A DNA stretch of 64,000 nt from the NCBI GenBank assembly GCA_916613615.1, contig OU744724.1:28320171-28384170 (forward strand), read 5' to 3'. This stretch comes from Steromphala cineraria (taxonomy: Eukaryota > Mollusca > Gastropoda > Trochida > Trochidae). The translations under genes and the position numbers were made by a program. The notes below the pieces were generated by a model that worked only from the letters and a program-made list of their open reading frames with translations, did not search any database and was not told the origin of the DNA. This document shows, piece by piece, positions 1 through 64,000 of the stretch (its first letter is position 1; the number at the start of each line of letters is the position of its first letter).

Positions 1-842
1 TCACTTACGTTTCAAAACATTCAACTGGTATTTCCGTTCACAAATCATGTTTATGATATTTTTTCTGAAACGTTAAATGAACTGTTATGTGGCGAAAACG
101 TACAATATCAACGGGTTGATTACAAAAAAAAATTAGATATCACTGTACTTTGTTTGTTGAATGACCAGTTTCGTTCCATGCCTATTCTACTGACCAAAAC
201 GTTCATTCAACAAAGAAACATCATTCACAGTAGTGAATCAAGGTCAACATTTAGCTGCCATCAGAATGTCTTGAAATTCTTATGGCTTAGATATCTTTAG
301 AGTGTTCTTCACAATACTCTTATTTAAAAAGTTCATGAAATTCTTTGATTTATACAGTACTAACACCTGCTTTAAAATTATATTTTGTTGATGATAGCTT
401 AAAAAGGATCTTACAGAAATGTCGGCTTCCTCTGAGATTTCGAGAAGATAACCTATATCTACTCCGCTGATGGAAGGAGGGAATGTCGACTCATTAGACG
501 TCTGTCTGAAACTCGCTGCATGATGCGCCGCGCACCTGTCTGGGGGTCACCTGGTTGTATTCAGAACGCTACCTGGCTAATTAAACACTCTCTCACCTGA
601 ATACACACCTGTTCGGACAATCACTGTGACGAGGCCGAAATTGGCGGTCCGAACTTATTCATAGTTTACTTTAAAAGTTGGAATACTATGAGAGACATAT
701 TAATAAAAGTCGGCGACATTATGGTGTAAACATAAGTTTAAAGAAATTTATTTATAATAATTGGAGACCAAGCCATAAGGCTCAATTGATAGCCCCTCTT
801 TTGCATATCATACATGCATCTTTTTGTATTTTGCAAGTGAGA

Positions 843-900
843 GGCATTAACATAAGCCATATTACTTGTTTGCCGATCCCTTTGATCCGCATGAATTTTC
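843..900. repeat. Short dispersed direct repeat, copy 1
   Basis: A roughly 57-bp stretch beginning GGCATTAACATAAGCC, followed by CTTGTTTGCC, resembles 2225-2280 (GGCATTAATATAAGCC then CTTGTTTGCC) in the same orientation. Probably remnants of a dispersed repeat; no terminal structure was found. Confidence 0.4.
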
Positions 901-2224
901 TTTAATAATGAATGCACATTCATAAAAATAGAGGTTTTCCCGCAGATATGGCAACAAACCTTCTGATTCTTGTCATGTAAAGTTTCTTCCATTTCAATTT
1001 GCGTTTAGAATGCGTATAGATCATTAATTCTAATATATAATGTTATTTTAACGATATTCAGTGCATGTAAAAGGACCTTATGACAAGGATAACACTAGCG
1101 AAAATCTGATTAAAAACCGTAACCTCTCGATTAAAAACATACTGAGCATAGTTAAAACAGTCGCGTAAATCTCAGAAATTTTCAAAGATGAATCATTCCG
1201 ATTAGTGAGGTTCAAAACTTGAAATTTTTAGTCAAAATTATGCAAACTGTAGAAACGATTATAATTATACTAAAATGGAATGTTTATGTTGATAAATAGC
1301 ACAATGGAAGACAATAAATCACTTTTTCAGGTATAAATGCAACTTAAAATCCAAATAAATTGAGATCAAAGTGATAAGAACTTGTCTTCTTCATTATGGT
1401 AATAAAACTATCCTTTATCTTTCAATCTTTCCAAAAAATGGAATAAGCAAAGTTAATTGTACCGTTTGTGTCCTCAACCAAGTATTTCTTGTTGCTTCTT
1501 GAGGTTATCGGCGTACTACCGTCGCGTATTTATCGGTTAAAAACATCTTGAAGCGACACGTCTCCCATACAGTGTAAACTGGACACAAACATAATAAAGT
1601 GTGAACATTCAAAAACTTAGAAAAGACATCAAAATAATTGTTAAATGTAATAATACACGACATCATCTGATTATGCGTCAATAGATGAAATTAAACATCA
1701 ACACTACAACACCATATCTTACTTTATAGTCAAAGTTTTCGCATGCGCTTTGGTTGCAGCGATCTCAATTTACTTTTGTTTGATTGATGGTTGTCAGAAA
1801 GTCATGCCTGTAATTGTGAAATCATTCATGTAGATTCTTTTCGTTCCATTATTTGACAGTTTCAGTTCAAACAATTATTTTTGAAATGAAAAATCTTAGA
1901 CGCTATCTAAACGGCGACGAATCCTTGTCACAGAGCGTTAATGTGAGGTGATTTGGTTTTATCAAATATAAGGACATTAACCATTTCTGTCCAAAAAACT
2001 AAATTTTCCCAATTTATAATTTCACAATTCAAGTACTTTCTACAAAACTTATAATGAATCGAAATAAGCGCTTAAAACATTAAAGTGCTCAGTATCGTCT
2101 AAAATTTAGTTTTCAATACTATAGACTTCGTGTATGATCTCAAAGTTTTTCATAATATGCGCAATTTAAACGTATAAGCAATACATTTTATGCTTTGGTT
2201 GAATCATCACATTTGTATCGGAAC

Positions 2225-2280
2225 GGCATTAATATAAGCCTCTGGCTTGTTTGCCAATCCGTTTCATATTTTCATGAATA
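2225..2280. repeat. Short dispersed direct repeat, copy 2
   Basis: Diverged direct copy of the segment at 843-900, about 1.4 kb away. The core GGCATTAAxATAAGCC and CTTGTTTGCCxATCC is shared. Confidence 0.4.
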
Positions 2281-2937
2281 AAATATGTTTAAACTATAAA
2301 TTTTATGCAGACGTTAAGTAATGCATTTGATTTCAAATTATTATATATTATATTGAATTTTTCATATAGCTTATTTTAGATTTTATAGATTTATTTATTT
2401 AAGATAAGATAAAAATTATTGTTGAAAATTTTCTTTCAAATTATAGTTGAGTATTAATTCTTATCAAGGAAGTCCAATCAGCTTTAGAAATTAATGTTTG
2501 ATAAACATAACAACATCAAACAAATATAACTTGTTAAAAATACCTTTAATCAGCGGCAACATAAAAGGCATAATCCTCAGGTAACAAGAGTGTTGTTACA
2601 AGAACGCTAACCATCTTGTCATAGGGAAATCTCACCATGTTGTTTTAGGGCATGACACGAAAAGCTCAAATCTCAGGTTTGACTCAGCCTGAACAAAAGA
2701 CCAATTAAAACCAAGCTGTATAAATATGCATCAAATCTGCTATCAAGACACTTCTATCCTTTGCAGCCAGCCACCACAGATATATAGATATTCATTTGGA
2801 TACAACAGATCGACCTAATACCATTCGTTTAACTACATTGAACCCAAATTTGATACCATTATATAACGTACCTTACTTGGGGTACTATAGTTCGTCAAAT
2901 ACTCTCAATCGGTTTATAAGACTGATAAAGTCTAGCC

Positions 2938-5420
2938 ATGGCGAGTCCATCAACAGACAGGTGTGTGTACTGTAAAGGCAGGTGTGGGGAGAGACAGCAA
3001 GCTCTGCAGTGTGACGTCCTTTCAGGTGGCAGCACCGGAAATGTCGTACAGGTAATAATGCACTTATATAGATTTTATGTATGTTCAAGAAACCTAAAAT
3101 ATCTAGTTCATCCAAGAATATTATCCATGAAATAAGTGGTACATACCTTCTACCATGCTAATGATAATAGACATTTATCCTTCATACAAGCTCGCATTTC
3201 AATTTGAATGCATGCAGTACTAGTACAAAGTAAACATACAAATCCATATGTAATATTAAATTAATAAATAAACCTTCCATCGAACAAAAAATCCAAATAT
3301 CAAGACAGCTACACCATACTATACAATATTATCATTTTTTGACTCCTTGACTAGTGAGGATTAAAAATTGTAGCTTTAGTGGCCCTGTTGACCACACTCT
3401 ACAGCATAATTGATGATGAAGCCTGATGAGCTACAGAGCCAATGGCTCTATTTTTATATAATCCAATGCTGCTTAGGTTATCTACCCAACTACAAACATT
3501 CCAAAAACAATTTTCACTAATTAATCAAAGTTACCAGATTGATAAATCCAGCTTCATTACGCCTGATTCAGCTAAGTCTCTAAAAAACAAGTACGATGGA
3601 ATGTGTGAGATCCGAAAATATGATCTCTACTTGACAATTTTCCTTTAGTAACCTTTGACCATTACTCTTGCAGGTATAAGCCAGACGTTCTACCGGCGGA
3701 TGAATAAAGGTCAAGAGGTTCTTGATGACTGGAGATGCTACGTCTGTTCCCTGACCTCCACTGTAGACGCTCCTCCTGATACATCAAATACTGCCCATGG
3801 AATCCTAGGGGAGACAGCATCAACACCCACATCAACTTCCACATCCACATCATCCTCGTCCACATCCTCCTCAGACTCAGACCAACCAACAGAGAGGACC
3901 CCAGCGACAAGCTTCGGTTTACGTTTCAAGGCCTTAACAGATTCCCCAAACGGTTGCTTCTCGACTCCTGTGAGGAAGTTATTCCCTTCTTCTGACTCTT
4001 CATCTGATGAACTACCGACGCCAGAAAATGGAAGGAAAGCGAGATCGTGGAGCTTCGATGAAGATTCGTCCTCCGATGATGAGTGGATGTCCCCACCGAG
4101 AGTGGATGTAGCAACACCATTACTCATCAAACTGGAGCGGCTCAACATCTGGGACAGTCCTGGCGATTCTGTACGAGAAACTGTCGAACGGTTGGTGTAT
4201 TTTTTTCTAATGTTTTTTTTTCGTAGTGTCGTTTACACATACAGAAATTTAGATTGAAGGTCTCAATCAAATTCGTTAAATACATAGTTAAAATAAAAGA
4301 ATTGCACTTAGTGTATATTGTCTTACAAGGAGATATACTGGTTAAATGAAACATTTTTCTAGAAAACTCCATAACTAATATGTAATATTATTATCTTACT
4401 ATGCTAACTTTTGTCCTTGATCCATGTACGCGTTCAACATGTCACTTACCTTATATCTTGTTGTTACAGAGAGGAAGACGTTCCTTCAGAAGAGAGTGTT
4501 TACAAGCTCGTCGAAGAAGGCTCAGATAAAGACAAACCTCTGCTCGTCGAGAGAAGCGGCTACTCCTACTCAAAGAAGGTATTTTCTAGTTTCTAATTTC
4601 TCAAAGAAAGACATATAATCAGTTCGATACAAATAAAAAATCCTGATAAATCCAAAATATCTCACGTTCGTTCCCAAAATTGCAAGTAAAAGGGAGACGT
4701 AAGTTTGAAATTTGCTTAGTTAGAATAGATTAGAATTTGTATATGGCATTATGTGCAGACTATTAGGGATAATTTTCATCAGATGAAACACATCTTTTTA
4801 TCCACAGAGGGTAACTCCAAACTACACCTACTGGGGATGTACAGTTCGCGGTAAGGAGTTCTCATGTCCAGCTCGTGTCAAGCAGGTCGGAACTACTTTC
4901 ACAGCTCTGAACACCACCCACACCCATCCGAACAAGCCTGGAATATACTTCACCGCTGGTCTCGTTGTACAGGTAAGGGTATTTATTTTACCATAAGGTA
5001 CGGTTCGATAACGTATTACAGAATTGTGAAGGTCAACTATTATCAAATGTTATCTGGACAAAATTATATATAAAATTGTATATGGTTCAATTATCATGAA
5101 AGAGTATATGAGCAAAAAAACATTATTGACATATGTTACTCATTGAATATCAATATTTTTATAATTGCCGTGATAGTTATATATTTTATATTTTGTAATT
5201 TTAAATTTTTATTGAAATATTGAAACCCTTTGTCAATATAATATCTTTGCTTTTTTTATCATTCCAGTGTAAGAAGACAGCCCTAGCCGAACCGACTCGA
5301 TCTGTGAGCTCTATAGTGAAGGCGATGTACAGCAAACCCGAGTATAAAGACGCCATCTTGCCACCCATCAGTAACATTGTCAGGAGGATCAACCGGTACA
5401 GACAGATGAACCAGCTCTGA
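2938..5420 (+). CDS. PHD + FLYWCH zinc-finger protein, frame-disrupted PHD exon
   Basis: Five exons fit the splice signals: 2938-3025, 3674-4190, 4470-4578, 4808-4972 and 5268-5420 (343 residues). The start is a PHD-like finger: C9, C12, C25 and the closing pair in DWRCYVC (C51, C54). Exon 2 then encodes a Ser/Thr/Asp-rich linker. A FLYWCH-type finger follows at about residues 233-278: TYWGC (C249), C258 in SCPAR, then HTH (H276, H278). The C-terminal helix-rich tail ends RQMNQL. PHD fingers usually read histone tails and FLYWCH fingers bind DNA or protein, so a nuclear regulatory role is inferred. Oddity: the natural donor after 3051 preserves RWQHRKC, the missing Cys/His part of the PHD, but in another frame, as if one base were lost; only the upstream donor CAG|GTGGCA at 3025 keeps the frame. 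AATAAA signals lie just downstream. Confidence 0.72.
3026..3051 (+). other. Out-of-frame PHD segment between two alternative donors
   Basis: These 26 bases read RWQHRKC in the +1 frame, the expected middle of a Cys4-His-Cys3 PHD finger, and end at a good donor (ACAG|GTAATA). Joined from the ATG frame to exon 2 at 3674 this donor gives an immediate stop (GTA TAA). The donor at 3025 skips the segment and restores the frame. Confidence 0.6.
3340..3450 (-). repeat. Dispersed repeat fragment in intron 1 of the zinc-finger gene
   Basis: The reverse complement matches parts of the element at 7700-8385: the 'tctgtagctcatcaggcttc' region and the 'cctcactagtcaaggagtc' region are both present. It is a short internally deleted copy. 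Confidence 0.65.
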
Positions 5421-5552
5421 GTCATAAGACCACTACAAAGGAGTAAAATATATGTGCTAATCATATAGAATCAAATGGACCGGCATAGTGTCAGTGGCCA
5501 CGTTGTCAGTCACTGTCAGTTCTTGTAATGAAAATTGTCATTTGTTTTTCTG

Positions 5553-5569
5553 AATAAATGTTGAATAAA
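5553..5569 (+). terminator. Polyadenylation signals of the zinc-finger gene
   Basis: Two AATAAA hexamers (5553-5558 and 5564-5569) lie about 135 bp after the stop codon at 5418-5420, the right position for 3' end formation. Confidence 0.6.
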
Positions 5570-7235
5570 AACGTTCTTGCTTTGTTATAATAGACACTAG
5601 GTACGTTTCACTATCAAATAAAAGAGGAAAATCTATTTAATTATTTAGAATCAACCGACCTAAAAAAGAATGGCCAGCAATGTTATATGAAGAGCAGAAC
5701 TTATATTATGAACCTCATTATATGTTAATCAACAAAGATAAGTTAACAAACATTGTGTGATATCAGTCGATGTTCATCTTCACAACGTCACGGGCGAAAC
5801 GAAAAAGTTTCTAAACTTTCCCATTCCTCCCTTGACATCATTGGCCGTGATTTCTGTGCTAGCATTTCAACCCGCTGCACGGAAGTAGAATAGTCCAATC
5901 AGAAGACAGCATGTTAACTGACCCGATTTGAAAAATTACTTTTGTATGTGTTTCACAAGGGCGAGAAACAATTAATTTGAGTGATACATAAATGTTTGTC
6001 TTCTCTGCATTCTCGGTGCTCATCAAAAACGTGAAAATAACCATGCGGACTGAAATTTGAAATTAAATTTCACTCGGATAGTTTTCAAAAAGATCGTCTG
6101 TTAGTATTTTGAATTTGTTCCGAAATTTCATTGGCTATTTTGTAAGAGCTGATAAGGGGCGTAACTCGTGATCACGTTAGGTGTCGCTGCTCCGGATCAC
6201 CAGTTTTCTACCTTGTGAAGGCAAGGTCTAAAGCGAGGAGAGTTGCTCGATAAGTTTTCACCTTGCCGTGGGAAGATGGTCGATGTTATGACCAAGACAT
6301 ATTTAAATAATCAAGTTCTTATGAATACATATTATATGTTTCTTTTTATTTATAGTTATTTGTGTTTACTAAACGTATGATAAAAAAAAATCATACGGAT
6401 CATATACCAAACTATCTGTGTTATATTTTTATATGTCACCAAACAGGGGTAAAATATGCTTTTCATATATGGACTCACCGTCACACCGTTAGATGTCACC
6501 ACAAAACATTTATATTGGTGATATGGACACCAATGAACAACAACATCTCCAATTTATATATTTCTCCAATATAGACACGGACGAGTTCAACGAAACATTT
6601 GTCACCACAGAACGAGTCAAACGCGTGTGTTTTTATGTTACGTTATGCACCAACACAGAGAACTAGAGTAATGACGTCTGCTGTTGATTTAGAGAAATAA
6701 GCGTCTTTTTGTTTATGACTGTTTGTAAAATCTTTCTTGAAGGCTTCTTTCCTTGTTATTTTGGACATTGAAAAATATTCAACGAACCAAGGTTACAACT
6801 GCAAACGTATATATATATTATAAGGATAAATTGTACGTGTCTAGAGCCACATTACTGCTAAACGTCCTCAACCTTTCCAGGCAGGCGAATCAGCACTGAA
6901 CCTGTGTGTGAATGTTGACAGTTCATGTTGTGAACACTGATACAGAAGAGTCTTTTTATGATCGTAAAGTGCATCGGTTCATATGATATCAAAGTATCAA
7001 AGTAAAAGTATACATACAAAGACAGTCATTTGTAGGCGAGCAAAATCAACAGCAACTGGTGTAAACTTCAAGTGGCGACTGAAGTACGAAGGATAAACCT
7101 GGGCTAAACTGTACATTATGTAAAATTGTGTGAATGTGATCAACGAATACGAAGTGTTCAATCAAAATATGATTGTTTTATGACTGAAAATAGTAAACAC
7201 GCACGTCACACACATTTTATAATTGTGCTTACATT
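5570..7235. other. Intergenic sequence, no gene recognised
   Basis: AT-rich, with several short open frames, none resembling a known protein or bounded by convincing splice sites. Confidence 0.45.
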
Positions 7236-7339
7236 TTAAAGGGACAGTAGCACATTTTTAGGGGGATAATAAGGCGATGTCAGGAAAATGAAAATTTTAA
7301 AATATAAAATTATCAAAAAACGTGCCACTGCCCCCTTAA
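7236..7339. mobile_element. Small TTAA-flanked MITE
   Basis: A 96-bp segment (7240-7335) starts AGGGACAGTAGCAC and ends GTGCCACTGCCCCCT, imperfect inverted repeats. Both sides are bounded by TTAA (7236-7239, 7336-7339). TTAA duplication is the hallmark of piggyBac/Kolobok-type cut-and-paste elements, so this is probably a non-autonomous derivative. It resembles the terminus of the element at 25271-25466 (AGGGACAGT). Confidence 0.6.
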
Positions 7340-7689
7340 TGCATGTTCTCTGTCATGGAGTTGGGACACAGATTGGTCATTCTTGCCGACGATGCAATCG
7401 ACAATCGCATGACTTGTTGACCCACAGAGTATGTGTGAATGTTTCCATGCTATGAATCTGTAAAGCCTCTACGATTAGTATGAATATTAACCTTAGTAAC
7501 TCGTTTGATTCCTCATGGACACATATGTTTTATATCTTTTTTTTATTTTGTTAATTCTAGTAATTTGAAAAGCAAGATGACACAATAACATTTACTAGAA
7601 TTTAGAGCAAATAATTGATAATTCCTAGGTCATAGTATACAATTTATTCATGAAAGTAACACAAAATATTTATAAATAGTTATTATTCA

Positions 7690-8390
7690 AAGCATCTCAG
7701 AAATACAAAAATAGGGTCATTGGCTCTGTATCTCATCAGGCTTCATCATGAATTATGCTGTAGAGTGTGGTCAATGTGATTTCCCCTTTGTAGAGGCCAC
7801 AGGGTCACCATTCATAAAATTAAGTATATAGGCGACAAGTTTCAGTTTTTTACGCCTTATACTTCTGAAGAAGATGAAAATAGATTTGAAGGACGTTCCT
7901 GATACAAAAATGGGGCAACAGGGTCACCAAAGCTACAATTCATAATCATCACTAGTCAAGGAGTCTGTACACAAGGTTTCAGCTTTCTAGGCCTTATGCT
8001 TCTGGAGAAGAAGATGAAAAAAGGTTTTTAGGGCGTGGTCCCTGTGGCCCTTATTAGGGGTAACAGGGCCACCAAAGCTACAATTTATAATCCTCACTAG
8101 TCAAGGAGTCTGTACACAAGGTTTCAGCTTTCTAGGCCTTATGCTTCTGGAGAAGAAGATGAAAATAGGTTTTTAGGGGGTGGCCCCTGTGGCCCTTATT
8201 AGGGGCCACAGGGCCACCAAAGCTACAATTTTTAATACTCACTAGTCAAGGAGTCTGTACACCAAATTTAAGCTTTCTAGGCCTTATGGCTCTGGAGAAG
8301 AAGTCGAAATTCCATAAAGTTTACGGACGGACGGACGCCGGACACCATGCCATGCCATAAGCCCATCGGGCCTTACGGGCCAGATGAACT
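7690..8390 (+). repeat. Dispersed element with core tandem repeats, GGAC microsatellite and 3' hairpin
   Basis: About three copies of a ~140-bp core occur between roughly 7920 and 8290, each containing 'cactagtcaaggagtctgta' and 'ctttctaggccttatg'. After the core come (GGAC)n at about 8324-8337 and a terminal hairpin-forming stretch (cccatcgggccttacgggcc). Core repeats plus microsatellite plus hairpin match the architecture of bivalve pearl/Helitron-like families. No coding capacity was seen. A partial inverted copy lies at 3340-3450. Confidence 0.65.
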
Positions 8391-8756
8391 AAAAATGAAG
8401 GTTAAAACTTTGCAAAAATAAAATCTCAGAAAAACACATGACATTTAAAAACAATCAGTGTCCAATTTGACAAGAATTCTATAATCTTTTTTAAAAATGT
8501 TGTTCTTCTACATGTCTTTTGACATATTCCTCCACTGCCTTCATTCTTGGTCCACGAAAACATGAACAGTTGATTGTAAAGTTTTCATATTAGACGGAAA
8601 GGCACCACACAAGATTTACACAGACAACATGAAAACATAGGTATAAACAAAATATTTTGTTTTGAGTGATTTTCAAATTTTGATGTTTTTGTAATGTTCT
8701 TTGAATACTTTTGGAATTTTATCCTCCTTTAGTCTTTCATTGTTGTATCTCGCATT

Positions 8757-8994
8757 GCACTCATCCTCTTCTTGCCCTCCTCCTTCTTTCCCTCCTATCT
8801 CTTTGCCACCCACCCGGTACACCCCCTCCCCCATCCCTCCCTTCATTCTCCTCCTACTTCGGTACAGTCTTCCTCCCCTTCCTGTCCCTCTTCCTGTTCT
8901 TCTTCGCCGCCTTCTCTTCCTCCAAGCGTGTCAACTTCTCTTCTCTCTCATGTACTTACTGCTGTGTGAACATCTTCTTCATAAACTGACGTCT
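8757..8994 (-). pseudogene. Purine-rich region, probable decayed continuation of the stathmin-like coding sequence
   Basis: Read on the minus strand in the frame of the preceding exon, the sequence continues as a charged helix after TAG and again after TAA (EREEKLTRLEEEKAAKK). A donor-like site (GCA|GTAAGT) lies at about 8960, so the second stop may be intronic. The rest is low-complexity polypurine. Confidence 0.35.
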
Positions 8995-10138
8995 CTACCT
9001 CTCCTTCTTCGCATCGTATCTCTTGAACTCTATCTCCAGGGATTTCTTATGGGCCTGTTCCACGTATCTAGAATGTCAACAGAAATTGGGTTTGAAACAT
9101 ATACCTTGATTGTTGAACATTGCGTTCTTTGGGAAGAAAATAAAGGATATCGTATAGAATACCTGATAAGCTTTATAGTTATTAAGAAACAAAACGGTTG
9201 ATTTCCTCAAACCAAAATGGGTTTACCCATTTGAACTTTGAGCCCACATTAATCGAACAATATGTTATTGTAATGTTGGAACCCAAAGTAAATATAGTAT
9301 CCTAACACCTGAAAAGAGGTATTGGACTCACAAGATCTACTGACATTATGATATTTCAGAAAATCCTGTAAAAGTCCTGGGAATGCGATTCTTAAAAAAA
9401 CATTGCACATAGTTCAGTTGAAAAGGTTGAATGATGTATTTTGATACTTTATATGGTAGTATTATTTGGAAATTTGAACAACTACAGAATTATAAAAGAA
9501 AAAACCCCTAGGGTTTGGAATAATAATAATCATTGTTCTTGGTTTGCCAATGTCAAAATATTATATAAAGGGTTCAAGATATTACTAACATTAAGTTAAA
9601 GGAAAGGCATTTATGGTAGATTTAATATATATCACAATACCAAATCAAGCTTGAACTAAAAACAACCAAGCTTTTTGCTCAAACCCTAGAAAGCTCAATT
9701 TAAGGAAAGGTGAAATCTCGGGGAATAATTAATAAGTAACTATATTCATAAAACAATTAAGATAAGAAATAATTATATTGAGATGTTAACTCACCTGTCA
9801 TATCTGTAAATATATGCAATCATCTGTTTCTCCTCTGTCGAGTACTGATTTAGCCCTACAGCAGCAAGACGACTTGGCTCTCTCACCCCCTCCAAGGGCC
9901 GGGGTGGTTTCCGTCTGGGGGTGACGCCGTCCTCCACATGGACCGAGAAGCACACTTCCCATCGGGCGCAGTTTTCAGGAACGATTCCTTCTTGGCGTAA
10001 CTGTCTCAGAACCTCATCCCCTGTCAGAGTAGCGCATTTTGGACTCAAACTCAGACTAGGCTTGTGTACATTTGGTTCTTCGGTGGATTTGTGTTTAACG
10101 CATGAAAAGATTTCTTCTAGGAAGGTGAAACAACCCAT
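8995..10138 (-). CDS. Stathmin-domain-like protein (STMND1-like), prematurely terminated
   Basis: Two exons: 10138-9795, then 9067-8995 (138 residues). The chosen start gives MGCF; vertebrate STMND1 also begins MGC, a myristoylation/palmitoylation-type N-terminus, and this is preferred over an in-frame Met 29 codons upstream. The middle contains GDEVLRQLRQEGIVPENC and RRKPPRPLE, resembling the helix and RKPP segment that precede the stathmin helix in STMND1. Exon 2 encodes a charged helix (EQAHKKSLEIEFKRYDAKKE) and meets TAG at 8995-8997. The same frame continues with helix-like sequence (RRQFMKKMFTQQ), then TAA at 8956-8958, then more charged sequence, so the usual ~270-residue protein seems cut short. 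It may be a pseudogene, a truncated isoform, or missing exons. Stathmins bind tubulin; that role here is only inferred. Confidence 0.5.
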
Positions 10139-10186
10139 GGTTGCAGTCTGTGACTGATGCTGGCGAAACTCTTCAAGACAATGGTG

Positions 10187-10194
10187 TGACGTCA
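10187..10194. promoter_or_regulatory. Consensus CRE (TGACGTCA) upstream of the stathmin-like gene
   Basis: A perfect CREB/ATF palindrome lies 49 bp upstream of the MGC start codon, with a related GGCGTCA half-site about 10 bp further out. Its placement suggests a proximal promoter or 5' UTR element; function is inferred. Confidence 0.4.
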
Positions 10195-10836
10195 CATATT
10201 GTGGCGTCATAAACCCAACAAGCACAATTTACACAGAGGAAAAGGAATAGGATTTTTGAACTGATACTTGGCTTACATTTTATTAGGCCTATAGGTATAT
10301 GCATAAACTATTAATATCAAAATAAAAATTGTGTTGTGAAATATCATTTAACTTGACATGCAATACTTTGAATGTAAAGACTATCACAAGTTATTTTACA
10401 TTCTGCTCTGACACCATCATTACAACTAGGAAAATAAAGTTATGTCCGAATAAAAAACCTACGGTCTGAGAAATAAAAACCTCATTTATATTAAATGAAG
10501 CGAGCGACAGGGTCTTTAAACAGTGTCCATTTATTGAATACTTAAAAAGATGCATGACAAAATGCTTAATCAAAAGAACAGCTCCAAAGGAGAGGATTTA
10601 AGACGAAATATCAGCAGGGAAGCTTGGCAAGGGGAGAAGACTATGATTGGATCTGCAAACATGCAACCTATTAAGTTTTAAAGTATGTCGTGCAACGTTG
10701 CATTAATCCTCAGGAAAGATATAAAACCTGTGGCAAGGGAAATATTCACCCGAGGTAACCGAACAAGCTTGACTTACATATATACCGCTTGGACCTCGTT
10801 GTCCGGGGCAACCATTCATAAAAGATCTTGTTCTGG

Positions 10837-10870
10837 TATCAGGACTGTTTTCGTTAGAACAGTCCTGATA
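10837..10870. repeat. Perfect 13-bp hairpin
   Basis: TATCAGGACTGTT and its exact reverse complement AACAGTCCTGATA are separated by 8 nt. Confidence 0.7.
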
Positions 10871-11608
10871 TCGAATGCAAGGACTCTTATGAAATTGTCT
10901 TTTAAACTACACGAAATAGAATATATCAAAGAAAATAACATTGATCAAACACTGATTATGACTTAATTGAATTCATCGATGTTGTCGACAAACGCATATT
11001 TCAATCTACACACTGTGTTTGCGAATTACGCGTTCGGTTTCAATTTAAAATTTACTCGCTATCAATCCAGTATAACATGTCTCTGATTTACAAACACACT
11101 AGGTTTATCTCCTAAATAAACATAGATTGCCTGTTGATACAAATTATCGCAAACAATTAACAGCTACAATTGAACATTATCCAAGGTTATATATTTCAAA
11201 CAAATATCTTATCAAGTAAGTTTAATACCAAGATACATTAAGTTACCTTAATGTTGAAATCCGAACGATTGTTATGTTTTGAGAAGCCATCATTGTAATT
11301 TTACTGTCGTTTTAGAGCACAAATAAGGCATCCAAATCAGTCAAAACAATGGCTTGAAGAAATGGACGATTTGCGAAAACTTGTTGCAAAGTACCCGTAT
11401 GTTAACGCACTGCACGTGCTCTGGACATTAATTTCGTACCCCGTGCCCAATTTTTTTGCATGCTTCGAACGATTGGGTGCTACATCCGTAGTTCTACAAA
11501 CTTCATTGATAAATTTTTAAAAGGGCTCAAGAGGGGTTGTGAAAATCAACATGTCTAACATCTTTACTTTTGGGCTTCGATTTAACTCGGTCCAAGTCAT
11601 ATGTATAA

Positions 11609-11716
11609 GTTATTGGTATAGTTCAATAGTTGTCAATTTGTATCGCCCTCGGACAGGCCTCACGGACAGACTGTCCTTGCATTACCCGATACAAATTGAT
11701 AACTATGCTATTACTT
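11609..11716. repeat. Imperfect inverted repeat
   Basis: About 28-bp arms: the left contains AATAGTTGTCAATTTGTATCG and the right carries its near reverse complement CGATACAAATTGATAACTAT. The GC-richer centre has a short internal stem (GGACAG...CTGTCC). Probably a decayed foldback element. Confidence 0.5.
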
Positions 11717-13732
11717 ATCTTCTGAAAATGGTAGCCATTTATTTTCACGCAATAGCCTTTACTTCGTCTCAGAAATGTGTGATGTTTCAGATATTCCTTT
11801 CATAACATTTCACCTTTGTTGTCAGTAGAAAGATTGGGATATTGTATTCATTGTCGCCCCATAAAGCTAGCCTGTCATCTTCTGGGCGCCATTTTGTTAT
11901 TATACATGAATTGTTTAAAAATATTGTCAATATTGATAAACATTCTTCTGAGACTAAATGTTAGTCTATCTAAGAACCAATGTTTACTTTATCCTCACTT
12001 AAAGAAAAATGTAACAAATTCTCAAACGGACAATAAAGTATTACCTTATATCTTATCTCTTTGTAATCGATCACTATTGTTTTTGGTTTGTTGTTCCGCC
12101 CTAAGAACCCTGTTTTAACAATCTGCATATTTTATAGAATGCAAATTAACATATTCTTGGTTTTCTTAGGAATCCAGTTTCAACAAGTTATTACGTCTGT
12201 ATTTTCCATAATGTGTAAATGTTTTATAGTTAGGGAAGTATAAGAATGTGTCGTGTTCCTTTTTTTTTACGATTGTCTAACATTTCACTTCTGTGGCAGC
12301 CAAGCTATGTAATATTTTACGAACGTTTCAAAACCAAAGGAAAACAAGTTCCATGTTCTTTAGACATGTTTGCATAAAAGAAGTTGTTCTTCCTAATCAA
12401 ATCCTATCAACAAATTTAAACACATGCTGAATTATGTTGGCGACAGATTTATTGTATAACGTTCCAAAACTTTAAAAAATATATCCAAAGTATGTACACA
12501 AAAAAAGAGGGTTTTTTTCTAAGCAATATAAGGATCCTTATCAAAATGTCATTAAAACTGTTTAACTAGCTTCCGTGGTACATTAATGTTGTTAGCTTTT
12601 CCTGTGAAAGAATAACCCTTATATGTGATCATATGTTTGACTGAAAAAGTTGTTAATATCTTGTGATGACAAATTAACATTTTATTGACAATGTTCATTT
12701 ACACTTGAGAAGATAAAATTTCAACATACATCAACTCCATGAAAGATATTTGGCGAGTTATTGCTTAGCACCACTTTTGGCAATATTCCAGCCATTAGGG
12801 GCCGGCAAAATTTGGTAAAAGAATGATTATGGTGAAAAACGTTTATACTTATAGCAGGTGTGCATTATGAACAAATGTTACGAGTCTTTGTATTTTAACA
12901 TTTACCCTAATGGGTTTGGCATTTATTGTGAATTGTTGGTCAACAGTTGCTTTGTTTTGTAGTGAAATTTTGCTTATTTTGTCCAAAAAAAAAAGATTTT
13001 GCTTTTCAAATTATCAGCCTATTGAAGCTTCTTGAAAAATCTGGAATTGTCATTCAAAAAAGAAAGGTAAGACTTTCCATTTCAAAGATAGCAAGTTATC
13101 TTTGCAATGGACACCACTTCATCATAGAAAATATTTATGTGTTAAGCAGCGAGAGACTGAGTTTGACTTTGAAAAAACACTTAAGTGAAACAGTTTTGGA
13201 CATCAATCACATTTCCTACCAAAAACATTCTTATTTTGTGACAGGATAAAGCCTTTATTTCTACTAGAGGCCAAAATATTGGCTTTAGACTGTCAATCAA
13301 TGAAATATGTAACATCGCACTGAAAACAAAAAATATTCTATTTGAATGTGAAAGAAAAAAAATGTCATCTCTGACCATCTTGTTACTGTTTGCCTCAAAT
13401 CTGCTACTCATATTGGCTTTACAAAAACAACCAACATGCACACATAATCAAAGTGACCAGATAGAAGGTGTGAGCTTTTAAAGTCCTATTTAGTTTTGAG
13501 TTACCTGTTTGTAGCAAGGAGAGGTAAATCCTGTGAAAATAAACAGTTTTTTAAAAACATCATGGATATAAATATGATGATTGATCAAAATGATTACTTT
13601 TGCGAAGTCAGCATGTATAATACAGTCTCCTTGTAGCTCGTATCACTATGTATAGCCACCCAATAAAATTCCTTGCATTAAGCAATAGCATCACCACCCA
13701 AAGGAGAAATCATGTCCAACAAATTAATGATA

Positions 13733-15320
13733 AACAAGATGTGTTTGTGAAACACGAATGCCCCCGGATGCATCCTGCTCGCTGTGTCAAGGTCAAGGTC
13801 ACAAGGTCAAATGTCATGGTGTCATCTGAAAGGTCTCATCACAAGGGATCCATATGTCAAGTATCAAAGAGCTAGCTGGGACCAATCAAAAGTTATGACC
13901 AAGGTTAAAGTTTTTGTGGACAAACGGACAGACGGACGGACGGACGGAAAAGGTCAAATATCATGATGTCATCTGAAAGGTCTCATCACAAGGGATACAC
14001 ATGTCAAGTATCAAAGACCTAGCACTGACAGTATAGAAACTATAGCCAAGGTTAAAGTTTTCGGAAAAGGCTTGTTGTGTCAAGGTCAAGGTCACAAGGT
14101 CAAATGTCATGGTGTCATCTGAAAGGTCTCATCACAAGGGATCCATATGTCAAGTATCAAAGAGCAAGCTCTGACCAATCAAAAGTTATGACCAAGGTTA
14201 AAGTTTAAAATGCTCGCTGTGTCAAGGTCAAGGTCACAAGGTCAAATGTCATGGTGTCATATGAAAGGTCTCATCACAAGGGATCCAAATGTCAAGTATC
14301 AAAGAGCTAGCTCTGACCAATCAAAAGTTATGACCAAGGTTAAAGTTTTTGTGGACAAATGGACAGACGGACGGACGGACGGAAAAGGTCAAATATCATG
14401 GTGTCATCTGAAAGGTCTCATCACAAGGGATCCATATGTCAAGTATCAAAGAGCTAGCTGGGACCAATCAAAAGTTATGACCAAGGTTAAAGTTTTTGTG
14501 GACAAACGGACAGACGGACGGACGGACGGAAAAGGTCAAATATCATGGTGTCATCTGAAAGGTCTCATCACAAGGGATACACATGTCAAGTATCAAAGAC
14601 CTAGCACTGACAGTATAGAAACTATAGCCAAGGTTAAAGTTTTCGGAAAAGGCTTGTTGTGTCAAGGTCACAAGGTCAAATGTCATGGTGTCATCTGAAA
14701 GGTCTCATCACAAGGGATCCATATGTCAAGTATCAAAGAGCAAGCTCTGACCAATCAAAAGTTATGACCAAGGTTAAAGTTTAAAATGCTCGCTGTGTCA
14801 AGGTCAAGGTCACAAGGTCAAATGTCATGGTGTCATATGAAAGGTCTCATCACAAGGGATCCAAATGTCAAGTATCAAAGAGCTAGCTCTGACCAATCAA
14901 AAGTTATGACCAAAGTTAAAGTTTTTGTTGACAAACGGACAGACGGACGGACGGACGGAAAAGGTCAAATATCATGGTGTCATCTGAAAGGTCTCATCGC
15001 AAGGGATACACATGTCAAGTATCAAAGACCTAGCACTGACAGTATAGAACTATAGCCAAGGTTAAAGTTTTCGGAAAAGGCTCGCTGTATTAAGGTCAAG
15101 GTCACAAGGTCAAATGTCATGGTGTCATCTGAAAGGTCTCATCACAAGGGATCCATATGTCAAGTATCAAAGACCTAGCTCTGACCAATCAAAAGTTATG
15201 ACCAAGGTTAAAGTTTTTGTGGACAAACGGACAGACGGACAGACAGACGGACAGACAGACGGACGGACAGACGGACAGGTGAAAAACAATATACCCCCGG
15301 AATCTTCGATTCGGGGGCAT
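13733..15320 (+). repeat. Tandemly expanded dispersed element rich in AAGGTCA motifs, with ACGG microsatellites
   Basis: The element opens with a small hairpin (GTGTTTgtgAAACAC, 13741-13755) and ATGCCCCCGG, and closes with a hairpin and CGGGGGCAT, the inverted form of the opening. Between them is a repeated core, each copy carrying 'tcaaggtcacaaggtcaaat', 'ggtctcatcacaaggga', 'ccaatcaaaagttatgacca' and often (ACGG)n. At least five to six diverged copies are present, some near-identical blocks recurring after about 575 bp (14210 and 14786). Long open frames here (for example 14210-14698) result from stop-free repeats, not genes. Confidence 0.75.
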
Positions 15321-15521
15321 AAAAAAGAGGGGGATAACCATCATCAACCCATGAAGTCGGCCGCCGAAGGAACAGGAGGGGCTGAATTTTGCAGTACATG
15401 TTTCGGGTGTTAGACCCCCTTCATCAGTCTAACCCCCGAAACATGTACTGCAAAATTTAGCCCCTCCTGTTCCTTTGGCGGCCGACTTCATGGGTTGATG
15501 ATAGTTATCCCCTACTTTTTT
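15321..15521. mobile_element. Near-perfect snap-back (foldback) element
   Basis: Two ~95-bp arms (15321-15415 and 15427-15521) are almost exact reverse complements, separated by an 11-nt loop. The left includes GCAGTACATGTTTCGGG, the right CCCGAAACATGTACTGC. It abuts the end of the preceding tandem element. The low divergence suggests a recent origin or ongoing homogenisation. Confidence 0.85.
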
Positions 15522-16620
15522 TAATTACTACCAACTTTTGTTGGTCCCATTTCTGCATTCTTAAGTGGATCCACATGCTGTCATCCCTACCAGAAACCAG
15601 GACGTCAAGCGCCTCATAAAACATTGTTATAAGAGCTATGTCTTGCCACACTACCGTATTGCTATTAAACTAACAAACAATGCCATTAGGATTTACGCAA
15701 AAGATTATACTTCATATCAGTGAATGGAGTTCAAAATGTTTGTGTCCTTCCCATTTCATGACTCAGGCTGTTGAACTTTAAATGTGTATCAGGGTACATG
15801 TAGGAGCTACCGGAGACATTACCACTGATGTAGTAGAATTATTTGAAACAACAACTAACCTCGACCTTACCACTTTTTGATTTTCGTTCAAAGATTTTTC
15901 AAAAAAATAAAAGTCCAACAAACACCTTAATTAGCTTTTCATTTAGACAGTGTAATAATCGGCTATGGTTAGGGGCCATAAAACTTGCGCGGGTGTGACG
16001 TAATAAACAGACTATACAGAGTACGCATCATTATTTCAACTGAAATACAGCCTAAATAATTGTTTAATTACCATTGATGTGGATATCTTTTTTACACCAA
16101 ATGCTTAGTAGTGTTACATCGTCAAATGATTTATCTAACTGAGTGAAAAACATTTTCTGAAAATTGTTAATTTTTTTTTTTTTCCAGTGGTATGGTTAGG
16201 ATAGATGTATAGATTACGAGGCTGATTCTGTTTATGGTGTCACAAAATGGGGGCGTCACCAGTCATGCATTCACTTGTTTATTGTCAGATAGGTCTAAGC
16301 GGCCCATCAAAAGTGGCTTTCATTACCAAACTAAACATATTTGAGTAGCGACCTTTAACGCACAATACAATATTGTAATCAGACTTTCTATATTCCAAAG
16401 AAAATAGTGAAATATGTTTGTGGTTATGTTAATCATCAGAGAATGAGACCCCATCAACAGAAACATACTTCCATACTAACTCAATATTTTCATTGAATCA
16501 TCTTGTCAACTCATCTGTGATATAAGCATTTACAAAGATTCATGGTTCTCAGGTTGCAAAACATCAGACTGCAAAATAAAGAACATAACGCTTCTGTATA
16601 AAAGTGTACATACATGGAGA
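15522..16620. other. Intergenic sequence, no gene recognised
   Basis: AT-rich with no recognisable coding exon; it separates the repeat cluster from the 3' end of NAA30. Confidence 0.45.
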
Positions 16621-16626
16621 TTTATT
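16621..16626 (-). terminator. Likely NAA30 polyadenylation signal
   Basis: TTTATT on the plus strand is AATAAA on the minus strand, about 75 bp after the NAA30 stop codon. Confidence 0.5.
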
Positions 16627-16699
16627 TCTCTGAAAGCTCCACAACAATGTGTCACAAATAATTTACACATCATTCAAAAATAGTTTAGTTCTGGAGGTC

Positions 16700-19600
16700 C
16701 TATCTAAGCCAGAGTTTCAATCGGAGGGCGTCCACACCATTCAAGTAATAACGGAACAGTCGCTTGTCTCTAACAAACCCAAGGTTCTCGTACAGTCGCA
16801 ATGCTGCCTTGTTTGTGATCTCTGTCTCCAGGACAACCTGTAATGATATAATAATAATAAGTATAAGTATAATGCGCTGAATCCACAACCCACTTCTGAC
16901 AAAGGGTCATGCTCAAAGCGCTACACACATTATTACTAGAGGTGTGACGATACAGATTTTTCACGATACGATTCGTATCACGATATATCATGGCGATACG
17001 ATTCGATACGATACACAACACAATACGCTATTTCAAGTTTTTTAAACAAAATAAACCTTTAATTTTTTATGACTCATCTGATTTTTAGGGAAAAAAAGCC
17101 ATTTAATAGTCAACGATACGTATCATGATACAGAGAATGTATCACGATACGTGTATCGTGAGATTTAGTATCGCAATTCACGAATACCACGATATATCGT
17201 CACACCTCTAATTATTACCCAGGTATAAGGACAAACATCTCTCCTTTTATCATTCTCAACTACATTGGAGTATGTAACCAAACTGCCAGGTAAGGTGCTT
17301 TTATTATTATCTTACACATTGCCTTCACTTCCAAACCAGGTACCCAATTGTACTGCTTGGTGAATAGAGGCACAGTTTGAATAAAGTCTCTTGCCCTAGG
17401 TGACACACCAAGAATTACTTTAGGCCTAGAACAAAAAGTAATTTGTTTCTGGTTTCCGCCCACGTCAGTTTCAAACCCCCGCCTCAAGCCTTTTTTCCAG
17501 ATGCTGACAAGGGGGAAAATGGAAATGTAATCCTGAGGCCCAGAAAAAACATTGAAACTTGAACTTTTATAGTGTAACTCTTTTCTGTTCGTTTTGGCCT
17601 TCAAAAACAGTCATAAAGTGATCCAAAGTTTATTTTTATTTATTTTTTTTTCAAATTCCGTTGAAGAGTTTTCAGATTCAATAATAATAAAAATATTTTA
17701 AAATAAACATTAATTTGCATCATCGCATCATTTTTGCCTGCATGCAAAGACAAATTTTTTTTAAAAATTTGTATTAAGCTTTATCCATCATGATTATCTT
17801 TAAACCAAAATCACCTACCTCATCACAGTCATCTGCTATCATGGCTTTGATAGCCTTTGTCACTAAATTGGATCCTGAAACAAATATTGTTGCAATTACT
17901 TCTTCAATAGGAAAATGCATGAGAAGAAATTTGAACCATATAATGGCAGGTTAATAGCCAATAGCACCATTCTTATTCAGAAAATCATCGAAATTTTGCA
18001 GTCATTTCACAAAATGCAGCTGCATGATAAAAACTTCTGTTACATCACAATGATTGTGACAGTTTAAACATGTGTTTCATTATGTTCAAATAACAATCAT
18101 CCTCTTAGCAACATAGATTTTATTATACTTAGTCATGAACAATATAAAATAACACAAATATGAATTTTAATTTTAAATACCGGTAGATTTAAGAAGATCT
18201 CCATTTACAAGTGCCAGCAATATTTTCAATTTAATGTGTTCAAAAGAATCATATTTATCTATGCTGAAATGTGAATTATTTTCAAAGGCAATTTAAAGCA
18301 TTTACAATGAGATATTAAAATCCCTCACCTATTCTTCTTCTCCTAAAGTCAGAGTCAATTGCTAACATGGCGATGTAACCTCTCCGGACCATTTTCTTAT
18401 GCATATCCAGCTTGCACACAATGGCTCCCACGCAATTTTCTTGATCCATCGCCTAAGGTGAAAAACAAATTTTCTTAGAGCCATTGCAAAAGCTAAGGAT
18501 CCTAAATTATAATCAGTGCTCAGTGACGATGATTCATATTAGAATAGGAGTGAATAACATATGAGTTGTGAAAATATATTGATACATTGAGAACTGTGAT
18601 ACTTAATCTGACGATAGGCATATCCTGATAAAATATTACCATGACACATATCGTTTTCTTTTAAATTGCTTATTTAACCTAAAAACAAATGTGCCAAAAG
18701 TTTTTGGGTTCTTATTCATCTAAAACCCTGAAAATACTTCAAAAAAGTGTATCGGACATGTAATGTATCAAATGGCAATACTATGGTCAGTGTATTGGTC
18801 GCCACATTATACATATCCAGAAACAGTAAATTTAACAGAAATTGCGGATACAATTTCACTGCTCTGAATTCAATATTTCTGACAAGGGAGTTGAGTAACC
18901 AACAGTTAAACCTAAAAACAAGCCAACTTATTTTTTATCCTCAATTAGTTTTTTTTTTTTAAATTTGACCATCTCCATCTAATGTATTTTACCAAAATCT
19001 GAATTCCTTTATCTCTAAAATTAAATCAATATTAACTAACATTTGAATCATGATTTAGTTAAGCTTATGGAATTGTGAGCCAAATCAGCTGATTTCAGGG
19101 TATTGTATACAAATAAACATTCACTTTTGACAAACACTTTGTTAACAATAGATTTTAATAAAGTCAATCATATTAAAACGATACATTAATTTTGAAGTAC
19201 GCCCTCTTCTTAAAGTTGCCGTTGCTAACAATCTGTATATTTGGATTCTCCTAACTCTTTTTTCACGTCATAACTTTCTAATGAAAACTATTTAGTATGT
19301 AAATGTGTTATGATCTGTATACGATTATAGAATTTTATCATCATTTTATAAATCCCATGTCACTTACTAATTATTATTTTACTGCATATCATATATGAAA
19401 AACAACCTGACATTGTGAATAAATATCTGATTTGTGTTGATGGTCATTAGCTCACAAGAATATTACTATCTTTTTAAGTTCATTCAAGAATTATGGTTGT
19501 CAATTTCAGTTTCTTTGGCAACGCACAGGGAGATGTATTAATTTCCTTGCTGAAATAGTCTTGCCATACCTTCTGGATTGTGGCTCTTGATTTTCAATAA

Positions 19601-20561
19601 TGATATAGTCATTCAACATTTAGAGAACAATTTATATTACTGGTACTGAAATAAAACAATTCTAAACAGCCGATGAAAAAATTCCATCTTACAAACTGAA
19701 ATAAATTATTTTGGAATTATCAATGATTGTCACACACAAAAAAAATAATCAAGGATTATGCTAAATATTGGGTGTTTTTTACATAATAGATCTAGAAAAT
19801 GTATTCAACTTTCAAGACTGAAACCTTATTTTACATTATCTTCAACTTTAATGTCTTCTTTCCATTCACCGTTTTCACAAAAGTTTCATATTCGATGCTA
19901 GCATATGCACACAACCACTTGGACAGAAAACCCCCAAGACTGGAATACACTCAAGTGGTGTGCACATGCCCGCAGCAAATATAAAATTGATGTGAATATG
20001 GTGAAAAGAGAGTAAACAAAAATGTTTCAAGGACCAGCAACTCACCAGGAAGCAGAGTTTTGGCCAATTATGAATGAAGTATCTGTAAGTGTATATGGAG
20101 TATGGTTCTGATAAGTCCTTGGTTATCAGCCGCATTATATCTGGCATTTGTTTTTCGGATTCATACACAACATATTCAATGCCTTCTCTAATGTCTCTGT
20201 GAGATACTGGTAAGTCTTGAGCAGGTTGGGACTGATTCGAGACTGACAATGACGCTAAATCGACAGCTACCGCTGCAACGTCCGTTTCTGGGTGACCATG
20301 ATCACAATCTTGGCAACTGCTTCCCTGACCAGAGTCGCCGCTCTCTGCTTGTTCATATTCGTCAGGTGCTTTGAGAATGTGATTAATTAACCCATTGGTT
20401 TCTTTCCTATGTTTGATTTTACTGTTCAGGGCGAGTCCATCTGCTGGGTTTTTCACATAATCGATCTTCTGTTCCTTAGTTTCACTTCGTGATTCTACAC
20501 TCAGGTCTGTCTTTACTACACTTTCTTGGGTCGATCTACTATCAATATTATTATCAGCCAT
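16700..20561 (-). CDS. NAA30: N-alpha-acetyltransferase 30, NatC catalytic subunit
   Basis: Four exons on the minus strand: 20561-20046, 18452-18329, 17874-17819 and 16837-16700, giving 277 residues with every junction in frame. The first ~126 residues are a low-complexity, poorly conserved Ser/Glu/Lys-rich region. The GNAT domain runs from about residue 127 to the end: [60 protein letters not shown], the acetyl-CoA loop FRRRRIGSNLV, then [19 protein letters not shown] and [18 protein letters not shown]. These match NAA30/Mak3 very closely. NatC acetylates nascent proteins starting Met plus a hydrophobic residue (ML, MI, MF, MW), working with NAA35 and NAA38 at the ribosome. The gene looks complete and intact, and is transcribed divergently from COA6. 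Confidence 0.96.
16845..17420 (-). repeat. Dispersed SINE-like repeat in NAA30 intron 3, split by a MITE
   Basis: The segments 'aaagcgctacacacattatta' and, after the MITE, 'cccaggtataaggac' through 'ccaggtacccaattgtact' and 'gaatagaggcacagtttgaa' to 'gtctcttgccctaggtgaca' resemble a common invertebrate dispersed repeat, recalled from general knowledge and not checked. It is interrupted at 16937-17210 by the hAT-type MITE. Confidence 0.45.
16929..17218. mobile_element. hAT-type MITE with 8-bp target duplication (copy 1)
   Basis: The 274-bp element (16937-17210) has terminal inverted repeats TAGAGGTGTGACGATA / TATCGTCACACCTCTA. It is flanked by perfect 8-bp direct repeats ATTATTAC (16929-16936 and 17211-17218), the duplication length of the hAT superfamily. 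The interior is made of repeated, partly palindromic CGATACG/CGTATCG words and has no coding capacity. Confidence 0.9.
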
Positions 20562-20699
20562 TCTTAATTAGTATCTTTGATTAATATGGCATGATTATCA
20601 CTTAAACACATTTCACTAGGTATTCTGTTTGATGGTATAATGAAATATTACTAATGCGACTTAAATTTTCTTCCATGTTGTTGTCCACCATTACAAAAC

Positions 20700-20945
20700 T
20701 CTGAGCTGCGCATGCGTCAATATGTTACCATCACTTCCTCTTTGAAATTCCGTCGCCGTGTCCAGGGAAATGCATACATTTGCAGCAATATGAATTACTA
20801 TTTTTATTATGAAAACACGAAGAAACAAATGAACTGTTTGTTTTAAGAAAATGAAAATTGGAGTTGTGAAATCGCATGTCAAGCGAGGGTTTCATTTTAC
20901 GCGGAGTAAGTTCCCAAAGTGTTGTTAGGTCACTTCCGGTATCAG
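20700..20945. promoter_or_regulatory. Bidirectional NAA30/COA6 promoter candidates
   Basis: The 870 bp between the divergent NAA30 (20561) and COA6 (21432) start codons contain a NRF1-like palindrome GCGCATGCGT (20708-20717) and a perfect ETS-type site ACTTCCGGT (20932-20940). Both are common in housekeeping and mitochondrial-gene promoters. Binding is inferred from sequence only. Confidence 0.45.
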
Positions 20946-21431
20946 AAGCAAGGTCATTTTATGAATGTAAGATTCTACATGTAAACTGTAGATACAGCGT
21001 TAAACATAGTTTTTGCCTGAATAATTTCATTCGCACTGCTGAGATTACGCAATTTATTCATTATAAGGAAAAATATTATTTATTATTAATATTTCAATAA
21101 TGTTTGTGTGAAGGAAATTGCATCAGCATCACATGTTCCAAAATAATGTTTATATCAGTGTTTATGTCTTATTCAATGAAAGATTAAAAATTTCAAGTAG
21201 TATTTTTTCAGATAACAAATGTAATTTTTAAGCTTGCCTATTTTAAATAAAAAAAGTTGAGAGTTACACATGTTGACTTTTGTAGTATCTCAGAAAGAAT
21301 CTATCAAAAAACTCCTAAATTATTGTTGTCACCGTGGGCCATATTTTTAGTTTGTGAAATAAAAAGCTACTTATGAATACTGAACAAATGATACTTTACA
21401 CATCACATATTTATTTCCCAGAAGTGAAACA

Positions 21432-23456
21432 ATGTCCGCTCCAAACGCTGGTGAAAGGAAAAAGTGCTGGGCTTCAAGAGATGAATATTGGGAATGCCTA
21501 GAAAAATCAAAAGACAACAAAGAAAGCTGTTCGAAGAGTCGGAAGCTTTTTGAAGCTAATTGTTCAAAGTCATGGGTAATTGCTAATTATATTGATTATT
21601 GTAACATCATTGTGAAAAATTTTAGAGGTAAAAGTTAGAAAAGTATTAGTTGTATAATACTTAGCATTATATATATATTTTATTTCAAACAGTAAAACAA
21701 AAAAGGGGCTTATTAGGCTTTTTTTGAATGTCTTTACACGATTCATAAACTCGACACAAACACAACAAAGTGTGAAACTTCAACCCGATTTGAAAACTAT
21801 TTCAAACTTATAGATCACGAACTTTATTCATTACTTAACACATAATATTTTCTTTATATTATCTAATTTTTAAATTTATATACCCTTTCTCCTTTTCTAT
21901 TCCAATTCCTTATCAAATAAAATTTTCACCACTTTTGAACTTTTGTCAACTATACTTGGGTGTCTATGACCTATTCTAAATTTTCTCCCCCTATTCATTG
22001 ACAATAAATATGGCATACGCCCCGAGTCGGCGACATCACCCAACGATAGACTTCCAACCAACAACAACAACAGCAACGTTGTTTACATACTTCTCATGAT
22101 ATTTAATGTTTTGCTTTACTTGTAAGTTTGTAACCTTGCAACATACAGACCTTTTTACTTATGTCTGTGATGAAAAAAACTATACATTTGAGCATATCGG
22201 TAGCATTTAAGAAATGTTTAATAATGAAAATTACGAACCTGCTTACTTTATCGATTTTCATTCTGTATAATGTTCCAGTTTAGGAATTTGTTCCGGACGA
22301 TAAAACTTGAATTCACTTACTGATTGGTCAGATATATTGTTCGGCGAAGTAAATAACATTTAATTAGCGGAAATTGTCTTATACACATCCATCATCCACT
22401 AAACAAGACCCGATGGCGTAATCAGTGACCTGTTACGAGTCACAAGACGGCAATAAACTGACACAAAACACCTATTGTCTGTGACATCCGGCTCTATAAT
22501 ACACAACTTCAAATGCCAGATATCCGGTCGTCTTCAATGTACCTATAAATATTTGCTTTAATGCGTCCAATCCTAGTATAAACCATCGAATGATGTGAAA
22601 TGGTAATTGAAAAGATGTTTTATAATTGATTATCTTCATATTGTACGATTGACATAAAGGATATGTGAATACACTGCTTTTAAAATGCCACGAACACACA
22701 CCAGACAAAAATTATTCTTTTTTAAACTTTTAAAGAACTTTTCAACAACATTTGAATCACAACAAGAGCGAGAATGTAACAGCCAATCAGTGATCGCGTG
22801 TCAATAAGGGGAATCCCCAGTCAAGGTCTCGCCCGCGTCGCTTGGCCGGCGCCCAGTCTGAATCACGTGATCTTGTTACTCGCAAAATCCATTACGTAAC
22901 GATCTCCTTGGCGATGGTCAATTATCGAGGAAGCCATCCAGCCAAGGGTTCCTTTAAGCAGAAGAAAGGATAGAAAAAATTGCAAATATATCAATAAATG
23001 ATTAAGTCCCAGAAGACAGAAGTCCAATATGACAGAATCAATGAGTACTCTAATTTAATAGCTAAAGAATTATGTCAACCAAAGATGATGAACTGACCAA
23101 GGTCACTATGTACAAGACACTGGAATTTCCTTTCTGTTACTTGATAGAATTATTACATTTACATCCGTATTATTGAAAGACACTGAATGGATTAAGAAGC
23201 TGACCATCAATAAAATCTTTCAGAACCCACACACCTGTTAGGAATGTATTTTTACTTCATATGATTGTCTCACACAATTACACATGAACTGTGTTTTGCA
23301 AAATGTAATACGGTAGATATCTAGTTTTTATGCTACTAAATATTTTGTCATGGTTTTCAGGTGAATTACTTTGACAGGCGCCGGGACTATTTAAAATACA
23401 AAGAAAAAATCGAAAAGGAAGGTTATGATCCAATCGACGACAAGAAGGCAATGTGA
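21432..23456 (+). CDS. COA6: Cytochrome c oxidase assembly factor 6
   Basis: Two exons (21432-21575 and 23361-23456) joined in phase 0 encode 79 residues, the same size as human COA6. Four cysteines form the diagnostic CX9C-CX10C pair: C12 and C22 (CWASRDEYWEC), C33 and C44 (CSKSRKLFEANC). The second exon carries the conserved YFDRRRDYLKYKEK. COA6 is an intermembrane-space CHCH-type protein that takes part in copper delivery to COX2 during complex IV assembly, with SCO1/SCO2. There is no cleavable presequence, as expected for import through the MIA40 disulfide relay. The 1.8-kb intron includes a GC-richer stretch (about 22790-22930). Confidence 0.95.
21576..23360 (+). other. COA6 intron, no other gene recognised
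   Basis: The intron runs from TGG|GTAATT to TTTTCAG|GTG. It is AT-rich apart from a GC-rich block near 22790-22930 (cgcccgcgtcgcttggccgg), which contains CACGTGA at about 22864. No coding or RNA gene was identified. Confidence 0.5.
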
Positions 23457-23782
23457 TAATGACATTATATATGTGAACAAGAATGACATTCATATGTATG
23501 AATGCTGGATCTCAAGACGTTCATGGATAGAAACAAAGGCAGAATTCACCAAGCCAGAACTACTGTTATGTTGCAATGATATGTCAAAAGCGCATTTGCA
23601 TAAAAGCGTGAATGTGACTGATAACCTCATCGTGCTAAAAGCAACTCAGCAGATTTGAAATAATTATACTGTTCCCTGTATTTCAAACAAGAAGGCATTA
23701 CTAATACCAGTCTCCATAACTGGTTAATTCACATATCTTGAGCCTTATTGTGGCAGGCCTTGTGAAGTTCCCAAACCTCTCC

Positions 23783-24030
23783 CATCTTCCAATGCAAAGC
23801 CTAAAACACTAGTTTCCGAACTGTAAGTTTTATGCCTTGCTGCCAACCCTTAAGTTTTCTATGCTTGCTCTCTAGCTTACTATGAGAGAAAACAATAGTC
23901 CAATCAGAAAGTAACTTGAGGTAGCTAACAAGTGGGGGCGCTGATATTAACACAGAAAACTAAGGGTCGGCAGCAAGGCATAAAACTGACAGTTCAGAAA
24001 CTAGTATTTTAGGCTTTGTGTTGGAAGATG
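23783..24030. mobile_element. Foldback element downstream of COA6
   Basis: Arms of about 77 bp (23783-23860 and 23954-24030) are inverted copies: 'aaagcctaaaacactagttt' against 'aaactagtattttaggcttt', and 'ttatgccttgctgcc' against 'ggcagcaaggcataa'. They are separated by about 93 bp. A short direct repeat (gccttgtgaagtt) flanks both sides at about 23757 and 24063. Confidence 0.7.
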
Positions 24031-24155
24031 AACCTCCCCAAGTCTCTAGCCTTATCTTGGCAAGCCTTGTGAAGTTAGAAATCTTTCTGAAGGCTGTACC
24101 GTATCTCTGAAGAAAACTTAAGATGACACTGCAAGCCAACTGCGCTTCAATGACA

Positions 24156-24532
24156 GATGTTAGTAGAGGTGTAACGATACGGCAATACATTATCGTATCA
24201 TGATATATGAGTCACAATATATCGTATCGTATGATGCGTATCAGGATACATAAAATGGTGATAAATTCTCAATGTAGATGCTGAAAATTTCGATACATTA
24301 AAAAGATAATACATTATGCACACAACAACCTATTCTAAAATTTGGAAATTTGATTATATTACAATTACAAGTTTCAAGTAAATTCTTACTTAAGATTACC
24401 GGACTCCAAAAGTTTGTGAAAAATTTTTGTCTGGAGATTATTTGTATCGGGATACGTGTCGTATCGTGACCCCAATATCGGGATCTGTATCACATCGCAA
24501 CCCTCCTGTATCGTTACACCTCTAGATGTTAG
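24156..24532. mobile_element. hAT-type MITE with 8-bp target duplication (copy 2)
   Basis: The 361-bp element (24164-24524) has termini TAGAGGTGTAACGATAC / GTATCGTTACACCTCTA and perfect 8-bp flanking repeats GATGTTAG (24156-24163, 24525-24532). It shares its termini and the repeated gatacg/cgtatc interior with the copy at 16937-17210, differing at several positions (GTAAC against GTGAC), so they are two members of one family or close subfamilies. Confidence 0.9.
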
Positions 24533-24664
24533 GCAACAACTGACATTAATTTGCTTGGAAGGAAAAGTTTCCCTGCAATAGTGATGAAGTTTGAGAAACC
24601 TTAAGTATTGTTTTTCATACCTTTATAAATATCATGTTTAATAATTTAATCCATAGATTGTGTA

Positions 24665-24670
24665 AATAAA
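24665..24670 (+). terminator. Possible COA6 distal polyadenylation signal
   Basis: AATAAA about 1.2 kb after the COA6 stop codon. If used, the foldback element and MITE copy 2 would be inside the COA6 3' UTR. No closer AATAAA was noticed. Confidence 0.25.
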
Positions 24671-24869
24671 ATTTAAAAACATATTTTTCTCTTTTTTGTT
24701 TGAAATGCTTCATAATGAGTTTGGTATTCTGCAGTGTGTGATAAATTAAAATAATATGACATACAAGTAAGTGTATAAAGTAAGATATGTACTGAATGTG
24801 TGTAACTTGTTAAGAGATTGAACTTTTGAATGCTTTCTGGACATCTTTTTTTCATGACCAGTGTTTCAG

Positions 24870-25217
24870 CATTCTCTCCCCACAATAGCAGATCAAGTCA
24901 TGTAATGTTGATACAGTCTCTGTTCTATTACGCAGACTTTGTGGGCTAAAATGTGAGATGCCTGATTGGAGACATTCAAAGTTAGTTGTGCAAACAGCAA
25001 CGCTGTTTTAAAACCATCATTTTGACTACTGAGTAATGGCAAAAGCATTGTGATATGAAGCTAGAAGCGTTGTCATTTGATAAAGAAATTCAAATGGATT
25101 GTGGTGCAATTTATTTTTTCGCAAGGGGGAACTGCCGGAACCCACCGATTTCATAGTAATAGAACATAGGCTGTATCAACATTTCCTGACTTGATCTGCC
25201 TCTGTGGGGAGAGAATG
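24870..25217. mobile_element. Foldback element with ~62-bp arms
   Basis: Left arm 24870-24931 (cattctctccccacaatagc... ctgttctattac) and right arm 25156-25217 (gtaatagaacat... ctctgtggggagagaatg) are inverted copies with a few mismatches, around a 224-bp spacer with no coding capacity. Confidence 0.7.
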
Positions 25218-25266
25218 GTGTTTCTGGAGAAAATTTATCATCTACAAGTATTTCCTTTTCATCATC

Positions 25267-25470
25267 TTAAAGGGACAGTCCTATCAGGGTATTTATTGTG
25301 GAATCAAAATTCAGTTTATGCATTTAATGCTATAAGTACATGAGTATGACACCAAGTTGAAACTTGTTAATGGGGGTAACGTTTTTGTTGATTATACTTG
25401 AAAACTTGATAAAGAAGAGCACACAAGCGAATTTCATTTCCACAATACCCAGATAGGACTGTCCCTTTAA
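25267..25470. mobile_element. TTAA-flanked MITE
   Basis: A 196-bp element (25271-25466) has termini AGGGACAGTCCTATC / GATAGGACTGTCCCT, perfect over 15 bp with further subterminal pairing (GGGTATTTATTGTGGA against TCCACAATACCC). It is bounded by TTAA on both sides (25267-25270, 25467-25470). This is a piggyBac/Kolobok-like signature; no transposase is present. Confidence 0.85.
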
Positions 25471-27538
25471 ATATTTGTGTGGTAAATGAACACCTTTGTT
25501 GAGGAAAGTTGTCACAATCTTACCTGACCTCAATCACTGGCTTTATTGCTGTTAACACAAAAGTCTTTAAGTATACTGAGACCACTGAAGATGACACAAG
25601 ACAGCACTAAATTTAGAAGTCCATGATCGAGACTGGCAAGTTGTTGGGGAACTTGCAGATTTCTTTCTTTGTATAAGTTTTAGGAAAATGATGATGTAAG
25701 TTAAGAAAGGGTGAGAATAAAAGTCTCTTACTACAGTTATTGCCCTGTATTGTGACATGAGCATTAACTTGTTTATTAAAATAAATCACAGGAATCTGAT
25801 ATTTGAAATTTTTATTTGTTTTGGTATTTCTCAATTATCATATATATTTACATAACAATGCACAACAAAAGTAAGACTACCGGTACTTACAGTAAGATAT
25901 TTATGGCAGTAGCAAATACTAGCAATATGATTAATTAATGATTGTTACTCTTGTGGTTATTAACATGAATGGGCAGTAACCATGAAGACAATTACAACAA
26001 ATGCCATTTTTTATATAAAGATTGATTGCACTCGTTTGTCCATTAACTAAACTTGATATAATTTGACTTAATAACTTATGTTTAACATAAAACCCATATT
26101 TCCCTTTACATTTTGGTTTTCCAGACATTTTATTGAATTAAAGTTAAAAATCCTTCTTTTGTTAACAGTTCTTACTTCAATGACTCACAAGGGCATACAG
26201 GTTACAATTTTCTGATAAACACTACATGAATATTATGTACATATTATATACAGCAAAGTCTCCAAGTGACAGGCGTTTAGCATGTTAACACGAGATTCAT
26301 GATTCAATACCTAACAGCTTCTATCAGTACAGACTTGTCAAAAATGACATGTAAATTATTCCAAGAGAGAAATAATAAAAGATATCTTTGCAAAGTACAT
26401 GATCTTCTATATTGAAATAGCCCATGTATAGTTCTAGTACCAAACTATTACTCCCATTACTATTATTCTTGTTTTACAACCCTTTGAGTTTGTTGCATAC
26501 ATAAAAGTATGCAGTGAGAACATTTTGGTTCTCATTTTGCTTATACCTTTCTAATTATTTTTCTAAATTTAAGAATGTCAGTTTTTGTCTTGATGCATTA
26601 CCGAAACGTTTCTGTTGTAACTTTTCTTTTTCAAGACACTCCGAAGTCAGAGCACGGTGCAACGATTTGAAAAATCAGTTCTAATCTTGATCCTTAAGTA
26701 TGACGGTCAAGGTCACCCCATCAATGTCCAAATTCTAGCAACCATTGCTATGGATGAGGGATTTTCATCTTGGACATTCTAACCGAGAAAGTGGTGATTC
26801 ATTGATGATTTGTCAATGTGATGTAAATTCACAGCAAATCTCCATCAACAACAGATGAATGTTTCTCAGCACTTTTGTGTAGTTTAGACGAATCTCCTTC
26901 AACATTCAACTTCACAATAGTGAATGTAAATGAAGAGATAGATGGGACTGGTTAAATAGATGATTTGTTCTGCTTGAGGGGGGCCGCATGTCATACTGAA
27001 ACAAGCAAATAGAAGATGAGATAAAATAACATTTAAAGATCAACTCTGGGATTTTTATAACATATTTTTCGCTTTGATACGAACCAAAATGTTACATGAG
27101 GTGATATTAAGTCAAAACATCTAAGATGTTCCTCAGTACATGGCAAATATCTAAAAAAAACACCTGTTTTCGATGAAAATCTCCAAAGAAACTTATGTAT
27201 GTAAATACTCATTGACCACAGGACCAATTTGCATGGAGACCAATTATAGAACATATCAACTCCTAAGTGTCTTTCTTGCTGCCTTAGATAAGTTACTTTT
27301 CAAAATAACGTTTGACCAAATGCGCCACTGTCAAGTTTTCCATCATAATGATGGCTTTATATCCTCAAATTGGTCCTGTACAAAACTGAAAATATGTCTA
27401 TCTAAAGACATCAATGATAGAATTTGGTAAGTGTGATAATACAAACGTATCTGTATTTAGATGAGAAAAAGGAAAGTATGGAAGTATTTGAGTTAAACAA
27501 ACTTATATTAGCTCCTTATTAATGAACTTGTACAATAT
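25471..27538. other. Region between COA6 and BRMS1L 3' ends, no gene recognised
   Basis: AT-rich. I looked on the minus strand for a further BRMS1L C-terminal exon (the GEWY-containing tail of vertebrate BRMS1L) and found none. Part of this may be BRMS1L 3' UTR. Confidence 0.45.
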
Positions 27539-30486
27539 TTAACACTTACATTCTGGTTTTCGCTTGTGACTTTGTTGTTTGAGGGCTTTTTTGATTGCTG
27601 TCCAGTCGTCTATCACTTCCACATCTTTTAGCATATAAACAATATATGGACGTACTACAGTTAAGGAGAAAAGAGATTGATAAATTAATTTTTACACCTT
27701 TAAGAAATCACTTTATTTAATATACAAGCTAGCCATTAAATTGTTTTTATTCAAATCAATCAACCTTTAAATCAATTATATGTTTCTAAAAATTTTATTA
27801 TTTCTTGAAATGGAATATTTGAAATATGTTTTAAAATAATACATAAAATCTGCAGTGAGAATTATTTAACATGGCTATTGCATGTAACAGCAGTGATGAA
27901 TCTTCAAAGACAACCTGATGAGCCCAGACACTCGCTATCAAAAGGTCTTGTGAGTGCAGGCAGATTTACCGTGAGTCCCTCAGTAATAAGCAAATAGCAT
28001 TAGGAAACAAACTTTGAGCCCTGGAAACCTGAAACCTTTTAATGGATCTTATCAAAATGTTATGAGTATTTGCTGAAAGACTTTGGGGTGAATTTATTAG
28101 TAATGTAAATTTTTTCACTGCCAAAAGGATATCAGAGACAGTGACAGGCTTTCTTCGCCTGTCTGGGTTGAAGGGGTCTGTTGTTTTCTTCTTTTTCTTC
28201 TGTGTGAGAGATTCATTCCATAAATCTGAAACAAATTCAAAATATATATGTCAGTGTTGTTCCTAGGTGATCAGACAAGGGTGTCATTTAACTAATCGAT
28301 GCTACGATGTATACCTAGTAGTTCCTACGCAAATATTAAAACATTGACCTTGCTTATCTAACCCTTGCTGTCGACCCTGGACTTTCTGGTTTGCTAAAAG
28401 CACCCTAACCAGCGATAATTCGCTATTTCTAGTCATCTCCCTTACTAAATCCAATCACTGACAATCTATTTGACAAACCAATTTTTTCAAATGATTATTT
28501 TCTCGGTTGTTTTCCGTGTTACAATACTTGCACTGATATATTAAAGGTTAAATTAAATATATTGATCTACACTTCACAGGTTCTACTTTCTCTTTACAAA
28601 TTCTTCAGTAGACTGTTTAAGCTTTGTGAGGAAGATGATGCTACGAATGAAGCCTAGGCTGATTTCTATTATTTCATTATTGTGTCTTTTTATCGATAGA
28701 ATATCAATAAATTTAGTTGTTTGAGAGGCATTCTAGCAGTTGATGGTCATTTGTCAAATAAGGAATTGTTCATCCATAGAATTACTCTGGTCTTCCTTAA
28801 TAAATTCAGCTTTCAAAGCTTAATATACACCTTACCTGATGAGATGTCAATATTATTTCTATCTTCTTCCAGTCTTCGGATCTTCTCTTCAAGTTCTTGT
28901 TTTACGGTATCATAAAGTATGATCTTTTCACTCTGCAAGCAAAGGAGCAAAAACAAACCATAAATATAATTTTTCCCTTTTAATGAAAGAGTAGAATTAT
29001 CTGTTTGGTGAATAACTAAAAGGTAATTGCCCTACTCTCACAAAATAATCTGAATCTTTATAACATTTAAGTCACTTTGGAAACAATTATTCATCTTTAA
29101 TATCTAATGGAGTGGGTTATGCAAATGGCAAATGCATCATGATATCACCACTAAACTAGAACAAATATGACTTTGTCTGTATAAAAAATGTCACTTAGTC
29201 TAATGAAGAAAAGATAGACCAAATAATTTTACCTCCATATTTTGATAAGAAGACAGTTCTTCACTTTCAAATCGGCCCTTTATGCAGGCTATCCTGAGCT
29301 CTCGAAAAATACCTGAAAAGTTACAAATCGAATTAAGGTAACATGTTTTATATCTGCTTTACTTGTACATCTTCATAAAAAGATAGTTTGTTTGGGTAGG
29401 AGTTTATGTCACTTCCTTCATTGTTGTAGTAAGGTGAGGTGAGGTGAGTTGGTTTGTGATTTATTGAACATGTGACTTCAAAGTCATTATTATTTACAAT
29501 ATTTTCATCACTTTGTTACATATTTTTTCATATCTTTTTAAATAAATTTGAAAATAATATCTTCAATTTCATTTTTATCGAAACAGGGTGAAACTGTTAT
29601 GCATTTAAAAATATTGGTATTTTTGCACTATAATATAATGAAGTTTTTACCTGCAACTTGTGTGCGAATGCGCATATTGTCCTGAAGTTGAGCTAGAGGG
29701 TTGAGATATTCAATGGCTTTACCAGCCTTTACCTCTTCCAACTTGGCGATGACCTGAGCGTTTCTCTCTCTATATAATCTGGAGCATTATCAAACATAAT
29801 ATATTATTCGTTAAGCATATCTTTTTGAATTATTATTATTTTGTTTTCCAAAAATCAAATCAAAGTTTATAAAATAGTTACTTAAAAACTTGTTTTATCA
29901 TATCAAAAAATGTCTTATCAATTAAATTTTAAAGAAAACAAAGCATATTTATTATGAGAGATAAGAGATGACTTACTGTTCTTTTAGTTCACTGAATTGT
30001 CTTTCAAGTTCTGTCATGTCATCAAGACATTCATTTCTTCGACGTTCACTTTCTTCTTCATCAAGTTCTGAAAGCAAAATTATCACTATTCAGATCATGA
30101 CCTATAACCTTATAAACATATCCATGAACTAATAAGCGTTAGAGTGTCCCAAGAAAGTGAGAATCACTGAGACACTCTACTCACTTTTTAAAAAAAATAT
30201 ACCGTATAAAAAAATGTTTTTTTAGATTTTTTTAACATGACAAAATGACAGTATTCTTTTATAATAAGAAAATTAATCGGCACCAAAATGTCAAGAAAAT
30301 TAATATTTTAGATGAAACCTTGATGCATATATTTGAATCTTAGAAAATAGTACCTGAAGTATCCTCGTCTTCGCCTTCAGATGTTGCCGAGCCAGTCTCG
30401 TCATCGGAACTTTTGTCGCTATCACCTTGATCCTGGTCCATTTCTTCTTCCTCCGTCTCTCCTCGGTCATTTTCTATTAATGGCAT
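27539..30486 (-). CDS. BRMS1L: BRMS1/BRMS1-like, Sin3-HDAC complex subunit
   Basis: Seven exons on the minus strand: 30486-30354, 30067-29977, 29778-29651, 29312-29233, 28932-28836, 28225-28133 and 27651-27539. All junctions stay in frame (244 residues; human BRMS1 is 246). The acidic N-terminus starts [11 protein letters not shown] Sds3-like coiled-coil core follows: [60 protein letters not shown], then [20 protein letters not shown] and [13 protein letters not shown]. It ends KRKPECKC, like the short BRMS1 tail. The family scaffolds Sin3-HDAC1/2 corepressor complexes. A strong donor (AAT|GTAAGT) just before the stop leaves open a longer BRMS1L-type form. Intron 6 has AT-AC ends. The start codon lies 111 bp from a giant foldback insertion. 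Confidence 0.93.
27652..28132 (-). other. U12-type AT-AC intron in BRMS1L
   Basis: On the minus strand the intron starts ATATCCTTTT directly after GTCTCTG and ends TCCTTAACTGTAGTAC. These match the U12 5' splice site (RTATCCTTT), the U12 branch site (TCCTTAAC, 27667-27660) and an AC terminus about 10 nt later. Only these ends give the conserved VSGPYIVYML; no GT-AG choice does. Confidence 0.85.
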
Positions 30487-30586
30487 GGTAATAATTCTAT
30501 CTTATTGCAATAAATAGCAAATTTGAGGTACTTAACTTCAACATGTACTAAAATTCAAAAGTAAACAGTAAACAAGCGCCCAAGCA

Positions 30587-30596
30587 GGTGCTCGTT
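30587..30596. repeat. Left target-site duplication of the giant foldback element
   Basis: GGTGCTCGTT, identical and in the same orientation as 55510-55519, lies immediately outside the GGTAA terminus. Confidence 0.88.
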
Positions 30597-30869
30597 GGTA
30601 ACGTCTATATTCCATTCACATGGCGACCACCTATTTTCCTCGTTTTTATCGATTGGTACGACCTTGCGTATTATTGCATAGCGACTTCTATAAATAGAAA
30701 TCCCAAAACATGCGTTCAGAAGCTAAAACTATCGCGAGCGCTGACGAAATACGAACGGGAGTGCTGCATTATCATAGTTTCAAGAAGATATACTCAACAT
30801 AAGCAGTTAGAGTATGTCTATAGCTTGCAGCAACCTTCTAACGGAAAGTAACACACAAATATAAAATCT

Positions 30870-33800
30870 TTTTTTTTTCAGATAAACAATGGATTTAAAA
30901 TGTAAACAAGTGGTGTCATTTACATACAGTGGTCAATGTGTGGATGAGATTGAGACGTTGGTTATTCAGGGGTAAAGACGGCGTCTCCTTTAAATCATTA
31001 GGCTTATAGACAACGAACCATTACTCAATATTACCCATTTATACATTTTTATACCTCCAAAAAGAAAACTATAGATTATGTTGAAAATTTAATAAGATAC
31101 AGATGGTACAAAGTGGTCGACGAATGGATGAGATTTCGAAATAGGTTATAAAGGGAAAAGGGAGGTCTTATTCAAATCTTTACAGACAACTAACCGTAAT
31201 CAATATCACCAAATATAACTATCTGGCCTTAAGTCTACATCCTGATGTACCCCTCCATAAAGAAAGATATAGAATTTGTTGAAAATTAGATAAAATACAG
31301 AAGTTAAAAAGTGGTCGACGAATGGATGAGATTTAGACATTGCTCATATAGGGAAAAGGGAGGTCTTATTCAAATGTTTAAAGAAAACTGACCGTTATCA
31401 ATATCACTATATATAAGTATTTGGCCTTTAGTCTACATCCTGATGTTCCCCTCCATAAAGAAAAATATAGAATTTGTTGGAAATGAAATAGAATATTGAA
31501 GTTAAGAAGTGGTCGACGAATGGATGAGATTTAGACATTGCTTATATAGGGGGAAAGGGAGGTCTTATTCAAATCTTTACAGAAAACTGACCGTTATCAA
31601 TAACACTTAATATAAGTATTTGGCCTTTAGTCTACATCCTGATGTACCCCCCCATAAAGAAAAATATAGAATTTGTTGGAAATGAAATAGAATATTGAAG
31701 TTAAGAAGTGGTCGACGAATGGATGAGATTTAGACATTGCTTATATAGGGGGAAAGGGAGGTCTTATTCAAATCTTTACAGACAACTGACCGTTATCAAT
31801 AACACTTAATATAAGTATTTGGCCTTTAGTCTACATCCTGATGTACCCCTCCATAAAGAAAATATAGAATTTGTTGAAAATTAAATAAAATACAGAAGTT
31901 ACAAAGTGGTCGACGAATGGATGAGATTTAGACATAGGTTATATAGGGAAAAGGGAGGTCTTATTGAAATCTTTACAGAAAACTGACCGTTATCAATATC
32001 ACTATATATAAGTATTTGGCCTTTAGTCTACATCCTGATGTACCCCTCGATAAAGAAAAAAATAGAATTTGTTGGAAATGAAATAGAATATTGAAGTTAC
32101 AAAGTGGTCGACGAATGGATGAGATTTAGTCATAGCTTATATAGGGAAAAGGGTGGTCTTATTCAAATCTTCACAAACAACTGACCGTTATCAATATCAC
32201 TTAATATAAGTATTTGGCCTTTAGTCTACATCCTGATGTACACCTCCATAAAGAAAGATATAGAATTTGTTCAAAATTAAATAAAATACAGAAGTTACAA
32301 AGTGGTCGACGAATGGATGAGATTTAGACATAGGTTATATAGGGAAAAGGGAGGTCTTATTGAAATCTTTACAGACAACTGACCGTTATCAATATCACTA
32401 TATATAAGTATTTGGCCTTCAGTCTACATCCTGATGTACACATCCATAAAGAAAAATATAGAATTTGTTGAAAATTAAATAAAATACAGATGTTATAAAG
32501 TGGTCGACGAATGGATGAGATTTAGACATTGCTTATATGGGGGAAAGGGAGGTCTTATTCAAATCTTTACAGACAACTGACCGTTATCAATATCACTTAA
32601 TATAAGTATTTGGCCTTTAGTCTACATCCCGATGTACCCATCCATAAAGAAAAATATAGAATTTGTTCAAAATTAAATAAAATACAGAAGTTAAAAAGTG
32701 GTCGACGAATGGATGAGATTTAGACATAGGTTATATATAGGGAAAAGGAAGGTCTTATTCAAATCTTTACAGACAACTGACCGTTATCAATACCACTTAA
32801 TATAAGTATTTGGCCTGTAGTCTACATCCTGATGAACCCCTCCATAAAAAAAAATATTGAATTTGTTGAAAATTAAATAAAATACAGAAGTTACAATGTG
32901 GTCGACGAATGGATGAGATTTAGACATTGTTCATATAGGGAAAAGGGAGGTCTTATTCAAATCTTTACAGACAACTGACCGTTATCAATATCACAATATA
33001 TAAGTATTTGGCCAGTAGTCCACATCCTGATGAACCCCTCCATAAAGAAAAATATAGAATTTGTTGAAAATTAAATAAAATACAGAAGTTACAATGTGGT
33101 CGACGAATGGATGAGATTTAGACATTGTTCATATAGGGAAAAGGGAGGTCTTATATAAATGTTTAAAGAAAACTGACCGTTATCAATATCACTTAATATA
33201 AGTATTTGGCCTTTAGTCTACATCCTGATGTACCCCTCCATAAAGAAAAATACAGAATTTGTTCAAAATTAAATAAAATACAGAAGTTACAAAGTGGTCG
33301 ACGAATGGATGAGATTTAGACATAGGTTATATAGGGAAAAGGGAGGTCTTATTGAAATCTTTACAGAAAACTGACCGTTATCAATATCACTATATATAAG
33401 TATTTGGCCTTTAGTCTACATCCTGATGTACCCCTCCATAAAGAAAAATATAGAATGTGTAGAAAATTAAATAAAATACAGAAGTTAAAATGTGGTCGAC
33501 GAATGGATGAGATTTAGACATAGGTTATATAGGGAAAAGGGAGGTCTTATTGAAATCTTTACAGAAAACTGACCGTTATCAATATCACTTAATATAAGTA
33601 TTTGTCCTGTAGTCTACATCCTGATGTACCCCTCCATAAAGAAAAATATAGAATTTGTTGAAAATTAAATAAAATACAGAAGTTACAATGTGGTCGACGA
33701 ATGGATGAGATTTAGACATTGTTCATATAGGGAAAAGGGAGGTCTTATTGAAATCTTTACAGAAAACTGACCGTTATCAATATCACTATATAAAAGTATT

Positions 33801-36800
33801 TGGCCTTTAGTCTACATCCTGATGTTCCCCTCCATAAAGTAAAATATAGAATTTGTTGAAACTTAAATAAAATACAGAAGTTAAAAAGTGGTCGACGAAT
33901 GGATGAGATTTAGACATAGGTTATATAGGGAAATGGGAGGTCTTTTTGAAATCTTTACAGAAAACTGACCGTTATCAATATCACTATATATAAGTATTTG
34001 GCCTTTAGTCTACATGCTGATGTACCCCTCGATAAAGAAAAAAATAGAATTTGTTGGAAATGAAATAGAATATTGAAGTTACAAAGTGGTCGACGAATGG
34101 ATGAGATTTAGTCATAGCTTATATAGGGAAAAGGGAGGTCTTATTCAAATGTTTACAGACAACTGACCGTTATCAATATCACTATATGTAAGTATTTGGC
34201 CTTTAGTCTACATCCTGATGTACCCATCCATAAAGAAAAATATAGAATTTGTTGAAAATTAAATAAAATACAGAAGTTATAAAGTGGTCGACGAATGGAT
34301 GAGATTTAGACATTGCTTATATGGGGGAAAGGGAGGTCTTATTCAAAGCTTTACAGACAACTGACCGTTATCAATATCACTTAATATAAGTATTTGGCCT
34401 TTAGTCTACATCCTGATGTACCCATCCATAAAGAAAAATATAGAATTTGTTCAAAATTAAATAAAATACAGAAGTTACAAAGTGGTCGACTAATGGATGA
34501 GATTTAGACATAGGTTATATAGGGAAAAGGGAGGTCTTTTTGAAATCTTTACAGAAAACTGACCGTTATCAATATCACTATATATAAGTATTTGGCCTTT
34601 AGTCTACATGCTGATGTACATCTCGATAAAGAAAAAAATAGAATTTGTTGGAAATGAAATAGAATATTGAAGTTACAAAGTGGTCGACGAATGGATGAGA
34701 TTTAGTCATAGCTTATATAGGGAAAAGGGAGGTCTTATTCAAATCTTCACAAACAACTGAGCGTTATCAATATCACTTAATATAAGTATTTGGCCTTTAG
34801 TCTACATCCTGATGTACACTCCATAAAGAAAGATATAGAATTTGTTGAAAATTAAATAAAATACAGAAGTTACAAAGTGGTCGACGAATGGATGAGAGTT
34901 AGACATAGGTTATATAGGGAAAAGGGAGGTCTTATTCAAATGTTTACAGAAAACTGACCGTTATCAATATCACTATATATAAGTATTTGGCCTTTAGTCT
35001 ACATCCTGATGTTCCCCTCCATAAAGAAAAATATAGAATTTGTTGGAAATGAAATAGAATATTGAAGTTAAGAAGTGGTCGACGAATGGATGAGATTTAG
35101 ACATTGCTTATATAGGGGGAAAGGAAGGTCTTATTCAAATCTTTACAGACAACTGACCGTTATCAATATCACTATATATAAGTATTTTGCCTTTAGTCTA
35201 CATCCTGATGTACCCCTCGATAAAGATAATAATAGAATTTGTTGGAAATGAAATAGAATATTGAAGTTACAAAGTGGTCGACGAATGGATGAGATTTAGT
35301 CATAGCTTATATAGGGAAAAGGGAGGTCTTATTCAAATCTTCACAAACAACTGACCGTTATCAATATCACTTAATATAAGTATTTGGCCTTTAATCTACA
35401 TCCTGATGTACACCGCCCTAAAGAAAGAAATAGAATTTGTTAAAAATTAAATAAAATACAGAAGTTACAAAGTGGTCGACGAATGGATGAGATTTAGACA
35501 TAGGTTATATAGGGAAAAGGGGGGTCTTATTCAAATGTTTACAGAAAACTGACCGTTATCAATATCACTATATATAAGTATTTGGCCTTTAGTCTACATC
35601 CTGATGTTCCCCTTCATAAAGAAAAATATAGAATTTGTTGAAAATTAAACAAAATACAGAAGTTATAAAGTGGTCGACGAATGGATGAGATTTAGACATT
35701 GCTTATAAAGGGGGAAAGGGAGGTCTTATTCAAATCTTTACAGACAACTGACCGTTATCAATATCACTTAATATAAGTATTTGGCCTTTAGTCTACATCC
35801 TTATGTACCCCTCTATAAAGAAAAATATAGAATTTGTTCAAAATTAAATAAAATACAGAAGTTAAAAAGTGGTCGACGAATGGATGAGATTTAGACATAG
35901 GTTATATAGGGAAAAGGGAGGTCTTATTCAAATGTTTTCAGAAAACTGACCGTTATCAATATCACTTAATATAAGTATTTGGCCTTTAGTCTACATCCTG
36001 ATGTATCCCTCCATAAAGAAAAATATAGAATTTGTTGAAAATGGAATAAAATACAGAAGTTACAAAGTGGTCGACGAATGGATGAGATTTAGACATAGGT
36101 TATATAGGGAAAAGGGAGGTCTTATTGAAATCTTTACAGAAAACTGACCGTTAACAATATCACTATACATAAGTATTTGGCCTTTAGTCTACATGCTGAT
36201 GTACCCCTCGATAAAGAAAAAAATAGAATTTGTTGGAAATGAAATAGAATATTGAAGTTACAAAGTGGTCGACGAATGGATGAGATTTAGTCATAGCTTA
36301 TATAGGGAAAAGGGAGGTCTTATTCAAATCTTCACAAACAACTGACCGTTATCAATATCACTTAATATAAGTATTTGGCCTTTAGTCTACATCCTGATGT
36401 ACACCTCCATAAAGAAAGATATAGAATTTGTTCAAAATTAAATAAAATACAGAAGTTACAAAGTGGTCGACGAATGGATGAGATTTAGACATAGGTTATA
36501 TAGGGAAAAGGGAGGTCTTATTGAAATCTTTACAGACAACTGACCGTTATCAATATCACAATATATAAGTATTTGGCCTTCAGTCTACATCCTGATGTAC
36601 ACATCCATAAAGAAAAATATAGAATTTGTTGAAAATTAAATAAAATACAGATGTTATAAAGTGGTCGACGAATGGATGAGATTTAGACATTGCTTATATG
36701 GGGGAAAGGGAGGTCTTATTCAAATCTTTACAGACAACTGACCGTTATCAATATCACTTAATATAAGTATTTGGCCTTTAGTCTACATCCTGATGTACCC

Positions 36801-39800
36801 ATCCATAAAGAAAAATATAGAATTTGTTCAAAATTAAATAAAATACAGAAGTTAAAAAGTGGTCGACGAATGGATGAGATTTAGACATAGGTTATATATA
36901 GGGAAAAGGAAGGTCTTATTCAAATCTTTACAGACAACTGACCGTTATCAATACCACTTAATATAAGTATTTGGCCTGTAGTCTACATCCTGATGAACCC
37001 CTCCATAAAGAAAAATATTGAATTTGTTGAAAATTAAATAAAATACAGAAGTTACAATGTGGTCGACGAATGGATGAGATTTAGACATTGTTCATATAGG
37101 GAAAAGGGAGGTCTTATTCAAATCTTTACAGACAACTGACCGTTATCAATATCACTTAATATAAGTATTTGGCCAGTAGTCCACATCCTGATGAACCCCT
37201 CCATAAAGAAAAATATAGAATTTGTTGAAAATTAAATAAAATACAGAAGTTACAATGTGGTCGACGAATGGATGAGATTTAGACATTGTTCATATAGGGA
37301 AAAGGGAGGTCTTATATAAATGTTTAAAGAAAACTGACCGTTATCAATATCACTTAATATAAGTATTTGGCCTTTAGTCTACATCCTGATGTACCCCTCC
37401 ATAAAGAAAAATACAGAATTTGTTCAAAATTAAATAAAATACAGAAGTTACAAAGTGGTCGACGAATGGATGAGATTTAGACATAGGTTATATAGGGAAA
37501 AGGGAGGTCTTATTGAAATCTTTACAGAAAACTGACCGTTATCAATATCACTATATATAAGTATTTGGCCTTTAGTCTACATCCTGATGTACCCCTCCAT
37601 AAAGAAAAATACAGAATTTGTTCAAAATTAGATAAAATACAGAAGTTACAAAGTGGTCGACGAATGGATGAGATTTAGACATAGGTTATATAGGGAAAAG
37701 GGAGGTCTTATTGAAATCTTTACAGAAAACTGACCGTTAACAATATCACTATACATAAGTATTTGGCCTTTAGTCTACATGCTGATGTACCCCTCGATAA
37801 AGAAAAAAATAGAATTTGTTGGAAATGAAATAGAATATTGAAGTTACAAAGTGGTCGACGAATGGATGAGATTTAGTCATAGGTTATATAGGGAAAAGGG
37901 AGGTCTTATTGAAATCTTTACAGAAAACTGACCGTTATCAATATCACTATATATAAGTATTTGGCCTTTAGTCTACATCCTGATGTACCCCTCCATAAAG
38001 AAAAATACAGAATTTGTTCAAAATTAAATAAAATACAGAAGTTACAATGTGGTCGACGAATGGATGAGATTTAGACATAGGTTATATAGGGAAAAGGGAG
38101 GTCTTATTCAAATCTTCACAAACAACTGACCGTTATCAATATCACTTAATATAAGTATTTGGCATTTAGTCTACATCCTGATGTTCCCCTCCATAAAGAA
38201 AAATATAGAATTTGTTGGAAATGAAATAGAATATTGAAGTTAAGAAGTGGTCGACGAATGGATGAGATTTAGACATTGCTTATATAGGGGGAAAGGAAGG
38301 TCTTATTCAAATCTTTACAGACAACTGACCGTTATCAATATCACTATATATAAGTATTTTGCCTTTAGTCTACATCCTGATGTACCCCTCCATAAAGAAA
38401 AATATAGAATTTGTTCAAAATTAAATAAAATACAGAAGTTAAAAAGTGGTCGACGAATGGATGAGATTTAGATATAGGTTATATAGGGAAAAGGGAGGTC
38501 TTATTCAAATCTTTACAGACAACTGACCGTTATCAATGTCACTCAATACAAGTATTTGGCCTGTAGTCTACATCCTGATGAACCCCTCCATAAAGAAAAA
38601 TATTGAATTTGTTGAAAATTAAATAAAATACAGAAGTTACAATGTGGTCGACGAATGGATGAGATTTAGACATTGTTCATATAGGGAAAAGGGAGGTCTT
38701 ATTCAAATCTTTACAGACAACTGACCGTTATCAATATCACTTAATATAAGTATTTGGCCAGTAGTCCACATCCTGATGAACCCCTCCATAAAGAAAAATA
38801 TAGAATTTGTTGAAAATTAAATAAAATACAGAAGTTACAATGTGGTCGACGAATGGATGAGATTTAGACATTGTTCATATAGGGAAAAGGGAGGTCTTAT
38901 ATAAATGTTTAAAGAAAACTGACCGTTATCAATATCACTTAATATAAGTATTTGGCCTTTAGTCTACATCCTGATGTACCCCTCCATAAAGAAAAATACA
39001 GAATTTGTTCAAAATTAAATAAAATACAGAAGTTACAAAGTGGTCGACGAATGGATGAGATTTAGACATAGGTTATATAGGGAAAAGGGAGGTCTTATTG
39101 AAATCTTTACAGAAAACTGACCGTTATCAATATCACTATATATAAGTATTTGGCCTTTAGTCTACATCCTGATGTACCCCTCCATAAAGAAAAATACAGA
39201 ATTTGTTCAAAATTAGATAAAATACAGAAGTTACAAAGTGGTCGACGAATGGATGAGATTTAGACATAGGTTATATAGGGAAAAGGGAGGTCTTATTGAA
39301 ATCTTTACAGAAAACTGACCGTTAACAATATCACTATACATAAGTATTTGGCCTTTAGTCTACATGCTGATGTACCCCTCGATAAAGAAAAAAATAGAAT
39401 TTGTTGGAAATGAAATAGAATATTGAAGTTACAAAGTGGTCGACGAATGGATGAGATTTAGTCATAGGTTATATAGGGAAAAGGGAGGTCTTATTGAAAT
39501 CTTTACAGAAAACTGACCGTTATCAATATCACTATATATAAGTATTTGGCCTTTAGTCTACATCCTGATGTACCCCTCCATAAAGAAAAATACAGAATTT
39601 GTTCAAAATTAAATAAAATACAGAAGTTACAATGTGGTCGACGAATGGATGAGATTTAGACATAGGTTATATAGGGAAAAGGGAGGTCTTATTCAAATCT
39701 TCACAAACAACTGACCGTTATCAATATCACTTAATATAAGTATTTGGCATTTAGTCTACATCCTGATGTTCCCCTCCATAAAGAAAAATATAGAATTTGT

Positions 39801-41510
39801 TGGAAATGAAATAGAATATTGAAGTTAAGAAGTGGTCGACGAATGGATGAGATTTAGACATTGCTTATATAGGGGGAAAGGAAGGTCTTATTCAAATCTT
39901 TACAGACAACTGACCGTTATCAATATCACTATATATAAGTATTTTGCCTTTAGTCTACATCCTGATGTACCCCTCCATAAAGAAAAATATAGAATTTGTT
40001 CAAAATTAAATAAAATACAGAAGTTAAAAAGTGGTCGACGAATGGATGAGATTTAGATATAGGTTATATAGGGAAAAGGGAGGTCTTATTCAAATCTTTA
40101 AAGACAACTGACCGTTATCAATATCACTTAATATAAGTATTTGTCCTGTAGTCTACATCCTGATGTACCCATCCATAAAGAAAAATATAGAATTTGTTGA
40201 AAATTAAATAAAATACAGAAGTTACATTGTGGTCGACGAATGGATGAGATTTAGACATTGCTTATATAGGGGGAAAGGGAGGTCTTATTCAAATATTTAC
40301 AGAAAACTGACCGTTATCAATATCACTATATATAAGTATTTGGCCTTTAGTCTACATCCTGATGTTCCCCTCCATAAAGAAAAATATAGACTTTGTTGGA
40401 AATGAAATAGAATATTGAAGTTAAGAAGTGGTCGACGAATGGATGAGATTTAGACATTGCTTGTATAGGGGGAAAGGGAGGTCTTATTCAAATCTTTACA
40501 GACAACTGACCGTTATCAATATCACTATATATAAGTATTTGGCCTTTAGTCTACATCCTGATGTACCCCTCGATAAAGAGAATAATAGAATTTGTTGGAA
40601 ATGAAATAGAATATTGAAGTTACAAAGTGGTCGACGAATGGATGAGATTTAGTCATAGCTTATATAGGGAAAAGGGAGGTCTTATTCAAATCTTCACAAA
40701 CAACTGACCGTTATCAATATCACTTAATATAAGTATTTGGCCTTTAATCTACATCCTGATGTACACCGCCCTAAAGAAAGAAATAGAATTTGTTAAAAAT
40801 TAAATAAAATACAGAAGTTACAAAGTGGTCGACGAATGGATGAGATTTAGACATAGGTTATATAGGGAAAAGGGGGGTCTTATTCAAATGTTTACAGAAA
40901 ACTGACCGTTATCAATATCACTATACATAAGTATTTGGCCTTTAGTCTACATCCTGATGTACCCCTCGATAAAGAAAAAAATAGAATTTGTTGGAAATGA
41001 AATAGAATATTGAAGTTACAAAGTGGTCGACGAATGGATGAGATTTAGACATAGCTTATATAGGGGGAAAGGGAGGTCTTATTCAAATCTTTACAGAAAA
41101 CTGACCGTTATCAATATCACTATATATAAGTATTTGGCCTGTAGTCTACATCCTGATGTACCCCTCCATAAAGGAAAATATAGAATTTGTAGAAAATTAA
41201 ATAAAATACAGAAGTTACAAAGTGGTCGACGAATGGATGAGATTTAGACATTTAGTCTTTAGCTTACATCCTGAAGTACCTTTTCATAAAGAAAAATATA
41301 GAATATGTTGAAAATTAAATAAGATACAGAAATTACAAAAGTGGTCGAGGAATGGATGAGATTCAGACATTTAGTCTTCAGCTTTCATCCTGAAGTACCT
41401 TTTCATAAAGAAAAATATAGAATATGTTTAAAATTAAATAAGATACAGAAATTACAAAAGTGGTCGACGAATGGATGAGATTTAGACATTGGTTATATAT
41501 GAAAAAGGGA
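30870..41510 (+). repeat. Left arm: ~198-bp tandem array, about 50 units
   Basis: The landmark GTGGTCGACGAATGGATGAG recurs about every 198 bp (for example near 31113, 31311, 31508 and 31708). Units also share 'gaccgttatcaatatcac' and 'agtctacatcctgatgta'. Outermost units (30870-31100) are strongly diverged, and the innermost (41240-41480) are shortened to about 120 bp. Two adjacent near-identical blocks of eight units (about 1,585 bp) span roughly 36920-40090, a recent higher-order duplication. Open frames of about 74 codons inside units reflect the 3n unit length. Confidence 0.93.
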
Positions 41511-43870
41511 CGTCTAGACAAAGGAGACATTCCTTCTTGTCCGTCGGCTTGATGGAAGGGGAAATTGATGGCAGTATGAACGTCCTCCCGCGTTTGTTGG
41601 CGCTTTGGTTCTCGCAGATATGAAATCTGTTGCAAGACTGTATCAAACCCGTGATCCTTCTTGTGAAGGACGGCAATAATGGCTGCGAGGTTCATGTATG
41701 GAAGAGGCCTTAACCCCTCGCAAAATGCCACGTACAACTTACATTTTGCCCGGGGTTGCCGGAAGGTCACCCTGCCAGAACACTGCACTCATTCTGTCAC
41801 CATGAGGGGTGGTGAATGAACTCTTTTGGCATCCTGATGTGGTGGCCGCAAATCTCCTCCCGAACGTGATCGTTCAAGGCTATCTGAAGAGGTCGGAGAT
41901 GGAGTCTAGAGCTGACGTCAAGAGCCCTAGGAGGCGTTGCCACTGCCGGAGCATGAGAGACTCGCGAAACGCCTGCGCTAGCAATTTCTTGTAGCGTCCC
42001 ATCCGTTTTTCCGTGACAAGGGTTGGTCCTGAGCAGTGTCCAGCAAGACGCCTAGGAAGACGAGTGATGTAGTTGGTACAAGATCCGACTTGTCTGAGTT
42101 GACGAGCCAACCCAGGCGTCTGAACAGATTGATTACAAAGTCTCCTTGTATCGAAAGAACAGATGGGAAGTGATGATTGCTGAACACGTCGCCCAGATAC
42201 ATTGCAAATTGCATGTCGTGCTTGTGCAAGAACTGAACGACGGCCTGGTCCGAGTGAACAGCCATGGTGCTGTTGAGATTCCGAACGGTAGGACGCTCCA
42301 TTGGAAGTGACGTCCCGCCAGAACGAAAGGGAGATACTTGCAAACCACGGGGTAGCCCCGTAAGACGGCCTCCTACTGGCCTGTCCCTGCCCATCACAAA
42401 TTTGCTTTGCTTTGAGATTGATTGGGACCCTTACCTGGACGCCCCCCTTCATGAAAGGAAAAGCCGTCGGTCCTACGACTTGCCGGCGATTCAGGCGAGC
42501 TCCGTATAGGTCTTTAGGCATTGCTGTGCCTATGGAGGAGACCCTGCCACCTCCAGGTGTTAAGCGGTTGGTTAGCTCTTGTTGGGTCTCGTGCCTATGT
42601 CGCAGCGCTTCTGCGACCTGCCCATCAAAGAGCGTCGCTGACATTCCTGGGGCATTTCTGAAACGAGAGCACATCTTTGCAGGGAGATTGGTGTGCGACA
42701 GAAACCAATCTTGTTTCAGATTGGTGATCTCTGCTGACATTTTGGAGGCGCTCAACGTTATCTGGGCCAGGTTCCCTGCCACAGAACCCAAACGCCGATA
42801 CAATGTCTACGCACCAATCCCATTCCCGCCTCCTTGGCGAAGTCGCTCATGACTTGGCAGGCATGGGCGACTGAGTTTGCCATCCCCAACATGCTTCAGG
42901 CTTCCTTGACCAGGTGGGACAAGTGGCCGTCAGACACCAAGTGGGCGATGATGTCCTCATCACTCAGAGAGAAAGATGGGTGGTGAAGCGACTGGGAGTC
43001 CCGACCTCTGGCGATCAGTGATCACTAGAGGCGGGAGAAGACAGTCCAGAGCTGCCGAGGAGACATGAGTCTCATGATCCTTGCCTGCTGCCAGGAAGAG
43101 ACACACTGTGCTGACTCCCTATTTCCTCTTTCCGCACCTTCTTGGTCTGAGAGCATTCCTCACCTGTCTCCTGAAATTTGACCTGACACCAGTCTACAAT
43201 GGCGCCCATGTGCTCGACCTGGACATGCGCCTCCTCATCCCGTGAGCCGCCAGAGGAGGAAGACAGCAGAGTGAAGACACTACTTGCTTCTGTCCTCCAC
43301 CTCGGAGCCTGGTGAGGAAGGCTCAAACACTTCAGTAGAAGATGGATGGGGAGGTGATCCCTCCTGTCAGATCCTGTGGAAACAGAGATTGACCCAGTCT
43401 CGACCTGCTGTGAAGGGCGAACGCTGATCAGAGACTGTACCATGTCCAGAAACAAAAGCCAGGATGTTGTCCTTGAACGCATCCTGGTTGAAAACCATAG
43501 TTGACGGCGCCTTGGCGTGCTTCTCTCTTTTGGACTTTTTGGTCCTCCCGTGGCGACTTGCCTTCTGTTGGGGATCAGCAGGCAGGCGAGTCTGAAATTC
43601 CCTAGGGACAAACCCTAGTGGGGGAGCGCCAGCGGATCCTGTGGAGTTGCATCTTGGCGACGCAACCGCCCAGGAACCAGGGAGGAGATTTCCTCAAACT
43701 CTGTGGCGTCCTCAGAGATAATGGGGGGGCACCACGGAGGTCGTCATCAAGGAGTTAGCACTCAGCTTCTTTGCCCTAGAGCGCTGGTGGAAGAGCCAGA
43801 CTCAAGGTGAGCCAAGTCGCACGGGATCAAATCCATCCCAAATCTTTAAAGATGCTGTATCATACTTGCA
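41510..43870 (-). pseudogene. Decayed DIRS/Ngaro-like retrotransposon in the loop
   Basis: GC-rich sequence with several minus-strand frames. A Gag-like stretch (about 42803-42400) includes LTPGGGRVSSIGTAMPKDLY. Reverse transcriptase remnants follow: FVLAGRHFQWSVLPFGIS then TAPWLFTR (about 42345-42240), and after a frameshift QFAMYLGDVFSNHH and NSDKSDLVPTTSLVFLGVLL (about 42230-42030). FG-S-TAP and the KSDLVP..FLG motif suggest the tyrosine-recombinase retrotransposon RT clade. The catalytic YxDD reads YLGD, frames are broken, and Gag and RT abut without the normal intervening sequence. It is inactive and internally deleted. A recombinase domain was not recognised. Confidence 0.5.
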
Positions 43871-45300
43871 AGCGGTTCAGGATGAAACTTAGCTATTGAG
43901 AAATGAAATACATCACTTTGTAGAAAAATCTTTCGTCGAAATTTTGATACCATATTTAGATTGTTTAATCAAAAATAACATACTTATTTCGACACTTCAA
44001 GCACAACAACGAATACCTAATTTGGAGAAAAAGAATATAAAATCTAGTAGAGCGCGACAAAGACGGTTTTCAAGCGTACAATTAGAAACAGGAAGTTGTG
44101 AAATGGTCACACTTGATTCGCCCTAATGTTGACTACCGTTTCGGTATTTTTTGGTAAATTATTTCCTATTCGATTTCCTCAAGGTTGGTCGCTAAATTTT
44201 TCTAAAAATACAACGTATACATTAAAAATACTTTTAAAATATTGCAAGTATGATTTAGCATCTTTAAGAGGAGAGCACCTGGAGCGCCTCGACCACTAGC
44301 ATGATATGCAAGTCCAATGAAACAAGGGGAGCACGTCCAAGACGTCTCCCACAAGTTCCAGTCTAAACAGGAGAGGAGAGAGCGCCTGGAAGGCCTCGTC
44401 CTAACCCGAAAGCAAGTCCAATGAAACAAGGGGAGTACGTCCAAGACGACTCAACCACTAGTTCCAGTCCAAACAGGAAAGAAGAGAGCGCCTGGAACGC
44501 CTCGACCTAACCTGTAAGAGCCTGAAGAGACATGCACAACCCAAGATTAGTGAAGCGGGGAGAGCCTCTTGAGCGACTTGCCCGCTAACCGATCGCCACC
44601 TGAAGGGCAGGCACAAATCCAAGGTGGACATGAAGAGTGCGAGCGCCTGGTGCGCCTCACCTTCCGTCCCGAGAGCCTAAGCGTCAGACGCCTACCAATC
44701 GACAGGGACGCTCCTCTGAGTTAAGAGAGAGAGACACGAGCCCGAGGGGCGCCCAAGCGCACAGGCACCCGTCCAAGCAAGCACCTACTTTGATAGTAAG
44801 TGCCTGAAGCATTCAACAGCACGCAAAGTATGTGGCGACCAAGGAGAGAAACCGGGCCACCGCCCGTCACTTGCCCTGTACGTTCAGCCCGACCGAAGTT
44901 GACACAACACGCAGCAAATCTGCCCTAAGTTGACACAGCCGCTGTGTCAACAGAACACCTTCCGAATACACAGTATTCAACCCAAGGATTGAATACTCAA
45001 TAGGGAAAGAAGATAAAGAGAGAACAGTCAAGAATTCCTGAATATGTTAAATAGCTGAACACAATCAGGGAACAGAAACACGTCTGAAAACCAATGACTC
45101 TGTAATGTGAATGAAGCTGATTGGTTGACAGGTTACGCAACCTAGTGGGCTAGTGACGGGCGGGTAACTCTAATTGCTCTGAGTAATGATGTATCATTTC
45201 ATCTGTGGGAATGAGTCAATTATATGTTATATGGATAACAAGGCTAAGGTCACTTGTTCGAGGTTAGTATCTAAATAATATGTAAAGATAATGTGATGTA
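43871..45300. repeat. Loop segment with ~115-bp tandem repeats and palindromes
   Basis: Around 44250-44560 a GC-rich unit recurs about every 115 bp (gcgcctggaacgcctcgacc, gcaagtccaatgaaacaagg, gtccaagacg). A 23-bp palindrome lies at 44929-44951 (GTTGACACAGC, one base, GCTGTGTCAAC). The 12-mer CCGCCCGTCACT (44860-44871) recurs inverted at 45152-45163. These may be untranslated or terminal parts of the retrotransposon. No gene was recognised. Confidence 0.55.
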
Positions 45301-48300
45301 TATAAAGATATACCGAATTGTTAGTTGTCTATAAAGGTTTAAAGTAGACCAATCTTTTCTATCAATATTAACACTGTCTTAATCTCATCCACTTGTTGGC
45401 CACTGTGTAACTTGTGTACCTTTCATTTTCATTTTTCGGTATATTCTACATTTTCCTTTTTGTTGGGGTAGCTCAGCATGTAGGCTAAAGACCAAATACT
45501 TATAGTTAGTGCTATCGAAAATGGCCCATGTTTATAAAGATTTAAAGTACACCCCCTTGTTCCCTATATAGCAATGTCAAAATCTCATCCACTCGCCGAC
45601 CACCTTGTAGCTTCTGTTTCTTGTTTAATTTTTCATCATATTCTATATTTTTCTTTATGGAGAGGTACATCAGGATGTAGACGAAAGATCAAATACATAT
45701 ATTAAGTGATATTGATAACGGTCAGTTGCCTGTAAAGATTTAAAGGGGACCTCCCTGTTTCCCTATATAGCAATTTCTAAATCTCATCCATTCGTCGACC
45801 ACTTTGTAACCTCTGTATCTTATTTAATTTTCAACATATTCTATATTTTCCTTTATGGAGTTGTGCTTGAGGATGTAGGCTAAAGACCAGATACTTATAT
45901 TTGGTGACATCGAGAATGGTCAGTTGTCTGTAAACATTTCAAGGAGACCCCCTCTTTTCCCCTATTTAAGCAATGTCTAAATCTCATCCACTCGTTGACC
46001 ACTTTGTAACTATTGTATATTGCTTAATTTTCGTCATATTCTATATTTTCATTTATGGAGGAGTACTTCAGGATGTAGGATAAAGACCAAATACTTAAAT
46101 TGAGTGACATCGAGAATGGTTAGTTGTCTGTAAAGATTTAATGGGGACCCCCTGTTTCTCTATATAAGCAATGTCTAAATCTCATCCATTCGTCGACCAC
46201 TTTGTAACTGCTGTATCTTATTTAATATTTAACATATTCTATATTTTTCTTCATGGAAAGGTACTTTAGGATGTAGGCTAAAGATCAAATACTTATATTA
46301 AGTGATACTGATAACTGTCATTTGCTTGCAAAGATTTAAAGGGGACCCCTGTTTCTCTATATAAGCAACGTCTAAATCTCATCCATTCGTTGACCACTTA
46401 GTATCTTCTGTATTTTATTTAATGTTCAACAAATTCTACATTTTTCTTTATGGAGGGGAACATCAGGATGTAGACTAAAGGCCAAATACTTATATTGAGT
46501 GACATTGATAACGGTCAGTTGTCTGTAAAGATTTGAATAAGACCTCCCTTTCCCCCTATATAAGCAATGTCTAAATCTCATCCATTCGTCGACCACTTTA
46601 TAACTTCTGTATTTTATTTAATTTTTAACAAATTTTATATTTTTCTTTATATATGGGAACATCAGGATGTAGACTAAAGGCCAAATACTTATATATAGCG
46701 ATATTGATAACAGTCAGTTTTCTATAAAGATTTGAATAAGACCTCCCTTTTCCCTATATAAGCTATGTCTAAATCTCATCCATTCGTCGACCACTTTGTA
46801 ACTTCTGTATTTTATTAAATTTTCAACAAATTCTACATTTTTCTTTATGGACGGGTACATCAGGATGTAGACTAAAGGCCAAATACTTATATTGAGTGAC
46901 ATTGATAACGGTCAGTTGTCTGTAAAGATTTGAATAAGACCTCCCTTTTCCCCTATATAAGCAATGTCTAAATCTCATCCATTCGTCGACCACTTTGTAA
47001 CTTCTGTACTTTATTTTATTTTCAACAAATTCTATATTTTTCTTCATGGAGGGGTACATAAGGATGTAGACGTAAGGCCAAAGACTTATATTGAGTGATA
47101 TTGATAATGGTCAGATGCCTGTAAAGATTTAAAAGGGACCCTCTTTTCCGATATATTAGTAATGTCTAAATCTCATCCATTCGTCAACCACTTAGTAACT
47201 TCTGTATTTTATTTAATTTTCAACAAATTCTATATTTTTCTTCATGGAGGGGTACATCAGGATGTAGACTAAAGGCCAAATACTTATATATAGTGATATT
47301 GATAACGGTCAGTTTTCTGTAAAGATTTGAATAAGACCTCCCTTTTCCCTATATAAGCTATGTCTAAATCTCATCCATTCGTCGACCACTTTGTAACTTC
47401 TGTATTTTATTTAATTTTCAATACATTCTATATTTTTCTTCATGGAGGGGTACATCAGGATGTAGACAAAAGGCCAAATACTTATATTTAGTAATATTGA
47501 TAACGGTCAGTTGTCTGGAAAGATTTAATGGGGACCCCCTGTTTCTCTATATAAGAAATGTCTAAATCTCATCCATTCGTCGACCACTTTGTAACTGCTG
47601 TATCTTATTTAATATTCAACATATTCTATATTTTTCTTCATGGAGGGGTACTTTAGGATGTAGGCTAAAGATCAAATACTTATATTAAGTGATACTGATA
47701 ACGGTCATTTGCTTGCAAAGATTTAAAGGGGACCCCTGTTTCTCTATATAAGCAATGTCTAAATCTCATCCATTCGTCGACCACTTTGTAACTTCTGTAT
47801 TTTATTTAATTTTCAATACATTCTATATTTTTCTTCATGGAGGGGTACATCAGGATGTAGACTAAAGGCCAAATACTTATATTTAGTAATATTGATAACG
47901 GTCAGTTGCCTGTAAAGATTTGAATGAGACCTCCCTTTTCCCCTATATAAGCAATGTCTAAATCTCATCCATTCGTCGACCACTTTGTAACTTCTGTATT
48001 TTATTTTAGTTCCAACACATTCTATATTTTTCTTTATGGAGGGGTACTTCAGGATGTAGGCTAAAGATCAAATACTTATATATAGTGATATTGATAACGG
48101 TCAGTTGCCTGCAAAGATTTAAAGGGGACCCCCTGTTTCTCTATATAAGCAATGTCTAAATCTCATCCATTCGTCGACCACTTTGTAACTTCTGTATCTT
48201 ATTCAATTTTCGACATATTCTATATTTTTCTTTATGTGGGGGTAACTTTGGATATAAGCTGAAGTCCAGATACTTACATTAAGTGATACTGATAACGGTC

Positions 48301-51300
48301 AGTTGCCTGCAAAGATTTAAAGGGGACCCCTGTTTCTCTATATAAGCAATGTCTAAATCTCATCCATTCGTCGACCACTTTGTAACTTCTGTATATAAGT
48401 TAATTTTCGACATGTTCTATATTTTTCTTTATGGAGGGGTACTTCAGGATGTAGGCTACAGACCAAATACTTATATTGAGTGATATTGATAACGGTCAGT
48501 TGTCTGGAAAGATTTAATGGGGACCCCCTGTTTCTCTATATAAGCAATGTCTAAATCTCATCCATTCGTCGACCACTTTGTAACTGCTGTATCTTATTTA
48601 ATATTCAACATATTCTATATTTTTCTTCATGGAGGGGTACTTTAGGATGTAGGCTAAAGATCAAATACTTATATTAAGTGATACTGATAACGGTTAGTTG
48701 CCTGCAAAGATTTAAAGGGGACCCCCTGTTTCTCTATATAAGCAATGTCTAAATCTCATCCATTCGTCGACCACTTTGTAACTTCTGTATTTTATTTAAT
48801 TTTCAACAAATTCTATATTTTTCTGCATGGAGGGGTACATAAGGATGTAGACTAAAGGCCAAATACTTATATTGAGTGATATTGATAATGGTCAGATGCC
48901 TGTAAAGATTTAAAAGGGACCCTCTTTTCCGCTATAATAGTAATGTCTAAATCTCATCCATTCGTCAACCACTTAGTAACTTCTGTATTTTATTTAATTT
49001 TCAACAAATTCTATATTTTTCTTTATGGAGGGGAACGTCAGGATGTAGACTCAAGGCCAAATACTAAGTCTTATATTAAGTGATATTGATAACGGTCAGT
49101 TTTCTGTAAAGATTTGAATAAGACCTCCCTTTTCCCTATATAAGCTATGTCTAAATCTCATCCATTCGTCGACCACTTTGTAACTTCTGTATTTTATTTA
49201 ATTTTCAATACATTCTATATTTTTCTTCATGGAGGGGTACATCAGGATGTAGACTAAAGGCCAAATACTTATATTTAGTAATATTGATAACGGTCAGTTG
49301 CCTGTAAAGATTTGAATGAGACCTCCCTTTTCCCCTATATAAGCAATGTCTAAATCTCATCCATTCGTCGACCACTTTGTAACTTCTGTATTTTATTTTA
49401 TTTCCAACACATTCTATATTTTTCTTTATGGAGGGGTACATCAGGATGTAGGCTAAAGATCAAATACTTATATATAGTGATATTGATAACGGTCAGTTGC
49501 CTGCAAAGATTTAAAGGGGACCCCCTGTTTCTCTATATAAGCAATGTCTAAATCTCATCCATTCGTCGACCACTTTGTAACTGCTGTATCTTATTTAATA
49601 TTCAACATATTCTATATTTTTCTTCATGGAGGGGTCCTTTAGGATGTAGGCTAAAGATCAAATACTTATATTAAGTGATACTGATAACGGTCATTTGCTT
49701 GCAAAGATTTAAAGGGGACCCCTGTTTCTCCATATAAGCAATGTCTAAATCTCATCCATTCGTCGACCACTTTGTAACTTCTGTATTTTATTTTATTTTC
49801 AATACATTCTATATTTTTCTTCATGGAGGGGTACATCAGGATGTAGACTAAAGGCCAAATACTTATATTTAGTAATATTGATAACGGTCAGTTGCCTGTA
49901 AAGATTTGAATGAGACCTCCCTTTTCCCCTATATAAGCAATGTCTAAATCTCATCCATTCGTCGACCACTTTGTAACTTCTGTATTTTATTTTATTTCCA
50001 ACACATTCTATATTTTTCTTTATGGAGGGGTACTTCAGGATGTAGGCTAAAGATCAAATACTTATATATAGTGATATTGATAACGGTCAGTTGCCTGCAA
50101 AGATTTAAAGGGGACCCCCTGTTTCTCTATATAAGCAATGTCTAAATCTCATCCATTCGTCGACCACTTTGTAACTGCTGTATCTTATTTAATATTCAAC
50201 ATATTCTATATTTTTCTTCATGGAGGGGTCCTTTAGGATGTAGGCTAAAGATCAAATACTTATATTAAGTGATACTGATAACGGTCATTTGCTTGCAAAG
50301 ATTTAAAGGGGACCCCTGTTTCTCCATATAAGCAATGTCTAAATCTCATCCATTCGTCGACCACTTTGTAACTTCTGTATTTTATTTAATTTTCAACAAA
50401 TTCTACATTTTTCTTCATGGAGGGGTACATCAGGATGTAGACTAAAGGCCAAATACTTGTATTGAGTGACATTGATAACGGTCAGTTGTCTGTAAAGATT
50501 TGAATAAGACCTCCCTTTTCCCCTATATAAACAATGTCTAAATCTCATCCATTCGTCGACCACTTTGTAACTTCTGTATTTCATTTGATTTTCAATACAT
50601 TCTATATTTTTCTTCATGGAGGGGTACATCAGGATGTAGACTCAAGGCCAAATACTTATATTTAGTAATATTGATAACGGTCAGTTGCCTGTAAAGATTT
50701 GAAGGGGACCTCCCTTCCCCCCTATATAAGCAATGTCTAAATCTCATCCATTCGTCGACCACTTTGTAACTTCTGTATTTTATTTAATTTTCAACAAATT
50801 CTATATTTTTCTTCATGGAGGGGTACATCAGGATGTAGACTAAAGGCCAAATACTTATATTGAGTGACATTGATAACGGTCAGTTGTCTGTAAAGATTTG
50901 AATAAGACCTCCCTTTTCCCCTATATAAACAATGTCTAAATCTCATCCATTCGTCGACCACTTTGTAACTTCTGTATTTTATTTAATTTTCAACAAATTC
51001 TATATTTTTCTTTATGGATGGGAACATCAGGATGTAGACTAAAGGCCAAATACTTATATTAAGTGATACTGATAACGGTCAGTTGCCTGCAAAAATTTAA
51101 AGGGGACCCCCTGTTTCTCTATATAAGCAATGTCTAAATCTCATCCATTCGTCGACCACTTTGTAACTTCTGTATATTAGTTAATTTTCGACATGTTCTA
51201 TATTTTTCTTTATGGAGGGGTACTTCAGGATGTAGGCTAAAGACCAAATACTTATATTAAGTGATACTGATAACGGTCAGTTGCCTGCAAAGATTTAAAG

Positions 51301-54300
51301 GGGACCCCCTGTTTCTCTATATAAGCAATGTCTAAATCTCATCCATTCGTCGACCACTTTGTAACTGCTGTATCTTATTTAATATTCAACATATTCTATA
51401 TTTTTCTTCATGGAGGGGTACTTTAGGATGTAGGCTAAAGATCAAATACTTATATTAAGTGATACTGATAACGGTTAGTTGCCTGCAAAGATTTAAAGGG
51501 GACCCCCTGTTTCTCTATATAAGCAATGTCTAAATCTCATCCATTCGTCGACCACTTTGTAACTTCTGTATTTTATTTAATTTTCAACAAATTCTATATT
51601 TTTCTGCATGGAGGGGTACATAAGGATGTAGACTAAAGGCCAAATACTTATATTGAGTGATATTGATAATGGTCAGATGCCTGTAAAGATTTAAAAGGGA
51701 CCCTCTTTTCCGCTATAATAGTAATGTCTAAATCTCATCCATTCGTCAACCACTTAGTAACTTCTGTATTTTATTTAATTTTCAACAAATTCTATATTTT
51801 TCTTTATGGAGGGGAACGTCAGGATGTAGACTCAAGGCCAAATACTAAGTCTTATATTAAGTGATATTGATAACGGTCAGTTTTCTGTAAAGATTTGAAT
51901 AAGACCTCCCTTTTCCCTATATAAGCTATGTCTAAATCTCATCCATTCGTCGACCACTTTGTAACTTCTGTATTTTATTTAATTTTCAATACATTCTATA
52001 TTTTTCTTCATGGAGGGGTACATCAGGATGTAGACTAAAGGCCAAATACTTATATTTAGTAATATTGATAACGGTCAGTTGCCTGTAAAGATTTGAATGA
52101 GACCTCCCTTTTCCCCTATATAAGCAATGTCTAAATCTCATCCATTCGTCGACCACTTTGTAACTTCTGTATTTTATTTTATTTCCAACACATTCTATAT
52201 TTTTCTTTATGGAGGGGTACTTCAGGATGTAGGCTTAAGATCAAATACTTATATATAGTGATATTGATAACGGTCAATTGCCTGCAAAGATTTAAAGGGG
52301 ACCCCCTGTTTCTCTATATAAGCAATGTCTAAATCTCATCCATTCGTCGACCACTTTGTAACTTCTGTATCTTATTCAATTTTCGACATATTCTATATTT
52401 TTCTTTATGTGGGGGTAACTTTGGATATAAGCTGAAGTCCAGATACTTATATTAAGTGATACTGATAACGGTCAGTTGCCTGCAAAGATTTAAAGGGGAC
52501 CCCTGTTTCTCTATATAAGCAATGTCTAAATCTGATCCATTCGTCGACCACTTTGTAACTGCTGTATCTTATTTAATATTCAACATATTCTATATTTTTC
52601 TTCATGGAGGGGTACTTTAGGATGTAGGCTAAAGATCAAATACTTATATTAAGTGATACTGATAACGGTCAGTTGCCTGCAAAGATTTAAAGGGGACCCC
52701 CTGTTTCTCTATATAAGCAATGTCTAAATCTCATCCATTCGTCGACCACTTTGTAACTTCTGTATTTTATTTAATTTTCAACAAATTCTATATTTTTATT
52801 TATGGAGGGGTACTTCAGGATGTAGACTAAAGATCAAATACTTATATTTTGTGATTTTAATAACGGTCAGTTGCTTGTAATGATTTGAATAAGACCTCCC
52901 TTTTCCCTATATAACCTATGTCTAAATCTCATCCATTCGTCGACCACTTTGTAAATTCTGTATTTTATTTGATTTTCAACAAATTCTATATTTTTCTTTA
53001 TGGAGGCCTTCATAAGGATGTAGACTAAAGCCAAATACTTACATATAGTGATATTGATAACGGTCAGTTTTCTGTAAAGATTTGAATAAGACCTCCCTTT
53101 TCCCTATATAAGCAATGTCTAAATCTCATCCATTCGTCGACCACTTTGTAACTTCTGTATTTCATTTGATTTTCAATACATTCTATATTTTTCTTCATGG
53201 AGGGGTACATCAGAATGTAGACTCAAGGCCAAATACTTATATTTAGTAATATTGATAACGGTCAGTTGCCTGTAAAGATTTGAAGGGGACCTCCCTTCCC
53301 CCCTATATAAGCAATGTCTAAATCTCATCCATTCGTCGACCACTTTGTAACTTCTGTATTTTATTTTATTTCCAACACATTCTATATTTTTCTTTATGGA
53401 GGGGTACTTCAGGATGTAGGCTAAAGACCAAATACTTATATAAAGTGATATTGATAACGGTCAGTTGTCTGTAAAGATTTAAAGGGGTCCTCCCTGTTTC
53501 TCTATATAAGCAATGTCTAAATCTCATCCATTCGTCGACCACTTTGTAACTTCTGTATCTTATTCAATTTTCGACATATTCTATATTTTTCTTTATGTGG
53601 GGGTAACTTTGGATATAAGCTGAAGTCCAGATACTTATATTAAGTGATACTGATAACGGTCAGTTGCCTGCAAAGATTTAAAGGGGACCCCTGTTTCTCT
53701 ATATAAGCAATGTCTAAATCTGATCCATTCGTCGACCACTTTGTAACTGCTGTATCTTATTTAATATTCAACATATTCTATATTTTTCTTCATGGAGGGG
53801 TACTTTAGGATGTAGGCTAAAGATCAAATACTTATATTAAGTGATACTGATAACGGTCAGTTGCCTGCAAAGATTTAAAGGGGACCCCCTGTTTCTCTAT
53901 ATAAGCAATGTCTAAATCTCATCCATTCGTCGACCACTTTGTAACTTCTGTATTTTATTTAATTTTCAACAAATTCTATATTTTTATTTATGGAGGGGTA
54001 CTTCAGGATGTAGACTAAAGATCAAATACTTATATTTTGTGATTTTAATAACGGTCAGTTGCTTGTAATGATTTGAATAAGACCTCCCTTTTCCCTATAT
54101 AACCTATGTCTAAATCTCATCCATTCGTCGACCACTTTGTAAATTCTGTATTTTATTTGATTTTCAACAAATTCTATATTTTTCTTTATGGAGGCCTTCA
54201 TAAGGATGTAGACTAAAGCCAAATACTTACATATAGTGATATTGATAACGGTCAGTTTTCTGTAAAGATTTGAATAAGACCTCCCTTTTCCCTATATAAG

Positions 54301-55290
54301 CAATGTCTAAATCTCATCCATTCGTCGACCACTTTGTAACTTCTGTATTTCATTTGATTTTCAATACATTCTATATTTTTCTTCATGGAGGGGTACATCA
54401 GAATGTAGACTCAAGGCCAAATACTTATATTTAGTAATATTGATAACGGTCAGTTGCCTGTAAAGATTTGAAGGGGACCTCCCTTCCCCCCTATATAAGC
54501 AATGTCTAAATCTCATCCATTCGTCGACCACTTTGTAACTTCTGTATTTTATTTTATTTCCAACACATTCTATATTTTTCTTTATGGAGGGGTACTTCAG
54601 GATGTAGGCTAAAGACCAAATACTTATATAAAGTGATATTGATAACGGTCAGTTGTCTGTAAAGATTTAAAGGGGTCCTCCCTGTTTCTCTATAAAAGCA
54701 ATGTCTAAATCTCATCCATTCGTCGACCACTTTGTAACTTCTGTATCTTATATAATTTTCCACATATTCTATATTTTTCTTCATGGAGGGGTAGTTCAGG
54801 GTGTAGGCTAAAGATCAAATACCTATATTGTGTGACATCTAGAATGGTTAGTTGTCTGTAAAGATTTAAAGGAGACCCCCTGTTTCTCTATATAAGCAAT
54901 GTCTAAATCTCATCCATTCGTCGACCACTTTGTAACTTCTGTATCTTATTTAATTTTCGACATATTCTATATTTTTCTTTATGGAGGGATACTTCAGGAT
55001 GTAGGCTAAAGACCAAATACTTATATTGAGTGATATTGAAAACGGTAAGTTGTTTGCAAAGATTCAAAAGAGATCCCTCTTTTTCCCTATATAAGCAATC
55101 TCTAAATCTCATCCATTCGTCGACCACTTTGTAACTTCTGTATATTAGTTAATTTTCAACATATTTATTTTAACATCGATATATTCTATATTTTTCTTTT
55201 TGGTGGGGTACCTCAGAGTGTAGGCTAACTTCCAAATACGCTGAGTGCTATTGAGAATGGTTTTTTGTCTATTAAGAGTTAAATTACTCC
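45300..55290 (-). repeat. Right arm: inverted ~198-bp tandem array, about 50 units
   Basis: The reverse complement of the left-arm landmark (CTCATCCATTCGTCGACCAC) recurs about every 198 bp. Two subfamilies are interspersed: one with 'gatttgaataagacctccc' like the left arm, and one with 'gatttaaaggggacccc' that is almost absent from the left arm. Recent block duplications include about 1,195 bp (six units, 52412 and 53607) and about 596 bp (three units, near 49501 and 50097). Confidence 0.93.
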
Positions 55291-55509
55291 CCGTATCTTA
55301 TTGGCGTTTCGTGTACGATATCATGTGTTCAGAAAGATTGAGCTCGCGAGCGCTTGAAATCCCGGTATGTTGAATAACATACCAGCGGTCGAACGCCAGC
55401 TGTACTGAACGCAGGGCAGGAAACGATACAGGCGCGTGTACAGGGAGTACCAGTCGATAAAAACGAAGAAAAAGGGTGGTCGCCATGTGAATGGAATATA
55501 GACTTTACC

Positions 55510-55519
55510 GGTGCTCGTT
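55510..55519. repeat. Right target-site duplication of the giant foldback element
   Basis: GGTGCTCGTT, a perfect direct copy of 30587-30596, immediately outside the terminal ...TTTACC. Confidence 0.88.
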
Positions 55520-55539
55520 GTATTTGGAACAAGACACAC

Positions 55540-55570
55540 AGACGGAAGTACATATACGCATGCGCACAAG
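55540..55570. promoter_or_regulatory. Candidate promoter motifs (ETS, NRF1) separated from BRMS1L
   Basis: Just beyond the right duplication lie CGGAAGT (55543-55549, ETS core) and CGCATGCGCA (55557-55566, NRF1-like). Before the insertion they would have been only about 150 bp upstream of the BRMS1L start codon. No gene starts on the right side nearby, so they are plausibly the ancestral BRMS1L promoter; this is inference. Confidence 0.35.
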
Positions 55571-57180
55571 GAGATTCCAAGGGGAATCCTATTTGTACTA
55601 TTTTTAGAACAGGGCGGGTTCTTTCAGTGCTAATAGTTTCAATGAGCTTTTCAAACGAGCAAACGAAACGATTTATTGGTTGCCAGTTATCAATGACGTT
55701 TCTTATCTATAAAAGGGGTAATTATCTACGAGTGACAAAGTTTTCAATCAGAACAATTATATTTGATTTATATATTTTAAATAATTATATAATTGTCAAT
55801 CGTAAAGGGGAATAAAATAAAATTAAATGACAAAATGTAATATTGATGGAGTTGACTTTTAATTTATATATCTTTTGTTGATTTTTTAACTTTATTATCT
55901 AAATGATTCAAGATTGTTTAAAAAGAATTTTCTTGTTGTTTGTTTGTTTGATGTATCATTAAAATTTGTTTGTGTTACAATGTCAAAGTCGCTAAGATAA
56001 CAAGATCGTGTTTAACTGCATATTGACTGTTTTGAAATAACCACCGCATTGCAAGAAAACACTATTTAAAGCATCATCTGATTAGTAAGATTGATAATGA
56101 ATTTTACTCAATTTGGAAAAATATTATGTTTAATCGAAATGAAGTTTTGCAGAAAAAATCTCAATGTACTATAGACATTAACGGGGTTTCTTTCATAGTT
56201 CTTCCAACAGAGTCATGCTTATGGCAGTGAACAAAATCAGGTCAACATGACCTGATTCAGATAATTTACGTCCACGTGTTTGTATCAGCGCTAAAAGGAT
56301 TGTTCTAAATAATTTGTCATACTACCGCAAGTAAATGTCACTTTTTGATGTCTCACAAAAGTAATCGCAAACCTACATATAGCGATGAAAAGGCATTGTA
56401 TTGCTCAGCGTTGACTATCGTACATCGTATTATCTATCAGGTGGGGCGTCTCAAAAACTTTTCATTAATTAAAATGCATTTGATTATTATTTATAGTGCG
56501 TTATAATGGGGTATATTGTAATATTCTAATATGATTACTACATACCAAATAACATAAATGACGCACAGCCAACTCTCTAATCACTATAAGGATATGCGCA
56601 CTCATGTGTGTTCTAGACTTTAAAAAAGTATGTGATTTTTAAAATCTAAAACACTATCTCAATTCAGTTACAAATCCTGTCAAAAGTATTTGAATACTTA
56701 CCAGGAACGTCTTCCATCTATGAGGATACTCAGATGTATCTATCTAAGTATCAGTATCTCAGTACCCGAACCAAAATTCATTTATATTCCAACAGGTACG
56801 AAGACATCGGTACCATGAATACGATATGTTCTTGAACGTCTTATATGCTTATCTGTTTTGAAATAATACTGCTTCAAAACCATTGGTAGGCCTATATAAC
56901 AAAAATTAAGTGGATCACAGTCATGATTGCACATTGCACATGCGAGATATACATATCCCGTATTCCACGGAGTTTACAAATTAAAAAAGTAATATCAAAA
57001 TCGGACTCAACTGTAATGTATTCCAAAGAAGTTTCCCAAGCAACACGAATCGTCAAAAGGCAACATTCATATCAAAAACATTTTAGTATCCCATTGAAGT
57101 TGTCCATTATAGCAAAGGCAACATTTATATCAAACTCACTTGTAAATTTACCCCAAAGAAGTTGCCATTTACAGCATTAA
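55571..57180. other. AT-rich intergenic sequence, no gene recognised
   Basis: No coding similarity, RNA gene or clear mobile element was found. Confidence 0.45.
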
Positions 57181-57720
57181 TCACCGAAAGGTACTATTCA
57201 AATCAAACGAAACTGTAATGCATCCCAAAGACGTTATCCACAACAACATTGCACGCATTATGTGGCGAATCCCAATAAAGTTGTTTACAACAGCAAAAAG
57301 CTGAGAAATAAATTCCGTCATTCATGATTTAACAGCAAGCCGATAGAGCGATACAGGTATTCTTTCCCAAAAGAAGTCCACAACAACACAATTCGTCAAA
57401 GGGAACATTCAAATCAAACGAAGCTGTAATGAATCTCTGAAAAGCTGCCATCAATAGCAATATGAAAGGTAAATTCCGTCATTCATTATCAAACAGCTGA
57501 TATAGCGATACAGGTATTTATTTCCCGAAAGAAGTCCACAACAACACTAATCGTCAAAGGGAACATTCAAATCAAACGTAAATGTAATGAATCCCTCAGA
57601 AGCTGCTTTCAACAGCAAGAAGCTTAGCAATATGAAAGGTAAATTCCGTCATCCATAATTTAACAGCAAATCGATACAGCGGTACAGATATCGATCCCCG
57701 AGTAGATACCGCTCGTTCAT
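57000..57720 (+). repeat. Degenerate ~170-bp tandem repeats upstream of the secreted protein gene
   Basis: The words 'cacaacaacac', 'cgtcaaagggaacattcaaa', 'tgtaatgaatccc' and 'gaaaggtaaattccgtcat' recur in the same order about every 170 bp, clearest between 57180 and 57720, with older copies back to about 57000. Confidence 0.65.
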
Positions 57721-57863
57721 AGTGTCTAGCGGCCTACCCTTACAAGCTGTGGCCAAGATCAATAGGGGTATGTATGGAAGGAACCACTCGACAAAAATGA
57801 CGTAGCGGCGACGTCATGAAGAAATATGGATAGCGTTCACCTCGCCACGTTGAAGAATGTAGC

Positions 57864-57872
57864 TATATATAG
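57864..57872 (+). promoter_or_regulatory. TATA-type box of the secreted acidic protein gene
   Basis: TATATATAG lies about 145 bp upstream of the start codon at 58010, compatible with transcription starting near 57895 and a short 5' UTR. Confidence 0.45.
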
Positions 57873-58009
57873 TGGGAGGAACATTTCACGTGTGATAAAT
57901 GATTAAACTCGAGAGGATTTCAGTGAAGCAGGTTGAGATAAGAACTGCCACACAAAAATATACTGCTTGATTGTAAATTGATTTACCTGTTTTTGATATA
58001 TAACACACG

Positions 58010-61000
58010 ATGATTAGATATTTACCTGCGCACGTGGCTACCTGGGTTCTGATTGTTTTTACCTCTGGAGTTTACAGGTATGTTTTTAAATCTTGCTTTC
58101 TGTGTTTAGATATCATACCTTGCATTGTGTGTAAAATAATGCATTCCAGTGCATGAAACGTATTGTTGATAATTCAATAAACGTCATATCGCAATTTACT
58201 CACTTTCATATTTATGCTGTCTTCAATCGAACATATTCATTATATACATATATAAATATATATGTTTGCAGGTAATTTACATTCAAAGTTATCAATCCCT
58301 ATTATCAGAACGTCAACCAAGCATACACGAGTTGTTAACAATAGCCCTGTAGGTATAACGGTGTCCAACCATTGAAAATCAGATATACATCTATTGTAAA
58401 GGCTTACCGGTTCGATATATAGAAAACATAGATTAGTTTTTGCTTGAAACAGTGGCACGCAATGTAAGTAAGTGCAACTCTACACGAATGACTTGTTGTG
58501 TATACATTAAGGTAGCCGGATATACATATTTACTTATATCTAAGGTCAATAATCTTTGTCGCGTGTAGGCTATATGTTGGGGAAGCTTTGCGGAATTTGC
58601 TTTCAGATATGAAACGCATCTCATAGATCTTACTGATTAAATAGTTATCGTTAAACAACAGTTACCATGAAAGATTATATTTTCAAAGAAAATGCCCCAA
58701 TATGTTACGTTTTCAAAGTAATAATGAACAAGTTCAATGCTTAACCAATGTTAATGCTGTTCGTCTGATAAATTGATTCTTGATCGTGCCTTCGGTTGGC
58801 AAGTGTCTTCTGTAGTTTACATGGTGAATATCGACATTATTGGGTGACATATGGCGAGATTTACGCAGATATCCATTCATATATTAGAGGGAATAATTTA
58901 TTACAAAATAATCATATTTGAAGTGAAGGAAACATGATAGATACACTGTTAACAGTTCGAATAAGAACTGCTCCATAATGTTAGTATTTATACAAAAGCG
59001 TTATATATGGCAATTTATACGTTGTGTTGCTTATATCACACATATACGTTAAAGAGTTTAGTAAAAACCTTCAATTTAAAATGACCTTCACTCAAAGGAA
59101 ATAAAAATTTCTTGTCTTTGTACATTTTAAAATGATTTTAGCAATGAACAGGATATCATATTTCATACTCTGGTAACATATTTCAATAAAGCAAATAACA
59201 ACAATCTATTTACAATTAATTCTCAGAATATGAAATATATATATATAGTTATATCAAATTTCATTAAACTGCAATAAAAATCATTTTATTCGTGAAGATT
59301 GTCAACCATTATTGCTAAAATTTGATCAATTTTACGCATACATGTAATGTATTTTAATGTAATATTGATCTACATTTTTTCCAGCCAAGAGAAAACAGGG
59401 AAATGTAACGTGAAGATCTGGTACCTTGACCTAGTTACAGAGGGAGCGCTCAGTGGGAACCTTTCAGATGAACAACTTCTTCTTAAAGGAAAAATAGAAA
59501 AAATGGTTGACAAATACAAAAAACTTGGAAGAGCTGATGGAATGGTTGACTGTAGTATTTTACAGATGTATGAAGAGCTTCTTGGAGAGGCGTCAACGGA
59601 TGGGCGGGACACAGCAGATTCAAATGGCGAGAAATTTAATAATGACGAAAAGGATAATCAGGATGCATCTAATGGAAAAGGGAAAGAAGAAGAATCTGAA
59701 GATATCAGTAGCAAAGGTGAACAAGAAAATGTAAAAGATGATGGTGAACAAAAGGAATCTGAAAATGTCAACGATGACAAACACAAGGAAAATGAAGATG
59801 TTAAAGACGATGAAAAAAATGAATCTGAAGATGCCAAAGATGGTAAACAAAAGGAATCTGACGATGAAGATAGCGAGAGAGCAGAATCTAATGACAATGA
59901 GAAAGGCTCAAAGGGCGCTGAAAAAGAAGGTGACAAAGGAACTGACAAGCAAGAGGGCAATGGAAGCGAGGAGGGTGGCGATAATTCAGAAGATGAGTTT
60001 GCTGATGACACAGATCTTGATGACACCGATTTCGGAGGCGATGACGAGGAGGGAGAAGACGAAATGGGTGGCAGTCAGGCTGAGGAAGAGTCACTGAACA
60101 CAGAAGAGGAGGAATCGTCTGAAGATAAAGACTCATTAGATAAAGACTCAGACGAACAAGATTCAGAATCATCAGAAAACAAAGACTCAGACCCATCAGA
60201 CAAGAGTTCAGAATCATCCGATGAAAACGATTCAGATTCATTAGACAAAGAGGAGTCCGGGTCATCTATGGAAACGGATTCTTACTCATCTCAAATCAAA
60301 GATTCAGAACCACCAGCCAAAGATTCATCAGATGGTAAAGAGTCATTGGGGAAAGAAGATGAACGATCATCTCTTGACACTGATAATAAGGATTCCGAAT
60401 CTATAACCAAAGATTCCGAAGATTCAGGTGAAAACAAGAAATCAAACACTGATGAAACTCAAGTTCGAAAGAGGAAAACAAAATCAGTTGAAGAAACCGT
60501 TTTTGACGCCAAAAGAGGATATGTGAAGGTTGTGAAAGAGGTTGAAGTTGAAGGTGACGAGGAAGAAGAGAAGGAAGAAAAGGAGGAAATGGATACAAAT
60601 GAGATGATTAAAGAAACGAAACAGGAGAAATTGGAAAAAGAAAATGAAAAGGTTATAAAAGAAGAAAACAAGAGTGACGAAAATACGGAAGACAAAAAGA
60701 ATGAGGAACAGAACAAGAAAGAAAATGAAGAAGAAAAGAAGAAGAAGGAAGAGGAGAAGGAAAGGGAACGGAAAGAAAAGGAGGATAAAGAAAAAATGAA
60801 AGAGAAAGAAATGGAACACGTAAAGAAAGAAGAAGAGAAGAGGGCAATGGAAAAAGATAATAAAGAAGAAGAAGATGAAGAAGAAGAAGAAAATGAGAAT
60901 ACGAAACCTTGGCAGAAAACCAAAACCAAAGAGAGGAAACCTTGGGAAAAAGCAAAAAGCAAAGAGGAAAGTTCTGAAAATAGTTGCTCTGGGGATGCCT

Positions 61001-62503
61001 GCAAAGAGCAAAACAATTCTAAAGAGGACAGCGTTTACAAATACACAGCTCAAGCAAAGCACCACAAGGGGTCTGAAGATGAGGAGCCAACGTGGAGAAA
61101 AAGTCAACAACAGAACAACAAAGCAGACGACAGGGAGAAAGAAACAAAACGTGTTGACTCTCGGGACTTCACTGCAGATCTGCACAGATTTGAAATGCTC
61201 TTCCAGCAACGTGCATCCGAATACGCCAGCAAGATACAGAATCTTGAGATAATGATTATACGTCTTGAAAACCAACTGCTGGGGGAACGTTTGAATAAGC
61301 AGAACAGCTCAAACTCCTTCTCAAAACTTGAAAATCAGATCCTCAGGCTGGAGAACGAGCTTCTGAAATTGAACCAAAGTTATGTAGACCTGAAAGAAGA
61401 AAACGTGATGCTGCAGTATCGTCAGAGGAAATACCTTGAGTTGGGTTCCGATAAAAGTAAGGACCAGTCTTCAATGGGCAACAGCACAAAGCATTTCGAA
61501 CTGATCAACAAACAACAAAACAAGATATCAGAACTCTCAGCTTTGCTTATGAATCACTCAGCGCTTTTTGATAAACTCCAGAGTAAGTCACATGCCTTGG
61601 AAGAACAGAACCAAGCTCTGTATCAGATTGTGATGAACCAAACTGTCCTCATCTCAAACATCATGAAGAAGATGCAGGAGCTCTCCGAGGAAAATATGAA
61701 GCACAGGAAGGAAACCCAAGATCTGAAAACCCAGATGGAAATTAAAACGAATTCAGATCGTCTTCTGGAAAAATTGAACACTTTAGTTTCGGTTCAGATA
61801 CCTGGCGCTAATGTTAATGAACACAGAGCAAAGGAGCAAAAATCTGGTGGTGAAATACTTAGGATTCAAAGCTTCTTTCCTAAGTCTCCAGATGCTGATG
61901 TAATACCATGGAAATGTAATGGCAATAATGCTTCAAGATTCTGTGTTTTCTATTCGTTTATTCTGTCACCATGTCCTCCCTTTTCAACTGTGTATTGGCA
62001 TAAGTGTCCATACTACTATAAAGACATTTCTCAGGAACATGAAATACATCAAGAATCAAGCCAGACGTCAGAACCAACAACAACTAATCCCGAAGTTCCG
62101 CCTGCAGAAAGTAAAAACGTTGATACAGTTCCACCTGCAACTAGTGCAGATAACATAGTCAATGTAAATGACGGGGTGTCTGAAGGAGCATTACCAACTA
62201 TTAGCTCAGAGGATGGCAAAATTCTTGAGGAAATTCTTAAACCGGAGAAGGATTCTCAACATGAAGAAGCAAGGACAACAGAAGATGCTTCAGAAGAACA
62301 GTCTGAAAAGGTTGAAGAAAACGTTGAAAACAAAGCATCAAAGTCAGAGGAGAAAAACCAAAACCCAGGCAAAGATTCAGAGGATAAGGGTCGTCTGCCC
62401 TCTGTTGAGAAGGTCAATGTCGCTCCTCCAAAGCCAGCAGAACCAAAGCATGGAGACAGGAAAATCCTTTACACTACGGACAAGAAGCTGCCAAAACCCA
62501 GAG
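58010..62503 (+). CDS. Secreted, highly acidic coiled-coil protein (partial, family unknown)
   Basis: Exon 1 (58010-58077) encodes a signal peptide, MIRYLPAHVATWVLIVFTSG; exon 2 (59385-62503) joins in frame (TAC AG|C CAA, giving VYSQEKTG). About 1,062 residues are visible. After a small conserved-looking N-terminus with two cysteines (GKCNVKIWYLDL, VDCSILQMYEELLG) comes about 500 residues of Glu/Asp/Ser/Lys-rich sequence with many DSxxSxxxDS and EExKxxE runs. Then a coiled coil (about 615-810) has heptads in NLEIMIIRLENQL and LENQILRLENELLKL, and a Pro/Thr/Glu-rich tail follows. A donor (AGAG|GTAACA) at 62503 suggests more exons beyond. Acidic Ser-rich secreted proteins often bind calcium or mineral, so a matrix or mucus role is possible. 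The family was not recognised. Confidence 0.8.
58078..59384 (+). other. Intron 1 of the secreted protein gene
   Basis: A GTATGT donor and TTTTTTCCAG acceptor bound 1.3 kb of AT-rich sequence with no other recognised feature. Confidence 0.7.
61900..62034 (+). other. Possible in-frame retained intron (exitron) in the secreted protein
   Basis: This 135-nt stretch begins GTAATA and ends TTTCTCAG, has a pyrimidine-rich interior, contains no stop and is a multiple of three. It encodes Cys/Trp/Tyr-rich residues unlike the charged sequence either side, and removal would join ...SPDAD to EHEIHQ. Confidence 0.5.
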
Positions 62504-63780
62504 GTAACACCCTTTTACTGTTCTATATTGCAAACGCTATACAATTACAAGAATTTGAACAGAACATACATAAAGTAAAGTAATAGTCGTTGATATTTTA
62601 AGCATTTTGAGAAACCCACAGCAATAATCATATCTGTTGCAATTTTATTTTGAAAAGCTTAAATATTCGAGGCTCGAAGATTAGAGTACCTTACCTGTGT
62701 AGCAGTTATATTTCTATCAAGTCTCGTATTGTGTCCCCAGATTGCTACAGCTTACTTTATCTGGAATATACGTCTGTTATGTATCATCAGACGGTACAAA
62801 CCTCAAGATAATAGCTTACCGTCAGCTGGAATAAACTTGTGTTTTGTGTCCACAGATACAGCTGAGCTACGTTACTTAAGTTCGTATTTACTTGCGTATT
62901 CTAGTGCAAATATCATGTAATTTGGAATGCCTTTGAGGTATCCTAGCATTGCAAAAACGAACAGGATCACGTTGAAATTTAACTACTTAAGTGAAGATTC
63001 GTTTTTCGTTAACATATTCGTATGTCATGTTAACAGTTAACGGTAACGTGATTTTGGCAGCTCATTGAAGTGATCATGTGTCAAAATTTTGAAAACACTA
63101 TTTTGAATTTGTTTCTACGCTTAAGGCCTTAGTGATATTTGCACTTAGGCAATATAATGATGCCTAATCTTTTCTCAGGGAGCCTATATGTAATATTTTA
63201 ATCGAAGTGACCAGACAAGCCCATAATATGGTTCAAAATGGTTACTTTACACATTGACAATTGGTGATCCTTTGTCATTGTTGCTGGATTTATTTGATTG
63301 ACATCAAACGAAACCAAAATTATATGACATTTGCACTAAGATTTATTAGCAAGTGAACAAACTTAAGGTACGCAGCTGTACTCCTTACAAAATATTAAGC
63401 AACACGTGAATATAGAACACATGCATGTGAATGAATTTGAACATTTTTAGGGTGGTCGGGTTTAAATGTCAAATTTCTGATTTTAGTGCATGTATCGTAG
63501 ATATTTCTCTGCATTATTCTCGGTGAATATTTCTTTTTGAGAAAGAAACATATCCTGAAAATATCCTTGCTTATGCGTATATTTTTACGCGTAATTTTTT
63601 TCCACCTACTTGAGTTTGTGTAAAATATACCCATTCTAACTTAACCTAGCCTCAATAATACTTGCTATTCTCCCATACCAAATTGAGGTTAGGTTTACTT
63701 CCATTTAGTTAAAACAAGCTGTATTGTATAAGTCCTACGTTACATCTGGCCATTTACCCACTATGTCCGTGTCGAGCATG
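62504..63780. other. Probable intron or 3' flank, no exon recognised
   Basis: AT-rich sequence following the donor at 62503. No confident downstream exon was found before the window ends. Confidence 0.4.
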
Positions 63781-63781
63781 C

Positions 63782-63999
63782 GCGGAAAACAACCAGTGAA
63801 AAAAGAACTGGCTGATCTCTTGAATCGGGCGTCGTTAGGATTTTCATTGCATTTTGCACAATAGAAATATAAATGTCAATAATTTAATAGAAATTTCAGC
63901 TAGTTATAACTAGATTGCTCGATTCTAACAGCTAGTTTTAACAAGATTGTCCGATTCAAAGAGATCAGCCAGTTCTTTTTCCATTGGTTGATTTCCGCG
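63782..63999. mobile_element. Foldback element at the window edge
   Basis: Left arm 63782-63828 (cgcggaaaacaaccagtg, agaactggctgatctc, gaatcgg) and right arm 63951-63999 are inverted copies with few mismatches around about 120 bp. Inside, 'gctagttataac' and 'agctagttttaac' form a minor repeat. It may extend past the window end. Confidence 0.7.
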
Positions 64000-64000
64000 T

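What the first reader, a model, noticed from the sequence alone, without database searches (positions are those of the whole stretch)
30587..55519. Complete 24.9-kb foldback transposon with ~10-kb tandem-repeat arms and an intact 10-bp target duplication
The sequence shows matching inverted termini, GGTGCTCGTT directly repeated exactly outside them, inverted arrays of about 50 units per arm, and a distinct loop. Known foldback elements (FB, TU, Galileo) have this layout but are usually a few kb. An element this large, still bounded by a perfect duplication, implies insertion (or later growth of the arms in place) and looks undescribed. Transcription would yield a very long hairpin RNA and so a potential small-RNA source.
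Basis: partly seen in the sequence, partly recalled or inferred. Interest (0 to 1): 0.92.

Follow-up and report, generated by a model that had tools for sequence, protein, structure and literature searches.

The report
Family of giant foldback DNA transposons
This 24.9-kb stretch is one of 27 unusually large jumping elements in this genome, each flanked by a short duplicated target site; those read in full consist of two facing arrays of a 198-base repeat whose best-conserved part resembles the element's own ends.

Summary
The window contains a 24,913-bp element with 68-bp inverted termini, a perfect 10-bp target duplication, and two inverted arrays of about 50 copies of a 198-bp unit around a 3.9-kb loop. 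It is not alone: end searches find 27 such elements, 13.5-49.6 kb, median 21.2 kb. All 54 exact copies of the 18-bp terminus are their paired ends. Target duplications are exact in 26 of 27 (18 of 10 bp, 8 of 9 bp) and one base off in the last. Six sister copies have loops 99.6-99.9% identical while arm unit counts differ two- to fourfold, so insertion is recent and arms resize fast. One element has right-type units in its left arm; another has its loop inverted. The unit's most conserved 28 nt is also its stretch most like the terminus, so arms may be arrays of transposase-binding sites. None of 144 MULE domains scored lies in the 27; no transposase partner was identified. Best reading: a recently active, non-autonomous, probably Mutator-type foldback family of exceptional size; a new variant of a known kind.

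The parts
30587..30596 (+). left target-site duplication GGTGCTCGTT
   Evidence: exact direct repeat of 55510-55519; only two copies in window
30597..30664 (+). left terminal inverted repeat (GGTAACGTCTATATTCCATTCACATGGCGACCACC...), 68 bp
   Evidence: 90% identical to inverted right end; 25-mer core found at element ends and one chance place
30665..31053 (+). left subterminal region
   Evidence: its outer part, to 30787, is 94-100% identical in the left ends of the 27 elements
31054..41251 (+). left arm: 198-bp tandem units, 51.4 copies; units carry the TIR-like 30-mer in reversed orientation relative to the left end
   Evidence: TRF; motif orientation count
41147..41490 (+). inner edge of left arm: shortened 119-bp units, 2.9 copies
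   Evidence: TRF; 2.9-3.9 copies at the same place in the 5 sister copies
41491..45374 (.). loop (about 3.9 kb); its last 1.5 kb found in 23 of 27 elements; broken frames, no transposase-like frame seen
41880..42806 (-). broken open frames in loop that look by eye like a decayed DIRS-type reverse transcriptase fragment (recalled likeness; no Pfam match)
43846..44267 (.). dispersed genomic repeat inside the loop
   Evidence: parts of query 47-468 also match 17 places outside the 27 elements among the 40 of 3653 candidates scored
45375..55165 (-). right arm: 198-bp tandem units in inverted orientation, 49.3 copies
   Evidence: TRF
55166..55441 (-). right subterminal region
55442..55509 (-). right terminal inverted repeat (GGTAAAGTCTATATTCC... 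on the - strand)
55510..55519 (+). right target-site duplication GGTGCTCGTT

Best explanation
The stretch is one copy of a recently active family of non-autonomous foldback DNA transposons, 27 copies with both ends in this genome. Shown: defined termini, 9-10-bp target duplications, near-identical sister copies at unrelated sites, arms that differ by block duplication and deletion, and traces of exchange between left-type and right-type arms. Inferred: a Mutator-like (MULE) transposase encoded elsewhere binds the ends and moves the element by cut and paste. Inferred: the arms are arrays of secondary transposase-binding sites related to the terminus, which help so long an element to move, and whose copy number drifts by unequal exchange and by copying between inverted arms. 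The loop is passenger DNA; two quite different loops ride between closely related ends.
For: Of 27 elements, 26 have exact target duplications (18 of 10 bp, 8 of 9 bp) and 1 has one mismatch in 9. 54 of 54 exact 18-mer termini are the paired ends of these 27, each element having one GGTAAC and one GGTAAA end. Loops of 6 lineage-A copies are 99.6-99.9% identical over 3.9 kb while left arms hold 22-85 and right arms 26-61 units, sharing long near-identical blocks in altered order and number. C36b has 18 consecutive right-type units in its left arm; C43b's loop is inverted, 1 of 23 with this loop. A second loop is shared by 4 elements (5 full-length probe matches, four at 99.5-100% and one at 97.9%). 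The unit's conservation peak over 660 and 622 units cut with two anchors elsewhere is GTGGTCGACGAATGGATGAGATTTAGAC; the 30-mer holding it ranks 1st of 396-400 windows in likeness to all four terminus versions tried. 144 MULE domains exist elsewhere in the genome, many in open frames.
Against: No partner transposase was identified. None of the 144 MULE matches lies inside or within 20 kb of the 27, but only 150 of 276 candidates were scored and 19 elements were not read through. In six MULE loci of three families the terminus has only weak matches, 4 mismatches in 16, so the superfamily rests on duplication length and analogy. The terminus-unit likeness is modest (score 26-32; 0-4 of 2000 shuffles as good) and was first seen by eye. 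With the full 72-nt left terminus the best whole-unit alignment fell on a neighbouring stretch of the unit, not on the motif. The likeness could also be plain ancestry. Units are not independent samples. No empty allele was seen.
Confidence: 0.82

Rival explanations
1. Same mobile foldback family, but moved by a transposase of another superfamily (P/Galileo-like, Merlin, hAT or unknown).
For: Foldback structure arises in unrelated superfamilies; Galileo is a P element (passages of PMC3573991; Discussion of PMC3169594). No partner transposase was identified here.
Against: 18 of 27 duplications are 10 bp and 9 are 9 bp. Galileo makes 7 bp; P and hAT make about 8 and Merlin 8-9 (recalled); 9-11 bp occurs in MULE groups (table rows seen).
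Confidence: 0.2
2. The arms are passive satellite: tandem arrays that grew inside the element by unequal exchange, with no role in transposition; the TIR-like motif is only a trace of where the unit came from, or partly chance.
For: Arm unit counts vary two- to fourfold among near-identical copies, so length is not tightly held. The best alignment of the full left terminus to the unit missed the motif.
Against: The TIR-like 28 nt is the conservation peak of the unit in both arms, 98.6-99.2% against 91.5-95.2% overall, which plain drift does not predict.
Confidence: 0.37
3. Assembly artefact or inverted segmental duplication rather than an insertion.
For: Long inverted arrays are hard to assemble; raw reads could not be inspected.
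Against: 27 copies on 13 contigs of 56-99 Mb, of different length and with different, precise duplications; one arm holds a nested LTR retrotransposon with AATAT on both sides.
Confidence: 0.01
4. The arms act mainly as a source of long double-stranded RNA feeding small-RNA silencing.
For: Left and right units of the window copy differ by 12.8% on average, so a read-through transcript could pair over about 10 kb with mismatches (inference).
Against: No expression or small-RNA data were available; that such silencing would sit badly with recent multiplication is my inference only.
Confidence: 0.08

Closest known systems
Tm1 Mutator/Foldback family of root-knot nematodes (PMC3169594; abstract and part 1 of 2 of the Discussion read)
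   Same: Composite inverted termini with variable numbers of an internal repeat, 9-bp duplications, non-autonomous members with passenger DNA, unlike outermost motifs at the two ends
   Different: Tm1 internal repeat is about 14 bp, here 198 bp in long arrays; Tm1 has a copy encoding a Phantom-type transposase, here none was found; its authors see Tm1 as inactive, this family was recently active
Tetris of Drosophila virilis (PMC4079207; listing and passages seen)
   Same: Non-autonomous foldback with internal tandem repeats (one named TIR-220), 8-10-bp duplications, transposase unknown
   Different: Only three structurally complete copies there; here 27 copies with both ends, and about 20-85 units per arm in those read
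Galileo of Drosophila (PMC3573991, PMC3688188; passages seen)
   Same: Long internally repetitive termini, tandem-repeat expansion and contraction differing between the two ends, transposase-binding sites shown in internal repeats
   Different: Termini up to about 1.26 kb and 7-bp duplications (P superfamily); here arms of about 4-16 kb in the 8 elements read and 9-10 bp
Rehavkus (PMC6446971; passages seen)
   Same: 9-bp duplication, minisatellite next to a terminus
   Different: Minisatellite before the 3' end, 26-400-bp termini, encodes its transposase with a PHD finger
Pack-TIR / Pack-MULE elements (PMC8277862; passages seen)
   Same: Ends of one family carrying different internal DNA
   Different: Captured pieces there have a median of 224 bp; here 3.9 and about 9 kb, and capture from a host source is not shown

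Membership tests
Foldback elements (structural class) | long inverted repeats made largely of tandem subrepeats around a middle domain | tested here: met
   8 of 8 elements read in full; the other 19 were read only at the ends, four of them also by probes
Foldback elements (structural class) | target-site duplication of about 9 bp | tested here: met
   26 of 27 exact 9-10 bp, 1 of 27 with one mismatch
Mutator (MULE) superfamily | 9-11-bp target duplication | tested here: met
Mutator (MULE) superfamily | MULE-type DDE transposase with matching ends | tested here: inconclusive
   144 MULE matches in the genome, 0 in the 27 elements (150 of 276 candidates scored); six loci of three families show only weak matches to the terminus
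Galileo / P superfamily | 7-8-bp duplication | tested here: not met
   9-10 bp in 27 of 27, one with a mismatch
Galileo / P superfamily | P-type transposase with THAP domain | not tested
   no search made
Rehavkus | minisatellite before the 3' end only | tested here: not met
   arrays in both arms of 8 of 8 elements read
Rehavkus | own transposase with PHD finger | not tested
   no PHD or Rehavkus search made; no transposase-length frame in the two loops scanned
Pack-TIR | captured sequence whose source exists elsewhere in the genome | tested here: inconclusive
   a dispersed repeat in the loop has outside copies; the source of the rest and of the second loop could not be searched (server busy)

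The most novel reading that the evidence does not exclude
The arms are a transposon-made satellite kept by transposition itself: each 198-bp unit carries a decayed copy of the terminus, held constant because it binds transposase, so tens of internal pseudo-ends per arm (about 100 in the window copy) recruit enzyme and let elements of 13 kb and more move. Pairing of the inverted arms then swaps units between arms and flips the loop. This would make the open question of what foldback repeats are for directly testable.
Probability: 0.36. Interest if true: 0.78.

Novelty: new variant of a known kind. Interest (0 to 1): 0.64.

Why it matters
The longest foldback-like termini whose length I saw stated are Galileo's, about 1.26 kb (PMC3573991), and a 2026 survey lists complete arthropod MULEs of 1.4-10.0 kb (PMC13359780, listing only). 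Here arms reach about 16 kb, copies are recent, and each end found is paired and bounded by a target duplication. Arrays can be compared copy by copy at about 0.1% divergence, a natural experiment on how transposon arms and dispersed satellites grow. Binding sites in internal repeats have been shown for Galileo; PMC3688188 calls the point untested for Foldback and Phantom. The conservation peak in the unit gives a concrete site to test. Repeat pipelines that strip tandem repeats, as PMC10294476 describes, could miss such elements.

Tried and rejected
Rejected: the C2:41200714 hit of the 25-mer looks like chance (no GGTAA start, 24 bp of likeness only). One- and two-mismatch hits of the 18-mer (312 beyond the 54 exact) are near the reversed-pattern control of 282. 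Of 17 near-matches fetched (all 14 with one mismatch, 3 of those listed with two), only L124 at C2:50010693 matched an end over more than 25 bp (74% over 65 bp); L127 matched over 22 bp. The interior behind L124 could not be fetched. Six MULE loci of three families gave no convincing terminus; the ends of the third family were not determined. Pfam found nothing in four loop frames. Joined flanks of the 27 sites (for 20 of them only about 100 bp a side) show no likeness to one another at E 1e-5. My first unit set was cut with an anchor inside the TIR-like motif, which biases conservation; I repeated it with two anchors elsewhere. The diverged 2.3-kb relative C3e (L048) has, read by eye, a 10-bp duplication with 2 mismatches; the script did not find its right end, and it is left out of the 27. 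Not answered in spite of repeats, because the genome search was busy: origin of the second loop, search for the TTTATCGACTGGTACG box, relatives of L124. A genome search for an empty site was planned and never sent.
Full report
Observation. The window element runs from 30597 to 55509 (24,913 bp). Its outer 68 bp are inverted repeats (61 of 68 identical). GGTGCTCGTT stands directly outside both ends and nowhere else in the window. The arms are 198-bp arrays, 51.4 and 49.3 copies; counting by a conserved anchor gives 55 and 50. The inner edge of the left arm has 119-bp short units. The loop is 41491-45374.

A family. The whole genome is held (1.27 Gb in 281 contigs; window at C5). The left 201 bp and the right 201 bp each match 27 places as an end of that kind, the window's own included, plus one diverged 2.3-kb relative (40 of 61 and 40 of 60 candidates scored). 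The 27 left and 27 right ends pair up. A 25-mer of the terminus with up to 3 mismatches gave 55 hits and 0 in the reversed control: 54 are the two ends of the 27 elements, the last looks like chance. An 18-mer from base 1 gave exactly 54 exact matches, the same ends. So at that stringency no end is unpaired; fragments lacking the ends were not looked for. Each of the 27 has one GGTAAC and one GGTAAA end (read). Lengths run from 13,524 to 49,586 bp, nested insertions included, median 21,221, 621 kb in all. They lie on 13 contigs of 56-99 Mb.

Target duplications. I had both ends of all 27 (window). 18 have an exact 10-bp and 8 an exact 9-bp duplication; C2b has 9 bp with one mismatch. The duplications differ from one another, and the flanks held show no likeness to each other.

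Recency and lineages. End sequences sort the copies into groups. Lineage A is the window copy, C35a, C2a, C43a, C36a and C36b. Lineage C is C37a, C35b, C7 and C3b, which show the same differences from the consensus at both ends as far as printed (30 of 50 at the right end). C32 has a lineage-C left end and a right end of another group, a likely chimera. In C37d, C6 and C3d base 6 is swapped between the ends. Loops of lineage A are 99.85-99.92% identical in pairs without C36a and 99.61-99.64% with it. With a mutation rate of about 3 per billion sites per year (recalled) that is roughly 0.1-0.6 million years.

Arms. In lineage A left arms hold 22-85 units and right arms 26-61, not in step. Long blocks at 98-100% identity recur in altered order and number between copies, as expected of unequal exchange or block duplication. 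Left and right units form distinct sets. In five of six lineage-A copies the nearest unit in the same arm of a sister copy differs by 0.1-0.7%, the nearest in the other arm of the same element by 5.3-9.5%. The sixth, C36b, shows that left-type and right-type arms can exchange sequence: 18 consecutive units of its left arm are right-type. They match its own right arm over 1736 bp with 3 mismatches, but sister right arms nearly as well (C5w 1869 bp with 5, C36a 1099 bp with 1), so the donor, own or sister, cannot be told. C43a has a 2-unit tract of this kind. C43b alone of 23 has its loop inverted, as recombination between inverted arms would produce.

Loops. The last 1.5 kb of the window's loop occurs in 23 of 27 elements; the 4 without it are lineage C. 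Those share another loop, 9.0 kb in C37a, with no frame over 110 codons. Of 20 probes in the other three, 10 were arm units, 5 full-length loop matches (four at 99.5-100%, one at 97.9%), 2 partial matches at 84-91% and 3 matched nothing held, so those copies carry further sequence. C35c has the common loop and up to 33 kb of foreign sequence in its left arm (13 of 20 probes without array or loop A). C35a carries in its left arm a gypsy-type LTR retrotransposon with identical 183-bp end repeats and AATAT on both sides. The common loop has broken frames that resemble, from memory, a decayed DIRS-type reverse transcriptase; Pfam gave no match.

What the unit is. The 198-bp unit contains a stretch like the terminus, in reversed orientation relative to the nearer end: 52 exact copies of the 13-mer in the window's left arm all on one strand, 43 in the right arm all on the other, none elsewhere in the window. 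Whole-unit alignments to four terminus versions were equalled by 0-5 of 500 shuffles on that strand and by 158-499 on the other. Against my reading, with the full left terminus the best of these alignments lay on a neighbouring stretch of the unit, not on the motif; with the right terminus and the two C3e ends it lay on the motif. Conservation was measured on units cut with two anchors outside the motif (660 and 622 units): the 28-nt motif ranks 3rd of 141 and 3rd of 140 windows, the two above being the same stretch shifted by 1-2 bases; in right-arm units with one anchor it ranks 4th. The 30-mer holding it ranks first of 396-400 in likeness to the outer 32-41 nt of four terminus versions, with 0-4 of 2000 shuffles as good. 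The resemblance was noticed before conservation was measured, and units are related by descent, so these are not blind or independent tests.

Transposase. 144 MULE matches were found (150 of 276 candidates scored), many in frames of 300-470 codons; 0 of 144 lie in or within 20 kb of the 27 elements. In six loci of three MULE families, 6 kb each, the terminus has only weak matches. No transposase-length frame was seen in the two loops scanned, the window's (longest 308 codons, no Pfam match) and C37a's; the other six loops read are 94-99.9% like the window's. One diverged relative of the left end, L124, shares the first 15 bp and a 16-bp inner box at equal spacing; whether it belongs to an autonomous element is unknown.

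Mechanism. Shown: insertion with 9-10-bp duplication, recent multiplication, arms that differ by blocks, exchange between left-type and right-type arms. Inferred: MULE transposase in trans, and arms as arrays of secondary binding sites. For Galileo, binding sites in internal repeats have been shown, and the authors suggest that multiple sites offset the cost of length (PMC3688188, passages). That the arms are passive satellite is about as likely.

Known or new. Structure and duplication length put it among foldback elements, most of which seem to belong to Mutator (PMC4079207, passage). Searches that could have shown a family of this size or in molluscs (open-licence PMC only, listings seen, up to 21 rows each) showed none in titles or abstract starts; subscription papers and Repbase were not searched. 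That the host may be a mollusc is a guess from recalled repeats; no call names the host.

Noticed in passing
window 13801-15253: 147-bp tandem repeat of another family; it recurs beside element C39 and what looks by eye like the same repeat is inserted in the right arm of C36a, so it seems a separate dispersed repeat.
   Followed up: partly
L009 about 907-5738 (C35:11960545-11965376): Ty3/gypsy-type LTR retrotransposon nested in a left arm; 183-bp end repeats identical, AATAT on both sides, one 1369-codon open frame.
   Followed up: partly
G000:C35:40335400-40368400: Up to 33 kb of non-array sequence nested in the left arm of the 49.6-kb element C35c; nature unknown.
   Followed up: partly
L124 (G000:C2:50010693): Diverged relative of the left terminus sharing the first 15 bp and TTTATCGACTGGTACG at equal spacing; may mark an autonomous or sister family.
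   Followed up: partly
L048 (G000:C3:83024138-83026397): 2.3-kb diverged relative with only a few units and a 10-bp duplication with 2 mismatches (by eye); possibly close to a short ancestral form.
   Followed up: partly
window 59326-62583: 1085-codon open stretch on + strand, acidic, that looks (recalled, not tested) like a SUCO/SLP1-type host protein, 3.8 kb beyond the element.
   Followed up: no
all 27 elements: Every element keeps one C and one A at base 6 of its ends, even where the two are swapped; why the ends stay unlike is unexplained.
   Followed up: no
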